Shown here: piece by piece, positions 1 to 64,000 of the stretch | Numbering within the stretch: the first letter of the stretch is position 1 | Layout: each line of letters starts with the position of its first letter | NCBI RefSeq assembly: GCF_003590875.1 | Contig: NZ_QYUN01000002.1 | Location: forward strand, 806,001 to 870,000 | DNA from: Noviherbaspirillum cavernae | GTDB lineage: Bacteria; Pseudomonadota; Gammaproteobacteria; Burkholderiales; Burkholderiaceae_D | Direction: 5' to 3' | Length of the DNA: 64,000 bases | Made by a program: the position numbers and the translations under genes | Notes under the pieces: model-generated | What the model saw: the letters and a program-made list of their open reading frames with translations, nothing else | Told to the model about the DNA's origin: nothing | The model's database searches: none

Positions 1-975
1 TGGCGCTGTGCGAAGCGCCACGGCAGCAAGTCCGAGACATCGGCGCTATCCGGACGCTGCGGCAGTTCGGTCAGCACCGCATTCAGGTACATCCATGGCT
101 CGACATCGCATGCCCGGTATGTCAGCATCAGGCTGTAGATGACGACGCTGGCCTTGGCGCCGGCGACCGTGTCGCTGAACAACCAATTCTTCCTTCCGGT
201 TGTAAATGGACGGATGTCGCGTTCGAGGACGTTGTTGTCTATCGGCACCGTGCCGTCGTCGGCATAGCGGACCAAGTAGTTCTATTGGTTACGCGCATAG
301 GCGACCGCCTCGCCCAGCAGGCTCTTGGGCAGAACCCGACCGGCCTGCTCGTCGAGCCATGTCTTGAATGCCGCCAGCACCGGCACGCTATGCTGCTGGC
401 GCAGCGAATAGGTGTGGCCGACGCGCGTCTGCACGGCCGGCAGTGGGCCTCTTGCGATGGCTTCGACCTGGTACAGCCGGCCGATGAATTCCAATGCCTG
501 CTTCGCGCGGCCCTCTGCCTTCTGCACCTTGGTTGCCTCGTCGAATTTGCGGCGCGCGTGCGCGACACACCCGAAGTGCGTGACGCCCTTGAGCGTGCGT
601 CACGCCTGGTAGCCGTCGGTCACCAGCCTGCCCTGGTAGCCGCGCAGGAACGGCTGCGGATGCTCTTGCCCGCGTCCCGACTGATAGTCGAACAGGACTA
701 CCGGCTCGGCACTCGCCTCGGCGCTGCGGTAGACCCACATGTACGACGTGCTCTGCGCGCTCTTGCCTTCCTCGTGCAATACCTGGACCGTGGTCTCGTC
801 GCCGTGAATGAGCGGCTGCGCCAGCAGCACGCGATGCATGGCGTCGACCAGGCGCTGCAGATGACGCTGGCTGGCACCGATCATCCAGTGCCCGAGCGTG
901 CCGCGGCACAGCTCAATGCCGGAGCGCGCCAGCACCGCTTCCACATGGGCGATTTTCACGACACGCTGATACACT
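1..975 (-). pseudogene. IS66-family transposase (TnpC) remnant
   Basis: The minus strand reads as the catalytic half of an IS66 TnpC transposase. Recognisable pieces are HGDETTVQVL, MWVYRS, LFDYQSGRGQEHP and TDGYQA near 600-830, HARRKFDEA near 560, and the conserved C-terminal block [19 protein letters not shown] near 190-250. The frame is constant but broken by two in-frame stops, a TGA at 600-602 directly after TDGYQA and a TAG at 282-284 after YARNQ. The N-terminal part (leucine zipper and zinc-binding region) is not found upstream of about 975, and the C-terminus runs off the window edge. No IS66 accessory genes (tnpA, tnpB) are visible. It is a dead relic; the family call is confident. 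Confidence 0.85.
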
Positions 976-1165
976 GCCGAGACACGGAGAGCACGGTTGA
1001 TACTTGTCGCCGCGCGTTTGACATAGGAGCCATGGACGATGGCGAACTCGCTGAGTTATCCGTCTTGTCCTCCACCGCTTTCTCGTATTGAGGTCTTCGA
1101 CAACCGAAAGCTCAGCTTCGGATTGGTCCCGGAAAACCAAGCAAATCACGTATCGGAATCGCACC

Positions 1166-1711
1166 TTATGGCCTGGGTTGTACGGGGATTGCAGGCATTG
1201 CGCCCTGCATTAACTGTATCGCCGTGAACTTCCACTCCCGGTAAGTGTTTTTTCCTGCGAATTCCTGAAACGGGATGGGGAAATTGCCGATCTTGATCGG
1301 CACGGCATTCGACAGGCTGTACACCCCGGCGATACCTGTGCCGTCCGGCGCGGCGATCGTTCCCCATTCTTCCTTGCCGGTCAGGGGATCGGCATACAGC
1401 TTGCGCAGATGCCGCCGCGGGTTCGGATAGCGCGGATCCTTCAGCAGGTCCTGCAAGGATTGCGGATAGGTGGTCTTTCCTGTTGGCGTCGCATTGGCAT
1501 AGCTGGTCAGGGCGTTGCGGAATTCCATGCCGATCGACAAGAGTTCTTCTTCGGCCGCCCGCCGCTGCAGAATCACTCCCACTTGCACCGACGCGGTGGA
1601 GACAAGACCCATCACGGCGACCAGGATCAGCACACCCAGATAGGTAAAGCCGTTCGCGCGCATACGATCATGGCCGATGCGACTCATTCTGAAATTGGCA
1701 CACGGCTTCAC
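1166..1711 (-). CDS. Type II secretion-like minor pseudopilin lacking Glu5
   Basis: A 181-residue protein with an N-terminal prepilin-type segment: a short basic leader, the glycine cleavage site in ANGFTYLGVLILVAVMG, and a hydrophobic helix from about residue 21. The position five residues into the predicted mature protein, almost always Glu in pseudopilins (FTLIE), is Gly here (FTYLG). Loss of Glu5 is known for the tip pseudopilin GspK, so this could be a tip subunit, although it is smaller than typical GspK. It is the last gene of the secretion operon, 8 bp after the preceding pseudopilin. It should be processed by a prepilin peptidase; none is encoded in the window. The family is sure, the exact role is inferred. 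Confidence 0.8.
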   Translation of the reverse strand: MKPCANFRMSRIGHDRMRANGFTYLGVLILVAVMGLVSTASVQVGVILQRRAAEEELLSIGMEFRNALTSYANATPTGKTTYPQSLQDLLKDPRYPNPRRHLRKLYADPLTGKEEWGTIAAPDGTGIAGVYSLSNAVPIKIGNFPIPFQEFAGKNTYREWKFTAIQLMQGAMPAIPVQPRP

Positions 1712-1719
1712 GGCGACTC

Positions 1720-2160
1720 CTACAATGCGGCAAACGGCGTGCCATCCCGCTTGCTCCCCGACGCGCCGCTACGTAGATCAAAAACATTGCCCTTGGCAGC
1801 ATCGTCCGGCGGAACGATGACCCAAGTGGCTGTGCTCTCCGTGATCGGATCGACGGGCAGGGATTTCAGATATTTCTTGTCGATCAGCTCGCTCAACGAC
1901 TCGGGGTAGCGGCCGGTATCCCCATAGAATTTGTCGATGGTTTCCCGCGTCAAGCGCAAGTTGTCTATCAGGACGGTTTCCCTGGCGGTATCGATGCTCT
2001 GGAAATATCGCGGCAGGGACAGCGTCGCCAGCAGCGCAACGATCGCCAGCACCACCAGCAATTCGATCAGCGTGAATCCATGCGACGGCAGTCTCTGCGC
2101 GCATGCCATGCGGTTGGACGAAACGCGAACGATGGGTTGTGCCGGCATGACAGTCACCAT
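1720..2160 (-). CDS. Pseudopilin (GspG/GspH-like)
   Basis: A 146-residue protein with a 27-residue leader ending in the prepilin motif [18 protein letters not shown], which keeps the cleavage Gly, mature Phe1 and Glu5. The soluble part ([20 protein letters not shown], then SLPVDPITE) matches the GspG pattern in which a loop after the long helix places the protein into the pilus rod. It overlaps the end of the upstream pseudopilin gene by 7 bases, so it is translationally coupled in the operon. It probably assembles into the pseudopilus with the other three pilins of the cluster. Confidence 0.85.
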
Positions 2161-2717
2161 TTCCGATACGGGATGCTGTTCAAGCCGATCTTCGACGATG
2201 TCGAGTACACGTCATACACGTCCTCGCCTTCCTGTGGATCGGCCGCGTCGCTGGCATAACTTCTTTTGCCCCAGGTGACCGCCTCTGATATCTCGGAGTT
2301 TGCATGCATCGGATCGCGTGGAATTCGCCGCAGAAAATAGATCTTGTTGCGTCGCGGATCCCGCTGGTCGGGGATGCCTTCCACCAGGATTTCCAGGTTT
2401 TTCGGATAGCCGCTGCTGCCGATCGATTTCGCGATGCGGCCTTCGTCGCTCGCCTGTTTGTAGGCATCGATGCCGCGCCGGACTTCCCACAGGGCGCGGC
2501 GCAATTCCTGCTCCTGGCTGCGTTGCACGCCCACCTGCGCGAGCGGAACCGCAATGCTCGCCAGCACACCCAGAATGGCAAGCGTGATCAACAGTTCGAT
2601 CAAGGTAAAGCCAGGCGTCATGTCACGACGGCGTAGCCATCGGCAAGCGCGCATCATGCGGCTTTGTTGATGCGATGCAGGATTCGGCATGCGATCCGAT
2701 AATGCGCCTGCCATCAT
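2154..2717 (-). CDS. Pseudopilin (GspG-like)
   Basis: A 187-residue protein with the prepilin motif [16 protein letters not shown] at about residues 35-50. Downstream, [17 protein letters not shown] and the [18 protein letters not shown] segment give a GspG-like body. The ATG at 2717 overlaps the secretin stop codon (TAATG), which favours this start, but it gives an unusually long leader of about 35 residues; the internal Met at residue 33 would give a near-standard short leader. Encoded directly after the secretin and before two more pseudopilins. A structural pseudopilus subunit is the likely role. Confidence 0.82.
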
Positions 2718-5149
2718 TACGGCTGCACCCGTATGGCCAGCGGCGGCGTCGGTTTGGTCACGATAGGCTGGTTGGCGGGTCCGGTTGGCGACAGGGACAG
2801 CAGCTGGATCTGCGCTGCATCGGTCGCTGCAAGCGCGCGGAAATTGACCGTGACGCCATCCGCAGGCAGTGTCGCACCTCCTGCTCCAGTGCGTGTGCTT
2901 TGGAGCGTGATGATGCCGGCCGGATCCACCTTGCTGGTGAAGGTCGTTTGCGCGCCCCCTTGTTTCAGGAAGATCCCTTCCGCCACATTCACGACCTGGA
3001 GTGTCTTGCTGTCAAAGCCGATCGTCATCGGCATGCTTGCGACGGGTTGATTCGACTGGACCCGAAGCTGCACGGCGAAGGTTTCACCGGGCTTGACGCT
3101 GGCAGGGCCTTGCCATTGAGCCTGAGCAGCCAGGGACAGCGGATTGCCGATCCCGCCGCCGATGGCGGCATTGGCGTCCGGCGTCGCGCCGGGCGAGGAT
3201 TGGGCGCCACCGCCGGTACCCGCTCCCGTTGTCGGCACCGCCAGTGACGGAGTGGGCGGCTTGGGTGTTGTCGGCGGTGTATTCATTTTGACGGCTGTCG
3301 TCACCGGAGCTGCACTTGGCGCGACAGGACCGGGCGTGGTGGTGATCGTGTCCGGACGAGTGCGAAAGCTGCTGTCGGTGCCGGATCGGAATTCGGCCAT
3401 CGCCGCGTCCGGGCGCTGGATGTTGCGGATCAGGTGTGGCGTGATCGACAGCACGATTTCCGTCTTCTGGCTGTCATCGATGGCACTGCCGAACAGGCGC
3501 CCCAGAATGGGCAATTCGCCCAGGCCGGGCACCTTGTTGCCGGTGCGGCGATCTTCATCGTTGATCAACCCGGCCAGCACCTGGTTCTCGCCATCCTTCA
3601 AGCGCAGCACGGTGCTCGCCGTGCGCGTGCCGATCTGGTAGGCGATGGAGCCGGACTGGGTCTTGATCTGGTTCGTGACGCTGCTGACTTCCAGCGAGAT
3701 CTTGATCGCGACATCGTTGTCCAGATAGACGGTGGGTTCGACATCGAGCTTCAGGCCGACATCGATATAGTTAACCGATTCGGACACGAAGCCGGTGGCG
3801 GTCGCTGTGGTGGTGATATTGGGTACCCGTTCGCCAATCAGGATTTTTGCCTTTTCATGGTTGCGGGCGCGGATGCGCGGATTGGCCAGCAGATTCGCAT
3901 CGCCATCTTCCTTGCGCGCCCGGATGATCGTCGGTCCGACGCCGGCACCGACCGTCTTGCTGGTGACGTTGCGCAAATCATCCAGCGTGAGCGTGCCGCC
4001 CGTCGTGGAGGGCAATGGCGTCAACGCCAAACTGCTTGGCCACTGGATGCCGAGTTCCATCAGTCGAGTCCGCTTGACTTCCAGAATCTCCACTTCGAGC
4101 ATGACTTCCGGTTCGGGCACATCATGCAAGGCAACCAGTTTCTCTGCCGCCTTGATTGCGTCCGGACTGTCGCGCACGATCACCATGTTCAACTTCTCGT
4201 CGACCACGATATCGCGCGATTTCACGATGGTCTTCAAGGTATTGGCCACGACTTTCGCATCCGCGTTGGCCAGGAGAAAGCTCTTGACCACCATTTCCTG
4301 GTAGTCCTTCAGCTTCGCAGCCGTATTGGGGTAGATCAGAATGGTGTTCGCATCCAGCACCTGCTGTTCCAGCTGGTTCGTCAGCAAGGTGAAATGCACC
4401 ACCGATTCGATCGCGCTCCTTTTCAGGAAGACCGACGTCTTTTGATCCAGCTTGACGTCCTTGTCAAAGATGAAGTTCAAACCGGAAGAGCGCGAAATCA
4501 CTTCAAACACCTGCTTCAGGGGCGCATCCTTGAACTCGATCGTAATCAGTTTGCGGTATGCAGCCGCCAGGCTGGAATCCATCGAGGGAAGCGCCGTTTG
4601 CTCGTCAATTTCACGATGCAGCATACGGGCGGGCTCGCCGGCGGGATCCTCCGTGCGCAGGGTTGCCAGTTTCAGCCTGGCCGACGCCAGGTCTTTCTTC
4701 TCCAGCGCCGCTTTGCCTTCCTTGAGCAATTGGTCGTGGAGCCGGCTTCGTTCGATGTTCCGCAATCCGGCGTATGCACGATCATTGCTCGCATCGATGG
4801 CGAGCACACGCTGATACAGCCTTTCCGCGTCGCTGCGCTTGCCCGATTCCGCCGCCCGGTCGGCCTGTGTCAGGTACACGTACACAGCCCGCTCACGGGC
4901 TTGCAGATATGCTTTCTTGTACTCGAGATTGTGCGGGTCGTGCACCATCGCTTCCTGGAGTTTCGCCAGCCCTTCGACCACCTTGTCCTGGCTGAGGAAT
5001 TCTTTGCCGTCCCGGAAGGCGAGTGCGCCGGCACAGCCAGCGAGCAGTACACCGGCCAGAAGGACGATGCATGCGGTGCGCAGCGCCTGCCCAAGCAGAC
5101 GATGGGCGGCATAGTAGCGAAGCAGCAATTTCTTGAGGCGACTTGGCAT
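2717..5149 (-). CDS. gspD: Lipoprotein secretin of T2SS/T4P type with C-terminal cohesin-like domain
   Basis: An 810-residue outer-membrane secretin. The start at 5149 overlaps the preceding stop (TGATG); an open extension further upstream is out of context. A signal peptide ends in the lipobox LLAGC (Cys39), so it is a lipoprotein. Residues of about 45-200 look like TPR-type helical repeats. A short secretin/TonB N-domain follows ([21 protein letters not shown]), then N-domains and the secretin core ending in the hallmark [15 protein letters not shown]. After a Pro/Thr/Gly-rich linker the last ~130 residues (from [13 protein letters not shown]) resemble a cohesin/carbohydrate-binding beta-sandwich. 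The lipobox means no separate pilotin may be needed. It forms the outer-membrane channel for the pseudopilus machine encoded around it. Confidence 0.88.
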
Positions 5150-5694
5150 CAGTCGGATACTCCAATGGTCAGCGTTTGCACCTGCGTCAACGGCAAGTAA
5201 GTGAGTGAGAGGGTCGGCGGCTTGATGGCGTCGATCCGGTAGATGCCGTCGATCACCGCCTTCTCCTGCACGATGTGCGTGCGGTCGCCTTGCGCCAGAT
5301 AGACTTCCCACACACCACTCTCGATTTTTTTTCCCAGGTAGGCGAAAGGCAATGGTGGCGCGCTCGGTGGCGGTGGTGGCGGCTTCGGTGGTGGCGGGGG
5401 CGGCGGCGTCCAGCTTTGGGTGGTAAATATTCCATCCGTGGAAATTGCAGCGTGTGCCCCACCGATCAGCGTTTCGCGCGGCTGTAAAGCCAGGATGTCA
5501 GGGAGGGGCTCGCTGCGGGTGCTTTGCTTTGCGATGCCGCTCTGTGCAGGAAAGGTTGTTCCTGCAGCCGGTGGTCCCTTGTTTGCTCGAGTAACAGGTT
5601 CGGCAATGCCGGTGTCGGGTGACTTGTCGCCAAACAGCGCGAGCCATGCCGTCATCGCCAAAGCAGCGAACATCACGAAATGCCTGCGCTTCAC
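5149..5694 (-). CDS. Proline-rich PilP/GspC-like periplasmic linker protein
   Basis: A 181-residue protein with one N-terminal hydrophobic segment (residues ~5-22), a disordered middle containing long proline tracts around residues 97-115, and a C-terminal domain beginning FAYLGKKIESGVWEVYLAQGD that resembles the HR/PilP beta-domain which contacts secretins. It sits exactly where pilP (after pilM-N-O) or gspC would be expected, immediately before the secretin with a 1-base overlap. Probable role: bridge between inner-membrane platform and secretin. Similarity is by pattern and position, so the call is moderate. Confidence 0.65.
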   Translation of the reverse strand: MKRRHFVMFAALAMTAWLALFGDKSPDTGIAEPVTRANKGPPAAGTTFPAQSGIAKQSTRSEPLPDILALQPRETLIGGAHAAISTDGIFTTQSWTPPPPPPPKPPPPPPSAPPLPFAYLGKKIESGVWEVYLAQGDRTHIVQEKAVIDGIYRIDAIKPPTLSLTYLPLTQVQTLTIGVSD

Positions 5695-6305
5695 AACTCT
5701 GCATCCCGCGTCATTAACGCCTCTTTATCCTTCGAAAGAGGCGCATCCGTCAGATAGAGCGTCAACCGCACGCGGGCTTCCAGCGCAGGATTGCCAATCG
5801 CCTCGCGTTTGAATGTGAGTTCGTCCAGCGACGCAAATGGAATGGCGAGCAGCAGTTGTTCGCAAAACTGCCGGAGCGCGCTATATGATCCTTTCACCGG
5901 GAAAACGACTTGATAGGTTTGGAAGTGTCCGTCTTTGCTTTCACCCAGCCGGTATTCTGCCGTACGCAGCATCAAACCCGTCTTGCCCGCAATGGCAAAC
6001 AGGGTTTTGATTTGCTGTTCGACATATTTCGCCTCGCCGAGGCTGTCGTAGAAGGCCGCCAAACGTGCTTCGCCGACCGGACGCGGCGCGACCACGAGAG
6101 TTTGCCTTGTCGCCTGCAACAATTGCTGCGTGCGAACCAAGGCAAGATGCTGCGCGTCGATACGTACGCGCAGCTGCGGCAGGCCCAACAGCCACGCCGA
6201 TACGCCAATAAGACAAAGCAAGCAGGCGATTCCCTGGATCCAACCGACTCGTGCCAGCGCCAGACGCATCTGCAGGATGCGAGAGCCGAGGCGGAATGAC
6301 TTCAT
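5691..6305 (-). CDS. PilO/GspM-like inner-membrane assembly protein
   Basis: About 204 residues when started at the ATG at 6305, which overlaps the upstream stop (ATGA); the open frame extends 6 codons further. It has an N-terminal transmembrane segment (IQGIACLLCLIGVSAWLLGL), a coiled-coil-like stretch (RIDAQHLALVRTQQLLQATRQ) and a C-terminal ferredoxin-like region (YQVVFPVKGSYSALRQFCEQLLLAIPF), the classic PilO/GspM arrangement. It overlaps the next gene by 4 bases. It should heterodimerise with the PilN-like protein encoded just upstream. Confidence 0.75.
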   Translation of the reverse strand: MKSFRLGSRILQMRLALARVGWIQGIACLLCLIGVSAWLLGLPQLRVRIDAQHLALVRTQQLLQATRQTLVVAPRPVGEARLAAFYDSLGEAKYVEQQIKTLFAIAGKTGLMLRTAEYRLGESKDGHFQTYQVVFPVKGSYSALRQFCEQLLLAIPFASLDELTFKREAIGNPALEARVRLTLYLTDAPLSKDKEALMTRDAEL

Positions 6306-6853
6306 TCGCCACCTCCTGTCCATCGCGCCTCGAACTGGAAACGCAGCGGCTTGTTCGTATCCTGTTCGTTGACGTCGTGCCTGGTCAGCACAACGGCATC
6401 AAAATACGACTGTTGCTTCAACTGCTCGATATAGGCAATCATCGCCTCGCTGCTCCTGGCTTCAGCAAGGCCTTTCAGCACCTGTTTCCTGGCATCCGGC
6501 TCGAGCGCCAGCAGGGCGACGGTCGCCGGCGTCGCGGCCTCGATCGCATCCAGCACATCGCGCCATGGCAGGTTCAGTTGGGCGGTCGCCTGATTGACCG
6601 CGTCTGCTTGCGACGCCGACACCGTCCATTTTTTAGGAAGAGGCTGGCGCGCCCGGTTATCGGCCAGTTGTACCTGAAGCTGCTTCACGCGGCCTTCTTC
6701 GGCGCGGTAGCGCTGGTCCAAGGTCCATGCCGTCATTCCGACCGCAATGCACGACACGATGCCAATGCATAGAAGCGCCCAGGCAACCGGCTTGGTGCGG
6801 ACGATGGCACGCCGGAAGCCGCGCGGAGCGAAGTCGATGGAACTGGATTTCAT
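6302..6853 (-). CDS. PilN-like inner-membrane assembly protein
   Basis: A 183-residue protein: a short basic cytoplasmic start, one transmembrane helix (AWALLCIGIVSCIAVGMTAW), then a periplasmic region with coiled-coil character (RYRAEEGRVKQLQVQLADNRA) and a compact alpha/beta domain. This is the PilN (or C-terminal GspL) architecture. The order ATPase, PilM-like, PilN-like, PilO-like, PilP-like, secretin reproduces the pilMNOPQ order, while the ATPase, platform and pilins are of T2SS/MSHA style. It overlaps both neighbours by 4 bases. Confidence 0.72.
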   Translation of the reverse strand: MKSSSIDFAPRGFRRAIVRTKPVAWALLCIGIVSCIAVGMTAWTLDQRYRAEEGRVKQLQVQLADNRARQPLPKKWTVSASQADAVNQATAQLNLPWRDVLDAIEAATPATVALLALEPDARKQVLKGLAEARSSEAMIAYIEQLKQQSYFDAVVLTRHDVNEQDTNKPLRFQFEARWTGGGE

Positions 6854-7672
6854 CGCCGCAGCCCCGTCATGGCCAGGATAGCCCCTGCCGACATGGGACT
6901 GTCCAATGCAGGTGTGGGCATGTCAAGCTGCACGTAGGTGAAGGGTCCGGCAGCCTCGGTGATCCACTGTTCGGGAACATCGCCGCACAATTGCACCTGA
7001 TCGGGCGCAGAAAGATTCAATATGAGCGCCTCCCGCGACACGTGTCGGGCTAACCAATGCCGCTCATGACATATGTCATTCGCCAGCAAAGTCGATCTGA
7101 CGGTGCATATTCTCTGCCGATCGCGCACGCCGAGCGTCAGGATGTTGCCATGGACGGTGCCGAACCATGCGGCAGGACGCCAGTGCTTGCGCCACTGGTT
7201 GCAGGCGGCGATGAAGTGCGGGACGATGCCGACGATGGTCAGCCGATGTTCGATCGCAATTCGTTGCAACCCATCCAGCAATGTCCGCGGTATCGCACAA
7301 GCCAGGAACGGTCGACAGGCATCCCAGTCGGCGTCGAGTTGCCAGTCGCCTGGTGATTCACCATAGAGCGTCTGGAAACGCAGTGACGCCGCTGCCTTGC
7401 AATCCTGCAGGCGCACGGCATTGCGGGGTGGCGTCACCATGAAGTAACGCACCCAGTCATCGGCCAGAATGATGGTGGTGAGCAGCTTGCTGCATTGGGC
7501 TTCCTGCAACAGATGGCGCAGCGTTGTCATGTGATGATCGGCTGCCGCGCGCGCATCGTTCGTGACATCCGCTTCCGCGAGAACGCGAAAGCGTGGTTGC
7601 CGCCAGCCGCCGCTGTGCAGCAGCGTGATGCGCGTTCCGGACAGGCCGATGCGCAGCGATGCTCCGAACGGA

Positions 7673-7680
<8 letters not shown>
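6850..7680 (-). CDS. PilM/GspL-cytoplasmic-domain-like protein
   Basis: A 276-residue soluble protein with no membrane segment. Its start (LRIGLSGTRITLLHSGG) and internal layout resemble the actin-like fold of PilM or the cytoplasmic half of GspL, though the nucleotide-binding motifs are weak. It overlaps the end of the ATPase gene by 8 bases and the PilN-like gene by 4. In this family the protein docks the ATPase to the membrane platform. Identification rests mainly on position and overall pattern. Confidence 0.6.
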
Positions 7681-9360
<1,680 letters not shown>

Positions 9361-9364
<4 letters not shown>

Positions 9365-10560
9365 GACAGGCTCCCGGCAAGGTCGAAGATCGGCATGTAG
9401 AGCAGCACCACAATCGCGCCCACGACCAGACCGATTGCCGCCATGAGCAAGGGTTCGAAAGTGCGCGTAAAGCGATCGATCCAGCGACTGATTTCGCCAT
9501 CATAGAAAGTCGCAGACTGCGTCAGCATCTGGCCAAGCTCGCCCGAGCGCTCGCCGACGCGCAGCATCCGCAATGAGATCGGCGTGGTCAATCGGTTCTG
9601 CACAAAGGCCACCGATAGCGGTGTGCCGGATTGAATGGTCTCGGTTGCCACCTGCAATCCGGATTTGACCTGCGCGGACACGATCCCCTGTACGGTGTTC
9701 AGCGCGGCAACGATGGGAATCCCGCCCTCGAGCAGCATGCCCAGCGTCAGGTACAAACGGGACAGTTCGTAAATGCGTACCCGTTCGCCGATGCCGGGCA
9801 GCTTGACCAGCGCCTGTGCCAAGCCACCCTGAGTAACGAAGATGCGCAGCCAGACGAGAAGCAATAACGAAGCGATCGACAATCCCGGAAAAAGCAGGTG
9901 TGCATGGCTTCCCGCAAACCGTCCCCATTCCAGTAGCAGCTCCGATAACAATGGCAAGGAACGCCCCGCGCCGCGATACACGTCCGCAAACCGCGGCACG
10001 ACATAGCCGATCAAAAAGAATGTCACACCGCCGCCGACAAGCAGCAGGATCATCGGATAGATCATGGCACTGATGATCTTGCTGCGCACACTGTCGATGC
10101 GCTGCTGGTAGTCAATGAAGCGTGCCAGCGATTGCGGCAAATCGCTGGTGCCTTCGGCGGCCTGCACAATGCCGATGTACAGCGGCGGGAAAAGGTCGGG
10201 CTGCTCCGCCAATACCCGCGAAAAGCGTTTCCCCTCACGCAAGCCGAGCAATAGCCGGCTGAGAACCTGATGTGTCGCGTCGTTGGTCTCCTTTTCCAGC
10301 AAGGCTTCCAGCGATTCGACGATGCTGAGTCCTGCCGTCAGCAACGCCAGCAATTCCTGGCTGAACAGCACCAGCGACATGGATCGGGATGACGCCTTGG
10401 ATGTGATCCTGCCGAACAGTGCATGTCGCGCCGGTGCGATGGACGCGGCATACAGTCCGCGCGCTTCGGTTTGACGTCGCGCATCCACCTCATCGAACGC
10501 ATCAACGGTCAGCTCCGTCACGATGTGATCGGCGGACAGGGCACGGACAACGTACTGCAT
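9361..10560 (-). CDS. gspF: GspF/PilC-family inner-membrane platform protein
   Basis: A 399-residue polytopic protein with the two repeated GspF domains (from about residue 65 and from about 270) and hydrophobic segments near residues 165-190, 215-235 and at the C-terminus (LLMAAIGLVVGAIVVLLYMPIF). Motifs such as LFSQELLALLTAGLSIVESL and LTLGMLLEGGIPIVAAL are characteristic. It is the rotor/platform that converts ATPase motion to pilin polymerisation. It lies 30 bp after gspG and overlaps gspE. Confidence 0.92.
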
Positions 10561-10590
10561 ACCGGGAGTACTTTCGAGCGTGGCAGGAGA

Positions 10591-11082
10591 TCAGTTGCTG
10601 ATATTGGCATCGTCGCCGGTGCCGTCTGCCTGGCCATCCTTGCCATAGGACAGAACTTCAAAGTCACCCTTGCTGCCGGGAGCACGATAAAGATAGGCGT
10701 GGCCCCATGGGTCGAGCGGTACCTCTTTTTTCAGATATGGACCATTCCACTTCGTTGCCGAGGCGGGTTTGATGAGGAGGGCGGACAACCCCTCCTCGGT
10801 GGTGGGATAGCGTCCGACATCGAGACGGAATGTATCGAGGGACTTTTCGAATGCCTCGATTTGGGATCTGGCGACCGTGACTTCGGATTTGCCTAGCTGA
10901 GAAAAATATTTCGGGCCGACATATGAGGCAAGCAATCCAATTATCACTATGACAATCAGAAGTTCTAGTAGCGTGAATCCAGAAGGGCCGCAAGTGCGAA
11001 AGGAGAATAAAGGATCGGACTGCGGCCGGCGGTAATGTGGCAACGTTACTCTGGATTGTTCTAACATGAATTTTCTTGACAT
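10591..11082 (-). CDS. gspG: Major pseudopilin GspG
   Basis: 163 residues from the ATG at 11082, chosen because AAGGAG lies 8 bases upstream; an open extension to 11217 lacks this. The prepilin motif SGFTLLELLIVIVIIGLLAS is canonical (Gly at -1, Phe1, Glu5). The C-terminal half has the GspG signature YPTTEEGLSALLIKP, WNGPYLKKEVPLDPWGHAYLYR and the calcium-loop-type ending SYGKDGQADGTGDDANI. First gene of the secretion operon. Confidence 0.94.
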   Translation of the reverse strand: MSRKFMLEQSRVTLPHYRRPQSDPLFSFRTCGPSGFTLLELLIVIVIIGLLASYVGPKYFSQLGKSEVTVARSQIEAFEKSLDTFRLDVGRYPTTEEGLSALLIKPASATKWNGPYLKKEVPLDPWGHAYLYRAPGSKGDFEVLSYGKDGQADGTGDDANISN

Positions 11083-11453
11083 GCCGCGCTCCTTCTTCGA
11101 GCGCGCAAGCGTAACACGAGCAACCTGCTGAAACAACAAACTCGCAGGACTCGAGATCTCATAGAAAGCGTTATCCCGTAAATATGGGATGTGTGATGGC
11201 TTAGTATTCTGTACCATCTCCCTCGCTCAAAATTATGTCATCTATTGTCAAGCGAAGTTGTGTAGACGCATAACTGTGAATTTCACTGTCGATATCCGGG
11301 AACGTGCTGAAAACGGGCAAGGCATTATGTTTTATAGGGTGACATAAAAGCCAAGAGAAAAATGAGAGTTTTTATGCAGAGATGCTTTGGACATTGCATT
11401 TGGACGTGAAATGAATCTCTGTTGTTTTTGTAAAAATCAAATTCGATCAATAT
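11083..11453. other. AT-rich divergent intergenic region
   Basis: 371 bp between the secretion operon (leftward) and the RHS locus (rightward). It is visibly AT-richer than its surroundings, especially 11225-11453, and should hold both promoters. I see no hexamer pair convincing enough to name, no riboswitch-like structure and no gene. The AT-rich stretch would suit silencing by an H-NS/MvaT-type protein. Confidence 0.5.
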
Positions 11454-13844
11454 ATGAATAAAGCGGAAGAATTGTCGTTGACGAGACGAATGTTGTACTC
11501 AATGAATATGAGAAAATTGATGATCAACATCATTCGGCATCTTGTTCCGCGATATTGGATCCGCCATCAGCAAGCGAAATTCATTCTGAGGTCTCTAGTT
11601 GCAATCATCCTGATTGCGTTCGCAATCCCTTCTCATGCGCTAACCGGCACTATTCCTTCCGGGGGATCCAAGTATCCACTATATCCAGGACTGGATATTT
11701 CGAATGTTTGCTACCTACTTGGAGTAGGTCAATTCGCAACTTCAGATATAGGTGGAGTCAAGTGGGATTGGGGACTTATGTCTGCACAGGGCGATCCTTT
11801 GTCAGTTCCTGGCCCAGACTGGAATAACGCAGGAGCAATCTGTATTAACTATCCGGCGGACTATGAAACTTCTGCTCTTTACCCACGGCCGGTATTTCGG
11901 CCCACACCGCCACTCTGCCCCCCTGGCCCGATCTTTTCATATGATCCTGCTACTCCTGACGTATGCAAGTGGACTTGCCCCGGTGACCAAGTGCTCGTTG
12001 GTTATCAATGTGGCGGTAGCAAGGATGAAGGCCCTCCCTGTTGCGAAGGTAGTTCGCCTTTCCCTATTCATGGCGGCACCGGAAATAAATATTGGTCTGA
12101 CACGGATTACGAATCTGCGGCTAATCACGGCCTGATTTTCCGTCGTTACTACAATAGTCGAGCTGCCGGTACCGCGCGTGTGCTTGGCGCTGGCTGGAGT
12201 CACAACTATGACCGCATCGTTACCGCAGGAATGAAGATCAATGGCGTTTCGTCTGTGACGGTATCGCGTCCTGGCGGATCCACTTATATTTTTACCGCGA
12301 ACGGCACCTCCTATGTGGCGCAAGACGGGGATGTCACCGACAGATTGATTCCTCAAACAGATGGGACCGGCAAGGTAATCACATGGGAATATTCAGTTGC
12401 CGCCGACGGCTCGGTCGAAACATACGATGCTGCGGGCAAGTTGCTATCGATACGCAACCGAGTCGACTTGACACAAACCCTGACTTATAGCGATACCACA
12501 ACTGCGCCTGCCATTGCTCCCGCACCGGGGTTGCTGCTAAAAGTGACCGACGCCTACGGGAGAATGATCGACTTCACATACGATAGTAGCGGCCGCATCA
12601 ATAAGATGACAGACCCGTCAGGTGGCGAATATCGGTATGCATATGATGCGGATAACAATCTCGTGTCGGTAACGCTCCCCGATACAAAGGTTAAGGGTTA
12701 TTCGTACAATGAAGCCGCCTACACCGGAGGAAATACGCTTCCGCATACATTGACTGGCGTGACAGACGAGAATGGTTCCCGGCTTGCAAGCTATACCTAT
12801 GATGCTCAAGGAAGGGCATACATCGGGCAACATGCTGGTGGCGTTGACCAATATCAGTTGAACTTCAGTCCTGACGGAAGCAGCACAACCACAATCGATC
12901 CGCTGGGAACGGCTCGTACTTATAGCTACACGTCAATCCTCGGAGTCACGAGAGCAACTGGGCAGTCGCAACCCGCCGGCGCTGGCAGCGCTGCAGCAAC
13001 GCGCTCAACTACCTATGACAGCAATGGCAACGTGAAAAGTCGGACTGATTGGAATGGAAATCTGACGACGTATGACTACGACCTCGTGCGCAACCTGCAG
13101 ACAAGACGTACGGAAGCATCCGGCACACCGCAAGCGAGGATGATCACAACGGCGTGGCATCCCACACGCGATGTGCCGGAAAAAATTGCCGAACCAAAGC
13201 GAGTCATCATGTTTTCGTATGATTCCTTAGGAAATATGTTAGGCAAGACGCTTCAAGCCACCAGCGATGCGACAGGTGTGCAAGGATTTTCCGCGTCCGT
13301 GGTAGGAACACCTCGCACGTGGACCTATACCTACAACACTGCAGGCCAAGTGCTGACGGCAACCGGCGCGCGCACCGACATCGACGACACGACGACATAC
13401 ACTTACGACAGCCATGGCAATCTGGCGACGGTCACGAACGCACTTCAGCATGTCACGACCCTGTCGAACTACGATGCCAACGGCCGCGTCGGCCGTATCG
13501 TCGACCAAAACGGCTTGATCACCGATCTGGCATACAGTCCGCGTGGCTGGCTGACATCGAAGACAGTGGGCGGTGAAACCACCACCTACGATCATGACGG
13601 CGTCGGACAATTGACCAAGGTGACCCTGCCTGACGATGGCTACATCAGCTATACCTATGATCCCGCACACAGGCTGACGCATGTTGCAGACAATCTCGGC
13701 AACAGTATCACTTACACGCTGGATGCGATGGGCAACCGGCTGAAGGAAGAGGTAAAGGACGCGGGCGGGACGCTGGCGCGGCAAACAACCCGCATATATG
13801 ACGCGCTCAACCGCCTCCAGCAAATCACTGGAGGACAGCAATGA
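11454..13844 (+). CDS. RHS/YD-repeat protein, N-terminal part of a split RHS toxin
   Basis: A 796-residue secreted protein; several in-frame Met codons (11454, 11490, 11502) make the start uncertain. A hydrophobic signal segment (FILRSLVAIILIAFAIPSHA) is followed by a Cys-containing N-domain to about residue 190, then a DUF6531-like entry (GTGNKYWSDTDYESA, GLIFRRYYNSR) and a long run of YD repeats (for example YDSSGRINKMTDPSGGEYRYAYD). It stops at ITGGQQ inside what would normally be a continuous YD barrel, and the next gene starts within its stop codon (ATGA). The first half is AT-richer than the second. In known RHS toxins this region forms the shell around the toxin. Confidence 0.82.
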   Translation: MNKAEELSLTRRMLYSMNMRKLMINIIRHLVPRYWIRHQQAKFILRSLVAIILIAFAIPSHALTGTIPSGGSKYPLYPGLDISNVCYLLGVGQFATSDIGGVKWDWGLMSAQGDPLSVPGPDWNNAGAICINYPADYETSALYPRPVFRPTPPLCPPGPIFSYDPATPDVCKWTCPGDQVLVGYQCGGSKDEGPPCCEGSSPFPIHGGTGNKYWSDTDYESAANHGLIFRRYYNSRAAGTARVLGAGWSHNYDRIVTAGMKINGVSSVTVSRPGGSTYIFTANGTSYVAQDGDVTDRLIPQTDGTGKVITWEYSVAADGSVETYDAAGKLLSIRNRVDLTQTLTYSDTTTAPAIAPAPGLLLKVTDAYGRMIDFTYDSSGRINKMTDPSGGEYRYAYDADNNLVSVTLPDTKVKGYSYNEAAYTGGNTLPHTLTGVTDENGSRLASYTYDAQGRAYIGQHAGGVDQYQLNFSPDGSSTTTIDPLGTARTYSYTSILGVTRATGQSQPAGAGSAAATRSTTYDSNGNVKSRTDWNGNLTTYDYDLVRNLQTRRTEASGTPQARMITTAWHPTRDVPEKIAEPKRVIMFSYDSLGNMLGKTLQATSDATGVQGFSASVVGTPRTWTYTYNTAGQVLTATGARTDIDDTTTYTYDSHGNLATVTNALQHVTTLSNYDANGRVGRIVDQNGLITDLAYSPRGWLTSKTVGGETTTYDHDGVGQLTKVTLPDDGYISYTYDPAHRLTHVADNLGNSITYTLDAMGNRLKEEVKDAGGTLARQTTRIYDALNRLQQITGGQQ

Positions 13845-15268
13845 ACCGTCATCCATTGATGTACCTGACAGCGGCTGCAGTATTGACCGGAGTGACCGGG
13901 ACGGCTGCAGGACAGGCCCCGCAGAACACCACCTACAGTTATCAATACGACGCCGTTGGCAATCTGACGCGGATCACCGACCCGCTCGGACATGTCACGG
14001 ACCAAGGCTGGGACGCGCTGAACCGCCTGAAGCAGAAGCAGCAGCCGGCGCCGACAACGGGCGCGCCACGCCCCACCGTCAACTACAGCTACGATGGTCT
14101 GGACCAGCTGATTTCCGTGACCGATCCGCGCAATCTGGTGACGAGCTACACGATCGACGGCCTCGGCAACCAGACAGGCGTGGTCAGCCCCGATACCGGC
14201 AACGCGAGCAGGACCTACGACGAAGCCGGCAATCTCAAGACCAGCACCGATGCCAGGGCGCAGACCACCAGCTATCAGTACGATGCCCTGAACCGCGTCA
14301 CCCGCATCGCCTATGCCGACGGCAATGCCGTCGATTACACGTACGACCAGGGAGCCAATGGAATAGGCCGCCTGACGCAGATCGCCGAGGCAGCCGGCAC
14401 CACCCGATACGCCTACGATCAGAAGGGGAGAGTCACTCTCGAGACCCGCACCATAGGCGGCATGGCGTACGCAACCGCCTACAGTTACGACAGCGCAGGC
14501 CGTCTCTCCGGCATCACGTACCCGAGCGGGCGCATGCTCGCCTACATCCGCGATGGTGCCGGCCGCATTGCCCAGATCGACACGACCAGGGAGGGCGTCA
14601 CGGCGACGCTTGCGAGGCAGGTCACGTATCAGCCATTCGGCGGGGTGCGGTCGTTTGTCAACGGCGCCAACGTCACCGTGACACGCAGCCACGATCTCGA
14701 CGGCCGCATTACCGGCTATTCTCTCGGCGCGCGCACTGCCACGGTGACCTATGATCCCGCCTCCCGCATCGGCAGCATCGGGGATGCCGCCAATCCGGAC
14801 AGCGTCAGGCACTACGCTTACGACGACCTTGACCGGCTTGCCAGCTATCAAAGCCAGAATGGCAGCATCAGCTACGGCTACGACCCGGTGGGCAATCGGA
14901 CCAGCAGGGTCATTGGGGCAAGCGTCACCAACTACAGCTATGCGCCGACCAGCAACCGCCTGACCCGGGTCAGCGCCGGCCAGACCAATGACGTCGTCAC
15001 CGATGCCAATGGCAGCATCACAAACAACGGCGCAAACCAGTTCGCCCATGATGCCCGCGGCCGGATGGTGTCTGCGGTCACGGCACAGGGGACAGTGCAC
15101 TACAAAATCAATGCGCTGGGGCAGCGCGTGCAAAAGATCACGCCAACGGAAGCGATCGTGTACCACTACGACACGGGTGGCAAGCTGATCGGGGAAAGTA
15201 CCGCCGACGGCATCTTCAGGAAAGACTATGTCTATCTGAACGACATCCCGGTGGCGGTACTGAAGTAG
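13841..15268 (+). CDS. RHS/YD-repeat protein, middle part of a split RHS toxin
   Basis: 475 residues, almost entirely YD repeats (YSYQYDAVGNLTRITDPLGH, YDEAGNLKTSTDARAQTTSY, YAYDDLDRLASYQSQNGS). The ATG overlaps the previous stop and is preceded 6 bases upstream by a perfect GGAGG at 13830-13834. The first ~25 residues (MNRHPLMYLTAAAVLTGVTG, then TAAGQ) look like a signal peptide, so this is a separate coupled gene rather than a plain frameshift. It ends at YVYLNDIPVAVLK, the point where a normal RHS protein continues into the DHLNTPR core; that core is found in the gene at 15783. Confidence 0.82.
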   Translation: MNRHPLMYLTAAAVLTGVTGTAAGQAPQNTTYSYQYDAVGNLTRITDPLGHVTDQGWDALNRLKQKQQPAPTTGAPRPTVNYSYDGLDQLISVTDPRNLVTSYTIDGLGNQTGVVSPDTGNASRTYDEAGNLKTSTDARAQTTSYQYDALNRVTRIAYADGNAVDYTYDQGANGIGRLTQIAEAAGTTRYAYDQKGRVTLETRTIGGMAYATAYSYDSAGRLSGITYPSGRMLAYIRDGAGRIAQIDTTREGVTATLARQVTYQPFGGVRSFVNGANVTVTRSHDLDGRITGYSLGARTATVTYDPASRIGSIGDAANPDSVRHYAYDDLDRLASYQSQNGSISYGYDPVGNRTSRVIGASVTNYSYAPTSNRLTRVSAGQTNDVVTDANGSITNNGANQFAHDARGRMVSAVTAQGTVHYKINALGQRVQKITPTEAIVYHYDTGGKLIGESTADGIFRKDYVYLNDIPVAVLK

Positions 15269-15355
15269 CGGCAGCAGCAAGGAAGAGCCAGGCAGCAAGG
15301 GCAGTCGATAGTCGGCGGCCCGCGCATGCTGTGGCCGCCTCCCGATAACTCAAAG

Positions 15356-15718
15356 ATGAAATGCATCATGCAAAAAATCCTTTCCCGCTTCCTGTTCGCC
15401 TGCGCAAGCGGTCTCGCTTTTCTTTCGATGCCGGCGTCGGCGGTGGTGTTCGGGAGCGACGCGGTTACGGTTACGCGCTACTACATCTATGCGGAAATCA
15501 ATGGCGATGTGATTTTCTGGTATTCGCCTGCCACTGCGATTCCAGGTTGTGATGGCGGATGGATATCGGGAACGCAAGCCGGCACAAAAAGCATGGTGGC
15601 AACGCTGATCGCAGCGAAGGCCTCATCGGCTCCCATGACCATATTCCTGAATACGGAAAGCTTGTGGAGCGGATCCGGCTCGCGATTCTGCAAGGTCGAT
15701 GCGATGGGGCTGAGCTGA
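15356..15718 (+). CDS. Small secreted protein, SubB-like pattern, inside the RHS locus
   Basis: About 120 residues from the ATG at 15356 (alternatives 15326 and 15368). A signal peptide (LSRFLFACASGLAFLSMPASA) precedes a short mature domain with two Cys. Its layout, YYIYAEINGDVIF, then Cys, then TKSMVATLIAAKASSAPMTI, then Cys, aligns with the small protein at 19045 (LLYVEMDGDVYV...Cys...YATLLAAQASGRRISI...Cys). The pattern resembles a family of ~100-residue exported proteins related to the subtilase cytotoxin B (OB-fold) subunit; this is pattern memory, not a search. It sits exactly at the gap between the second and third parts of the split RHS protein. Confidence 0.6.
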   Translation: MKCIMQKILSRFLFACASGLAFLSMPASAVVFGSDAVTVTRYYIYAEINGDVIFWYSPATAIPGCDGGWISGTQAGTKSMVATLIAAKASSAPMTIFLNTESLWSGSGSRFCKVDAMGLS

Positions 15719-15782
15719 CCGGTCACACGGGATCGGTAAAACAAAAACGACGGTCGGAATACTCAAGATTCAGGGGGATGGT

Positions 15783-18377
15783 TTGCTCAAGCATGTGACT
15801 CTATTTCTGGCGGCATTGTTCACCTCGTGGGGACTGCATGCGCAGACAGTATCGACAATCGACGCCCGCACGCTGGCGGCGATTGTCGGATACCTGCTCG
15901 ACGCCGATCCCAGGGTGGCACTGACGGCATCTGTGAGCAATTTCTCATATTCGCCCTTGTCCACCGTTACATTGACCGCGAGTGACAGCGAGTTTGAAAG
16001 GCCAATTGCCAAAGTCGAGTTCTTCAATGGCACAACCCTGATAGGAACCGCCACAGCGGCTCCGTATACTTATAGTTGGAACAACGTGCCAGCTGGCAGC
16101 TATACGATCACGGCAAAGGCAACCGACAGCCAAGGTGTGAGTGTCAAATCCAACACCGTCCCACTCGTCGTGAAGGCACCGCCCGAAATTGAAATTATTG
16201 TGCCGGAAAACAATAGAACCTACTTTTTTGTTGCACCAGAGAAGGCATTGAAACTCGATCTGAGCGCTGTCGTGAAGGACTGCGATCGCAGCATTGTAAA
16301 GGTTGAATTCTTCAACGGAGCCACTCTATTGGGTGGGGATACGCGTATACCGTTCCTGAATTGTAGGGCCGATGAATGGGGCATCGCCTTTGTGTCTGAG
16401 TTCTTTACGTGGACCAATATTGCGCCCGGCAACTATACCATCACCGTCAAGGCAACCGATACCAGTGGCACAGTAACCACTTCCGCACCAGTCAACATGA
16501 CTGTGATGGAGAGCCACGCGCCAGCAGTGAATATCACGGTGCCGGCCAACAATGCATCGTACACAGCGCCAGTGGAGGTGACGTTAACTGCCAACGCCAC
16601 CGATAGCGATGGCAGCATTGTTAAGGTCGAATTTTTCCATGGCACGGCGTTGATCGGCACTTCCATGGTGGCACCGTACACCTTCAATTGGACTCACGTT
16701 GCGGGCGGCAACTATGCGATCACGGCGAAGGCGACGGATGACAAGGGTCTGATGACCACGTCTGCAGCGGTCACCTTCACGGTGGCGCACAATCAGGCAC
16801 CCACGGTGGCGCTGACTGCGCCGGCAAACAACGCCAACTACATGGCGCCGGCTACGGTAACGCTGACAGCCACTGCGAGCGATACCGATGGCAGCATTGC
16901 GAAGGTCGAATTCTTCAACGGCAGCACGCTGCTCGGCACCGCGACGGCGGCGCCATACACGTTCGACTGGACCAGCGTGGCCGCCGGCAGCTACACGATC
17001 ACGGCGAAGGCGACGGATGACAAGGGCTTGACCACCACGTCCGCTGCGGTCGCCATCACGGTGGCGCAGAACCAGGCACCGACGGTGGCGCTGACGGCGC
17101 CGGACAATGGCGCAAGCTACATCAGCCCGGCCAGCATCGCCCTGACGGCCAATGCCACGGATGTCGATGGCACCATTGCCAAGGTGGAACTCTATGATGG
17201 CAGCACCTTGCTGGCCACGCTGACCCAAGCCCCTTACACCTTCATGTGGAATGACGCGACGGCTGGCAGCCATGCGCTATTGGCCAGGGCGACCGACAAT
17301 TTCGGCACGACGGTCGCGTCGCCGGCGGTCACCATCACGGTAATCTCGAATCAGGCTCCCGCCGTCAGCGTCACGGCCACCCCGGACATTGCGGCCGCAC
17401 CGGCGACGATCGAGCTCGCTGCCACCGCGACCGATACGGACGGCACGATTGCCAGAGTCGAATTCTTCAACGGCAGCACGCTGCTGGCAACCGTCACCAA
17501 TGCACCCTACGTCCACAGCTGGACCGGCGTTGCCCAGGGCGGCTACACCATCACCGCCAAGGCCGTCGACAATGCCGGCGCGGTGACGGCATCGGCGCCG
17601 GTTGCGGTGACGGTGACCGGAAATGGCGAGCAGGCGGCTTACTACATCTACGCCGACCACCTGAATACGCCGCGGTTGATCACCGATGCGGGCAGCAATA
17701 CGGTATGGAAATGGGACAACGACGAACCGTTCGGAAACGGTCTGCCTGACGCCAACCCGGGTGGAGCCGGCACGAATTTCGAGTTCAACCTGCGGTTCCC
17801 GGGGCAGTATTTCGACCGCGAAACCAATCTCCATTACAACTACCATAGGGATTATGATCCAGGCACGGGACGGTACGTTCAATCCGATCCGATTGGACTG
17901 CAAGGTGGCATCAATACCTATGCATATGTCGGGGGAAATCCAATAAATAGAATTGATCCGATGGGGTTGGAGACTGTTATCGTCATAAACAACAATACTC
18001 CACTGATTGGCATGCATGCAGGTGTTTACACAGGGTCGGGGTCCGATCGCACACTTTATGATCCAGGTGGGAGTTACCGTAACTATCTCAAAGGCTCCGG
18101 TGATGCCCTGTACGGGAGAGATGCAAATCTCCGCGACTATATTAAGTACCAGACGGCAGATGGGAGCGATGTCCAAGTCTATCGGTTCCCGACTACCCCT
18201 GAAGAGGAAAGGCAAATAAGCAGCAGAATTGAAGAGCAAGGAGGTGGTACTCCTGGAAACTGTGCCATTAGGACTAGTCAAGCAATCCAAGGAATCGGGC
18301 CTTTCAAAAACCTTGGGGTTTCCTTGACTCCTGCGGGCTTAGGACGAGATCTGGCAAAAATATCGGGTTCAAAATAG
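15783..18377 (+). CDS. Ig-repeat protein with RHS core and putative cysteine-hydrolase toxin tip
   Basis: 864 residues from a TTG start (AGGGGG just upstream; a GTG at 15795 is the alternative). Signal peptide LFLAALFTSWGLHA, then six Ig-like repeats of ~95 residues (about 36-610) sharing the core AKVEFFNGSTLLGTATAAPY and GSYTITAKATD. Next comes the RHS core (YADHLNTPRLITDA, LRFPGQYFDRETNLHYNYHR, GRYVQSDPIGLQGGINTYAY) to about residue 727. The variable tip (728-864) has LIGMHAGVYTG with His745 and GTPGNCAIRTSQAI with Cys827: the His-first, Cys-later order of permuted papain-like (NlpC/P60, LRAT-like) hydrolases. Base composition drops over the tip. A putative immunity gene follows with no gap. 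Confidence 0.78.
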   Translation: MLKHVTLFLAALFTSWGLHAQTVSTIDARTLAAIVGYLLDADPRVALTASVSNFSYSPLSTVTLTASDSEFERPIAKVEFFNGTTLIGTATAAPYTYSWNNVPAGSYTITAKATDSQGVSVKSNTVPLVVKAPPEIEIIVPENNRTYFFVAPEKALKLDLSAVVKDCDRSIVKVEFFNGATLLGGDTRIPFLNCRADEWGIAFVSEFFTWTNIAPGNYTITVKATDTSGTVTTSAPVNMTVMESHAPAVNITVPANNASYTAPVEVTLTANATDSDGSIVKVEFFHGTALIGTSMVAPYTFNWTHVAGGNYAITAKATDDKGLMTTSAAVTFTVAHNQAPTVALTAPANNANYMAPATVTLTATASDTDGSIAKVEFFNGSTLLGTATAAPYTFDWTSVAAGSYTITAKATDDKGLTTTSAAVAITVAQNQAPTVALTAPDNGASYISPASIALTANATDVDGTIAKVELYDGSTLLATLTQAPYTFMWNDATAGSHALLARATDNFGTTVASPAVTITVISNQAPAVSVTATPDIAAAPATIELAATATDTDGTIARVEFFNGSTLLATVTNAPYVHSWTGVAQGGYTITAKAVDNAGAVTASAPVAVTVTGNGEQAAYYIYADHLNTPRLITDAGSNTVWKWDNDEPFGNGLPDANPGGAGTNFEFNLRFPGQYFDRETNLHYNYHRDYDPGTGRYVQSDPIGLQGGINTYAYVGGNPINRIDPMGLETVIVINNNTPLIGMHAGVYTGSGSDRTLYDPGGSYRNYLKGSGDALYGRDANLRDYIKYQTADGSDVQVYRFPTTPEEERQISSRIEEQGGGTPGNCAIRTSQAIQGIGPFKNLGVSLTPAGLGRDLAKISGSK

Positions 18378-18863
18378 ATGACTGACCAAAGACGAGAAGG
18401 CGCTGCTTTGAGGGCAAAGATTTGCGTGTTATTCGCAAGCATTGCAATCACTTTTGCTCTCAATGTGGCAATTGATGGCGACTATATCGATCGCCGGATT
18501 CATGTTTATCGTTCCGCGTATCTAGGTGTTTTTTATTTCGCTTTATTTTTGATGCTTGCCGTTTATCTGTATCTCAAAAAGATAAGGGCAGCAATGTCTT
18601 GGACATGCCTGTTGTATGGAATGGGGTTTGGCTGCATGGCAGGTGTGATAGCGTATTTTTTGAGTATTACCCTGGATGTCTTCGGCGTGAAAAATAATAA
18701 GCTTCTACCTGATCAAATGCTTCTTGAACTTGTCTTTCAGAGCTTCACATTTCCTCTTTTGGTATTGAGAAGTTGGTTGTACGGTTTGATCGCTGGGCTA
18801 ATGTTGTTCCAAGGTTGGAAGATTGTTCAACGCATATTGATTCATGGCCCGGATAGAACGTAG
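18378..18863 (+). CDS. Small polytopic membrane protein, candidate immunity protein
   Basis: 161 residues with about four hydrophobic helices (AKICVLFASIAITFAL, YLGVFYFALFLMLAVYLYL, MGFGCMAGVIAYFLSI, LYGLIAGLMLFQGW). Its ATG is the triplet right after the stop codon of the RHS-tip gene. The DNA is clearly AT-richer than the RHS genes (26 G/C of 60 in 18421-18480). No recognised family. Position directly after the variable toxin tip, small size and foreign composition are what is expected of a cognate immunity protein, and a membrane immunity protein would suit a toxin that acts in the periplasm or at the membrane; that link is inference. Confidence 0.7.
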   Translation: MTDQRREGAALRAKICVLFASIAITFALNVAIDGDYIDRRIHVYRSAYLGVFYFALFLMLAVYLYLKKIRAAMSWTCLLYGMGFGCMAGVIAYFLSITLDVFGVKNNKLLPDQMLLELVFQSFTFPLLVLRSWLYGLIAGLMLFQGWKIVQRILIHGPDRT

Positions 18864-18872
18864 CGCGCGTAG

Positions 18873-18898
18873 GGTGCAATAGCGAAGCGTATTGCGCC
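18873..18898. repeat. REP-like hairpin
   Basis: GGTGCAATA and TATTGCGCC form a 9-bp stem (one G-T pair) around an 8-base loop GCGAAGCG, just after the candidate immunity gene. The same kind of palindrome (GGCGCAATA..CGAAGCG..TATTGCGCC) is widespread downstream of genes in proteobacteria. It may act as a weak terminator or mRNA end; there is no T-run. Confidence 0.5.
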
Positions 18899-19044
18899 GC
18901 ATGTACCGCAAGCATGTGAAGGAGCGTTGCTCATTGCGAGCATCCTTCGCCTGTTCCCGGATGAAGGCGCCCGCGAGCAGGTAACTGGTACATCGTCACA
19001 TAAGTTAATTCCCATAATTTCATAGAAATGGAGAGAGTGAAGTA

Positions 19045-19449
19045 ATGTGCACACAATACAAAAAAAAGACCGCCCTTGGCAGGACCTTCTGGCGCGCATG
19101 CATTGCCATGGCCGTGTTCCTGTCGGCCGCGCTGGGACTTGCCGGCCAGGCGCAGGCGGCTTGCACGGGAAGTCAATCCGCCGGCACTGTGGCATGCAGC
19201 AACGTGGCAATCACGCTGCTGTATGTCGAGATGGATGGCGACGTCTACGTTGCAACCGATGGAGATGTCGCCTCGACGGGATGCACGGCAAATGGCGGAC
19301 TGATCAGACTGCCCGGAACGGCGGCGAAGTTCAACGCGGCTTATGCCACGCTGCTGGCGGCCCAGGCGTCGGGACGCAGGATTTCCATTCGAATGAGCTC
19401 TGCGGTTCAGTATTGCACGGCCACGTACCTTACCCTGGCGAGTCAGTAG
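19045..19449 (+). CDS. Small secreted protein, SubB-like pattern, after the RHS locus
   Basis: 134 residues with a good ribosome-binding site (GAGAGAG). The signal peptide ends AGQAQA before mature ACTGSQSAG. The mature domain has four Cys and the pattern LLYVEMDGDVYVATDGD, Cys, KFNAAYATLLAAQASGRRIS, Cys. It is a diverged paralogue of the protein at 15356: G-D-V in strand one, a central Cys, the helix YATLLAAQASG and a late Cys all align. A resemblance to OB-fold B-subunit-like exported proteins is suspected, not shown. It is the last intact gene before the IS3 remnants. Confidence 0.65.
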   Translation: MCTQYKKKTALGRTFWRACIAMAVFLSAALGLAGQAQAACTGSQSAGTVACSNVAITLLYVEMDGDVYVATDGDVASTGCTANGGLIRLPGTAAKFNAAYATLLAAQASGRRISIRMSSAVQYCTATYLTLASQ

Positions 19450-19462
19450 GGAATCAGGTCCG

Positions 19463-19618
19463 GAATGGGTATCGTGGTTCAACCATCATCGGCTGCTGGA
19501 ACCCATTGGCTATACCCCGCCGGTCGAAGTCGAGGCAAACTATTACCGGCAATTGAGCGGTCAGGTCGAATTGAGCTGCCTCACACCAACCGACCTCCAC
19601 CAAACCCGGGGCGGTTCA
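19463..19618 (+). pseudogene. IS3-type transposase C-terminal remnant with terminal repeat
   Basis: The plus strand from 19463 reads EWVSWFNHHRLLEPIGYTPP and then VEVEANYYRQLSG, the C-terminal end of an IS3-type OrfB. The frame continues without the usual stop into the next remnant. The GGGGCGGTTCA at 19608-19618 looks like the right terminal inverted repeat (TG..CA type). Only the last ~50 codons survive; the 5' part is missing because the small secreted gene ends at 19449. Confidence 0.7.
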
Positions 19619-19645
19619 GTAATGGCCCAGCAGAATCTGCACAGG

Positions 19646-19790
19646 TCAGGCTGCCAAAGCGAATGCCTCGGCAGGGGTTTTCCTGCCCAGCGCCTGATGC
19701 GGATGCCGGGTGTTGTAAAAGGCGATCCCAATAATCCGGGTGGCGTGCTGCAGGGTTTCGAAGCGATGCCGGTGTACGCATTGTTCCTTC
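19646..19790 (-). pseudogene. Second IS3-type transposase C-terminal remnant, opposite strand
   Basis: The minus strand reads KEQCVHRHRFETLQHATRII followed by GIAFYNTRHPHQALGRKTP and AEAFALAA, then a TGA at 19646-19648. This is the C-terminus of another IS3-group OrfB (YNTRHPHQALG signature). Upstream of the first codon shown there is a stop, so the rest is lost. It lies head-to-head with the other remnant, about 30 bp apart. Confidence 0.75.
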
Positions 19791-20059
19791 ATTCAATGTC
19801 CGGATTACCCTACTGTTTGAATTTTCAGTTGGTTGACCCGACAGACTCTATTACAAGAACACCTTCTTTCGTTCACAGCCTGAATCAATCCGACAGACTT
19901 TGGTGCGAATTTGCCAAAGTTGGGCCTCTAGATATGGCGCGGGTTGCGGGTTCGCTCGCCCGACAGACTTTATTGTTTTCGATCAGGGGGGCATGCATTT
20001 ATGCCATCCGTCGTTTTGGAAGAAATACGACGTTGACCGAATGATTCCGTCAGATTCGC
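19791..20059. other. Gene-free interval with three short direct repeats
   Basis: No credible gene is visible between the IS3 remnants and the end of the histidine kinase gene. The sequence CCGACAGACT followed by T or C and T occurs three times in the same orientation, starting at 19838, 19890 and 19960. Their origin is unknown; they could be IS-derived debris. Confidence 0.4.
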
Positions 20060-21991
20060 TCAGCTTGTCAATTTTTCCTCTTTGGCAACTTTCGATTTGT
20101 ACGGGATATGCACGGTTAACACGGTATTGCCGCTGGCGTGCACGATCTTGAATACACCGCCCAGGCGATTCGCACGTCTTTGCATGCTGCGCATGCCTGC
20201 GCCTGTCTGCCACTCGACCGGTTCCGGGGTGAGTCCGATGCCGTTATCCGTAATGACCAGATCGAGAGACTGTGCGCTGTAGACCAGCTCGGTGTTTACA
20301 CGATCAGCCCGGCTGTGTTTCAGAACGTTGGTCAATCCTTCCTGCAAAATCCGCATCACATCGAGGCTGTCGGAGGCGGCGAGGTAGCAACGGTCGATGC
20401 CGGAGAGTTGCCAGTGACACGCGATTTGCTGGTTTTCAAACAAGCGGGTGAGACGGTGACGTAACGGAGCGATCATGTCAGCCAGCGACGTTTCTGCGAA
20501 CTGGTGGCTGGACGCGGCATCGACAACGATGCGAAGGTCGTCGCGAAGTTCTTTCAGGATCGTCAGGAAGCGTTCGGATGGAATGCCTTCCGGTGCGTGC
20601 TCAAGGGTGGCAATGCTGCTGACCAGGGTACCACCCAGCCCATCGTGAAGATCGTGCGCAAGATTAAGCCGTTCGCCCAGTCGTACATTCACTACCTCAA
20701 GTTCATGCTGACGTTTTAGTGTAGCTGCCAGCTCTTCCGTGGCGGCACTGACCTTGAGATTCAGTTCTTCATTGAATCGTTCGATGCGCCGCAGATTGGC
20801 GACAAAGCGCCACCCCAGCACCATCGCCATACTGATCAGTTGTATGGGCGAGGTCAATGCGGCGTAGTAAATGTTGCTGTCGAGGACCTTGAAGAAAACC
20901 AGAAAATCATGGATGCCGACCAGGATAAAAACCGCAACGCATAGCGACAGGATCAATTGATCGGGTCGCCGGCTGCGCCATGCGAAGGTGAAAAACAGGA
21001 TGCAACTTGCAAAATAGGTCAGCCCGGGCAGGGCTGCCATGATGTCGCGCATGACTTGTATGTGCGCATGCGGCGTGAACACCAGCGCCAGCGCGCCGCT
21101 GGCGACCAGAGTCCAAAATGCCCCTTCGATACGGGGGTAGCGTCGTTCGCAAAAACGAAGGACAAACATCGTAAAGCTGGCGCTGTAGAGCAGGAAAGCA
21201 ATCGAATTGGCGATTTCCCAACCGTGGTTGTCGGCGAATGGCCAGGGGCTGGTGGCGACCTGATTCAGTTCATAACACCACGCGGCCAGTGACATCAGGC
21301 CGAACCATCCAAATGCCGTTTCCCGTCGCCGCATCAGCCAAAGCGGAAGGAAAAAGCAGCCCAGAGTCGCGGTCACCGCCAGGCTGAAAAATTGCAGGTC
21401 GTGACGCAGTCTGCGTTCATGCTTGTAACGTTCATGGATGACGTTCGGCTCGCCCACATGCAGCATCCCCAACCCGGGTTGATAGGCGGCCAGTCCCGAG
21501 ACACGGATCAGCAGGGTGTTGGTGCCGGCGCGTAGCACGGGTGGAGACAGCAGCCAGTACCGGGGAGTATTCCAGGCGCGTGTCAACGGTTCAAGCAGAC
21601 GGGGGTCGCTGTCCAGAAGAACATCATTCAGGTAAACAGCGCCTGCCATGTTCAGGTATTCCAGCATCAAGGCGACGGAACCCTCCGCACCCGGCTGGTT
21701 CCACGTTACGCGGTACCAGACAACGCCGTCAAAGCCAGGCCACCGTCCGCTCCATTCGTCGGGTAGCGAAACAGTTGTCCATCCCTGGGCGGGAGGCTTG
21801 TCCGCAAGCCAGGATGAGCGAACCGCCTCAATGCTTTGGAACGCGGGCGCAGTCGGTGATGCCGGTGCGGCGGCTTTGGCCGAGAAAGCGAGACACCAGA
21901 TTACTGCAACAAGCCAGAAGCACGCGCTTCGAAGAGTGCCTCGGTACGTGATTTGACGGCCAGTTTTTTGTAGATGTTCTTGATGTGGCAT
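20060..21991 (-). CDS. NarX/DesK-type membrane histidine kinase
   Basis: 643 residues. An N-terminal hydrophobic segment (CFWLVAVIWCLAFSAKAAA, ~24-42) is followed by a periplasmic jelly-roll-like sensor domain (WYRVTWNQP, LEYLNMAGAVYLNDVLLDSD) to about residue 190. Six or seven transmembrane helices follow between ~200 and 400 (7TMR-DISM-like). The kinase has the HisKA_3 motif AHDLHDGLGGTLVSSI (phospho-acceptor His449) and an HATPase with EGLTNVLKHSRADRV and ITDNGIGL. The only start giving the signal segment is the ATG at 21991, which lies inside the regulator gene, giving a 91-base out-of-frame overlap. It should phosphorylate the LuxR-type regulator encoded upstream. The ligand is unknown. 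Confidence 0.88.
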   Translation of the reverse strand: MPHQEHLQKTGRQITYRGTLRSACFWLVAVIWCLAFSAKAAAPASPTAPAFQSIEAVRSSWLADKPPAQGWTTVSLPDEWSGRWPGFDGVVWYRVTWNQPGAEGSVALMLEYLNMAGAVYLNDVLLDSDPRLLEPLTRAWNTPRYWLLSPPVLRAGTNTLLIRVSGLAAYQPGLGMLHVGEPNVIHERYKHERRLRHDLQFFSLAVTATLGCFFLPLWLMRRRETAFGWFGLMSLAAWCYELNQVATSPWPFADNHGWEIANSIAFLLYSASFTMFVLRFCERRYPRIEGAFWTLVASGALALVFTPHAHIQVMRDIMAALPGLTYFASCILFFTFAWRSRRPDQLILSLCVAVFILVGIHDFLVFFKVLDSNIYYAALTSPIQLISMAMVLGWRFVANLRRIERFNEELNLKVSAATEELAATLKRQHELEVVNVRLGERLNLAHDLHDGLGGTLVSSIATLEHAPEGIPSERFLTILKELRDDLRIVVDAASSHQFAETSLADMIAPLRHRLTRLFENQQIACHWQLSGIDRCYLAASDSLDVMRILQEGLTNVLKHSRADRVNTELVYSAQSLDLVITDNGIGLTPEPVEWQTGAGMRSMQRRANRLGGVFKIVHASGNTVLTVHIPYKSKVAKEEKLTS

Positions 21992-22665
21992 TCGACAGTC
22001 AATCTTGATAAAGACAATATTTCGGAAATTTCCAGATTGGTCAGCCCCTTGCTGACCAGCCCCAGGATTTCCGTTTCCCTCGGACTCAGCGGTGATGAAG
22101 GCGGGCCCGGTGGCGGGCCGTTGTTCTGGCCCGCAGGCCCGGGAGCTTCCGCGTCCATCAACTGCAGAATGCGCTTGGCGACAAACGGATCGATCGGCGC
22201 TCCCCCGCGCAACGCGCTGCGAATGGAGAACCCGATTTCCATGTCGTCGCGGTCCTTGAGCATGTAGCCCGTCGCGCCCGCCTGCAACGCGCTCACGATG
22301 ATTTGCTCGGTGCTCCAGGTTGAGATGACCAGGATCGGCAAAGCGGGATCGGCAGCGTGCAAACTCCGGATCAGATCGATGCCATTGCCGTCGGGCAGAC
22401 CGACATCGATCAATGCCATCGCGAACGGTTGGTCGGCCAACAATGCATGCGCTTCGGCGATGCTGCCGCTGAATGACAGGGCCTCGTCGGTATAACCCAG
22501 CGCGGTCAGAATGGAGCGCAGTCTGAGCTGCATTGCCGGCTCGTCTTCAACCACCAGCAGCGGGCTGGGCAGGATCGATTCGAGGGGGGAGGCTGGGCGT
22601 GGGGAAGGTGATTTCAACGGTTGATAGCGCAATGAAGACAGGGCAGTCACGGATAGGTTCATCAA
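21901..22665 (-). CDS. NarL/LuxR-type response regulator
   Basis: 254 residues. After a Pro/Ser-rich start the receiver domain runs from LPSPLLVVEDEPAM to about residue 160, with the acceptor Asp in MALIDVGLPDGNGIDL (about residue 87) and the switch Thr/Lys region LVISTWS...GYMLKDRDD. The LuxR helix-turn-helix is LSPRETEILGLVSKGLTN and then LEISEILSLSRLTVECHIKN. It is transcribed before its kinase; the last 30 codons overlap the kinase start in another frame. The two are divergent from the TpsB gene at 22866, a plausible but unproven target. Confidence 0.9.
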   Translation of the reverse strand: MMNLSVTALSSLRYQPLKSPSPRPASPLESILPSPLLVVEDEPAMQLRLRSILTALGYTDEALSFSGSIAEAHALLADQPFAMALIDVGLPDGNGIDLIRSLHAADPALPILVISTWSTEQIIVSALQAGATGYMLKDRDDMEIGFSIRSALRGGAPIDPFVAKRILQLMDAEAPGPAGQNNGPPPGPPSSPLSPRETEILGLVSKGLTNLEISEILSLSRLTVECHIKNIYKKLAVKSRTEALFEARASGLLQ

Positions 22666-22865
22666 CCATCCGTTTTTCGCCAGCTTGCCACAAATCCGCA
22701 GTATCCCGCATGCCAGGCACTACCAGGTTTCAGGTATTGCCCTCAAGAGTTGCCATACGCACACTTCGTACTCGTGTTTTCTGACAGGTCCCAAGGTGGA
22801 GCGACAAATCGCGCGCCATGTCGGAATTGGCAAGCATGCTCCTATTACAAACCTTCCCTATCCCC

Positions 22866-24569
22866 ATGGCCGTAAAAAAGCATCGACGTAATGGTTCCCT
22901 GGCCTTTTTCGCCGTGACGCTTACCCTCTATGGCGCCAGTGCCGCCAGCAGGGCCCAAACCGTGCCCCCCTTGCCTCCCGACGCCGGCCAGGTGCTGCGC
23001 GATCTGCAGCAAGCGCCACCTGTCGCACCGCCGCAGAGCGCACCCCTGCAACGCATTGAAGAATCCGCAGAGGCCAGTCAGAACCTGGCCAAAGTCTTCA
23101 TCCAATCCATCGCCATCACCGGCAACCAGGAAGTGTCCACGGCTGAACTGCAGCCGCTGATCGCCGGGCTGGTCGGCTCCGAACGGACGTTCAGCCAGCT
23201 CAGTGCCGCCGCCAGGCGCATCACGGCCTACTACAGGAGCAAAGGCTTCGCAGTTGCGCGGGCCTACCTGCCGGCACAGGACATCACCGACGGCAAAGTG
23301 ACCATTGCCGTCATTGAAGGCCGCATCGCCAGTCACAGGGTAAACAATCAGTCCTTGCTGTCCGACGAACGCGCCCACGCCTATCTGGACCGGATCAAGG
23401 ACGGCGACGTCATCAAGAGCGAGCAGATCGACCGCGGCCTGTTGCTGCTGCAGGACACTCCCGGCGTCAGCATCTCCCGGGCCACCCTGCAGCCCGGCGC
23501 CAGTCCGGGGACTTCCGAACTCCTGATCGACATTCAGCCCGCCGCGCCTTACAACGGCAACATCGTGCTCGACAACTACGGCAGTCGCTACACCGGCGAA
23601 TACCGGCTCGCCGGCACCTTCAATCTGGCCAGCCCGCTCAGGATCGGCGACCAGCTTGGCTTCAGCGCCCTGACCAGCGGAGACGAGCTGCAGTTCGGGC
23701 GCATCGCCTACCAGCTACCGGTCGGCAGCAATGGCCTGCGCCTGGGCGCCGCTTACTTTGACATCCGCTACAAGCTCGGCAAGGAATTTGCAGACTTGCA
23801 CGCCCATGGTACCGCCAGCAGCGGCACCATCTATGCGGCTTACCCCTTCATCCGCAGCCAGCTCAAAAACCTGAACGGCACCATCTCTTTCGAAGACAAG
23901 CGGCTCAATGACTATGTAGACGCCACGTCCACCGCCACCGCGAAGAAAGTCCAGACCACGAGCCTGGGCCTGTCGGGAAATCTGCAGGACGCGCTGGCAG
24001 GCGGCGGCATCAACAGCTTTGACCTGTCTCTGGCATTGGGCAATCTCAAAATTCAGTCTCCGACGGCGTTGGCCATTGACGCTGCATCGGCCCAGACCGA
24101 TGGCCGCTACAGCAAGCTCATCTGGAGCGCCAGCCGCCTGCAGCGCTTTACCAATGCCACCTTCCTGTCCATGTCCATCATCGGGCAGCAGGCCAGCAAG
24201 AACCTTGATTCTTCCGAGAAGTTCAGTTTGGGCGGGCCGACGGCGGTACGCGCCTATCCCATTGCCGAGGCGCCGGGAGATGAAGGTTACCTGGCCACGC
24301 TGGAGCTGCGCCACAACCTGATGCCCAGAGTGCAGGGCGTGCTGTTCTATGACTTTGGCTCGGTCACGATCAACAAAACCCCGTTTGGCGCGGCCGCAGC
24401 AAACAGCAGAACGCTTTCGGGCGCGGGATTGGGCCTGAACGCCAGCCTGGACAGGGTACAACTCAAGGCCAGCCTGGCCTGGCGCACCAGCGCCGACTTG
24501 CCGACGTCGATCCCGGTGTCTGCCGCTCGGTCGCCTGTGTTCTGGCTGCAGGCCGCTGTGGCGCTTTAG
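22866..24569 (+). CDS. Two-partner secretion outer-membrane transporter (TpsB, FhaC/ShlB family)
   Basis: 567 residues from the ATG at 22866 (in-frame 22818 also possible; neither has a clear ribosome-binding site). The signal peptide ends near ASRAQ. A periplasmic linker and two POTRA domains follow (FIQSIAITGNQEVSTAELQP; ...DGKVTIAVIEGRIASHRVNN), then a 16-strand barrel. The lid-loop signature appears as GGPTAVRAYPIAEAPGDEG; VRAY replaces the VRGY/F of FhaC itself, a known variant in this family. Its stop codon TAG is formed by host TA plus the first G of a small inserted element. It exports the TpsA protein encoded downstream. Confidence 0.88.
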   Translation: MAVKKHRRNGSLAFFAVTLTLYGASAASRAQTVPPLPPDAGQVLRDLQQAPPVAPPQSAPLQRIEESAEASQNLAKVFIQSIAITGNQEVSTAELQPLIAGLVGSERTFSQLSAAARRITAYYRSKGFAVARAYLPAQDITDGKVTIAVIEGRIASHRVNNQSLLSDERAHAYLDRIKDGDVIKSEQIDRGLLLLQDTPGVSISRATLQPGASPGTSELLIDIQPAAPYNGNIVLDNYGSRYTGEYRLAGTFNLASPLRIGDQLGFSALTSGDELQFGRIAYQLPVGSNGLRLGAAYFDIRYKLGKEFADLHAHGTASSGTIYAAYPFIRSQLKNLNGTISFEDKRLNDYVDATSTATAKKVQTTSLGLSGNLQDALAGGGINSFDLSLALGNLKIQSPTALAIDAASAQTDGRYSKLIWSASRLQRFTNATFLSMSIIGQQASKNLDSSEKFSLGGPTAVRAYPIAEAPGDEGYLATLELRHNLMPRVQGVLFYDFGSVTINKTPFGAAAANSRTLSGAGLGLNASLDRVQLKASLAWRTSADLPTSIPVSAARSPVFWLQAAVAL

Positions 24570-24757
24570 AGGGCCTGACAAAATGATTCTGAGGGCGTTG
24601 CGTCCCTTGCAGGGCGCACCTTGGCTGGCAAGCCAAGGCTGCTATGCAGGCGCAAAGCATGCTTTGCGAATTCCCTGCTTCGCCCTTGCTGTACAGACGT
24701 ACTGTCTGCGGCGGCGCGTCTACTCAGAACCGCTTCGCTTCATTTTGTCAGGCCCTC
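24569..24757. mobile_element. TIR-ended MITE-like element, copy 1
   Basis: A 189-bp non-coding element between tpsB and tpsA, flanked by TTTA on both sides (24565-24568, 24758-24761). Its ends are perfect inverted repeats, GAGGGCCTGACAAAATGA. In minus orientation its interior matches the element at 51207: TTCTGAGTAG, CGCAGACAGTACG and TGTAC near one end, CGCAAC and CCCTC before the other end. It carries an extra ~80-bp block with nested palindromes (GCAAAGCATGCTTTGC; CCTTGGCTTGCCAGCCAAGG). No ORF. It may also form a strong RNA hairpin separating tpsB from tpsA. Confidence 0.8.
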
Positions 24758-24834
24758 TTTAGAAGAGACAAGAAATGAGACGCGTGGGCTGATTGTCCGT
24801 CGGCCGTGATCGAAAACGCTTAAAGGAAAACATC

Positions 24835-27800
24835 ATGAACCGCATCTACCGCCTGATCTGGAACACCACCTTGAACCTCTGGACAGTCGTGGCCGAGAAC
24901 GCCAGGGGGCGCGGCAAGGGCGGCTCAAGCCGCAGCAGCGTCAAGGTCGGTTCAGTGGGTTACGGCGGCGTCACCCTGCTGGCTGCGCTGGCCTTCTTCA
25001 CGCCACAAGCCCAGGCGGCTGATGCGGCAAATGCCGCAGTCGTGGCCGGCACCGGCAATGTTTCCACAGTCGGCAACGCCACCACTATCACCCAAGGCAG
25101 CCAGCGCCTGGCCATCGACTGGCTCAATCTTTCCACCGCCGCCGGCGAAGCCCTCATCTTCAACCAGCCCAACGCCCAGGCCATTGCGCTGAACCGCATC
25201 ACCGGTACCAGCCCGAGCGAATTGCTCGGCAGCCTGACAGCGAATGGCCAGGTCTTCATCCTCAACCCCAACGGCGTGCTGTTTGGCGCCGGTAGCCAGG
25301 TCAATGTGGGTGGCCTGGTTGCATCGACGCTCAGCATGAGCAATGCCGACTTCATGGCCGGCAACAACGTCCTTGCGGGCAGTGGCAATGGCAGCGGTTC
25401 GGTCGTCAACCGGGGGACGCTCAACGCCTCGCCTGGCGGCTACCTCGCCTTGCTCGCGCCTGAAGTGCGTAACGAAGGCGTCATGACAGCCAGCCTGGGC
25501 ACGGCCTTGCTGGCCGCAGGAAACAAGGTCACCCTCAACCTAGACAACGGCAGCCTGCTGGGCTACAGCATCGATCAGGGTGCCATCAATGCATTGGCAG
25601 AGAACCGGCAACTGATCCGGGTCGACGGCGGGCAGGTGCTGCTCTCGGCAAAGGCTGCCGATGCGCTGACGACTGCCGCTGTCAACAACACCGGTGTGAT
25701 TGAAGCCAGAACCATGCAGAACAAGGCCGGCCGCATCATGCTGATGGGCGACATGGAAACAGGCACGGTCAATGTGGGCGGCACGCTGGACGCCAGCGCA
25801 CCCAACGGTGGCAATGGCGGCTTCATTGAAACCAGCGCTGCGCATGTCAAGGTCGCAGAAGGCGCGCAGGTCACGACCAAAGCCGGGGCTGGAACCGGCG
25901 GAACAAGTGGAACGAACGGCAACTGGCTGATAGACCCGCATGACTTCACCATCGCCGCTGTCGGCGGCGACATCAGCGGTGCCACCTTGAGCGGCAATCT
26001 GACAAACGGCAATGTGGAGATACTCTCCAGCAGCGGAAGCAATGCGTCAGGTTCGGGCGACATCAACGTCAACGACGTCGTGGGCTGGAGCGCCAACACG
26101 CTGACGCTGACCGCCGCGCGCAACGTCAACATCAACGCCGTGATGTCAGCCACCGGCAGCGCCGGCCTGAGCATGAACACGGGCACCGCCAACGGTGCCG
26201 ATCCCGCTGTGGCGGGCGGCAGCGTCAACGTGGCGCTGACCGGCAACGGCTTTCTCGGACGGGTGGACTTCAGCGGTAGCGGCGCGCTGACGATGAACGG
26301 CGACGTCTACACCGTGATTCAAGACGTCAACGCCCTGCAGGCGATGGCGAACAATTTGTCGGGCAAATACGTGCTGGGCAGTAACATCGACGCCAGCGTT
26401 ACCAGCAGCTGGGATGGCGCCAAAGGCTTTCTCCCGGTAGGTACGCAGAGTGCCGACTTTACCGGCAGGTTCGACGGGCTGGGTCACACCATCAGCAACC
26501 TGTTCATCAACAGGATTCCCAGTACGGCCCGGTTGGGAGATGTCGGCCTGTTTGGCTATACCCGCAGCGGCAGCAGCATACGCAATGTTGGAATGACCGG
26601 CGCTTCGATCAACGGGTATTACAACGTCGGCGCGCTTGTGGGGATGAATTTTGGCAGCATCAGCAACAGCTACTCCACTGGATCGGTGGGGGCCACCAAC
26701 AAAGTCGGCGGGCTGGTGGGGACGAACTTTAATGGCAGCATCACCAACAGCTACAGCACGGCGACGGTGAATGGTACTGAAGTGGCCGCCGGCGGTTTGG
26801 TAGCCAGCCAGGTAGGCACCGCCAGCATCACCAATAGCTACGCCACCGGAGCGGTAAGGACGCGTGATTATGCCGGCGGGTTGGTAGGCACCCAAGACGG
26901 CGGCACCATCACCAATAGCTACGCCACCGGGGCAGTGACGGCCGGAGACTATGGTGCGGGTGGGTTGGTGGGGGCCAACAACGCTACCATCAACAACAGC
27001 TACGCCACGGGAGCGGTGACGGGCGTCAGATTCGTCGGCGGGCTGGTTGGGAAAAACGGCGGTGGCGTCAACAACAGCTTCTGGAATACCCAAACCTCCG
27101 GCCAGGCGGGCAGCGAAGGCGGCACCGGCGTCACCACGGCGCAAATGCAGCAGGCTTCGACCTTTGCCGGCTGGGACATGGCTACCCAGGGCGGCTCCAG
27201 CAGCGCCTGGCGCATTTACGACGGCAACAGCATGCCGCTGCTGCGCGGCTTTTTGACCAGCTTGACGCTGGCCGATACCACGGCCACCTATAACGGCACC
27301 ACTCAGACCGGCGTCAGCACCGCCACCGCCGGCGTGGTCGGCAGCGCCGCCAGCGGCAGCAATGCCGGTTTCTATAACAGCGGCTACTACTCGACCCAGC
27401 AGGGCTACGACATTAGCGGCGGCGGGCTGACCATCAACAAAGCCACCGTCACGGTCACCGGCGCGGTCGCCGACAACAAGACCTATGACGGCAGTACCAC
27501 CGCAACGCTCAGCAACATCGGCAGTCTGAGCGGCCTGGTCGGCGGCGAAACCCTGACCCTGAGCCAGACCGGCACCGCCACCTTCGGAGACAAGAATGCC
27601 GGCAGCGGCAAGACGGTGACAGCCACCGGCTACAGTCTTGCCGACGGTGCGGGTGGTCTGGCCAGCAACTACCAGCTGGCATCCACCAGCGCCACGACGA
27701 CCGCCGACATTGGCAAGGCCACGGTGACCGTGACCGGCGCAACCGCCAACAACAAGACCTACGACGGCGGCACTTCTGCCACGCTCAGCAACGTCGGCAC

Positions 27801-30579
27801 GCTGAGCGGCCTGGTCGGCGGCGAAGCCCTGACCCTGAGCCAGACGGGGGCGACCTTCGCCGACAAGAATGCCGGCAGCGGCAAGATCGTCACGATCACC
27901 GGCTACAGTCTTGCCGATGGCGCGGGCGGGCTGGCCGGCAACTACCAGCTGGCCTCCACCACCGCCACAACGACAGGCGACATCACGCCCAAGGCGCTGA
28001 GCTACACCACCACGGCGGCCGACAAGACGTATGACGGCAACACAACCGCGAGCGTAGTGCTTGGCGGTCTGACAGGTTTCGTTGGATCGGAGACGGTGAC
28101 GGTAAGCAGCACAACCGCAAGCTTCAACAGCAAGGATGTGGCAAGCGCCAATCTGGTGACGGTTAACAGCGCCATTCTGGCAAACGGCAGCAATGGCGGG
28201 CTTGCCAGCAACTACACCATTGCCGCCGGCGGCACCGCCGCGGCCAGTATCAACAAGGCCACCGTCACGGTCGGCGGCGCGGTCGCCGACAGCAAGACCT
28301 ATGACGGCAGTACCACTGCAACGCTCAGCAACGTCGGCACACTGAGCGGGCTGGTCAGCGGCGAAGCGCTGACCCTGAGCCAGACGGGGGCGACCTACGC
28401 CGACAAGAATGCCGGCAGCGGCAAGACGGTGACGGCCACCGGCTACAGCCTTGCCGATGGCGCGGGCGGACTGGCCGGCAACTACCAGCTGGCTTCCACC
28501 AGCACCACGACGACCGCCGATATCGGCAAGGCGACGGTGACCGTGACCGGCGCGGTAGCCGACAACAAGACCTACGACGGCGGTACTTCTGCCACGCTCA
28601 GCAACATCGGCACACTGAGCGGCCTGGTCGGCGGCGAAGCCCTGACCCTGAGCCAGACAGGGGCGGCCTTCGCCGACAAGAATGCCGGCAGCGGCAAGAC
28701 CGTCACGGCCACCGGCTACAGTCTTGCCGATGGCGCGGGCGGTCTGGCCGGCAACTACCAGCTGGCATCCACCAGCACCACGACGACCGCCGACATCGGC
28801 AAGGCGACGGTGACCGTGACCGGCGCAACCGCCGACAACAAGACCTACGACGGCGGCACTTCTGCCACCCTGAGCAGCATCGGCAGCCTGAGCGGCCTGG
28901 TCGGCGGCGAAGCGCTGACCCTGAGCCAGACCGGCGCCGCCTTCGCCGACAAGAATGCCGGCAGCGGCAAGACGGTGACAGCCACCGGCTACAGTCTTGC
29001 CGATGGCGCGGGCGGGCTGGCCGGCAACTACCAGCTGGCCTCCACCAGCGCCACGACGACCGCCGACATCGGCAAGGCCACGGTTACCGTGATCGGCGCG
29101 GTCGCCAACAACAAGACCTATGACGGCGGCACTTCTGCCACGCTGAGCAACATCGGCACGCTGAGCGGCCTGGTCGGCGGCGAAGCGCTGAGCCTGAGCC
29201 AGACCGGCGCCGCCTTCGCCGACAAGAATGCCGGCAGCGGCAAGACCGTCACGCTCACCGGCTACAGCCTTGCCGATGGCGCGGGCGGGCTGGCCGGCAA
29301 CTACCAGCTGGCTTCCACCAGCGCCACGACGACCGCCGACATCGGCAAGGCCACGGTTACCGTGACCGGCGCAACCGCCAACAACAAGACCTATGACGGC
29401 GGCACTTCTGCCACGCTCAGCAACATCGGCACGCTGAGCGGCCTGGTCGGCGGCGAAGCGCTGAGCCTGAGCCAGACCGGCGCCGCCTTCGCCGACAAGA
29501 ATGCCGGCAGCGGCAAGACCGTCACGCTCACCGGCTACAGCCTTGCCGATGGCGCGGGCGGGCTGGCCGGCAACTACCAGCTGGCTTCCACCAGCGCCAC
29601 GACGACCGCCGACATCGGCAAGGCCACGGTTACCGTGACCGGCGCGGTCGCCGACAACAAGACCTACGACGGCAGCACCGCCGCCACCCTGAGCAGCATC
29701 GGCATGCTGAGCGGCCTGGTCGGCGGCGAAGCGCTGACCCTGAGCCAGACCGGCACCGCCACCTTCGCCGACAAGAATGCGGGCAGCGGCAAGACCGTCA
29801 CGGCCACCGGCTACAGCCTTGCCGATGGCGCGGGTGGTCTGGTCAGCAACTACCAGCTGGCATCCACCAGCGCCACGACGACGGCCGACATCAACCAGCT
29901 CGGCGTCACCGTGGCAGCCAACACCGCCAACAAGAGCTATGACGGCACCACAGCCAGCACCACCGCGCTGGCAAGCAGCGGCATCCTGGCGGGCGACACC
30001 GTCAACTTTGGTGGCAGTGCACTCTTTGCCGACAAGAACGCCGGCAACGGCAAAGTCGTCAGCGTTACCGGCATCAGCGCCAGTGGCACCGACGCCGGTA
30101 ACTACAGCTTCAACAGCACGGCCAGCACCACGGCCAACATCGACAAAGCCAACCTGATAGTCACCGCCAACAACGACAACAAACTGGCAACAGGCGCGGC
30201 CTACAGCGGCGGCAACGGCGTTATCTACAGCGGATTCGTCGCAGGCGAGACGCCGGTCGAGCTGACAGGCAGCCTGATCTACCGCGGCAGCGCGCAAGGT
30301 GCCAGCACGGTCGGCACCTACACCATTGCAGCGGGCGGACTTGAGGCCGGCAACTACACGCTGAATTTTGTCAACGGCGTCCTGACCGTCAGTTACGGCA
30401 GTGCCGCAGCGACAGCCGTGGGCAACCCCGCGCTGGTAGCGAGTTACGACGGTGCGCTGCAGGCAGTCAGCGGTCTGGGCAGCTCACCAGGCGGCAACGG
30501 TGGCGGCGGCAGCGTTGATGCCATGGCTGGAGCTCTGGCGGCCGCAGCAGCAGAAGCCGGCAATGATGAGGATAAGTAA
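24835..30579 (+). CDS. TpsA exoprotein/filamentous haemagglutinin-like adhesin with MBG repeat array
   Basis: 1914 residues from the ATG at 24835, which has AAAGGA upstream. An ESPR extended signal (MNRIYRLIWNTTLNLWTVV) and signal sequence precede the TPS haemagglutination domain (QGSQRLAIDWLNLSTAAGEA, ILNPNGVLFGAGSQVNVGGL). Around residues 600-750 there are several GLUG-type repeats (GGLVGTNFNGSITNSYSTAT). From ~870 to ~1690 lie eight near-identical MBG-like units of ~90 residues (ATVTVTGAVADNKTYDG, ATLSNIGTLSGLVGGEALTL, DKNAGSGKTVTATGYSLADG) plus diverged units, then a final MBG_2 unit. It ends GNDEDK with no C-terminal anchor domain. Exported by the TpsB partner and probably an adhesin. 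Confidence 0.88.
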   Translation: MNRIYRLIWNTTLNLWTVVAENARGRGKGGSSRSSVKVGSVGYGGVTLLAALAFFTPQAQAADAANAAVVAGTGNVSTVGNATTITQGSQRLAIDWLNLSTAAGEALIFNQPNAQAIALNRITGTSPSELLGSLTANGQVFILNPNGVLFGAGSQVNVGGLVASTLSMSNADFMAGNNVLAGSGNGSGSVVNRGTLNASPGGYLALLAPEVRNEGVMTASLGTALLAAGNKVTLNLDNGSLLGYSIDQGAINALAENRQLIRVDGGQVLLSAKAADALTTAAVNNTGVIEARTMQNKAGRIMLMGDMETGTVNVGGTLDASAPNGGNGGFIETSAAHVKVAEGAQVTTKAGAGTGGTSGTNGNWLIDPHDFTIAAVGGDISGATLSGNLTNGNVEILSSSGSNASGSGDINVNDVVGWSANTLTLTAARNVNINAVMSATGSAGLSMNTGTANGADPAVAGGSVNVALTGNGFLGRVDFSGSGALTMNGDVYTVIQDVNALQAMANNLSGKYVLGSNIDASVTSSWDGAKGFLPVGTQSADFTGRFDGLGHTISNLFINRIPSTARLGDVGLFGYTRSGSSIRNVGMTGASINGYYNVGALVGMNFGSISNSYSTGSVGATNKVGGLVGTNFNGSITNSYSTATVNGTEVAAGGLVASQVGTASITNSYATGAVRTRDYAGGLVGTQDGGTITNSYATGAVTAGDYGAGGLVGANNATINNSYATGAVTGVRFVGGLVGKNGGGVNNSFWNTQTSGQAGSEGGTGVTTAQMQQASTFAGWDMATQGGSSSAWRIYDGNSMPLLRGFLTSLTLADTTATYNGTTQTGVSTATAGVVGSAASGSNAGFYNSGYYSTQQGYDISGGGLTINKATVTVTGAVADNKTYDGSTTATLSNIGSLSGLVGGETLTLSQTGTATFGDKNAGSGKTVTATGYSLADGAGGLASNYQLASTSATTTADIGKATVTVTGATANNKTYDGGTSATLSNVGTLSGLVGGEALTLSQTGATFADKNAGSGKIVTITGYSLADGAGGLAGNYQLASTTATTTGDITPKALSYTTTAADKTYDGNTTASVVLGGLTGFVGSETVTVSSTTASFNSKDVASANLVTVNSAILANGSNGGLASNYTIAAGGTAAASINKATVTVGGAVADSKTYDGSTTATLSNVGTLSGLVSGEALTLSQTGATYADKNAGSGKTVTATGYSLADGAGGLAGNYQLASTSTTTTADIGKATVTVTGAVADNKTYDGGTSATLSNIGTLSGLVGGEALTLSQTGAAFADKNAGSGKTVTATGYSLADGAGGLAGNYQLASTSTTTTADIGKATVTVTGATADNKTYDGGTSATLSSIGSLSGLVGGEALTLSQTGAAFADKNAGSGKTVTATGYSLADGAGGLAGNYQLASTSATTTADIGKATVTVIGAVANNKTYDGGTSATLSNIGTLSGLVGGEALSLSQTGAAFADKNAGSGKTVTLTGYSLADGAGGLAGNYQLASTSATTTADIGKATVTVTGATANNKTYDGGTSATLSNIGTLSGLVGGEALSLSQTGAAFADKNAGSGKTVTLTGYSLADGAGGLAGNYQLASTSATTTADIGKATVTVTGAVADNKTYDGSTAATLSSIGMLSGLVGGEALTLSQTGTATFADKNAGSGKTVTATGYSLADGAGGLVSNYQLASTSATTTADINQLGVTVAANTANKSYDGTTASTTALASSGILAGDTVNFGGSALFADKNAGNGKVVSVTGISASGTDAGNYSFNSTASTTANIDKANLIVTANNDNKLATGAAYSGGNGVIYSGFVAGETPVELTGSLIYRGSAQGASTVGTYTIAAGGLEAGNYTLNFVNGVLTVSYGSAAATAVGNPALVASYDGALQAVSGLGSSPGGNGGGGSVDAMAGALAAAAAEAGNDEDK
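27436..29889 (+). repeat. Tandem ~270-bp repeat array within the tpsA gene
   Basis: Eight units beginning KATVTV, with a period of about 270-273 bp over the central part (unit starts near 28528, 28798, 29071, 29344 and 29617), interrupted by one diverged unit at about 27990-28250. Neighbouring units are almost identical at DNA level, for example 29344-29616 versus 29071-29343. This is a substrate for unit gain and loss by recombination, which would change the length of the adhesin stalk. Confidence 0.85.
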
Positions 30580-30728
30580 GCGGAGGATTGCAGTTTCATA
30601 AAACATTTCCACTTGCCGCTATTGCAACGCGATTCTCCATGCATCGGAGCCAGGGGCAATCCCGATAAATGGAGGAACCGCGAATGTCGGGGACGCTTGT
30701 TTTCCGCCAATGGGAAGGGTGATGCCGC

Positions 30729-31412
30729 TCAGTCACGGATTTCCGCCTCGGCGTAAAAGCGGTAGCCCGCATTGCGTGCGGTATTGACCGGCAATGCCAG
30801 GCCGGTGGCCTGCTCGGCCTTGCGGCGCAGGCGGCGCATTTGCGTGTCCAGCCGGCGCTGGTCGTACACCATGAAATCCTCGCCCAGCGCGTGGACGATC
30901 TCCTGGCGACTGATGATTTTTCCCGGCTCTGCCATCAGCGTGCTCAATACGGTCACGTCCTGTTGCGACAGCGCGATTGCCTGAAAACCCGGAGGCTGCA
31001 GGCGGCGGGGGGCCATTTCCAGGACCCAGCGTCCGGTCGCTTCGGGTTCGCCGAGGCGGCGTCTGAGCGCGGTCAGCGTCGCCGCAAGTTCGTCGAGGTC
31101 CGCAGTCTTGGTCAGGTAGTAGTCCGCGCCTTCGTCCAGCCCCGCGATCTTGTCGGGCGTGGTCCGGCGCGCGGTCAGCACGACGATGCCGAGCTTGTGG
31201 CCTTGCTGGCGCAGCTGGCGTATCAATACCATGCCGTCGCCGTCGGGCAGCGTCAGGTCGATGACGGCGATGCGATGCACGGCCGGGTCGTAAATTCGCT
31301 GGAACTCGGCGAGGCTGGCGGCGGCATCGACCTGATAGCCGGTGTCGGTCAGGAATTCGGCAAGTTCCTGCCGCAGTACGATTTCGTCTTCGAGCAAAAT
31401 GAGGTTCTGCAT
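30729..31412 (-). CDS. OmpR/PhoB-type response regulator
   Basis: 227 residues. The receiver domain has the acidic pair in LLEDE, acceptor Asp52 in AVIDLTLPDGDGMVLI, and VLTARRTTPDKIAGLDEGAD with the switch residues. The C-terminal winged helix (residues ~125-220) reads QDVTVLSTLMAEPGKIISRQ and RRLDTQMRRLRRKAEQATG. Its start has no visible ribosome-binding site, and the best -10 (TATCCT, 31419-31424) ends only 6 bases before the ATG, so a leaderless transcript is possible. Two GCTCA direct repeats lie upstream. The partner kinase is encoded divergently. Confidence 0.92.
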   Translation of the reverse strand: MQNLILLEDEIVLRQELAEFLTDTGYQVDAAASLAEFQRIYDPAVHRIAVIDLTLPDGDGMVLIRQLRQQGHKLGIVVLTARRTTPDKIAGLDEGADYYLTKTADLDELAATLTALRRRLGEPEATGRWVLEMAPRRLQPPGFQAIALSQQDVTVLSTLMAEPGKIISRQEIVHALGEDFMVYDQRRLDTQMRRLRRKAEQATGLALPVNTARNAGYRFYAEAEIRD

Positions 31413-31447
31413 CGCGTAAGGATAGTCGATACAGGCAGAAATTTATC

Positions 31448-31462
31448 TGAGCATTTCTGAGC
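31448..31462 (-). promoter_or_regulatory. GCTCA direct-repeat operator, regulator promoter
   Basis: On the minus strand two GCTCA pentamers stand exactly 10 bp apart (TGAGC at 31448-31452 and 31458-31462 on the plus strand), with TATCCT 29 bases after the start of the second. OmpR/PhoB-family regulators bind direct repeats of this spacing overlapping the -35 region. The same arrangement occurs before both autotransporter genes. Confidence 0.6.
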
Positions 31463-31544
31463 GGTGTCGCATCTTTGACAATCGCGGCCGCGACGTCGCG
31501 CCGTGTGCACGCGGCGGGCATTTGGCATGCTATTCTCGGCCGCC

Positions 31545-33653
31545 ATGAAATGCCTGTCCTTCATCCGCCCGCCGTTCATCCATCTGCCTCTCATCCTGTT
31601 TGTGTTTGCCGTCCTGCTTCCGCTGTCGGGATTTGCGCAGTCTGCGCTGACCCTGCAGTCCGGCGTGCGTCAGTTCTCGGCCAGCGGGCACATGAGCTTG
31701 CTGCATGACGCCGGCGGCCGCATGACTGCCGACGCGGCACAGTCTTCGGACAGCTGGAAGGCGTTGCCGGGCGCGGCCAGTGCCGGCTACACGTCGGACA
31801 CGATCTGGCTGCGGCTGGAGGTGGAACGACAGGCGGACGCGCCGCAGGACTGGTCGGTGCGATTCACGAATCCCTTGCTGGACGATGTCCGCCTGTACCG
31901 GCCGGATGGCGCGCAGGGCTGGTCGGAACAGGCCGCCGGCGAGAATCTGGGACGCTCCAATTGGGCCGTGGATGCACGCAATGTCGTCTTTCCGGTACGG
32001 ATGGAGGCGGCCGGGCGCGAGATCTGGCTGGTGCGCCTGCAGAGCAAGAATGCGATGTCCACCGGTCTGGAAATCTGGCCGCGCACGGCCTTCAACGACT
32101 TTTCGCGGCGCGAGTATCTTTACTACGGTCTGTACTTCGGTTTTTACGTGCTCCTGATCGTGCTGCATGCCTTCTTCTGGCGCATGACCAGAGAGGCGCA
32201 GAGCGGCTGGTACCTGCTGTATGTGTCGCTCCACACGCTGACGGAATTGATGACCGTTGCGATTCCCCAGCAATTGTTCGACATGCCGGTCGGCGTTTCG
32301 GACCCGCTGCTGGGCATGTCGATCTGCTGCAGTCTGGCCGTAGGCGTGTATTTTGCGGTGCAGCAGATGGAGTTGCCGGCGATGCGGCCCCGATTCAGCA
32401 AACTGGTGCTGGCAAGCGCATGCGGAGTTGCCGCGATCGGCATCGGCCTGATACTGGCCGGGCGTTTTGCCGCCGGCATGATCCTGGTGCAGCAATTGGC
32501 GATGCTTCTGGTCGTGGTGTTCATCAGTCTGTCGCTATGGATGCTCATCCATGGACACAAGCCGGCGCGCTTCTTCCTGCTGGCGTTCGGCATTTTCTAT
32601 GCGGGCGTGGTGGTCAGTTTTCTGCGCAACATGGCTGTGGTGCCGACGAATTTCTGGACCAATCATGCCGTTGCGATCGGCGCGCTCCTGCACATGACGC
32701 TGATGAGCTTGCGGCTGAATCTGCGTTACGACGAGCTGCGACGTGACAAGGAGATGGCGCAGGCGGAAACGGTGCGCGCGGTGCGCCAGCTTAACGATAG
32801 CCTTGAAGATCAGGTCGCCAGGCGGACCGCCGCCTTGCAGCAGGAAATCGCGCAGCGCGTGCAGCTCGAGCAGGAGTTGCGCAAGGCGCTGGACGTGGAG
32901 CGGCGCATCAAGGAAGAGCAGCAGGATTTCGTCGCGATGGTCTCGCATGAATTCCGGACGCCGCTTGCCATCATCACCACCACCGCGCAGCAGATTGCAA
33001 AAAATCTGGATGCCGTGCGCGAAAAGACGCTGACCCGTTGCCAGAATCTGCGGAATGCGGCGCACCGCATGGCCGCGCTGGTCGATGAATATCTGACGGC
33101 GGACCGCATGGAAGACAGCGCAACCGCATTCAAGCCGGTATCGTGCGACCCGCGCCAACTGATTGAAGGCATCGTGAACGAATGGCCACAGGGCCGGATA
33201 TCGATGTCGCTGCAGCCGTTGCCGGCACAGTTCACATGCGACAAGGGGCTGCTGCAGGTGGGGCTGCGCAACCTGTTGAGCAATGCCGACCGTCACGCCA
33301 CGAGCGGGCAGGCGATCCATGTGCAAGCCGAAGCACGGGAGGAGGGCGCGCGACACACGCTATGCATCTCGGTGCGCAATCGCGGCGAGTTGATTCCCGA
33401 AGATGAAGTCCCGCGTCTGTTCCAGAAATACTTCCGTGGACGTTCCGCGCAGCACAAGCCGGGAGCGGGGCTGGGACTCTATCTGGTGAAGCGCATCGCG
33501 GAAATGCATGCGGGCGAGGTGTGGCTGGAAAACGACGCCGCGACAGGCAGCGTGACATTTTCCCTGCTGCTGCCGGATAACAAATCGGATGCCCTCAATC
33601 CCGCCGCACCAGCGCCTGCATCGGCATCGGCGATGGAGGCGAGTACGGCCTGA
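31545..33653 (+). CDS. 7TMR-DISM sensor histidine kinase
   Basis: 702 residues from the ATG at 31545, chosen because it directly precedes the signal peptide (FIHLPLILFVFAVLLPLSGFA); earlier in-frame starts exist at 31503 and 31527. The periplasmic 7TMR-DISMED2-like domain runs to about residue 185 (SDTIWLRLEVERQ, WLVRLQSKNAMS). Seven transmembrane helices follow between ~195 and 390 and a coiled coil (LNDSLEDQVARRTAALQQEI). HisKA is VAMVSHEFRTPLAIITTTAQ and the HATPase has LRNLLSNADRHATS and GAGLGLYLVKRIAEMHAG. It is the cognate kinase of the divergent OmpR-type regulator and probably senses a carbohydrate-like or envelope ligand. Confidence 0.9.
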   Translation: MKCLSFIRPPFIHLPLILFVFAVLLPLSGFAQSALTLQSGVRQFSASGHMSLLHDAGGRMTADAAQSSDSWKALPGAASAGYTSDTIWLRLEVERQADAPQDWSVRFTNPLLDDVRLYRPDGAQGWSEQAAGENLGRSNWAVDARNVVFPVRMEAAGREIWLVRLQSKNAMSTGLEIWPRTAFNDFSRREYLYYGLYFGFYVLLIVLHAFFWRMTREAQSGWYLLYVSLHTLTELMTVAIPQQLFDMPVGVSDPLLGMSICCSLAVGVYFAVQQMELPAMRPRFSKLVLASACGVAAIGIGLILAGRFAAGMILVQQLAMLLVVVFISLSLWMLIHGHKPARFFLLAFGIFYAGVVVSFLRNMAVVPTNFWTNHAVAIGALLHMTLMSLRLNLRYDELRRDKEMAQAETVRAVRQLNDSLEDQVARRTAALQQEIAQRVQLEQELRKALDVERRIKEEQQDFVAMVSHEFRTPLAIITTTAQQIAKNLDAVREKTLTRCQNLRNAAHRMAALVDEYLTADRMEDSATAFKPVSCDPRQLIEGIVNEWPQGRISMSLQPLPAQFTCDKGLLQVGLRNLLSNADRHATSGQAIHVQAEAREEGARHTLCISVRNRGELIPEDEVPRLFQKYFRGRSAQHKPGAGLGLYLVKRIAEMHAGEVWLENDAATGSVTFSLLLPDNKSDALNPAAPAPASASAMEASTA

Positions 33654-33757
33654 ACCGCTTGTTCCGCCAAGGCCGGCCCGCGCGTCGGCGCACTTCCATC
33701 TCCGCACTTCCCATTCCTTGTGTCGCCATGCATATCCGACTGTTTTGGTCGGGTATC

Positions 33758-33800
33758 GCTCAGATTCGCTCAATTCCACACGGCAACTTTTCGGTATTTT
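33758..33800 (+). promoter_or_regulatory. GCTCA direct-repeat promoter of autotransporter 1
   Basis: GCTCA at 33758-33762 and 33768-33772, 10 bp apart, with TATTTT at 33795-33800, 27 bases after the start of the second repeat. The geometry matches the promoter of the second autotransporter to the base and the regulator promoter within one base. Confidence 0.6.
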
Positions 33801-33863
33801 CCTCTTCCATGTCGTCAAGCGATGTTGCGCACGCTGCACTGCACACAAGAAGAGGAATCGAAC

Positions 33864-36800
33864 ATGAACAAGTCTTACCGCATCGTCTGGAGCAAGGCCC
33901 GCTCCGGCTATATCGTCACCCATGAAAAGGCCGCCAGCCGGGGCAAGCCCTCAAGCACCTGCAAGTCGGCGATAGCGGCCGTCGCAGTGTTGGCTCTGCA
34001 CGCGGTACCTGCGTTGGCAGCCAATGTCTGCGGCCCCGGCGCCAATACCATCAACACTGTCCAGACCGCTGACGACGACTGCACCCTGAGCGGCGGCAGC
34101 CTGACGGTGACCAATGCCGGTTCCATCATGGTGCCAACGGCGAACACACCAGCCGTCAAGGTTTCCGGAGCGATCGGCGACATCATCAACAACGGCACCA
34201 TTTCATCCGGCGCCAACCTGGTCGGCATCAGCCTGCAAAACGGCACCACGCTCTCCGGCAGCATCATCAATCGCGGCACGCTGTCATCGGTCAGCAATGG
34301 CACCTTCCTCGGGAATGGCGCGATTTCCGCCGTCGGCACCACGATCGCCGGTTCGCTCGACAACGACGGCGGCACGATCACCAACACCGTGTACCTGAAG
34401 AATTCCAGTGTCGGCTCGGTGCGCAACATCAATGGCGGCCAGATCCTGCCGACGGGCACGCGGGCGATCGGCATTTCGCTGGTCGATTCAACGGTCACAG
34501 GCGGGGTGCTCAACGATGCGACCAGCAGCATCACGTCCAGCCAGGGATGGGGCATGCAGATCTACAACACCCCGCTCGGCCCGGATGGCTTTGTCAATCG
34601 CGGCAGCATCACCGGGTTTGATTCGGGTGTGATCATTGGCGCAACGACCATGAGCAGCAATATCGACAACTACGGCACCATCGCCGTGTCCGGAACGACC
34701 GGCCCTGGCATGAGCTTGTCGAACAACACCCTGAACGGCCGCCTCACCAACGCGACGGGAGCCGGCATCACCGGCGCCGGCTATGGCATCGCCATGACCG
34801 GCAACAAGCTCCTGGGCGGCCTCGTCAACCAGGGGACGATCTCCGGTGCCCATGCCCTCAGCATGAGCACCAAATCGCAGCTGGCGGGCGGGCTGGACAA
34901 CAGCGGCACCATCAAGAGCGGCACGGCCAGCCACATGATCGGCATCGTCATGGACGACAGCAGCATCGCCGGCGGCATCAAGAACAGCGGCACGATCGAG
35001 GGCGTGCAGTTCGGCCTTTCGCTGAAAAACAATGCGGAGCTGGGTGCGGATGCGAGCGGCGTGGCGCTCGACAACAGCGGCACCATCACGTCCGGCGCCA
35101 GCTCCTATGCGGCGGCGGCCGGGATCAATCTCGACACCGGCGCCAAGGTCATCGGCGACATCGTCAACAGCGGCACCATCAGCGGCTGGTTCGCCATTTC
35201 CATCAACAGCAGTCAGGTCACCGGCAAGATCATCAATAGCGGCACCATCAACGGCTCCCGATTCGGGATCGCGGTAAGCGGCAGTTCCGTTTCAGGCATC
35301 TACGTCAGCGGCAGCAGCGCGCGCATACTGGGAGGGGTGCTGGCGTCCAATACCGGTTTCTTCGTCTCCAGCGGAGCCGTGTTTGCCAATGAAAATGCGT
35401 ACAACGTCAAGGGCTTCACGGTCGAAAACGGCGGGCGCTTCATTCTGGGAGCAGGCGGGACAACCTCCGGCATGATCAACGGCATCACGGTCGGCAGCGA
35501 CGGCTTCAAGAATGATGGCACGGTCGTCGTGAATGCCGGCGTGACCGCCGACGCCATTCACGGCAACGTCGTGCAGAACGGCAGTTTCCTGATTGGCGCC
35601 GACGGCGGCGCCGCTGCGAAGCTGCGGGTCGATGGCACATTCAGCAACACCAGCACGGTCGAATTGCATAACGCCACGCTCGACATCGGCGGCGCCTTGA
35701 CCAACAGCGACAAGATCGCGCTCGGCAAGGACAGCAGCCTGAAGACCGGCGCGCTGTTTACCAATAGCGGTACGCTCGCAATGGGCAATGGCAGCAGCGT
35801 GGTCGCCACGGGCGGCGTCAGCAACAGCGGCAAGGTCACGCTTGGTGCCGGCACCAGCGCCACGCTGCAAGGCAGCTACACGCAGACCGCCAGCGGCGTG
35901 CTGCAGGTCGGCGTCAACGACGACACCACCTATGCCAAGCTGGCCGTCAATGGCACGGCAGATCTGGGCAGCAATGCGAAGATCGACGTCGACGTCACGC
36001 AAAAGGGCCATGTATTCAACGTCAAGCGTCTGGAAAACGTGATCACCGCGACCACGCTCGACAGCGACGGCACGTTCAAGGTGACGGACAACTCGGAGCT
36101 GTTCAACTTCGGCGCAGTGAAGGAAGGTAATGCGGTGCACCTGACACTGAAGTCGGCGGCAGACACGGGCGGTGGAGAACCCGGCGGCGGAAGTAGTGGC
36201 GGGCCTGGCGGCGGCGGTGGCACTCCCCCCGCAGGCCCGACCGTGCTGGGCAGCGTGAAAGACACCGGCAACCATCCCGGCGTCGGCGCGGCCACCGTGC
36301 TCGACCAGCTGATCGCGGCCAACCCTTCCGGCGCGATCCCCAGCATGTTCGTCGGTCTGACCAATAGACAGGAAGTGTCGCAGGCGGTGACGCAGACCCT
36401 GCCCTTGCTGAACGGCGGCTCGATGGCGGCGGCGACCGGCTCGATCGCCGGCATCAACCGCGTGGTGCAGGCCCGCATCGAGGCCAACCGCGGCCTGTCC
36501 TCGGGCGACGAGTTCCTGGGCGACAAATATGTCTGGTTCAAGCCGTTCGGCTCCTGGGCCCGCCAGGATGACCAGGACGGCATCGCCGGCTTCAAGGCCA
36601 GCACCAAGGGCTTCGTGCTGGGCCTGGATGGCACCACGAACGGCCGTGTGCGCCTGGGCGCGGGCCTGGCCTATGCCAGCTCGAACGTGAACGGCAATTC
36701 CAGCGTCGCGCCGCAGCGCATGGATGTGGACGTGTTCCAGTTGCTCGGCTACGGCAGCGTCAGCCTCGACGAACGCACCGAGCTGAACTTCCAGGCCGAT

Positions 36801-37349
36801 GTCGGCCAGAACAACAACAAGGGCAGCCGCACCATCGCCTTCACTTCCAGCACGGCCAGTGCCGACTACAAGAGCCTGACCGCGCATGCCGGCCTGGGTC
36901 TGGGCCGCGTTCTGCCGCTGAACGAGGTGACCAACTTCACGCCGTCGGCACGCCTGGATTACACCTGGATCCGCGATCAGTCGTATGCGGAGAATGGCGC
37001 CGGGGTGTTGAACCTGAACGTGAATGGGCGCAGCGCGCGCGCGCTGACGCTGGGCATCGACGGCAAGCTGACGCACAACCTGGATACGAAGACCACGTTG
37101 ACCGCCAACCTCGGGGCCGGGTACGACTTGCTGAACGAGAAGGCGGCCATCGTCGCGGCCTATGCCGGCGCGCCGAGCGCGGCCTTTGCCACCTATGGCA
37201 TGGACAAGACGCCATGGAGCGTGCGCGGCGGGCTGGGTGTCGCGCGCAAGACCGATAGCGGCGTCGAGCTCACGCTGCGCTACGACGCCGAGGGCCGGAC
37301 CGGCTTCCTCAACCAGACCGCTTCGGTCAAGGCACGCTGGGCGTTTTAA
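33864..37349 (+). CDS. ESPR-bearing autotransporter adhesin 1
   Basis: 1161 residues from the ATG at 33864 (AGAGGAA upstream). An ESPR signal (MNKSYRIVWSKARSGYIVTH) and signal peptide ending HAVPALA lead into a passenger of ~750 residues built of short beta-helix rungs rich in NSGTI, INNGTI and LDNSGTI. A Gly/Pro-rich linker lies near residues 765-790. The C-terminal type V barrel follows (VWFKPFGSWARQDDQDG ... LDYTWIRDQSYAENGAG), ending in ARWAF with the expected terminal Phe. The passenger contains SGAVFANENAYNVKGFTVEN, shared with its tandem paralogue. Surface adhesin or biofilm factor; substrate unknown. Probably controlled by the OmpR-type regulator. Confidence 0.9.
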   Translation: MNKSYRIVWSKARSGYIVTHEKAASRGKPSSTCKSAIAAVAVLALHAVPALAANVCGPGANTINTVQTADDDCTLSGGSLTVTNAGSIMVPTANTPAVKVSGAIGDIINNGTISSGANLVGISLQNGTTLSGSIINRGTLSSVSNGTFLGNGAISAVGTTIAGSLDNDGGTITNTVYLKNSSVGSVRNINGGQILPTGTRAIGISLVDSTVTGGVLNDATSSITSSQGWGMQIYNTPLGPDGFVNRGSITGFDSGVIIGATTMSSNIDNYGTIAVSGTTGPGMSLSNNTLNGRLTNATGAGITGAGYGIAMTGNKLLGGLVNQGTISGAHALSMSTKSQLAGGLDNSGTIKSGTASHMIGIVMDDSSIAGGIKNSGTIEGVQFGLSLKNNAELGADASGVALDNSGTITSGASSYAAAAGINLDTGAKVIGDIVNSGTISGWFAISINSSQVTGKIINSGTINGSRFGIAVSGSSVSGIYVSGSSARILGGVLASNTGFFVSSGAVFANENAYNVKGFTVENGGRFILGAGGTTSGMINGITVGSDGFKNDGTVVVNAGVTADAIHGNVVQNGSFLIGADGGAAAKLRVDGTFSNTSTVELHNATLDIGGALTNSDKIALGKDSSLKTGALFTNSGTLAMGNGSSVVATGGVSNSGKVTLGAGTSATLQGSYTQTASGVLQVGVNDDTTYAKLAVNGTADLGSNAKIDVDVTQKGHVFNVKRLENVITATTLDSDGTFKVTDNSELFNFGAVKEGNAVHLTLKSAADTGGGEPGGGSSGGPGGGGGTPPAGPTVLGSVKDTGNHPGVGAATVLDQLIAANPSGAIPSMFVGLTNRQEVSQAVTQTLPLLNGGSMAAATGSIAGINRVVQARIEANRGLSSGDEFLGDKYVWFKPFGSWARQDDQDGIAGFKASTKGFVLGLDGTTNGRVRLGAGLAYASSNVNGNSSVAPQRMDVDVFQLLGYGSVSLDERTELNFQADVGQNNNKGSRTIAFTSSTASADYKSLTAHAGLGLGRVLPLNEVTNFTPSARLDYTWIRDQSYAENGAGVLNLNVNGRSARALTLGIDGKLTHNLDTKTTLTANLGAGYDLLNEKAAIVAAYAGAPSAAFATYGMDKTPWSVRGGLGVARKTDSGVELTLRYDAEGRTGFLNQTASVKARWAF

Positions 37350-37368
37350 TCCTGCTGCTCCCACCCCT

Positions 37369-37393
37369 GGCAGGCGGTGCAACGCCGCTTGCC
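37369..37393 (+). terminator. Hairpin after autotransporter 1
   Basis: GGCAGGCGG pairs with CCGCTTGCC (one G-T pair) around a short loop 20 bp after the stop codon. There is no T-run, so it may be an mRNA-stabilising hairpin rather than an intrinsic terminator. Confidence 0.4.
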
Positions 37394-37445
37394 AGAACGC
37401 TCCTCGCCTTCCTTCCCACCTCTCACCTCAGTACCTCTTAGGTTT

Positions 37446-37488
37446 GCTCATTTTTGCTCAGTTTCGCGCAGCGATTTTTAGCTATGTT
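37446..37488 (+). promoter_or_regulatory. GCTCA direct-repeat promoter of autotransporter 2
   Basis: GCTCA at 37446-37450 and 37456-37460 and a degenerate GCGCA at 37466-37470, each 10 bp apart, with TATGTT at 37483-37488, 27 bases after the start of the second repeat. The leader downstream (GCATGTTGCGC, CACACAAGA, AGAGGAAT) is also shared with autotransporter 1, so the promoter was duplicated with the gene. Confidence 0.62.
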
Positions 37489-37548
37489 TCCGTATGGAAT
37501 CACAAAAATAGTGCGCATGTTGCGCCACACAAGATAGAGGAATTACAC

Positions 37549-40500
37549 GTGAACAAGTCCTACCGCATCGTCTGGAGCAAGGCCCGCGCCGGCTATATCG
37601 TCACTCACGAAAAAGCCGCCAGCCGCGGCCGACCGTCGTCCACCTGCACCGCACTGGCCGCCGCCGCGCTATTGGCATTGGGCTCGACCTCAGCACTGGC
37701 CGCCAATCTCTGCCACACGGGCAGCAACACCATCAACACAAGCAACCCAATTAACGACTACTGCGCTCTCGGCACCAGCGGCGACAGCGTGACGATCGAC
37801 AACGGCGGCACGATTTACATCATTGACACCTTTCCCCCGGCGATCTGGGTATCCGGCGCGGCCGACAGCATCACCATCAGACAGGGGGGCACAGTCAGAG
37901 CAGGCGGCGACAGCGCCATCAGCATCAACGCCGGCAGCACCTTGAGCGGCAGCATCGTCAATAGTGGCAACTTGTCATCCGTCAATGCTTCAGTGACCAA
38001 GGACGAGGCGATCCTCGTCAAGCAGTCCACCATCGTCGGGTCCATCATCAATGACAACGGTCAAATCAACAATTCCGTGACCCTGGACGCGAGCAGCGTG
38101 AGCACCATCGAGAACATCAATGGCGGCCAGATCAGCGCTACCGTCACCGGTAACACGGCGACGGGCCTGCGCATTAAAAACGGTTCATCGATTTCCGGCA
38201 GGATCCTGAACGGCACCGGCAGCAGCATCCACGGAAGCGCTAGCGGAGTGTTGCTGCAGGATTCGACCGTCGGCACAGGCGGCATCGTCAATCAGGGCAG
38301 CATTACCGGTGGCACGACCGCACTGGACATAAAAGGAAGCACCACCACCATCAACGGCAACATTCTCAACTCCGGCACGATCGAGGGTACCGGCACCACG
38401 TCTGGTGGCTTCGGCATCTACCTCACCGCGGGAACCTTGAACGGCAGTATCGTCAACGAGAGCACCGGGCTGATCAAGGGGAAATCGGTCGGCATCACCT
38501 TGTATATGGGCGCGAAAGTTACCGGCGGACTCGTCAATCGGGGGGAGGTGAGAGGCGTGGACGGCCCCGCCATTCGGATATTCAACAATGCTCTGCTGGA
38601 AGGCGGGATCAATAACAGCGGCACGATTGCCAGTGACTACAGCTACGGCGCCGGTCTCACCGTTTCATCGAACTCGAGGGTTACCGATGGCTTGCGCAAT
38701 ACCGGCACCATTTCCGGAAAGGTTTTTGGCATGGTCTTCGACACCGGCGGTACGCTCTCGGCTGGTGTGGATGACATCGCGCTCTACAACAACAACAAGA
38801 TCCAGGGAGGCAATACCGGTGCGGTTGGCGAAGTCGGCATCCGGGTCTATGGGGGCGTGGTCAACGGCAATCTCGTCAACGAGGGCACCATCAGTGGAAC
38901 GGCTGCGGTCAGCGTGGAGAATGCCGGCAAGTTCAACGGCAAGATCCACAACACCGGCACCATCTCGGGGAAAAGGCGCGGCATCTTGGTAGATGGCAGT
39001 AATTCGGCACTGACCGCGGGTGCCGACGGCATCGCGATCTACAACAGCAACAGCATCCTCGCAGGCAGTGTTGCCGGCGGCACGGATGAAAGCGCCATCT
39101 ACGTGGGCAACGGCGCGCAGGTCACTGGTCATATCGTCAACGACGGCGGCACCATGGGGGGCGGCAAGTTCGGCGTTCTGGTCAACGGCACCAGTCAGAT
39201 CAACGGCAACATCAGCAATGGCGGCACCATCAGCGGCACCAAATACGCAGTGCAGGTCGCGGACACCGCCACATTGAACGGCCTCGTCGCCAAAGGCAAC
39301 GCCGCACGTTTCATCGGCGACGTCTACGCGAAGAACACCGACTTCACCGTCGCCAGCGGCGCGGTGTTTGCCAACGACAATGCCTACGATGTCAAAGGTG
39401 TCATCGTCGAAAATGGCGCGCAATTCACGCTGAAGGCCGGCACCAATACCTCCGGCATGGCCAACGGCATCACCGTCGGCGACGATGGCTTTGTCAATGC
39501 CGGCACAGTGAAAGTAGACGCCGGCACGATCGCAGCAGCCATTCATGGCAGCTACACGCAGACCGGCACGGGCGTACTGCAGATCGGCAGCAATGGCGGC
39601 GCGGCAGCGAAACTGACCGTCAGCGGTGCCGCGACTACCGCGGGCAATGTCACGCTGGCAGCTAATGCCGCACTGCTCGTCGATAAACTCGACAACAGCG
39701 GCACGCTCGCGCTGGGCAACGGCAGCAGCGTGGTCGCCAGCAATGGCGTCAGCAACAGCGGCAAGCTGATCCTCGGCGCCGGCAGCAGCGCCACGGTGCA
39801 AGGCAACTACACGCAGGCCGCCAGCGGCGCGCTGCAGATTGGCGTCAACGATGACACCACCTATGCCAAGCTGGCCGTCAATGGCGCGGCAGATCTGGGC
39901 AGCAATGCGCAGATCGACATCGACGTCACGCAAAAAGGCCATGTATTCAATGTCAAGCGTCTTGAAAACGTGATCACCGCGACCACGCTCAACAGCGATG
40001 GCACGTTCAAGGTGACGGACAACTCCGAACTGTTCAACTTCGGCGCAGTCAAGGAAGGCAATGCAGTGCATCTGACGCTGGAGGCGGCAGCCGGAACGGG
40101 TGGTGGCACAGGCGGTGGCACTGGTACAGGCACGGGCACTGGTGGTGGCACGCCTCCCGCGCCAACCCCTGGCCCGACCGTGCTGGGCAGCGTGCAGGCA
40201 ACCGGCAACCTGCCCGGGACCGGTGCGGCTGTCGTGCTCGACCAGCTGATCGCGGCCAACCCTTCCGGCACGATCCCCAGCATGTTCGTCGGCCTGACCA
40301 ACAGGCAGGAAGTCTCGCAGGCTGTGACGCAGACTCTGCCGCTATTGAACGGCGGCTCGATGGCGGCGGCGACCGGCTCGATCGCCGGCATCAACCGCGT
40401 GGTGCAGGCCCGCATCGAGGCCAACCGCGGACTGTCCTCGGGCGACGAATTCCTGGGCGACAAATATGTTTGGTTCAAGCCGTTCGGCTCCTGGGCAAAA

Positions 40501-41286
40501 CAGGACGACCGCGACGGCGTCGCCGGCTTCAAGGCCAGCACCGGCAGCTTCGTGCTGGGGGCCGATGCCGCCACCAACGGCCGGGCCCGCTTCGGCGCGG
40601 GCTTCGCCTACGCCAGCTCGCGCGTGAACGGCAATTCCGCCATCGCGCCGCAGCATCTGGACGTGGACGTGTTCCAGCTGCTCGGCTACGGCAGCGTGAG
40701 TCTCGACGAACGCACCGAGCTGAACTTCCAGGCCGATGTCGGCCAGAACCGCAACAAGGGCAGCCGCAGCATCGCCTTTACCGGCAGCACGGCCCACGCC
40801 GACTACCGGAGCCTGACCGCACACGCTGGCGTGGGCGTCGGCCATGTGCTGCCGCTGAACGGGAAGACCGCGTTCACGCCCTCGGTGCGGATGGACTACA
40901 TCTGGATCCGCGACCAGTCGTATCAGGAGACGGGCGCCGACGCGTTGAACCTGAACGTCAACAGCCGCAGCGCGCGCGAGCTGCTGCTGTCGCTTGACGG
41001 CAAGCTGACGCACAACCTGGACGACCAGACCACGCTCACGGCCAATGTGGGCGCGGCGTACGACGCGCTGAACAACGGCACGACGATCGTGGCCGCGTAT
41101 GCGGGCGCGCCGGAGGCGGCGTTCGCCACCTACGGCACGGACAAGACGCCGTGGAGCGTGCGCGGCGGGCTGGGGCTGACGCGCAAGACGGCCGGCGGCA
41201 CCGAGATCACGCTGCGCTACGACGCCGAGGGTCGCAGCGGCTTCCTCAATCAAACCGCCTCGCTCAAGGCGCGCTGGGCGTTCTAG
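37549..41286 (+). CDS. ESPR-bearing autotransporter adhesin 2
   Basis: 1245 residues from a GTG at 37549, supported by AGAGGAA upstream and by alignment with the start of its neighbour (VNKSYRIVWSKARAGYIVTH). Much longer open frame upstream is ignored. Same layout: ESPR, signal peptide ending TSALA, a beta-helical passenger with NSGTI-type rungs (~50-820), Gly/Thr-rich linker (GGGTGGGTGTGTGTGGG), barrel (VWFKPFGSWAKQDDRDG) and terminal ARWAF. The N-terminal passenger diverges strongly from autotransporter 1, while the last ~450 residues are nearly alike (VFNVKRLENVITATTLNSDG). A tandem duplicate with diversified binding region. Confidence 0.9.
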   Translation: MNKSYRIVWSKARAGYIVTHEKAASRGRPSSTCTALAAAALLALGSTSALAANLCHTGSNTINTSNPINDYCALGTSGDSVTIDNGGTIYIIDTFPPAIWVSGAADSITIRQGGTVRAGGDSAISINAGSTLSGSIVNSGNLSSVNASVTKDEAILVKQSTIVGSIINDNGQINNSVTLDASSVSTIENINGGQISATVTGNTATGLRIKNGSSISGRILNGTGSSIHGSASGVLLQDSTVGTGGIVNQGSITGGTTALDIKGSTTTINGNILNSGTIEGTGTTSGGFGIYLTAGTLNGSIVNESTGLIKGKSVGITLYMGAKVTGGLVNRGEVRGVDGPAIRIFNNALLEGGINNSGTIASDYSYGAGLTVSSNSRVTDGLRNTGTISGKVFGMVFDTGGTLSAGVDDIALYNNNKIQGGNTGAVGEVGIRVYGGVVNGNLVNEGTISGTAAVSVENAGKFNGKIHNTGTISGKRRGILVDGSNSALTAGADGIAIYNSNSILAGSVAGGTDESAIYVGNGAQVTGHIVNDGGTMGGGKFGVLVNGTSQINGNISNGGTISGTKYAVQVADTATLNGLVAKGNAARFIGDVYAKNTDFTVASGAVFANDNAYDVKGVIVENGAQFTLKAGTNTSGMANGITVGDDGFVNAGTVKVDAGTIAAAIHGSYTQTGTGVLQIGSNGGAAAKLTVSGAATTAGNVTLAANAALLVDKLDNSGTLALGNGSSVVASNGVSNSGKLILGAGSSATVQGNYTQAASGALQIGVNDDTTYAKLAVNGAADLGSNAQIDIDVTQKGHVFNVKRLENVITATTLNSDGTFKVTDNSELFNFGAVKEGNAVHLTLEAAAGTGGGTGGGTGTGTGTGGGTPPAPTPGPTVLGSVQATGNLPGTGAAVVLDQLIAANPSGTIPSMFVGLTNRQEVSQAVTQTLPLLNGGSMAAATGSIAGINRVVQARIEANRGLSSGDEFLGDKYVWFKPFGSWAKQDDRDGVAGFKASTGSFVLGADAATNGRARFGAGFAYASSRVNGNSAIAPQHLDVDVFQLLGYGSVSLDERTELNFQADVGQNRNKGSRSIAFTGSTAHADYRSLTAHAGVGVGHVLPLNGKTAFTPSVRMDYIWIRDQSYQETGADALNLNVNSRSARELLLSLDGKLTHNLDDQTTLTANVGAAYDALNNGTTIVAAYAGAPEAAFATYGTDKTPWSVRGGLGLTRKTAGGTEITLRYDAEGRSGFLNQTASLKARWAF

Positions 41287-41295
41287 GTAGTCCCT

Positions 41296-41319
41296 CCGGC
41301 AGGCTGCGCGGCCTGCCGG
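41296..41319 (+). terminator. Hairpin after autotransporter 2
   Basis: A perfect 9-bp stem CCGGCAGGC / GCCTGCCGG around TGCGCG, 10 bp after the stop codon. It lacks a clear T-run but lies between convergent genes, where it could end transcription from either side. Confidence 0.5.
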
Positions 41320-41352
41320 GTCCATCCATCAAGGCATGGCCGCGCAATGCGG

Positions 41353-41772
41353 TCAGGCCAGCGTTACCTTCACCTCGATATTGCCGCGCGTCGCATTGGA
41401 GTAGGGACATACCTCATGCGCCTTGTTCACCAGCGCCTGCGCGGCTTCCCTCTCCATGCCGGGCAGGGCCACCCGCAATTCCGCCGCCAGTCCGAAACCG
41501 CCTTGTCCGTTCGGGCCGATGCCGACTTCGGCCGTCACTGCCGCATCCGCGGGCAGCGCAAGCTTCGCGTGCATCGCGACGAATTTCAGTGCGGATAGAA
41601 AGCATGCCGAGTATCCGGCTGCAAACAATTGTTCCGGATTGGTGCCCGCGCCGCCTGCACCGCCCAGTTTCTTCGGCGTATTCAGCTTGACGTCGAGGTG
41701 ATTGTCGCTGGTGACTGCGCGGCCGTCGCGGCCGCCGGTTGCCGTGGCTTGTGCGGTGTACAGGATCTGCAT
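41353..41772 (-). CDS. ohr: Organic hydroperoxide resistance protein Ohr
   Basis: 139 residues from the ATG at 41772 (AAAGGAAAAC upstream). An OsmC/Ohr-family thiol peroxidase that reduces organic hydroperoxides with a lipoyl/dihydrolipoyl partner. The two reactive cysteines are present: Cys57 in [12 protein letters not shown] and Cys122 in [13 protein letters not shown]. The N-terminal [16 protein letters not shown] and [20 protein letters not shown] are typical. Encoded 139 bp downstream of its regulator on the same strand, with a palindromic operator between them. Confidence 0.95.
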
Positions 41773-41836
41773 GGTGTTTTCCTTTGTGAGGTTGAGGGTT
41801 TCCGAATCGATGAAGCGCCTGGAAAACAAATTATAC

Positions 41837-41849
41837 ACAATTAGATTGT
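41837..41849. promoter_or_regulatory. Probable OhrR operator
   Basis: ACAAT-TAG-ATTGT, a perfect 5-bp inverted repeat inside an AT-rich stretch (ATTATAC to GCAATATAA) about 65 bp before ohr. MarR-type OhrR regulators bind AT-rich palindromes of this kind (TACAATT-AATTGTA type). Expected to release when OhrR is oxidised. Confidence 0.6.
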
Positions 41850-41911
41850 ACGCAATATAAATCCCGGTTTGACGGAACTGCTTCAGCGATCACAATCGAA
41901 ATGCGGCGGCT

Positions 41912-42382
41912 TCAGTCCTTCTCGCGCCCCAGATCGTTCCGTATCGCCGACAGCTGGGCGCGCAGGCTTCCCAGCGCATGCTGCGGCTGGCCGCTGGCAC
42001 ACAGCATTTCGCGCGGTATGTGCTGCGCCTTCTTCTTCAATGCGCGGCCCTCACGCGTCAGGGTGATGCGCACCTGCCGCTCGTCGGACTCGTCGCGCGT
42101 GCGGGCGATGAGCGAGGATGCTTCGAGTCGCTTCAACAGGGGCGTCAACGTGCCGGAATCGAGGAACAGGCGCTCGCCGATGCTTTTGACCAGCACGTCG
42201 TCCTGCTCCCACAGCACCAGCATGACCAGGTATTGCGGATAGGTGAGGCCGATCTTGTCGAGATGTGGCTTGTAGCTCTTGGTCATCGCCAGCGACGCGG
42301 AATAGAGCGCAAAGCAGAATTGGTTATCCAGCGCCAGCGGGTCGGGGGAGGGTGCGGTGTGAGAGAGCTTGCTTTTCGACAT
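41912..42382 (-). CDS. ohrR: MarR-family organic peroxide sensor OhrR
   Basis: 156 residues from the ATG at 42382. It has the conserved sensing cysteine, Cys23, in LDNQFCFALYSAS, followed by the winged helix (LTYPQYLVMLVLWEQDDVLV, GTLTPLLKRLEASSLI, RDESDERQVRITLT). A long open reading frame runs far upstream antisense to dacB and is not real. It represses ohr until its Cys is oxidised by organic peroxide. The start is divergent from dacB with a 54-bp gap. Confidence 0.93.
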   Translation of the reverse strand: MSKSKLSHTAPSPDPLALDNQFCFALYSASLAMTKSYKPHLDKIGLTYPQYLVMLVLWEQDDVLVKSIGERLFLDSGTLTPLLKRLEASSLIARTRDESDERQVRITLTREGRALKKKAQHIPREMLCASGQPQHALGSLRAQLSAIRNDLGREKD

Positions 42383-42436
42383 GGTGGGCTTGCCTTGGCG
42401 TGGGATAATGGCGCGAGACGTATTATTCCCCATCCC

Positions 42437-43849
42437 ATGCAAATTCTGAAGAGACTCACGGCAGCCTGTTTCCTGTTTGTCATCGCTGGTGCTGCATTGG
42501 CGCAGAATTTGCCGCCCGTGGTCAGTGACGCGCTGAAGAAGGCGGAGATTCCGCCTTATGCGATCGGCGTGTATGTGCAGCAGGTCGACGGCGGACCGGT
42601 CATGACGGCGTCGAACTGGGGCGCTCCGCTCAGCCCCGCGTCGACCATGAAGCTGGTGACGACCGGTGCAGCGCTCGATATCCTCGGGCCTGCCTTCACA
42701 TGGAAAACGCAGGCATACGCCGACGGCCGGCAAGCCGGCGAGGTATTGCATGGCGACCTGATCATCAAGGGCAGCGGCGATCCGAAACTGGTGGTGGAAA
42801 ACCTCTGGCTGTTCCTGCGCCGCATCCGCGCGCAAGGCATCCGTGAAATCCGCGGCAATCTGCTGCTGGACCGCAGCGCATTCGAGGAGGCGGCATACGA
42901 TCCGGCGAGCTTCGACAACGATCCGCTGAAACCATATAACGCCGGGCCCGACGCGCTGCTGCTCAATTACAAGGCATTGAGCTTTCGTTTCGTGCCGGAT
43001 CAGACGGCGGGTCTGGTGCGCCTGACCATGGAACCGCCTGTCGACGGCTTTCCGGTGCATTCGCCCAGTCTGGCCAATGGCGAGTGCGGCGACTGGCGCG
43101 CCCGGCTGCAGCCCGAGTTCAATGGCGAGGGCGCGCGTTTCGACGGCGTGTTCTCGACCGCCTGCGGCGAAAAGGCGTGGTTCATCCATCCGTACCAAAT
43201 GACGCATGCGCAGTATTTCGGCGGCGTGTTCCGGCGCATCTGGGCCGAGCTGGGCGGTACCTTGACGGGTGAGGTGCGCAGCGGCATCGTGCCGCCGACC
43301 GCGCGGCTGGTGACGGAATGGCAATCGCCGCCGCTGTCGGAAATCATCCGTGACATCAACAAGTACAGCAACAATGTGATGGCTCGCCAATTGCTGCTGA
43401 CGATCGGCAATCAGGCGCTGCAGCTGCCCGCCACACCCGAGCGCGGCGCGGCCGTGGTGAAACGCTGGCTGGCGAAAAAGCGGATCGAGGCGCCGGAACT
43501 GGCTATCGACAACGGTTCCGGGCTGTCGCGCACGGAACGCATCTCGGCACTGACGCTCGGCCATCTGCTTGCGGCGGCATACCAGTCGCCGACCATGCCG
43601 GAATTCATTGCCTCGATGCCCTTGATCGGACTGGACGGCACCATGCGCAAACGCCTGACAATGCAAACCGTCGCCGGCAATGGTCACATCAAGACCGGCA
43701 CGCTGGAAGGCGTGCGCGCCATCGCAGGTTATGTTCTCGGCGCTTCCGGCAAGCGTTACGTGGTGGTCTTCCTGATCAATCACCGCAATGCCGAACGCGG
43801 ACAGCAGGCGCAGGACGCCTTGCTGCAATGGGTGTTTGAACGCGGATAG
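42437..43849 (+). CDS. dacB: D-alanyl-D-alanine carboxypeptidase/endopeptidase (PBP4, DacB)
   Basis: 470 residues, starting at MQILKRLTAACFLFVIAGAA, a signal peptide cleaved after ALA. Peptidase family S13: SxxK motif S69-T-M-K72, SxN motif YSNNVMARQLL, and KTG in NGHIKTGTLEG near the C-terminus. The insert domain between SxxK and SxN (PDALLLNYKALSFRFVPD, HSPSL) is typical. It trims or cleaves peptidoglycan cross-links in the periplasm. Start codon chosen from the signal peptide; the frame is open far upstream through the antisense ohrR region. Confidence 0.93.
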   Translation: MQILKRLTAACFLFVIAGAALAQNLPPVVSDALKKAEIPPYAIGVYVQQVDGGPVMTASNWGAPLSPASTMKLVTTGAALDILGPAFTWKTQAYADGRQAGEVLHGDLIIKGSGDPKLVVENLWLFLRRIRAQGIREIRGNLLLDRSAFEEAAYDPASFDNDPLKPYNAGPDALLLNYKALSFRFVPDQTAGLVRLTMEPPVDGFPVHSPSLANGECGDWRARLQPEFNGEGARFDGVFSTACGEKAWFIHPYQMTHAQYFGGVFRRIWAELGGTLTGEVRSGIVPPTARLVTEWQSPPLSEIIRDINKYSNNVMARQLLLTIGNQALQLPATPERGAAVVKRWLAKKRIEAPELAIDNGSGLSRTERISALTLGHLLAAAYQSPTMPEFIASMPLIGLDGTMRKRLTMQTVAGNGHIKTGTLEGVRAIAGYVLGASGKRYVVVFLINHRNAERGQQAQDALLQWVFERG

Positions 43850-44002
43850 GCGGCGCAGTCGCGCAGCGGGGTGGAGCAGCCGGGTCGCACCGCCATCCAC
43901 CATGAACATGTGATTCCGCATTTGTGTTGCCATGGCTACAATGCCCGATTCATGTGAGCAAAACGCCAATCGATACTGGCGCTCACGGTACAGGGAGAAT
44001 CC

Positions 44003-45244
44003 ATGGCGCAGGACACCATCGACGACATTGCCAGTGCGCGGACAAGGGCGCGTCCATCGGCGACTCCGCTTGCCTCGGGCGTCGTGCATCCTGCGGCATC
44101 CGAGGCGCCGGCCGCACAGGAGCTGATCGGGCCGCAGCGTTTCGAATTCACCGGCACCGGTGCGGAGTATTTCCGCATCTGGGTCGTCAACCTGTTGCTG
44201 ACTGTCCTGACCCTCGGCATCTATTCGGCGTGGGCGAAGGTGCGGCGTCTGCAATATTTCTATCGCAACACGCGCGTCGCCGGTTCGATCTTCGACTATC
44301 ACGGCCAGCCGAAGGCCATCCTCAAGGGGCGCATCCTCGCCCTCGCACTGCTGGTCGCGTACAAGATTTCGTATGACGTTTCCGTCGTGGCGGCAGTCGT
44401 CGTGGCGTTGCTGCTGGCTGCCATCACGCCGTGGCTGCTGGCGCGCGCATTTCACTTCAAGCTTGCGAATTCAAGCTATCGAGGCTTGCGCTTTCATTTT
44501 CGCGGTACGGTCGGCGCGGCGTATCGCATGCTGATCCTGTTTCCCATCACGCTAGGCTTCATCGGCTTGTTCGTGTGGAGTCTCGCGACCTCGTTCTCCG
44601 AGCGCGCGGGGGGGGGCGTGATTGTGCTGGTGGTGGTGCTGCCGGTGCTGGCCTTGGCGGGGACCGTCCCGCTCGCGCACTATCTGTTGAAGCGCTTTCA
44701 GCATGACAACGCCGATTACGGGCAGACGCCGTTCTTCTTCGAGGCGCGCGCGGCTGATTTCTTCAAGGTGTACGGCAAGGCCGTGTGCTTTTTCTTTCTC
44801 GGCGCGATTCCGGCTACCATCTTCGGCGTGCTGACTGCGCGCGCCTATCAGTTCCTGCTGGATACGCCGTTCGGCTGGCTGTTCGCCTTGCTGTACGGGG
44901 TATTGAGTGCCTACGCCTTCTACCTGTTCGTGCGGCCCTACATGGAAAGCCGCATCCAGAATCTGGTCTGGAACAGCACCGAACTGAGCGATCACCGATT
45001 CGAAAGCACGGTCAGCGCGCGCAAGCTGCTGTGGATACATGCATCGAACCTGATGCTGATCACCGTGACGTGCGGCCTGTACAAGCCGTTTGCGGCGGTG
45101 CGGCTGGTGAAGTATCGCGTGGAAAGCATGAGCTTGGTCCCCTCCGGCAATCTGGAGGAATTTCTGGCAGATCAGACGATGGAGCGCGCAGACGCGATCG
45201 GTCAGGAAGCCGGTGATCTTTTCGATATCGACATCGCCCTATGA
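44003..45244 (+). CDS. YjgN family membrane protein (DUF898)
   Basis: 413 residues. After a 45-residue variable cytoplasmic start comes the DUF898 signature FEFTGTGAEYFRIWVVNLLL, TLGIYSAWAKVRRLQYFYRN, with about six to eight transmembrane helices and a second repeat near residues 325-390 (LLWIHASNLMLITVTCGLYKP, YRVESMSLV). Function unknown for the family. It overlaps the following M48 peptidase gene by four bases (ATGA), and that pairing is common in betaproteobacteria. Confidence 0.88.
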   Translation: MAQDTIDDIASARTRARPSATPLASGVVHPAASEAPAAQELIGPQRFEFTGTGAEYFRIWVVNLLLTVLTLGIYSAWAKVRRLQYFYRNTRVAGSIFDYHGQPKAILKGRILALALLVAYKISYDVSVVAAVVVALLLAAITPWLLARAFHFKLANSSYRGLRFHFRGTVGAAYRMLILFPITLGFIGLFVWSLATSFSERAGGGVIVLVVVLPVLALAGTVPLAHYLLKRFQHDNADYGQTPFFFEARAADFFKVYGKAVCFFFLGAIPATIFGVLTARAYQFLLDTPFGWLFALLYGVLSAYAFYLFVRPYMESRIQNLVWNSTELSDHRFESTVSARKLLWIHASNLMLITVTCGLYKPFAAVRLVKYRVESMSLVPSGNLEEFLADQTMERADAIGQEAGDLFDIDIAL

Positions 45245-46299
45245 TCAGCGCCACCTATTTCGACGGCCAGACCACCCGCCGCCATCCAGTCACGCTGATG
45301 ATGCACAAAGGCGTCATCGCAGTGACAGGCGAGGGCATACGGCGCAGCGTCAGGCTGTCCAAACTCAACGTCTCGGAGCGCCTTGAACACGCGCCGCGCA
45401 TCATGCGCTTCCCGGACGGCGGCTTCGTGGAAGTGCAGCATCGCTCTCTCGACAAGCTGCTGCGAAAGAACGGCTATCGCGATCCGTGGGTAGTGCACTG
45501 GCAGCAGAACTGGGCATGGTCCCTGATTGCGCTGATCACTGTGCTGACGCTGCTGATTGCAGGCTATCAATGGGGCTTGCCATGGGCCGCCGACAAACTG
45601 GCGCAGCGTTTGCCGGCATCGCTGGAAAAGAGTCTCGGCGACGGGCAATGGAAGCTGATCGACGAGGGTTACCTGCGGCCGTCCAGGCTCGATGCGGCTG
45701 AACAGGCGCGTCTGCGGCAACTGTTCGCGGAACTCGCGCGGCCGCGCGGCGAAAAGACCGTGTATCGATTGGAATTCCGCGACAGCCGGATCGGTCCCAA
45801 CGCATTCGCGCTGCCCAACGGCATCATCGTGATGACCGACCAGCTGGTGACATTGGCACGCAATGACCACGCCGTCCTCGCGGTGCTGGCGCATGAACTC
45901 GGCCACCTGCAGCGACATCACTCGCTGCGGCAGTTGCTGCAGACGGCAGGCACCGCGGTGGTCGTCAATCTGCTGATCGGTGATGTCTCGAGCGTGGCTG
46001 CAGCGGCACCGACGTTCCTGCTGGATCAGAAGTACTCACGCGACTTTGAACGCGAGGCGGACCGCTACGCCATCGACATGATGCGCGAGAACGGCTTGCC
46101 GCTTTCGCCGATGGCGGACCTGTTTGAAAGAATGGGCAACGCGCTCGCAGATGCAGATGAGGGCGTGGAAGGCGAGGACGAGCCGCTCGAGGATGCCGGG
46201 AAAAAACCACACCGCACCGATTTTTCGGATTACTTCAGCTCGCACCCGAGCGATCAGGAGCGCATTGCGAGGCTGCGGGCCGCCGACGCGCGGCAATGA
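45241..46299 (+). CDS. M48-family metalloprotease with N-terminal membrane anchor
   Basis: 352 residues. A cytoplasmic N-terminal domain of ~90 residues, one transmembrane helix (WSLIALITVLTLLIAGYQ, ~93-110), then a periplasmic M48 peptidase. The zinc site is H218-E-L-G-H222 in VLAHELGHLQRHHSL, with the third ligand Glu in FEREADRYAIDMM. It ends DYFSSHPSDQERIARLRAADA, an M48C hallmark. Translationally coupled to yjgN; a role in envelope protein quality control is inferred. IS630 lies 116 bp downstream. Confidence 0.9.
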   Translation: MISATYFDGQTTRRHPVTLMMHKGVIAVTGEGIRRSVRLSKLNVSERLEHAPRIMRFPDGGFVEVQHRSLDKLLRKNGYRDPWVVHWQQNWAWSLIALITVLTLLIAGYQWGLPWAADKLAQRLPASLEKSLGDGQWKLIDEGYLRPSRLDAAEQARLRQLFAELARPRGEKTVYRLEFRDSRIGPNAFALPNGIIVMTDQLVTLARNDHAVLAVLAHELGHLQRHHSLRQLLQTAGTAVVVNLLIGDVSSVAAAAPTFLLDQKYSRDFEREADRYAIDMMRENGLPLSPMADLFERMGNALADADEGVEGEDEPLEDAGKKPHRTDFSDYFSSHPSDQERIARLRAADARQ

Positions 46300-46507
46300 C
46301 GGTTAGCGGTCTGTAATGGAAGCGTGGCATGTGGATGGCGATGCGATTCGGGGTGGCCGACAAGGCACGCCGACGCGTCGCGGGGTGCATGTCATTCGTC
46401 CGTTACAGGACACTAGAGCAATTTTGTCCTGACCTGCGTCACAAAGCTGTTGAACTACGGGATCGGTGCAGGATCGAATGGGATTGGCAGCGGCAGGAGA
46501 CACGGTC

Positions 46508-46894
46508 ATGGCGTGGCATCCAGGACAAGCCTACGGGCAAGATTTACGGGATCGCGTGCTAAACGCGAGCGGTTCCATAGCCGAGGTGGCGACCCGCTTC
46601 AGGGTAAGCAAATCGTACGTGGCAAGGGCCCGTTCGCGGCGGCACCGACTCGGGGATGATACGGCGGGTGTCCAGCACAACCATGTGCCGTTGAAACTGA
46701 GCGGACTGGAAGACGTGCTGGCCGCGCGCGTACAAGCCATCAATGATCAAACGCTGGAACAGTTGTGCCAATGGCTGCATGCCGAGCATGGCGTTCAGGT
46801 GAGCGTGACTACCATGTGGAAGACGCTGGCCCGGCTTGGGCTGAGCCTTAAAAAAAGACGCTCCATGCCGCCGAGCAGGAGCGCCCGGACGTAG
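46508..46894 (+). CDS. IS630 transposase, OrfA (DNA-binding part)
   Basis: 128 residues from the ATG at 46508 (MAWHPGQAYGQDLRDRVLNA). An HTH (GSIAEVATRFRVSKSYVARA) and a second helical domain (LEQLCQWLHAEHGVQVSVTT then MWKTLARLGLSLKK) bind the terminal repeats. A run of seven A at 46850-46856 in the LSLKK codons allows a -1 shift into the OrfB frame, giving the usual fused IS630 transposase. Without the shift it ends 13 residues later. Confidence 0.85.
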   Translation: MAWHPGQAYGQDLRDRVLNASGSIAEVATRFRVSKSYVARARSRRHRLGDDTAGVQHNHVPLKLSGLEDVLAARVQAINDQTLEQLCQWLHAEHGVQVSVTTMWKTLARLGLSLKKRRSMPPSRSART

Positions 46895-46938
46895 CGCAGG
46901 CGCGTTGTGACTGGGCCGCCGAGCAGGGCTGCTTTGAC

Positions 46939-47460
46939 GTGCGCCACCTGGTATTTCTGGATGAGACCTGGGCCGGCACCAGCATGACGCCGGCCCGAGG
47001 ACGCTCCGTGAAAGGCACTCGCTGTCTCGGGCAAGCGCCTTGCGGCCACTGGCATACGACCACCTTCGTCTGCGCCTTGCGTACCGGCGGCCTGGTGGCG
47101 CCTTGCGTGTTCGATGGCCCGATCAATGGCAATGCCTTTCGCACCTGGGTACAACAGGTACTGGCCCCTGTGCTGCAACCGGGCGATATCGTGGTGATGG
47201 ACAATCTCGGCTCGCACAAGGTCGTCGGCATTGCTGCTGCCATCGAGACCACTGGTGCACAAGTGCGTTATCTGCCGCCTTACAGCCCCGACTACAACCC
47301 CATCGAACAAGTCTTTGCCAAGTTCAAAACGCTCCTCAGAAAAACTGCAGCTCGCACGATGGATACCCTCTGGTGTGCCTTCGGCGCCCTGCTCGATCAA
47401 TTCAATGCCGCCGAATGTGAACGATACATTTGCCATTCTGGCTATGGCAAGTCAGGCTGA
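46939..47460 (+). CDS. IS630 transposase, OrfB (DDE catalytic part)
   Basis: The frame is open from just after a TAA at 46848-46850, so it is likely translated by -1 frameshifting at the A7 run as KTLHAAEQERPDVAQARCDW and onward rather than from the internal GTG at 46939. The DDE triad is visible: Asp in FLDETWAGT, Asp in VVMDNLGSHK, Glu in YSPDYNPIEQVFAKFK. Catalyses cut-and-paste transposition at TA. All key residues are present. Confidence 0.87.
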   Translation: MRHLVFLDETWAGTSMTPARGRSVKGTRCLGQAPCGHWHTTTFVCALRTGGLVAPCVFDGPINGNAFRTWVQQVLAPVLQPGDIVVMDNLGSHKVVGIAAAIETTGAQVRYLPPYSPDYNPIEQVFAKFKTLLRKTAARTMDTLWCAFGALLDQFNAAECERYICHSGYGKSG

Positions 47461-47467
47461 AACCGCT

Positions 47468-47968
47468 CTAGAGCATGAGCGGCTTGTCCGGCAGCTGGTT
47501 GTGCCGCGAGCCGTCGTCCGGGTAGTGCTGCTGCAGCAGCGCGTTCAACTGCCGCAGAGCGGCGATCACGCTGCCGTGCGAATCGCCGTGTGCGAATCCT
47601 TCCGTCATCGTGCGGCAAATCGCCTGCCAGTCATGGGCGGCAATGATCCGTCCGACGCCACGGTCGGCCACAATCTCGACCTTGTGATCGGCCAGATTGA
47701 CGTACACGAGCACGCCGCAATTTTCTTCCGTATCCCAGACACGATAGTCCGAAAACAGCACGCGCGCCCGTTCACGCGGGGTGACGCCGTTCAGCACCGC
47801 CTGCACGCTGAGGAATGGCTCGACGATCATGCGCACCTCGGCGCGATGCCGCGTCTCGCCCTCGACGATGGCAGTCTCGATTGCGTGCAATGTGCGCTCG
47901 GGGAACATGCGCCGGCCGGCGGCTTGCGTCGTGCAGAGATGCTTCCACAGTCGTGCGATCGTCGTCAT
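47468..47968 (-). CDS. TPM-domain protein (short, cytosolic type)
   Basis: 166 residues from the ATG at 47968, which overlaps the upstream stop (TGATG). Contains one TPM phosphatase-like domain (ERTLHAIETAIVEGETRHRA, RVWDTEENCGVLVYVNLADH, VEIVADRGV) without signal peptide. It is the third gene of a lemA-TPM-TPM operon. Its stop TAG uses the TA target duplication plus the terminal base of IS630; the base left of the insertion (C, read as G on this strand) suggests the original stop was also TAG, so the protein is unchanged. Confidence 0.85.
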   Translation of the reverse strand: MTTIARLWKHLCTTQAAGRRMFPERTLHAIETAIVEGETRHRAEVRMIVEPFLSVQAVLNGVTPRERARVLFSDYRVWDTEENCGVLVYVNLADHKVEIVADRGVGRIIAAHDWQAICRTMTEGFAHGDSHGSVIAALRQLNALLQQHYPDDGSRHNQLPDKPLML

Positions 47969-48753
47969 CACCAGTTCCCCGATGCGCCGCCGCCATCCGC
48001 ACTGCCGCCGCCTCCGCCGAAGCCGCCACCTCCGCCTCCGAAGCCGCCCCCGCCAAAACCGCCGCCACCGAAACCGCCGCCGCTACCCAGGATAACCCCG
48101 GACGAGCGGCCCCAGCCGCGGTCATGTCGCGCAAAGCGCCGCGAGTCGCGCCGGGACAGCAGGAAGAACAGGACCATGCAGCCGAGGAAAAGCAGCAGCG
48201 GGATCGTGTCGAATTCCTCGTCTTCGCCTGCCTTGCGCTCCGGCGATGGAAACGTTTCCTTGTCGAGCAGGCTGGTGATGGCCGATACGCCTGCAGCCAG
48301 TCCGCCGTAAAAATCGTTCTGGCGGAAATGCGGCGCGATCACGTCCTGCAGGATGCGCTTGGATTGCGCGTCGGTGAGCGAGCCTTGCACCCCGCGTCCG
48401 GCTTCGATGCGCAGGCGCCGCAATGAGGAAGGGTTGTCTCTGGCGACAAGCAGCAGCACACCGTCGTCCACGCCCTTGCGGCCGAGCTTCCATTCGTCGT
48501 AGACGCGGATGCCGTATTGCTCGATGGCTTCCGGTTCGGTCTTGCTGATGAGCAGGATGGCGATCTGGCTGCCGGTGCGGTCCTCGTATTCCTTCAGCAC
48601 GTTTTCCAGGGTGTTGCGCTGGCCGGCATCGAGCATGCCGATCAGGTCGGTGACGCGCGATTGCAGCGGCGGTACCGGCACGAAATCCTGCGCGCTTGCC
48701 GCCGTCAGCAGGCAGGCGAGGACAAGCGCCAGCAGCGTGCGAAATATCGTCAT
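47968..48753 (-). CDS. TPM-domain protein (YgcG-like, membrane-anchored, Gly-rich tail)
   Basis: 261 residues. Signal peptide (RTLLALVLACLLTAASAQ), periplasmic TPM domain (VTDLIGMLDAGQRNTLENVL, LRIEAGRGVQGSLTDAQSKR), one transmembrane helix (TIPLLLFLGCMVLFFLLS), then a tail of Gly/Phe repeats rich in FGGGG, ending GGGASGNW. This is the YgcG/TPM layout that is nearly always next to lemA. Lies 13 bp after lemA. Function of the family is not firmly known; envelope maintenance is suspected. Confidence 0.9.
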   Translation of the reverse strand: MTIFRTLLALVLACLLTAASAQDFVPVPPLQSRVTDLIGMLDAGQRNTLENVLKEYEDRTGSQIAILLISKTEPEAIEQYGIRVYDEWKLGRKGVDDGVLLLVARDNPSSLRRLRIEAGRGVQGSLTDAQSKRILQDVIAPHFRQNDFYGGLAAGVSAITSLLDKETFPSPERKAGEDEEFDTIPLLLFLGCMVLFFLLSRRDSRRFARHDRGWGRSSGVILGSGGGFGGGGFGGGGFGGGGGGFGGGGGSADGGGASGNW

Positions 48754-48766
48754 CGCGCAGCGGCGA

Positions 48767-49360
48767 TCACTTGCCGAAGTTCACCGCAGGCGCGGTCGAG
48801 ATCGACTTTTCGTTGTCCACCGTGAAGGATGGCTTGACGTCGTACTTGAAAACCATCGCGGTCAGATTGGTCGGGAAGCTGCGCGCCAGCACGTTGTAGT
48901 CCTGCACGGCGGCAATGTAGCGCTGACGCGCGACGGTGATGCGGTTCTCCGTGCCTTCGAGTTGCGATTGCAGATCGCGGAAACTGGTGTCGGCCTTCAG
49001 TTGCGGATAGTTTTCCGAGATCGCCATCAGGCGCGACAGCGCGGACGACAGTTCGCCCTGCACCTGCTGGAACTTCTGGAAGGCTTCCGGATTGTTCAGC
49101 ACTTCCGGCGTGATCTGGAAACTGGTGGCGGCGGCGCGCGCCTTGGTCACCGCCTCCAGCGTTTCGCGTTCATGCGAGGCATAGCCCTTGACGGTATTGA
49201 CGAGATTGGGAATCAGATCGGCGCGGCGCTGATACTGGTTCACCACCTCGCCCCAGGCGGCCTTGACGCGCTCATCGCTCGCCTGGAAATCGTTGTAGCC
49301 ACAAGCGTTCAACATCGACACCAGGGCGGCAATCATGAATAGTTTCAGCCAGCTTTTCAT
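48767..49360 (-). CDS. lemA: LemA family lipoprotein-like protein
   Basis: 197 residues from the ATG at 49360. The signal segment KLFMIAALVSMLNACGYN has a plausible lipobox Cys. The all-helical LemA body is clear: VVNQYQRRADLIPNLVNTVK, GELSSALSRLMAISENYPQL, NRITVARQRYIAAVQDYN. First gene of the lemA-TPM-TPM operon. Confidence 0.93.
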   Translation of the reverse strand: MKSWLKLFMIAALVSMLNACGYNDFQASDERVKAAWGEVVNQYQRRADLIPNLVNTVKGYASHERETLEAVTKARAAATSFQITPEVLNNPEAFQKFQQVQGELSSALSRLMAISENYPQLKADTSFRDLQSQLEGTENRITVARQRYIAAVQDYNVLARSFPTNLTAMVFKYDVKPSFTVDNEKSISTAPAVNFGK

Positions 49361-49415
49361 CAGTGTTTCCTTCAAAAGAATTTTCCGTTGGAACGATGTG
49401 CAAACCAAAAATCCG

Positions 49416-50309
49416 TCATTCGCCGACACGCGCCGCACGCGGCTTCAACAGCACCGTGCTCATCGCGGCCAGGATCAATGCCATTGCGCCGTAATCCTGC
49501 CAATGCGGCGTTTCGTCGAGCAGCCATGCGCCGGAGAAGACGCCGATCACCGGGATCATCATCACGGACAGGCTGGAGGCCACCGGTGGCAGCGTGCGCG
49601 CCAGCTTGAACCACACCACATGGGCGAAGCTGAAGATGATCAGCGCGTTGTATGCGATCGCGCCCCATTCGATGGCGGTCGGCATGCGCCACGCGGCGCT
49701 TTCGCGCACCAGCGATGCGGCCGCCATTGCCACGATGGTCAGCGTCAGCATCCAGAACGTGAGCGAAATGGTCGGCATGTCGATGCGCGTGCGCTTCATC
49801 TGCACCGTGCCATAACCCCATCCGGCCGCAGCGATCAGCACCAGCACACTGCCGAGCGGTTGCCCCGCCAGTTGCCCGATCTCGCTCGACATCAGCAGCA
49901 GCGCACCGGCCAGCGCACAGCCGATGCCGACCCACGCCGCGCGCGTCGGACGCTCGCCGAAGAAGATCAGGCCGCTCAGTACCGCCCACACCGGCATGGT
50001 GTAACCGAGGATCGCCGCACGGCCCGATGACAGCATCTTGACGCCGAGGATGACGAAGACATGCCAGATCAGCATGTTGGGAATGGCCAGTTTGATAAGG
50101 GTCCCGGCCTTGCCTTTCGGTATCGCGAGCGATGCGCCTTGCATGCGTGCGGCCAGCCAGATGGCGGGCAGGCCGCCGATCATGCTGATGGTGCGAAATG
50201 TGATTGGAGGGAAATCACGAACGGCGATTTTCATGATCGGCCAGTTGATGCCCCAGCACAGGGTCAGGAGAATAAGAAGTATCCAGTCTTTGCGTGAGAG
50301 TGATGTCAT
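49416..50309 (-). CDS. EamA/DMT-family permease
   Basis: 297 residues from the ATG at 50309. Two EamA repeats of five transmembrane helices each (WILLILLTLCWGINWPIMK; later GSVLVLIAAAGWGYGTVQMK). Ends KPRAARVGE. Drug/metabolite exporter superfamily; substrate cannot be told from sequence. Divergent from pyrF with a 58-bp gap. Confidence 0.9.
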   Translation of the reverse strand: MTSLSRKDWILLILLTLCWGINWPIMKIAVRDFPPITFRTISMIGGLPAIWLAARMQGASLAIPKGKAGTLIKLAIPNMLIWHVFVILGVKMLSSGRAAILGYTMPVWAVLSGLIFFGERPTRAAWVGIGCALAGALLLMSSEIGQLAGQPLGSVLVLIAAAGWGYGTVQMKRTRIDMPTISLTFWMLTLTIVAMAAASLVRESAAWRMPTAIEWGAIAYNALIIFSFAHVVWFKLARTLPPVASSLSVMMIPVIGVFSGAWLLDETPHWQDYGAMALILAAMSTVLLKPRAARVGE

Positions 50310-50367
50310 GCCGAAACGATAGCATGGCACGTTACAATGTGCTTTGTTCGAAAAGCGAGATACTGCC

Positions 50368-51198
50368 GTGACATTCATCAACAAGTTAAATGCCGTGTGG
50401 AAGGCCCACAGTTCGCTGCTGTGCGTCGGACTGGACCCGGACATCGCGAAATTTCCTGCGCATCTGCAAGGCAAGCCGGATGCCATCCTGACATTTTGCA
50501 AGGCGATCATCGATGCGACAGCGGACACCGCCTGCGCATTCAAGCCGCAGATCGCGTACTTCGCCGCCTTGCGCGCCGAAGACCAGCTCGAAGAGATTTG
50601 CGCTTACCTGCGGCAGAAGTATCCGCACATCCCCATCGTGCTCGACGCCAAGCGCGGCGACATCGGCGCGACGGCGGAGCAGTATGCGCGCGAAGCCTTC
50701 GAGCGCTACAACGCGGATGCCGTGACGGTCAATCCGTACATGGGTTTCGATTCCGTTGCGCCCTATCTCGAATGGAAAGACCGCGGCGTCATCATCCTGT
50801 GCCGCACATCCAATCCCGGCGGCTCCGATCTGCAGTTCCTGCAGGTGGATGGCAAGCCGCTGTATCAGCATGTCGCGCAACTGGTGGCGGAGAAATGGAA
50901 TACCAACGGCCAGTGCGCGCTGGTGGTCGGCGCGACCTTCCCGGACGAGCTGGCGCAGGTGAGGAAAATCGTCGGCGACATGCCGCTGCTGGTGCCTGGT
51001 ATCGGCGCGCAGGGCGGTGACATTCAGGCGACCGTGAAGGCGGGGCAGACCGCGAACGGCACTGGAATGATGATCAATTCCTCGCGCGCCATTCTGTATG
51101 CGAAGACCGATGAGAAGACGGGCGAGGATTTCACGCAAGCTGCCCGCCGCGTGGCGCTGGAAACGCGCGACGCGATCAATCGCTTCCGCGCCGCCTGA
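50368..51198 (+). CDS. pyrF: Orotidine 5'-phosphate decarboxylase (type 2)
   Basis: 276 residues from the GTG at 50368, which gives the usual MTFINKLN start; a TTG at 50344 is the open-frame alternative. The catalytic Asp-Lys-Asp array is in [26 protein letters not shown] and [12 protein letters not shown] (phosphate loop) are also present. It makes UMP from OMP, the last step of de novo pyrimidine synthesis. A small TIR element begins 8 bp after the stop. Confidence 0.95.
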
Positions 51199-51206
51199 AG
51201 CACATA

Positions 51207-51307
51207 GAGCGTCCAGCAAAAGAATTCTGAGTAGGCGCGTCGCCGCAGACAGTACGGCTGTACGGCAAGGCGGCGCAACACCCTCGGAATCCTTTTGCTG
51301 GACGCTC
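51207..51307. mobile_element. TIR-ended MITE-like element, copy 2
   Basis: 101 bp between convergent pyrF and lysR genes, flanked by TA (51205-51206, 51308-51309), with perfect terminal repeats GAGCGTCCAGCAAAAG; with the flanking AT the repeat is 19 bp. The interior (TTCTGAGTAG, CGCAGACAGTACG, TGTACGGCAAGG, CGCAAC, CCCTC) matches the interior of the element at 24569 read in reverse. The outer arms differ between the two copies but each remains self-complementary. It could also serve as a bidirectional terminator. Confidence 0.8.
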
Positions 51308-51309
51308 TA

Positions 51310-52215
51310 TCAGAGCGGCATCAACAGGCCGCTCTGCATCAGAATCTCGCGCGCCATCCGCACGATGATGCCGCCGCCAAGTTTTTGTTCTTCCCGCAGG
51401 TAGGACACGTAATAGGGGCGCGGTGCGATTGCCGGCTTGACGGGGAGCGTGCGTATGATGCCGGCGTCGATTTCCGCGCGCACCACCGACACCGGCAACA
51501 CCGACACCGCATGTCCGGCAGCGACGAGCTTGGTCATCACCAGCATCGAATTGCAGGTGCCGAGATTCTCGGGTTCGCAGTCCGCGCTGCGAAACCATTC
51601 ATCTGCCACCTGATAGAGTGTCGAAGGGGCTGGCGTGACGACGATGCGCCGCCCCGCGATATCGGCCGGCGTGAAATCGCCTCGCGGCAGGGCGAGCCGG
51701 CTTGATGCGACCCACTGAAAATCCGCCATGCCGATCGCCTCATCGATGACGTGCGGCGCGGAAATGGGATCGCTCAGAATCGCGACATCCAGTTCGCGCG
51801 CATTCAGCCTCCTGCTCAAAGCGGCGCCGACGTCGATGGTCAGCTCGATGCGCAAATCGGGGTACTGCTTGTCGAGCTGGGCCAGCAATTCCAGCAGGCC
51901 GGACATCGCGGTGGATTCATTCGCCCCCAGACGCAACAGGCCGCGCATCGGGTCGCGCCGGTTGCGCAGATTTTCCAGTTCATCGGCCAGCCGCAGCATT
52001 TTTTCCGCCTGCGCCAGCACGTCGCGTCCCGCCGGCGTGATCTCGATCCGTTGCCGCCCGCGTTCGATCAGCCTGACGCCCAGCGTGTCCTCCAGCTCCT
52101 GAATCCGCGCGGAAATCGTCGGCTGCGTGAGGTGCAGGTGCCGCGCGGCGGCATGGAATCCACCGAGACGTGCGATCCAGTAAAAGGTTTCCAGCTGTTG
52201 CAGTGACATTTTCAT
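51310..52215 (-). CDS. LysR-family transcriptional regulator
   Basis: 301 residues. The N-terminal HTH reads LQQLETFYWIARLGGFHAAA, RHLHLTQPTISARIQELED; the effector domain begins GLLRLGANESTAMSGLLELL. Start at 52215 or two codons later. Divergent from the DUF1445 gene with a 147-bp gap containing an interrupted palindrome, so it probably regulates that gene and itself. The stop codon directly adjoins the TA flanking the small TIR element. Confidence 0.92.
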   Translation of the reverse strand: MKMSLQQLETFYWIARLGGFHAAARHLHLTQPTISARIQELEDTLGVRLIERGRQRIEITPAGRDVLAQAEKMLRLADELENLRNRRDPMRGLLRLGANESTAMSGLLELLAQLDKQYPDLRIELTIDVGAALSRRLNARELDVAILSDPISAPHVIDEAIGMADFQWVASSRLALPRGDFTPADIAGRRIVVTPAPSTLYQVADEWFRSADCEPENLGTCNSMLVMTKLVAAGHAVSVLPVSVVRAEIDAGIIRTLPVKPAIAPRPYYVSYLREEQKLGGGIIVRMAREILMQSGLLMPL

Positions 52216-52229
52216 GATCGGAAAATTCT

Positions 52230-52254
52230 ATCAAAAGTTCTTATTATTTTTGAT
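52230..52254. promoter_or_regulatory. Probable LysR-type operator
   Basis: ATCAAAA and TTTTGAT separated by 11 bases form a dyad in the divergent intergenic region, close to the lysR start. The T-N11-A geometry is that of LTTR boxes. Confidence 0.55.
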
Positions 52255-52362
52255 TATCGTCTATCACTGGATGCTCCTATACTGATTGCTCAACAGCAAG
52301 AAATCGGCGCGCGCCGCAATCCGCTGTCCTTTATCTGACGCATCAGTTCATCGGGAGAACAC

Positions 52363-53160
52363 ATGTCCGCCTTATCCTTCAAAGCACAACTGCCAGCCGA
52401 CGTGCGCGCCGCAATCCGCAATGGCGAATGGCCCAAGCCCACCGCCGGCCTGGCACCCGGCTATGTGCAGGTCAATTTCGCCATCCTGCCCGCCAGGGAT
52501 GCCGGCGACTTTCACCGCTTCTGTCAAAAGAATCCCAAGCCCTGTCCGCTGATCGCCATTTCCGAGATCGGCGACCCGCGCATTCCGCAGCTTGGCGCCG
52601 ATCTCGACATTCGCACCGACACGCCGCGCTACCGCGTGTTCCGCGATGGCAAGGTGATCGACGAGCCTTTCGATATCCGGGAATACTGGCGCGACGATCT
52701 GGTCACCTTCGCGATCGGCTGTTCGTTCACCTTCGAACATTCGCTGCTGGAAAGCGGCATCGGCATCCGCCACATCGAACAGAACCGCAACGTGCCGATG
52801 TATCGCACCAATATCGCGACCGATCCGGCCGGAAAATTTCATGGCCCGATGGTGGTGTCGATGCGGCCCTTGAAGGCGGCCGACGCGATCCGCGCGATCC
52901 AGATCACCTCGCGTTTTCCTGGCGTCCACGGTGCGCCGGTCCATATCGGCGATCCCGCGCTGATCGGCATCAAGGACATCGCCAAGCCGGATTACGGCGA
53001 TGCGGTGGATATTCGTGACGACGAATTGCCTGTGTTCTGGGCTTGCGGCGTGACGCCGCAATCGGTGATCGTCGAGGCCAAACCGGAGTTCTGCATCACC
53101 CACGCGCCGGGCCACATGCTGATCACCGACCTGCGCAACAGCGATCTGTCGGTGATCTGA
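52363..53160 (+). CDS. DUF1445 family protein (putative hydro-lyase, D-glutamate cyclase-like)
   Basis: 265 residues. Signature blocks of the family: [81 protein letters not shown] and the C-terminal [13 protein letters not shown]. The mammalian relative (DGLUCY) interconverts D-glutamate and 5-oxo-D-proline; bacterial members are annotated only as putative hydro-lyases. A metabolic role in D-glutamate/oxoproline or lactam turnover is inferred. Controlled by the divergent LysR gene. Confidence 0.88.
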
Positions 53161-53163
53161 GTC

Positions 53164-53733
53164 GTGAGCAAAGTCATGCCGGAATATTCACGACCCACAG
53201 CCGAGAGCCTGGTGCGCACTTACATCCAGGCAAAGGACGAAAATCGTCCGCATCTGATGACGCGCGTATTCGCTGCGGACGCCGTTCTGGAAATGGTCGT
53301 GAACACCGGCGCGATTTCCTTCCCGGCGGTTTCCACAGGCGTGGAGGCGATTGCCGATACGCTGTCGCGAAAATTCGGGCAGACGTATGAAAACGTCTAC
53401 ACGTTTTGCCTGCAACGTCCCGATGCTCACGTGCGCGGCGGACATTTCTCCTGCGACTGGCTGGTCGGCATGTCGGAAAAAGAGAGCGGGAATGTGCGCG
53501 TCGGTTGCGGCCGGTATGACTGGCATTTTCAGGCGCAAGCGCCATTTCTTGTCGAGCGACTGAAAATCACCATCGATGAAATGCAGATACTTCCCGCGCA
53601 CCGTCTTCAGGAGGTGATCGACTGGGTGGATAGCTTGCCCCGGCATTGGTGCGATTCAAGGACCGCAATCGATACGGCGCCGTGCATTGACGCGCTTGCG
53701 CCCGTCCTTGACTACATTGCGCGGAACCGCTAG
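53164..53733 (+). CDS. NTF2/SnoaL-like protein
   Basis: 189 residues from the GTG at 53164, 3 bp after the DUF1445 gene; an ATG at 53176 (MPEYSRPTAE) is an alternative. The first ~130 residues fit a SnoaL/NTF2 cone (ESLVRTYIQAKDENRPHLMT, FAADAVLEMVV, GVEAIADTLSRKFGQ). No catalytic residues can be named. Probably cotranscribed with the preceding gene; it ends overlapping the convergent pncC gene by 4 bases. Confidence 0.75.
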   Translation: MSKVMPEYSRPTAESLVRTYIQAKDENRPHLMTRVFAADAVLEMVVNTGAISFPAVSTGVEAIADTLSRKFGQTYENVYTFCLQRPDAHVRGGHFSCDWLVGMSEKESGNVRVGCGRYDWHFQAQAPFLVERLKITIDEMQILPAHRLQEVIDWVDSLPRHWCDSRTAIDTAPCIDALAPVLDYIARNR

Positions 53734-54218
53734 CCGGCTTGTTCGAGGAAGCGCAACAAACCCTTGAGTGCATGCACGATCGTTTGCTGTCGCACGGATT
53801 GACGGTCGCCTGAGAAGACCAGACGTTCGGTATGGACATGCTCATCTTTCGCCCATCCGAAACATACCGTGCCGACAGGTTTTCCGGGCACTGCGCCGCC
53901 GGGGCCGGCGATACCGGTGGTCGCGATGGCGACATGTGCGCTGCTGTTGGCGATGGCACCTTCAGCCATCGCTTCCACGACTTCTTCGCTGACCGAACCG
54001 AACTGCGCAATCAGTGCTTCCGGCACATCCAGCAATTCTGCCTTGGCGGTATTCGAGTAGGTAATGAAGCCGCAGTCGAACCAGTCGGACGAGCCGGGAA
54101 TTTCAGTGATGGCGTAGCCCACGCCGCCGCCTGTGCACGATTCCGCCGTCGCCAGAAACAGGCCTTTGGTCTGCAATACGCGGCCAATTTGTTCGGCCAG
54201 GCTCTTGATGTCGTCCAT
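53730..54218 (-). CDS. pncC: Nicotinamide-nucleotide amidohydrolase (CinA C-terminal domain)
   Basis: 162 residues. The stand-alone CinA-C/PncC deamidase that recycles NMN to NaMN. Motifs: LATAESCTGGGVGYAITEIP with the nucleophile Ser region, FITYSNTAKAELLDV, ATTGIAGPGGAVPGKPVGTV. Length is normal for the family. It lies 134 bp downstream of pgpA and may share its operon. Confidence 0.93.
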   Translation of the reverse strand: MDDIKSLAEQIGRVLQTKGLFLATAESCTGGGVGYAITEIPGSSDWFDCGFITYSNTAKAELLDVPEALIAQFGSVSEEVVEAMAEGAIANSSAHVAIATTGIAGPGGAVPGKPVGTVCFGWAKDEHVHTERLVFSGDRQSVRQQTIVHALKGLLRFLEQAG

Positions 54219-54352
54219 GATCCGTCTCCTTGTCTCTGCGATCCATTATGTGAGCATTGGTTTGCGCGGGCAACTGCTTCGCCGCCCGGCTTGAGCGCGA
54301 CATTCATTTTGCGCGGAGGCAAGCCGGCATTGCTTGCGTCACGTCAACCGGA

Positions 54353-54877
54353 TCACAGACTGCGCCATACCGCAAACACCAGCAAGGTATAGAACGCTGC
54401 CACGATATCGTCCCACATCACGCCGAAGCCGCCCTTGATATGCCGGTCGAAATAGCGGATCGGCGCGGGCTTGACCATGTCGAAGAAACGGAACCACAGG
54501 AAGGCCCACAGTTGCGTCGAGAAACCCGCGGGTGTGAGAAGCAGCAGCACGGCCCAGAAGGCAATGATTTCATCCCACACCATGCTGCCGTGGTCGGCAA
54601 TGCCGAGGTCTTTCCCGGTCTTGTGGCAGGCCCAGATGCCGACGAGAAAACCGACAGCGATGATGATGGCCCAGTTCAGCGGCGTGAAGAGATGAGGCCA
54701 GCGCGTCGTCAGCACGTGGAAGGACAGCCACGCCAGCAGCGTGCCGCTGGTGCCCGGCATGATCCGGGACAGGCCGCTGCCGAAACCCTGCGCGATGAGA
54801 TGCGCGGGGTGCGACAGCATGAAGCGTGAGTCGGGTTTGGCGACGAATGCCGTCTGGCCGGGTTCCAGTGTCGTCAT
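54353..54877 (-). CDS. pgpA: Phosphatidylglycerophosphatase A
   Basis: 174 residues. PgpA signature: GFGSGLSRIMPGTSGTLLAW, GIADHGSMVWDEIIAFW, FRFFDMVKPAPIRYFDRHIK, GGFGVMWDDIVAAFY, with Asp/Glu residues for the metal. About four hydrophobic segments. Dephosphorylates PGP to phosphatidylglycerol. The start overlaps the thiL stop by four bases, the usual thiL-pgpA pairing of proteobacteria. Confidence 0.94.
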   Translation of the reverse strand: MTTLEPGQTAFVAKPDSRFMLSHPAHLIAQGFGSGLSRIMPGTSGTLLAWLSFHVLTTRWPHLFTPLNWAIIIAVGFLVGIWACHKTGKDLGIADHGSMVWDEIIAFWAVLLLLTPAGFSTQLWAFLWFRFFDMVKPAPIRYFDRHIKGGFGVMWDDIVAAFYTLLVFAVWRSL

Positions 54878-55845
54878 GGGGAAGCGAAATGGTCGAAGGA
54901 GGCAAGAGGTAAATCCAGCGGTGCGCCATTGGCATCGCGCAGCCGCAGGCCTGGTGCGGCATCGATGCTGCCGACGCGGGTCACGGCGGTGTTGCAGCTA
55001 CTTGCTGCAGCAATGACCGCATCGCGCTTGCCGGATGGCGCGGTAAAGCACAGTTCATAATCGTCGCCACCCGCAAGCGTGAAGCGGCGGCGTATTTCCA
55101 GCGCATGCCGGGCCAGCATCGGTCCCGCCGGCAGTTGGTCGACGTCGAGGATCGCACCGGTCCTTGATCGTTCGAGAATGTGTCCGAGATCGCCGGCAAG
55201 GCCATCGGAAATATCAATTGCCGCATGCGCGATGTCGCGCAAGGAAAGTCCCAGTTCCACGCGCGGCGTCGGTGCGTGCATGCGCTCGCCGGCGGTATGC
55301 TGTGTCGCGTCGTCCAGCATGATGTCGCCGCGATAGCCGGCCAGTGCCAGACGCGCATCGCCAAGCGAGCCGGAAATCCAGATATCGTCGCCGGCTTGCG
55401 CGGCGTCGCGCCGCAAGGCCTGACCGGGCGGAACTTCGCCGAAGACGGTGATGCAGATGTTCAGCGGCCCCTTGGTCGTGTCGCCGCCGATCAGTTCGCA
55501 GCCGTGCTCGTCGGCCAGGGCCAGCAATCCCTTGGCGAATGGCGCAAGCCAGTCCGGCCTTGCCTCGGGCAGGGCAAGCGCGAGCGTGAATGCGAGCGGC
55601 TTGGCACCCATTGCGGCCAGGTCGGACAGGTTCACCGCGAGGCATTTGTGGCCGAGCATTTGCGGATCGGCACCGGGGAAAAAATGGCGGCCCTCGACCA
55701 GCATGTCGGTGGAGATGGCCAATTGCATGCCCGCTGCGGGAGTGACGAGCGCGCAGTCGTCGCCGATGCCGAGCGCAACGTTGCGATGCTGACGCCGGGA
55801 GCGCGTGAAGAACTGCGCGATGAGATCGAATTCGGACAACATCAC
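54874..55845 (-). CDS. thiL: Thiamine-monophosphate kinase
   Basis: 323 residues. Starts LSEFDLIAQFF; Mg/ATP-binding blocks GIGDDCALV, STDMLVEGRHF and KCLAVNLSDLAAMGAKPLAF, and the later DISDGLAGDLGHI and AGGDDYELCF are all present. Phosphorylates thiamine phosphate to thiamine diphosphate. Upstream partner of pgpA. Confidence 0.95.
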   Translation of the reverse strand: MMLSEFDLIAQFFTRSRRQHRNVALGIGDDCALVTPAAGMQLAISTDMLVEGRHFFPGADPQMLGHKCLAVNLSDLAAMGAKPLAFTLALALPEARPDWLAPFAKGLLALADEHGCELIGGDTTKGPLNICITVFGEVPPGQALRRDAAQAGDDIWISGSLGDARLALAGYRGDIMLDDATQHTAGERMHAPTPRVELGLSLRDIAHAAIDISDGLAGDLGHILERSRTGAILDVDQLPAGPMLARHALEIRRRFTLAGGDDYELCFTAPSGKRDAVIAAASSCNTAVTRVGSIDAAPGLRLRDANGAPLDLPLASFDHFASP

Positions 55846-55896
55846 ACGATTGTACCGAATGCGCTACCGCAGGGCATCATGCGACGCCCTGCGGCC

Positions 55897-57096
55897 TCAT
55901 GCCGCGATATCGATTCCTCTCTTCGTGCCCAGCGCTGACAGCAGTTCCGTGCGTACATTGGCTTCGTGTGGCGCAACGCCAAAGCCCACCAGCACATCTT
56001 GCTCGTCGTAAAAACGGCAGACAGTGCGCGCGCCGTCGTCGGCGGCGTGCCAGTTCCCGTTCGCGGCCGCATGCGGTGGAGGCGGCAGCAGCGCCAGCGG
56101 ATAGGAGGGCGTCTTCACGATCACGGGAGCCGCTTTCAAATCGATGGCAGTCGGCTGGCCGGCGAGTGTGCGTGCGATGGCTCGCGCCGCCGTCATCAGC
56201 GGCGCAATGTAGGGCAGGGTGCGGGTCGTGCCGTCCGCGTCAAAAGTGTACTCGGCGCAGTCGCCCAGCGCGTAGACACCGGGCGCGCTGGTCTGGCCGG
56301 TGGCATCGACGACGATGCCGCGCCTGGTCGTCAGCCCGGATCCATTTGCCACGTCGAGGTCGGGTCGCAGACCGACTGCCGACAACACGACGTCGGTATC
56401 GAATGATGCACCGCTGGCAAGTGTCACCTGCAGCGCATCGTCGCGCCGGTCGATGCGGGCGGCTGTGGTGCCGAATCGCATCGAGACGCCGCGCGCCTTC
56501 AAAGCCGCTTCCAGTCCGCGCGACAGGGTGGGTGCGGCAAGTGCCGACAATGGTGCGGCGTTCGGATCGATCAGCGTCACCGCATGTCCGGCACCGGCCA
56601 GATCGTCGGCGAACTCGCAGCCGATGAGTCCGGCCCCGAGGATCGCGACGCGCGCCGGACCGCGTGGTTCGACTTGCGCGATGCGGGCACGGAATGCTGC
56701 GTAGTCGCTCACATGATTGACCGCCAGCACCGCATCCGCGGCGTCGCCGTCGAAGGCGAGTCGAATTGGCTGCGCACCCATCGCCAGGACGAGTCGGCCG
56801 TAGTGATATGTGCCGGTCGTGGTGACGACGGTGTTTTCAGCCGTGTCGATCCGCGTGACGCGCGTCCCGGTCACGATCGACGCGCCAAGCTGTTCAGCCA
56901 TCTTCGCTGCAGATTGCGTCACCAGCTGTTGCGCGCTTTTGCTCTGCGCAAAGGCATTCGACAGCATGGGCTTGGAATAGAAATCGCCATCGTCGGCCGT
57001 GATGATGACCATGGCGGCGGTTTTGTCCAGCTTGCGAAATTCGCGGGCCACGGTGTAGCCCGCGAGCCCCGCGCCGATGATGATGAGGGGTTGCAT
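55897..57096 (-). CDS. Rubredoxin-NAD+ reductase (FAD-dependent)
   Basis: 399 residues from the ATG at 57096 with AAGGAC upstream. FAD-binding start PLIIIGAGLAGYTVAREFRK, NAD-binding GxGxxG in VAILGAGLIGCEFADDLAGA, and the C-terminal FAD motif GVYALGDCAEYTFD. NorW/rubredoxin reductase type. It lies 72 bp downstream of the rubredoxin gene and 276 bp downstream of rubrerythrin; together they give an NADH-rubredoxin-rubrerythrin electron chain for peroxide reduction. Confidence 0.9.
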   Translation of the reverse strand: MQPLIIIGAGLAGYTVAREFRKLDKTAAMVIITADDGDFYSKPMLSNAFAQSKSAQQLVTQSAAKMAEQLGASIVTGTRVTRIDTAENTVVTTTGTYHYGRLVLAMGAQPIRLAFDGDAADAVLAVNHVSDYAAFRARIAQVEPRGPARVAILGAGLIGCEFADDLAGAGHAVTLIDPNAAPLSALAAPTLSRGLEAALKARGVSMRFGTTAARIDRRDDALQVTLASGASFDTDVVLSAVGLRPDLDVANGSGLTTRRGIVVDATGQTSAPGVYALGDCAEYTFDADGTTRTLPYIAPLMTAARAIARTLAGQPTAIDLKAAPVIVKTPSYPLALLPPPPHAAANGNWHAADDGARTVCRFYDEQDVLVGFGVAPHEANVRTELLSALGTKRGIDIAA

Positions 57097-57168
57097 CGTT
57101 GTCCTTGTAATGGGGGGCGAAAAGCGATCGACGAGACCGCTTCTCATGCGATTTTCTATTTGCCGCCG

Positions 57169-57333
57169 TCAGATTTCGACCATGTCGAAATCAGCCTTGG
57201 CCACGCCGCAATCCGGGCATTCCCACTCCGCCGGAATGTCGTCCCATCGGGTGCCGGGCGCGATGCCGTCTTCGGGCAGGCCGGCCGCTTCGTCGTAGAT
57301 GAAGCCGCAAACGATGCATTGGTAAGTCTTCAT
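57169..57333 (-). CDS. Rubredoxin
   Basis: 54 residues, starting [18 protein letters not shown]. The iron site is Cys6, Cys9, Cys39, Cys42 in the two CxxCG knuckles (CIVCG and CPDCG), with [18 protein letters not shown] in between. A standard small electron carrier between the reductase downstream and rubrerythrin upstream. Confidence 0.95.
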
Positions 57334-57372
57334 GGTTTTCCTCGCTGATTAATATGCTTGTTGTTTGTCTGC

Positions 57373-57852
57373 TTACGCTTGCTGCTGCACGTTGGCCAGC
57401 GCCGCACGATAGTGGTTGGCGTGGCGCTCTTCCACTTTCGCCAGCGCGGCGAAGCGTTTGGCCGCGATTTCCAGCGTGCGCCTGAAGTTGGAGGCATGCT
57501 CCATCGATTCGGCGATCTGCTCGTCGAATTCGGCGACCGCGGCCTGATTGCCTTCCTCGACTGCGAGGTGGCGGAACTTCGGATACATCTCGGTGTATTC
57601 GTAAGTCTCGCCCTCGATTGCGATTTCGAGCGCCTTGGCCGGCGTCATTTGCGCTTTCGGATACAGCAGGTCGAGGTGGCCGAAGGCATGCATCACTTCT
57701 TGATCGGCGGTTTCCTCGAAGATTTTTGCGACGTCGTCGGCGCCAGCTTCACGTGCGAGCTTGGCGAAATAGCGGTATTTGATATGTGCCATCGATTCGC
57801 CGGCGAAGGCGGCTTCAAGGTTCTGGATAGTGACGGAATTGTTGTTTGCCAT
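57373..57852 (-). CDS. Rubrerythrin without C-terminal rubredoxin domain
   Basis: 159 residues with GAGGAG before the ATG. A ferritin-like four-helix bundle with the di-iron ligands in AFAGESMAHIKYRYFAKLA, EETADQEVMHAFGHL, AIEGETYEYTEMYPKF and KVEERHANHYRAAL. Classical rubrerythrin carries its own rubredoxin tail (~190 residues); here it is missing and a separate rubredoxin gene follows 39 bp later. Probable NADH-dependent peroxidase component. Confidence 0.92.
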   Translation of the reverse strand: MANNNSVTIQNLEAAFAGESMAHIKYRYFAKLAREAGADDVAKIFEETADQEVMHAFGHLDLLYPKAQMTPAKALEIAIEGETYEYTEMYPKFRHLAVEEGNQAAVAEFDEQIAESMEHASNFRRTLEIAAKRFAALAKVEERHANHYRAALANVQQQA

Positions 57853-57875
57853 GATTCGCTCCTCAGATTGATGGA

Positions 57876-57896
57876 TTGATTACTTTGCGCAATCAA
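57876..57896. promoter_or_regulatory. Inverted repeat before rubrerythrin
   Basis: TTGATT and AATCAA separated by 9 bases, about 25 bp upstream of the rubrerythrin start in a very AT-rich leader. It could be an operator for a redox or iron regulator, but it fits no consensus I can name (not the OxyR ATAG-N7-CTAT pattern). Confidence 0.35.
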
Positions 57897-57972
57897 CATG
57901 AGAAGGATGATAGTCAACAACAATCTATAAACAAAATTGATTATCTTTATTTTTTCAATAGCATTTAGCGTG

Positions 57973-58001
57973 TTGACAATCAATTTGGTGCCATTTAACA
58001 G
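57973..58001 (+). promoter_or_regulatory. Candidate sigma-70 promoter of maeB
   Basis: TTGACA, a 17-bp spacer, then TAACAG, about 70 bp before the maeB ATG. The -35 is perfect and the -10 weak. Located in the AT-rich divergent region shared with rubrerythrin. Confidence 0.45.
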
Positions 58002-58071
58002 CACATGAAATTAGAGGAAACGCTCTGATAGAATCAGTAGCTTTCCGTCAGCTAAAAGGAAGGCGCAGAGC

Positions 58072-60384
<2,313 letters not shown>

Positions 60385-60412
60385 TCGCTGATCGCGATTG
60401 CCGGATCGGCGA

Positions 60413-60449
60413 TAAAAAAGGCCGCTCTCCGAAAGGAGGCGGCCTTTTT
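60413..60449 (+). terminator. Intrinsic terminator of maeB
   Basis: AAAAAGGCCGC and GCGGCCTTTTT flank a CTCC-GAAA-GGAG top, giving a long stem with a GNRA-type loop followed by T5. The A-run on the left makes it usable from both directions, fitting the convergent 5'-nucleotidase gene. Confidence 0.88.
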
Positions 60450-60486
60450 GCATGGGATGTTTTCCTGATCCCTTGCCGGACGGCGT

Positions 60487-61398
60487 TCAGCCCTGCTCGT
60501 ATTTCAAAGGCACGCGCCCTGTCTGCACCAGCGGCGCGGCCCGATCGCAATGCCCTGGTTGATCATCGAAAAAGATGTGCGGCTTGAATGCGGCCAGCAC
60601 GTCGGACTTCGACACGCCGCCCATGAAGAACGTCTCATCGATCGCCACATCCCATGCGCGCAAGGTGCGGATCACCCGCTCATGCGCGGGTGAGGAGCGG
60701 GCGGTCACCAGCGCGGTGCGGATCGGTGCGGTACGCCCGTCGGCACTCTTGAAATTGTTCTGGATATACGACAGCGCCTTCAGCAGTCGCGCAAACGGAC
60801 CTTCCGGCAGCGGCTTCATCGCGTTCTCCCGTTCGTGATTCTCGAACGCCTCGATGCCTTGCGTCTGGAATATCCGTTCCGATTCATCGGAGAAGATCAC
60901 CGCGTCGCCGTCGAAGGCGATGCGAATCTGGTTCAGCTCCTCGAATGCATTCTCCGGCTTCTGATAGAGCAGCGCCGAGGCGACACCGGAATTGATGGCA
61001 GCCTGCACATCGTCTTCATGCAAGGACAGGAACAGACTCACGTTGAATGCCCGCAGATATGGCGCAAGCGATGCGCCGCCCGACAGCACGGCGCGCGTGA
61101 TGTCGAGATCGTAATGCTTGATCGAATTGAAGATCCGCATTGACGTCTCGGTGGAATTGCGCGACATGATGACGACTTCGACGAAGCGCTGGTCATGCAT
61201 CAGCACATTCAGTTTCAGCAAGGCGCGGACCAGTGCAAAACCTGCGCCGACCTTCAGGATTTCATTCTCGTTGTCGATCTGATGCTTGCGGTAGGTCTCC
61301 AGCCCTTGCGTTCTGAAAATGGCTTCCTCCGCTTCCAGGTCGAACAAGGCACGCGAAGAAATGCCGACGACGAGCAGGTTATCGAGTGAGACGGGCAT
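60487..61398 (-). CDS. 5'-nucleotidase (cytosolic, NT5C1-like)
   Basis: 303 residues from the ATG at 61398 (MPVSLDNLLVVGISSRALFD); the open frame runs further upstream without support. Motifs of the bacterial 5'-nucleotidase family: EAIFRTQGLETYRKHQ, VEVVIMSRNSTETSMRIFNS, RIAFDGDAVIFSDESERIF and FFDDQPGHCDRAAP. HAD-like fold; hydrolyses nucleoside monophosphates. Convergent with maeB. Confidence 0.88.
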   Translation of the reverse strand: MPVSLDNLLVVGISSRALFDLEAEEAIFRTQGLETYRKHQIDNENEILKVGAGFALVRALLKLNVLMHDQRFVEVVIMSRNSTETSMRIFNSIKHYDLDITRAVLSGGASLAPYLRAFNVSLFLSLHEDDVQAAINSGVASALLYQKPENAFEELNQIRIAFDGDAVIFSDESERIFQTQGIEAFENHERENAMKPLPEGPFARLLKALSYIQNNFKSADGRTAPIRTALVTARSSPAHERVIRTLRAWDVAIDETFFMGGVSKSDVLAAFKPHIFFDDQPGHCDRAAPLVQTGRVPLKYEQG

Positions 61399-61584
61399 GA
61401 AGTGGATTATTCTCGGCTGGTGGAAATGCGAAGTGATTGCAAAAATATCAATTCGCGCCTGTGCATCGATTGCATCATTGTCCGCATTATAAGAGTGCGG
61501 CAGGGCGCAGGCAGGAGGAAACGGCTGAGGGAGGAAAATCGGCGCACAAAATGAAAAACGCACCCCAATGGGTGCGTAATCATG

Positions 61585-61669
61585 TGGTGCCCGGGGCCGG
61601 AATCGAACCGGCACGCCTTGCGGCGGGGGATTTTGAGTCCCCTGCGTCTACCAATTTCACCACCCGGGC
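61585..61669 (-). tRNA. tRNA-Leu (anticodon CAA)
   Basis: On the minus strand an 85-nt class II tRNA with acceptor stem GCCCGGG/CCCGGGC, encoded CCA, D-arm GGTGAAATTGGTAGACGC, anticodon stem-loop GGGGA-CTCAAAA-TCCCC (anticodon CAA, reads UUG), a long variable arm and T-arm GCCGGTTCGATTCCGGC. All leucine-specific features, including the extra arm and discriminator A, are visible. Confidence 0.95.
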
Positions 61670-61829
61670 ATGCATCTGAGGCCGTCTCGGCAACGCAGGG
61701 CGCAATTATCCCTGATTTGCGACTTTCGAGCAACACGTTACCGGCTGGTTACATTGTCATGTGACAAATGGAAAGCGTATCATCGCCATCTTCCCTGAAT
61801 TGCGCGGTACTTGTGCTGCATCTTATCGA

Positions 61830-63791
61830 ATGAAGTCTGGAAAATTACGCGAGATCATTCTCGGCAAGGCGCTCGATCCGTTGAAAACGGAAACGCGCCA
61901 CTCGCTGGCGCTGGTGGCTTTTCTCGCATGGGTCGGTCTGGGGGCGGATGGCTTGTCCTCGTCTGCCTACGGACCTGCCGAAACCTTCCACGCGCTGAAC
62001 GGCCATACCCATCTCGGCCTGTACATGGCGATCGCGACGGCGGTCACCGTCTTCATCATCGCGCTGGCGTACAACCAGGTCATCGAATTGTTCCCGACCG
62101 GCGGCGGCGGCTATCGCGTTGCTTCCAGGCTGGTCGGTCCCTACCTCGGATTGATTTCCGGCTGCGCGCTGATTCTCGACTATGTGCTGACGATCGCCAT
62201 TTCCGTTGCGGCTGGCGTCGAGGCATTGGCATCGCTGTTGCCGCTCGGCTTTCAGGCTTACAAGCTGCATGCGGAAGCGTTCTTCATCGCCATCCTGATC
62301 GTGCTCAACCTGCGCGGCATGAAGGAGACGATCCAGATCCTGCTGCCGATCTTTCTCGGCTTCGTCGTGACGCATTTGTTCCTGATCGTGTACGGCATCT
62401 TCGCGCATGCGTCATACCTGCCGGACCTCGTTCCCAATACCTTGACGGAAACCTCGCAGCTCGCAAGCGACATCGGCTGGATCGGTGTGGCAGGCATGCT
62501 GCTGCTCGCGTATTCGCAAGGCGGCGGCACCTACACCGGGCTGGAAGCGGTATCGAACAACGTCAATATTCTCGCCGAACCGCGCGTGCATACCGGCAAG
62601 ATGACGATGTTCTACATGGCGCTATCGCTGGCATTCACCGCCAGCGGCATCATTCTGCTGTATCTGCTGTGGGACGCCAGGCCGGTCGAGGGGCAGACCC
62701 TCAATGCATCGACGTTCAAGGCCATCATCGACAGCATGGGCCTGGGCAGCGCCTGGACCAACAAGCTGCTGTTGACGATCGTGCTGATCTTCGAAGCGGG
62801 GCTATTGTTCGTCGCTGCCAACACCGGCTTTCTCGGCGGCCCGGCAGTGTTGTCGAACATGGCGGCCGACTCCTGGGTGCCGCACAAATTCCGCTATCTG
62901 TCGACGCGGCTGGTGACGCAAAACGGCATTCTGGTGATGGGAATCGCCGCGCTTGCAATCCTGTTCTGGACGCAAGGCAGCGTGACGCTGCTGGTGGTGC
63001 TGTATTCGATTTCCGTATTCCTGACCTTTGCGATTTCCCTGTTCGGCTTGTGTCTGTACTGGTGGCAGCATCGCAAGGAACTGGAGCACTGGAAGCGACG
63101 CTTCTTCCTTTCGCTGGTCGGCTTTGTCATCTGCGCCGGGATTCTTGCCATTCTGCTGGTCGAGAAGTTTACGGAAGGCGGCTGGGCTACCGCCGTCATC
63201 ATCGGCGCGATTGCCGCACTGTGCATCTACATTCGCAATCATTATCGTGAAACGAAGGATGCGATCCATGTCGTGGATCAGGTGTTCGCCAACCAGCCGT
63301 TCGGGCCGCATGTCAGCGCCGTCAAGCCCGATCCCGATGAGCAGACCGCGGTATTCATCGTCGGCAGTTCGCGCGGCGGCGGCTTGCATGCATTGCTGTG
63401 GGTGCAGCGCATGTTCCCTGGGCACTTCAAGAACTTTCTCTTCGTGAATGCGCGCACCGTCGATTCGCACGCCTATGGCGGCGAAGGAGCGGTGGAGCAG
63501 ATGCGCGCCGAAGCCAATGCGACGCTGAAGTTTTTCGAGGACTTCTGCCACAGCCACGGCATGGCCTCGGCAACCTACCTCGGCTTCGGCACCGACGTGG
63601 TCAATGAGGTCACCAAACTGTGCGAAGAGATCAGCAAGGCATATCCGAACGCGATTTTCTTCACCAGCAAACTGATCTTCGAGCACGACAACTGGTTCAC
63701 GCGCCTGCTGCATAACCAGGCCGCGCTCGCGATCCAGCGACGTCTGCATTTCGAGAGTTTGCAGATGGTGATATTGCCGATGAAGGTGTAA
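61830..63791 (+). CDS. APC-superfamily permease, KimA-like (potassium or amino acid transporter)
   Basis: 653 residues from the ATG at 61830; a GTG at 61761 is an in-frame alternative. About twelve transmembrane helices begin with LVAFLAWVGLGADGLSSSAY and FPTGGGGYRVASRLVGPYLG, followed by a cytosolic C-terminal domain of ~150 residues (TAVFIVGSSRGGGLHALLWV). The SSSAYGPAE helix-1 break and the soluble tail match the YdaO/KimA group, which includes a high-affinity K+ importer in Bacillus; in proteobacteria the substrate is not established. Confidence 0.82.
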   Translation: MKSGKLREIILGKALDPLKTETRHSLALVAFLAWVGLGADGLSSSAYGPAETFHALNGHTHLGLYMAIATAVTVFIIALAYNQVIELFPTGGGGYRVASRLVGPYLGLISGCALILDYVLTIAISVAAGVEALASLLPLGFQAYKLHAEAFFIAILIVLNLRGMKETIQILLPIFLGFVVTHLFLIVYGIFAHASYLPDLVPNTLTETSQLASDIGWIGVAGMLLLAYSQGGGTYTGLEAVSNNVNILAEPRVHTGKMTMFYMALSLAFTASGIILLYLLWDARPVEGQTLNASTFKAIIDSMGLGSAWTNKLLLTIVLIFEAGLLFVAANTGFLGGPAVLSNMAADSWVPHKFRYLSTRLVTQNGILVMGIAALAILFWTQGSVTLLVVLYSISVFLTFAISLFGLCLYWWQHRKELEHWKRRFFLSLVGFVICAGILAILLVEKFTEGGWATAVIIGAIAALCIYIRNHYRETKDAIHVVDQVFANQPFGPHVSAVKPDPDEQTAVFIVGSSRGGGLHALLWVQRMFPGHFKNFLFVNARTVDSHAYGGEGAVEQMRAEANATLKFFEDFCHSHGMASATYLGFGTDVVNEVTKLCEEISKAYPNAIFFTSKLIFEHDNWFTRLLHNQAALAIQRRLHFESLQMVILPMKV

Positions 63792-63926
63792 TGCGGATGG
63801 TGTCATCGCTGCCGCATTTGGGCTGAGTCCGTAGCCGTTTAGCGGGGCGGACGTCGTTCCGGAAAACGCAATCATTGCCCCGTATGCGCGGCATGCAGCT
63901 TGCCGCCTTTCGTCAAATATCCCCTT

Positions 63927-63962
63927 TCCCGAATCACGCCGCAGTCCCGAATCACGCCGCAG
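63927..63962. repeat. Two exact tandem copies of an 18-bp unit
   Basis: TCCCGAATCACGCCGCAG occurs twice in direct succession in the gene-free last 200 bp of the window, after the permease gene. No gene or other signal is visible there. More copies may have been lost or lie elsewhere. Confidence 0.6.
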
Positions 63963-64000
63963 CATGGCCGCGCATGCGGCATTCCGATTGCATTCATCGT

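What the first reader, a model, noticed from the sequence alone, without database searches (positions are those of the whole stretch)
11454..18377. An RHS toxin split into three consecutive exported proteins
Seen: gene 1 stops in the middle of a YD-repeat run. Gene 2 starts in that stop codon (ATGA) with a perfect GGAGG at 13830-13834 and a new signal-peptide-like N-terminus, and ends at IPVAVLK. The expected continuation of an RHS protein (DHLNTPR through DPIGLQGGINTYAY) appears only in gene 3, behind a signal peptide and six Ig-like repeats. Known: RHS/YD proteins normally form one continuous shell enclosing the C-terminal toxin. Inference: the shell is assembled in the periplasm or outside from three chains, with the Ig repeats as adhesive or targeting arm. 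The break points carry start signals, so simple sequencing error does not explain them.
Basis: partly seen in the sequence, partly recalled or inferred. Interest (0 to 1): 0.9.

Follow-up and report, generated by a model that had tools for sequence, protein, structure and literature searches.

The report
Toxin shell built from three exported chains
A bacterial toxin container that is usually made as one long protein is here encoded as three separately exported pieces, and the same splitting recurs in many related bacteria, so it looks like a real assembly strategy and not a broken gene.

Summary
Gene 1 (11454-13844), gene 2 (13841-15268, ATGA overlap, GGAGG 13830-13834) and gene 3 (15783-18377: six Ig repeats, Rhs core, toxin tail) are open. 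It is not decay: the gene1/gene2 break, with a signal-type N-terminus on the second chain, occurs at 23 distinct loci including this one, 19 with the same 4-base overlap; relatives' copies are under purifying selection. Free-standing gene 2-type chains are 94 of the 120 best database hits (length-limited search). Genes 1 and 2 tile 43 of 44 longer Rhs frames, and their models abut on a solved Tc shell near the TcB/TcC boundary, so a split shell has a precedent. New are the signal peptide on every chain, a third break freeing lid and toxin, another break point in Gammaproteobacteria, and tandem upstream half-shells (up to four) over one downstream half. A type II secretion variant adjoins Rhs genes or fragments in 8 of 12 genomes, against 0 of 20 comparison clusters (grouping made afterwards). 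Most likely the chains cross by Sec, join in the periplasm and leave through that T2SS; assembly and export are inferred.

The parts
11454..13844 (+). gene 1: signal-like segment, ~150-residue variable N-terminal part, DUF6531, N-terminal half of the YD shell
13830..13844 (+). junction: GGAGG, 6-nt spacer, ATG overlapping the TGA stop of gene 1 (ATGA)
   Evidence: SD core at 15 of 20 overlapping junctions examined vs 5 of 44 longer Rhs frames
13841..15268 (+). gene 2: signal-type N-terminus (residues 1 to about 25) and C-terminal half of the YD shell without the core
15326..15718 (+). small ORF (130 aa) with signal-like N-terminus between genes 2 and 3; role unknown
   Evidence: 48% relative at the same place in L034/L053, one locus seen twice; the protein search found only itself
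15783..18377 (+). gene 3: signal-type N-terminus, six Big_7 Ig repeats, Rhs core with autocleavage-type motif, toxin tail
17640..17969 (+). Rhs core (lid and autoprotease region) ending in a PxxxxDPxGL-type motif (NPINRIDPMGL)
   Evidence: TIGR03696 1.4e-24 in gene 3; matches the C-terminal ~100 residues of solved Rhs shells
17970..18374 (+). variable C-terminal toxin module with conserved His and Cys and a DP(G/N) stretch
   Evidence: 8 proteins incl. itself, on shorter and on long single-chain Rhs
18378..18863 (+). candidate immunity protein, 161 aa, four hydrophobic segments, starts right after the gene 3 stop
   Evidence: no family match above a curated cut-off
1166..11217 (-). T2SS-like cluster: GspG, GspF, GspE, four small genes (one PilN-like by Pfam), secretin with C-terminal cohesin-like domain, pseudopilin-type genes; divergent from gene 1

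Best explanation
A working multi-chain Rhs/YD polymorphic toxin. Genes 1 and 2 are translated in a coupled way (ATGA overlap with its own ribosome site; inferred from sequence). Each of the three chains has its own Sec-type signal peptide and crosses the inner membrane separately (predicted). In the periplasm gene 1 (plug side and first half of the spiral) and gene 2 (second half) join edge to edge into one YD shell. Gene 3 supplies the last turn that closes it (core/autoprotease lid), the toxin released by the core, and an Ig arm placed where other Rhs proteins carry binding domains (inferred from tiling). The assembled particle then most likely leaves through the adjacent type II secretion system, a machine that handles folded substrates. 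The four-segment membrane protein downstream is the likely immunity protein. Shown by computation: conservation, signal-type N-termini, tiling, selection in relatives, T2SS linkage. Inferred: assembly, stoichiometry, export route, target.
For: Break at 23 distinct loci incl. the window, 19 with 4-base overlap (hand tally counted). Signal rule: gene 2 24/24, gene 3 7/7, gene 1 17/21; nulls 0/60 and 0/44. Of the 120 best gene 2 hits (one is the window's own), 94 are 440-520 aa; 92 of these pass the signal rule and 93 end at the same P-V-A motif. Tiling on 44 frames of 1200 aa or more that run through the junction: gene 1's last residue is followed by gene 2 residue 25-31 (mostly 30) in 43; gene 2's end meets the core within 1-9 residues in 28 of 37, the other 9 having 52-402 residues inserted there. 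dN/dS in relatives 0.09-0.23 for gene 2 (8 pairs) and 0.13-0.23 for gene 1 (6 pairs); the window itself is in none of these pairs. Gene 1/gene 2 distances correlate, 19 loci, r 0.70, 0 of 2000 permutations. Structures: on TcdB2-TccC3 (6h6g) gene 1 covers 27-1445 and gene 2 1443-2035. T2SS variant next to Rhs genes or fragments in 8 of 12 vs 0 of 20 comparison clusters, p 4.7e-5; within 3.3 kb 7 of 12, p 2.4e-4; without the window 6 of 11, p 6e-4.
Against: No complex was predicted or observed. On T6SS Rhs shells (8cp6, 8qjd, 7q97, 8h8a and others) the ranges of the two models overlap by about 85-110 residues instead of abutting, so tiling in 3D is exact only on the fused Tc shells. 4 of 21 gene 1 ORFs fail the signal rule (start choice or edge uncertain). 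Two loci have gene 2 without gene 1 directly upstream (L049, L058); L041 looks frameshifted; L050 and L051 are fragments. In the order outside this family, 399 genomes gave 50 listed places and none but the window has a free-standing 440-520-aa frame: 21 frames are 742-961 aa and 27 are 1077 aa or more (frame lengths only, up to 4 candidates scored per genome). Many class A genomes (for example Massilia types) have no T2SS next to the locus. Two of the 8 T2SS-linked cases are partial (G185, G038). The genome also holds a T6SS elsewhere and a probable second T2SS. The T2SS grouping was drawn after seeing the data; the linkage P (about 1e-9) uses a crude uniform model and rounded copy numbers. 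The distance correlation would also follow from shared descent of linked genes.
Confidence: 0.72

Rival explanations
1. Pseudogene or sequencing error: one ancestral single-chain Rhs gene broken by frameshifts in this strain.
For: Continuous homologues with the same register exist; decayed pieces occur at some related loci (L041, L050, L051). Selection was not measured on the window's own copies.
Against: Same break with start site and signal-type N-terminus at 23 loci in several genera; SD core 15/20 vs 5/44; signal segment at 0 of 44 corresponding places in longer frames; dN/dS well below 1 in relatives; the window's three frames are open.
Confidence: 0.03
2. The chains are separate secreted proteins that do not form one shell; gene 2 and gene 3 act alone, for example as adhesins.
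For: Free-standing gene 2 chains are common in the hit list; L049 and L058 lack gene 1 directly upstream; tandem gene 1 copies outnumber gene 2 at some loci.
Against: Complementary ends, constant gene order and overlap, and structural fit to halves of one shell. A YD half-sheet alone would expose open beta edges (established knowledge of the fold).
Confidence: 0.15
3. A programmed frameshift fuses genes 1 and 2 into one chain.
For: Gene 2 lies in another frame with a 4-base overlap.
Against: Other class A loci have gaps of -1, 79 or 93 bases and class B gaps run from -4 to 117 (6 of 11 at 17-26); the fused product would carry a hydrophobic signal inside the sheet.
Confidence: 0.03
4. The shell assembles as described but leaves by another route (a second T2SS, T6SS after assembly, or stays periplasmic or surface-bound).
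For: Many class A loci lack a neighbouring T2SS; the genome has a probable second T2SS and a T6SS.
Against: T2SS-Rhs linkage on different sides and strands in several genera; Sec signals do not suit T6SS loading (established knowledge).
Confidence: 0.3

Closest known systems
Tc (ABC) toxin BC cocoon, TcB + TcC
   Same: YD shell made of two chains; the gene1/gene2 break falls within about one YD repeat of the TcB/TcC boundary (gene 2 residue 47 aligns with TccC2 residue 8 and YenC2 residue 5); toxin tail behind the core.
   Different: Each chain has a signal-type N-terminus; a third break frees core and toxin; gene 1 shows no SpvB or propeller domain in Pfam; no SpvB match in the genome and no TcA-type match, though that negative is uninformative; upstream halves in tandem in relatives.
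T6SS Rhs effectors (RhsA, RhsP, Tse5, Tse15)
   Same: Same shell fold and core.
   Different: Those are single chains, in RhsA with a PAAR domain at the N-terminus (passages of PMC8765631); here signal-type N-termini and three chains.
Sec-exported polymorphic toxins with RHS repeats (Zhang et al. 2012)
   Same: Signal peptide plus RHS plus variable toxin; their Table 1 lists a T2SS/Sec-dependent class (passages of PMC3482391).
   Different: In the passages seen, that class has no signature neighbour genes, and split chains are not described.
Bacterial teneurin-like proteins
   Same: YD shell; an Ig-like domain in the described protein (passages of PMC13018210; structural match 9ifo).
   Different: Single chain with NHL and FN-plug.

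Membership tests
Rhs/YD polymorphic toxin | YD repeats and DUF6531 | tested here: met
Rhs/YD polymorphic toxin | C-terminal core with PxxxxDPxGL-type motif | tested here: met
   NPINRIDPMGL; motif as given in PMC8765631
Rhs/YD polymorphic toxin | exchangeable C-terminal toxin module | tested here: met
   same tail on Rhs proteins of 510 to 1505 aa, 8 proteins incl. itself
Rhs/YD polymorphic toxin | cognate immunity gene downstream | tested here: inconclusive
   161 aa, four hydrophobic segments, no family match above cut-off
Tc toxin BC component | YD shell made of two chains broken at the TcB/TcC boundary | tested here: inconclusive
   break position agrees within about one repeat, but that the chains join is not shown and there is a third chain
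Tc toxin BC component | SpvB domain at the TcB N-terminus | tested here: not met
   no SpvB in gene 1 at E 0.1 or in the genome at E 0.001
Tc toxin BC component | TcA partner | tested here: inconclusive
   PF18276 not found, but no control genome rang either
T6SS Rhs effector | PAAR-type N-terminus instead of a signal peptide | tested here: not met
   no PAAR in gene 1; signal-type segment
Type II secretion system | GspE, GspF, GspG, secretin and N-methyl pseudopilins in one cluster | tested here: met
T2SS substrate | secretion depends on the T2SS | not testable with these tools
   only linkage was tested

The most novel reading that the evidence does not exclude
A modular class of exported toxins built from interchangeable half-shells: several upstream halves with different N-terminal domains compete for one downstream half and (in some) a separate lid-plus-toxin chain, the particle is put together in the periplasm, and a T2SS variant with a cohesin-like secretin tail serves it. 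Splitting evolved more than once (different break points in Burkholderiales and Gammaproteobacteria), with tandem upstream halves in both.
Probability: 0.35. Interest if true: 0.88.

Novelty: new variant of a known kind. Interest (0 to 1): 0.72.

Why it matters
The Rhs shells in the papers seen here are single self-wrapping chains or, in Tc toxins, two chains. Here the spiral is cut at defined places, every piece has its own export signal, and in relatives one piece is multiplied. That offers a natural test of how YD shells fold (half-sheets meeting edge to edge), suggests a second way besides Tc toxins to build a multi-chain cocoon, and links Rhs toxins to a T2SS cluster; the Sec/T2SS class in the table passage seen (PMC3482391) lists no neighbour genes. 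Annotating such genes as lone 'YD repeat-containing proteins', the name many hits carry, hides whole toxin systems.

Tried and rejected
Decay or sequencing error: rejected. Programmed frameshift: unlikely, because class A gaps range from -4 to +93 bases. Promoter/terminator scan 11150-19100: no more sites than in shuffles, uninformative. Small ORF 15326-15718: one relative only, not explained. Plasmid search with gene 2 found only relatives under 60% identity; with the downstream 161-aa protein nothing. T6SS route: a T6SS sheath gene lies about 1.15 Mb away, but the chains carry Sec-type signals. TcA: not found, control silent.

Selection effects: the 20 regions were picked by hand from the better hits (34 of 195 genomes match at 1e-20). 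The 80 loci are the best of 427 confirmed and overlap in part with the same genomes (G016, G187, G186, G111 and G192, judged by equal contig lengths), hence the count of distinct loci; further probable class A loci (for example in L204, and G107, cut by a contig end) were not counted. admits only proteins of 0.55-1.75 times the query length and scored 7998 candidates; 120 of 1167 hits were listed and examined. Tiling offsets are linear extrapolations from BLAST ends; one locus (L064) gives -25; the 44 frames include four that end before the core (L055, L056, L075, L078), one that starts within the shell (L129) and some cut by contig ends; L112 and L124 are near-copies from one genome. The tree uses the gene 2 region only, holds some loci twice, labels the four core-less frames 'cont', and leaves 15 of 92 rows out of the counts. 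The 12 T2SS clusters (secretin identity at least 50% over at least 98% of the query) and the 20 comparison clusters (picked from the following, shorter matches) were defined. Comparison windows show about 3 kb beyond gspG and 7-8 kb beyond the pseudopilins, two of them cut by contig ends (L265, L272), while up to 20 kb was seen around the 12; G121 has a contig end close by. Of the 8 Rhs-linked clusters, G185 has a partial gene 2 and G038 a core piece of 176 aa.

Full report
WHAT IS THERE. Gene 1 (11454-13844) has a signal-type segment, a ~150-residue variable part, DUF6531 and YD repeats; gene 2 (13841-15268) has a signal-type N-terminus and YD repeats only; gene 3 (15783-18377) has a signal-type N-terminus, six Big_7 Ig repeats, the Rhs core and a ~135-residue variable tail. 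A 130-aa ORF (15326-15718) lies between genes 2 and 3, and a 161-aa protein with four hydrophobic segments starts right behind gene 3. The genome holds one close copy of gene 2; the only other match is gene 1 itself.

THE BREAK IS CONSERVED. In 195 genomes of the family, 34 have a gene 2 match at 1e-20. Twenty regions chosen from them and the 80 best loci of one scan of a collection of 84,980 species were read gene by gene. At 23 distinct loci, the window included, the chain breaks at the same place between gene 1 and gene 2: 19 with a 4-base overlap, one with 1 base, three with gaps of 79-93 bases (tally). They include Undibacterium, Massilia, Collimonas, Duganella, Silvimonas, Aquabacterium and an uncultured Burkholderiales. 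A separate gene 3 with Ig repeats and core follows at six further loci in two genomes (L033, L034, L037-L040; in L033 and L034 it runs off the contig). At 12 of the 23, gene 2 is fused to core and tail (L042-L048, L061, L096, L106, L127, L131). Exceptions: L049 and L058 have gene 2 without gene 1 directly upstream; L041 appears frameshifted; L050 and L051 are fragments. In the order outside the family, 33 of 399 genomes (the window's counted) match at 1e-60; of 50 listed places only the window has a frame of 440-520 aa, 21 have 742-961 aa (the size of gene 2 fused to core and tail; not read further) and 27 have 1077 aa or more.

SIGNALS. With a simple signal rule of my own, 24 of 24 gene 2 chains (23 loci plus L049), 7 of 7 gene 3 chains and 17 of 21 gene 1 chains pass; none of 60 internal Met windows and none of 44 corresponding places in longer Rhs frames do. 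A Shine-Dalgarno core precedes gene 2 at 15 of 20 overlapping junctions, and lies at the same place in 5 of 44 longer frames (p 9e-7). In the protein database, 94 of the 120 best gene 2 hits (the window's own included) are chains of 440-520 aa, 92 of these pass the rule and 93 end at the same motif before the core (the search is length-limited). Close pairs among relatives, none with the window, give dN/dS 0.09-0.23 (gene 2, 8 pairs), 0.13-0.23 (gene 1, 6 pairs) and 0.09-0.55 (first 60 residues of gene 2, 6 pairs).

OTHER BREAKS AND TANDEM HALVES. A different break, near gene 1 residue 600, occurs in Pseudomonas, Stutzerimonas, Thiodiazotropha, Marinobacterium and other Gammaproteobacteria (11 of the 80 loci; Reinekea L104 is a twelfth), and all 11 downstream chains pass the signal rule. 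A third break, just before the core, occurs without the first in an acidobacterial MAG, a betaproteobacterial MAG and a Colwellia MAG (L055, L056, L075). On a tree of the gene 2 region the gene1/gene2 break needs 4 changes and the gamma break 4, with 2 each forced by well-supported branches, so more than one origin, or losses, are likely. Upstream halves are multiplied: two in G016 and Silvimonas, four in the Collimonas-type genome G186, joined by 4-base overlaps (L044), and four in Reinekea upstream of the gamma-type chain, all with signal-type N-termini. Where the N-terminal part could be compared over a long stretch (L035) it is 24% identical, the YD part 59%.

EXPORT. Divergent from gene 1 lies a T2SS-like cluster (GspG, GspF, GspE, four small genes, secretin with a cohesin-like tail, pseudopilin-type genes). 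The genome has further secretins and GspF-type genes elsewhere. Of 195 family genomes, 12 have a secretin matching at 50% or more over at least 98% of the query. Rhs genes or pieces adjoin the cluster in 8 of these 12: split ones in G000, G107, G185 (partial), G186 (both sides) and G187, others in G016, G038 (a core piece) and G078, on different sides and strands. G016 there shows a separate core chain with a signal-type N-terminus. G062 and G164 have other large repeat-type proteins there, G001 nothing recognised, G121 a contig end. Of 20 homologous clusters whose secretin match stops before the tail, none has Rhs genes in view. 8/12 vs 0/20 gives p 4.7e-5 and 7/11 without the window 1.3e-4; counting only Rhs within 3.3 kb, 7/12 gives 2.4e-4 and 6/11 6e-4. 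Split loci alone, without the window: 4/11 vs 0/20, p 0.01. The grouping is post hoc, and Massilia-type loci lack the cluster next door.

MECHANISM. Sec export of three chains, periplasmic assembly of one shell, export by T2SS, toxin release by the core. The first step is predicted from sequence, the second inferred from tiling and conservation, the third from linkage; the target is unknown. The toxin tail is a small family with conserved His and Cys; a cysteine-hydrolase type activity with a membrane-embedded immunity protein is a guess.

COMPARISON. It belongs to the Rhs/YD polymorphic toxins. It would work like the Tc BC cocoon in being multi-chain, but is not filed as a Tc toxin (no SpvB). 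Literature listings and passages of three papers show single-chain Rhs, TcB+TcC, and Sec-exported RHS toxins as a class, but not this arrangement.

Noticed in passing
L104:2156-13234 (Reinekea blandensis): Four consecutive upstream half-shell genes before one downstream half, at the gammaproteobacterial break point; all five pass the signal rule.
   Followed up: partly
L044 and L204 (Collimonas-type genome G186): Arrays of upstream half-shell genes, joined by 4-base overlaps in L044, on both sides of the T2SS cluster.
   Followed up: partly
L189:2430-8020 (G016, beside its T2SS cluster): Rhs-type protein of 1530 aa followed with 4-base overlap by a separate 333-aa chain with signal-type N-terminus and RHS core match.
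   Followed up: partly
19045-19449: Small ORF (134 aa) distantly similar to the one at 15326-15718 (36% over 61 residues, E 7e-7 for the pair); no family known.
   Followed up: partly
2717-5311: Secretin with a C-terminal cohesin-like domain (PF00963); the full-length form tends to have Rhs neighbours, the 20 shorter forms looked at do not.
   Followed up: partly
22818-30579: TpsB-type transporter (ShlB/POTRA) followed by a 1928-aa ORF, possibly a two-partner secretion pair.
   Followed up: no
L120:11354-11917: Dockerin-like insert inside an Rhs shell at the lid junction; a cohesin-like tail occurs on the window's secretin. A cohesin-dockerin link is only a thought.
   Followed up: no
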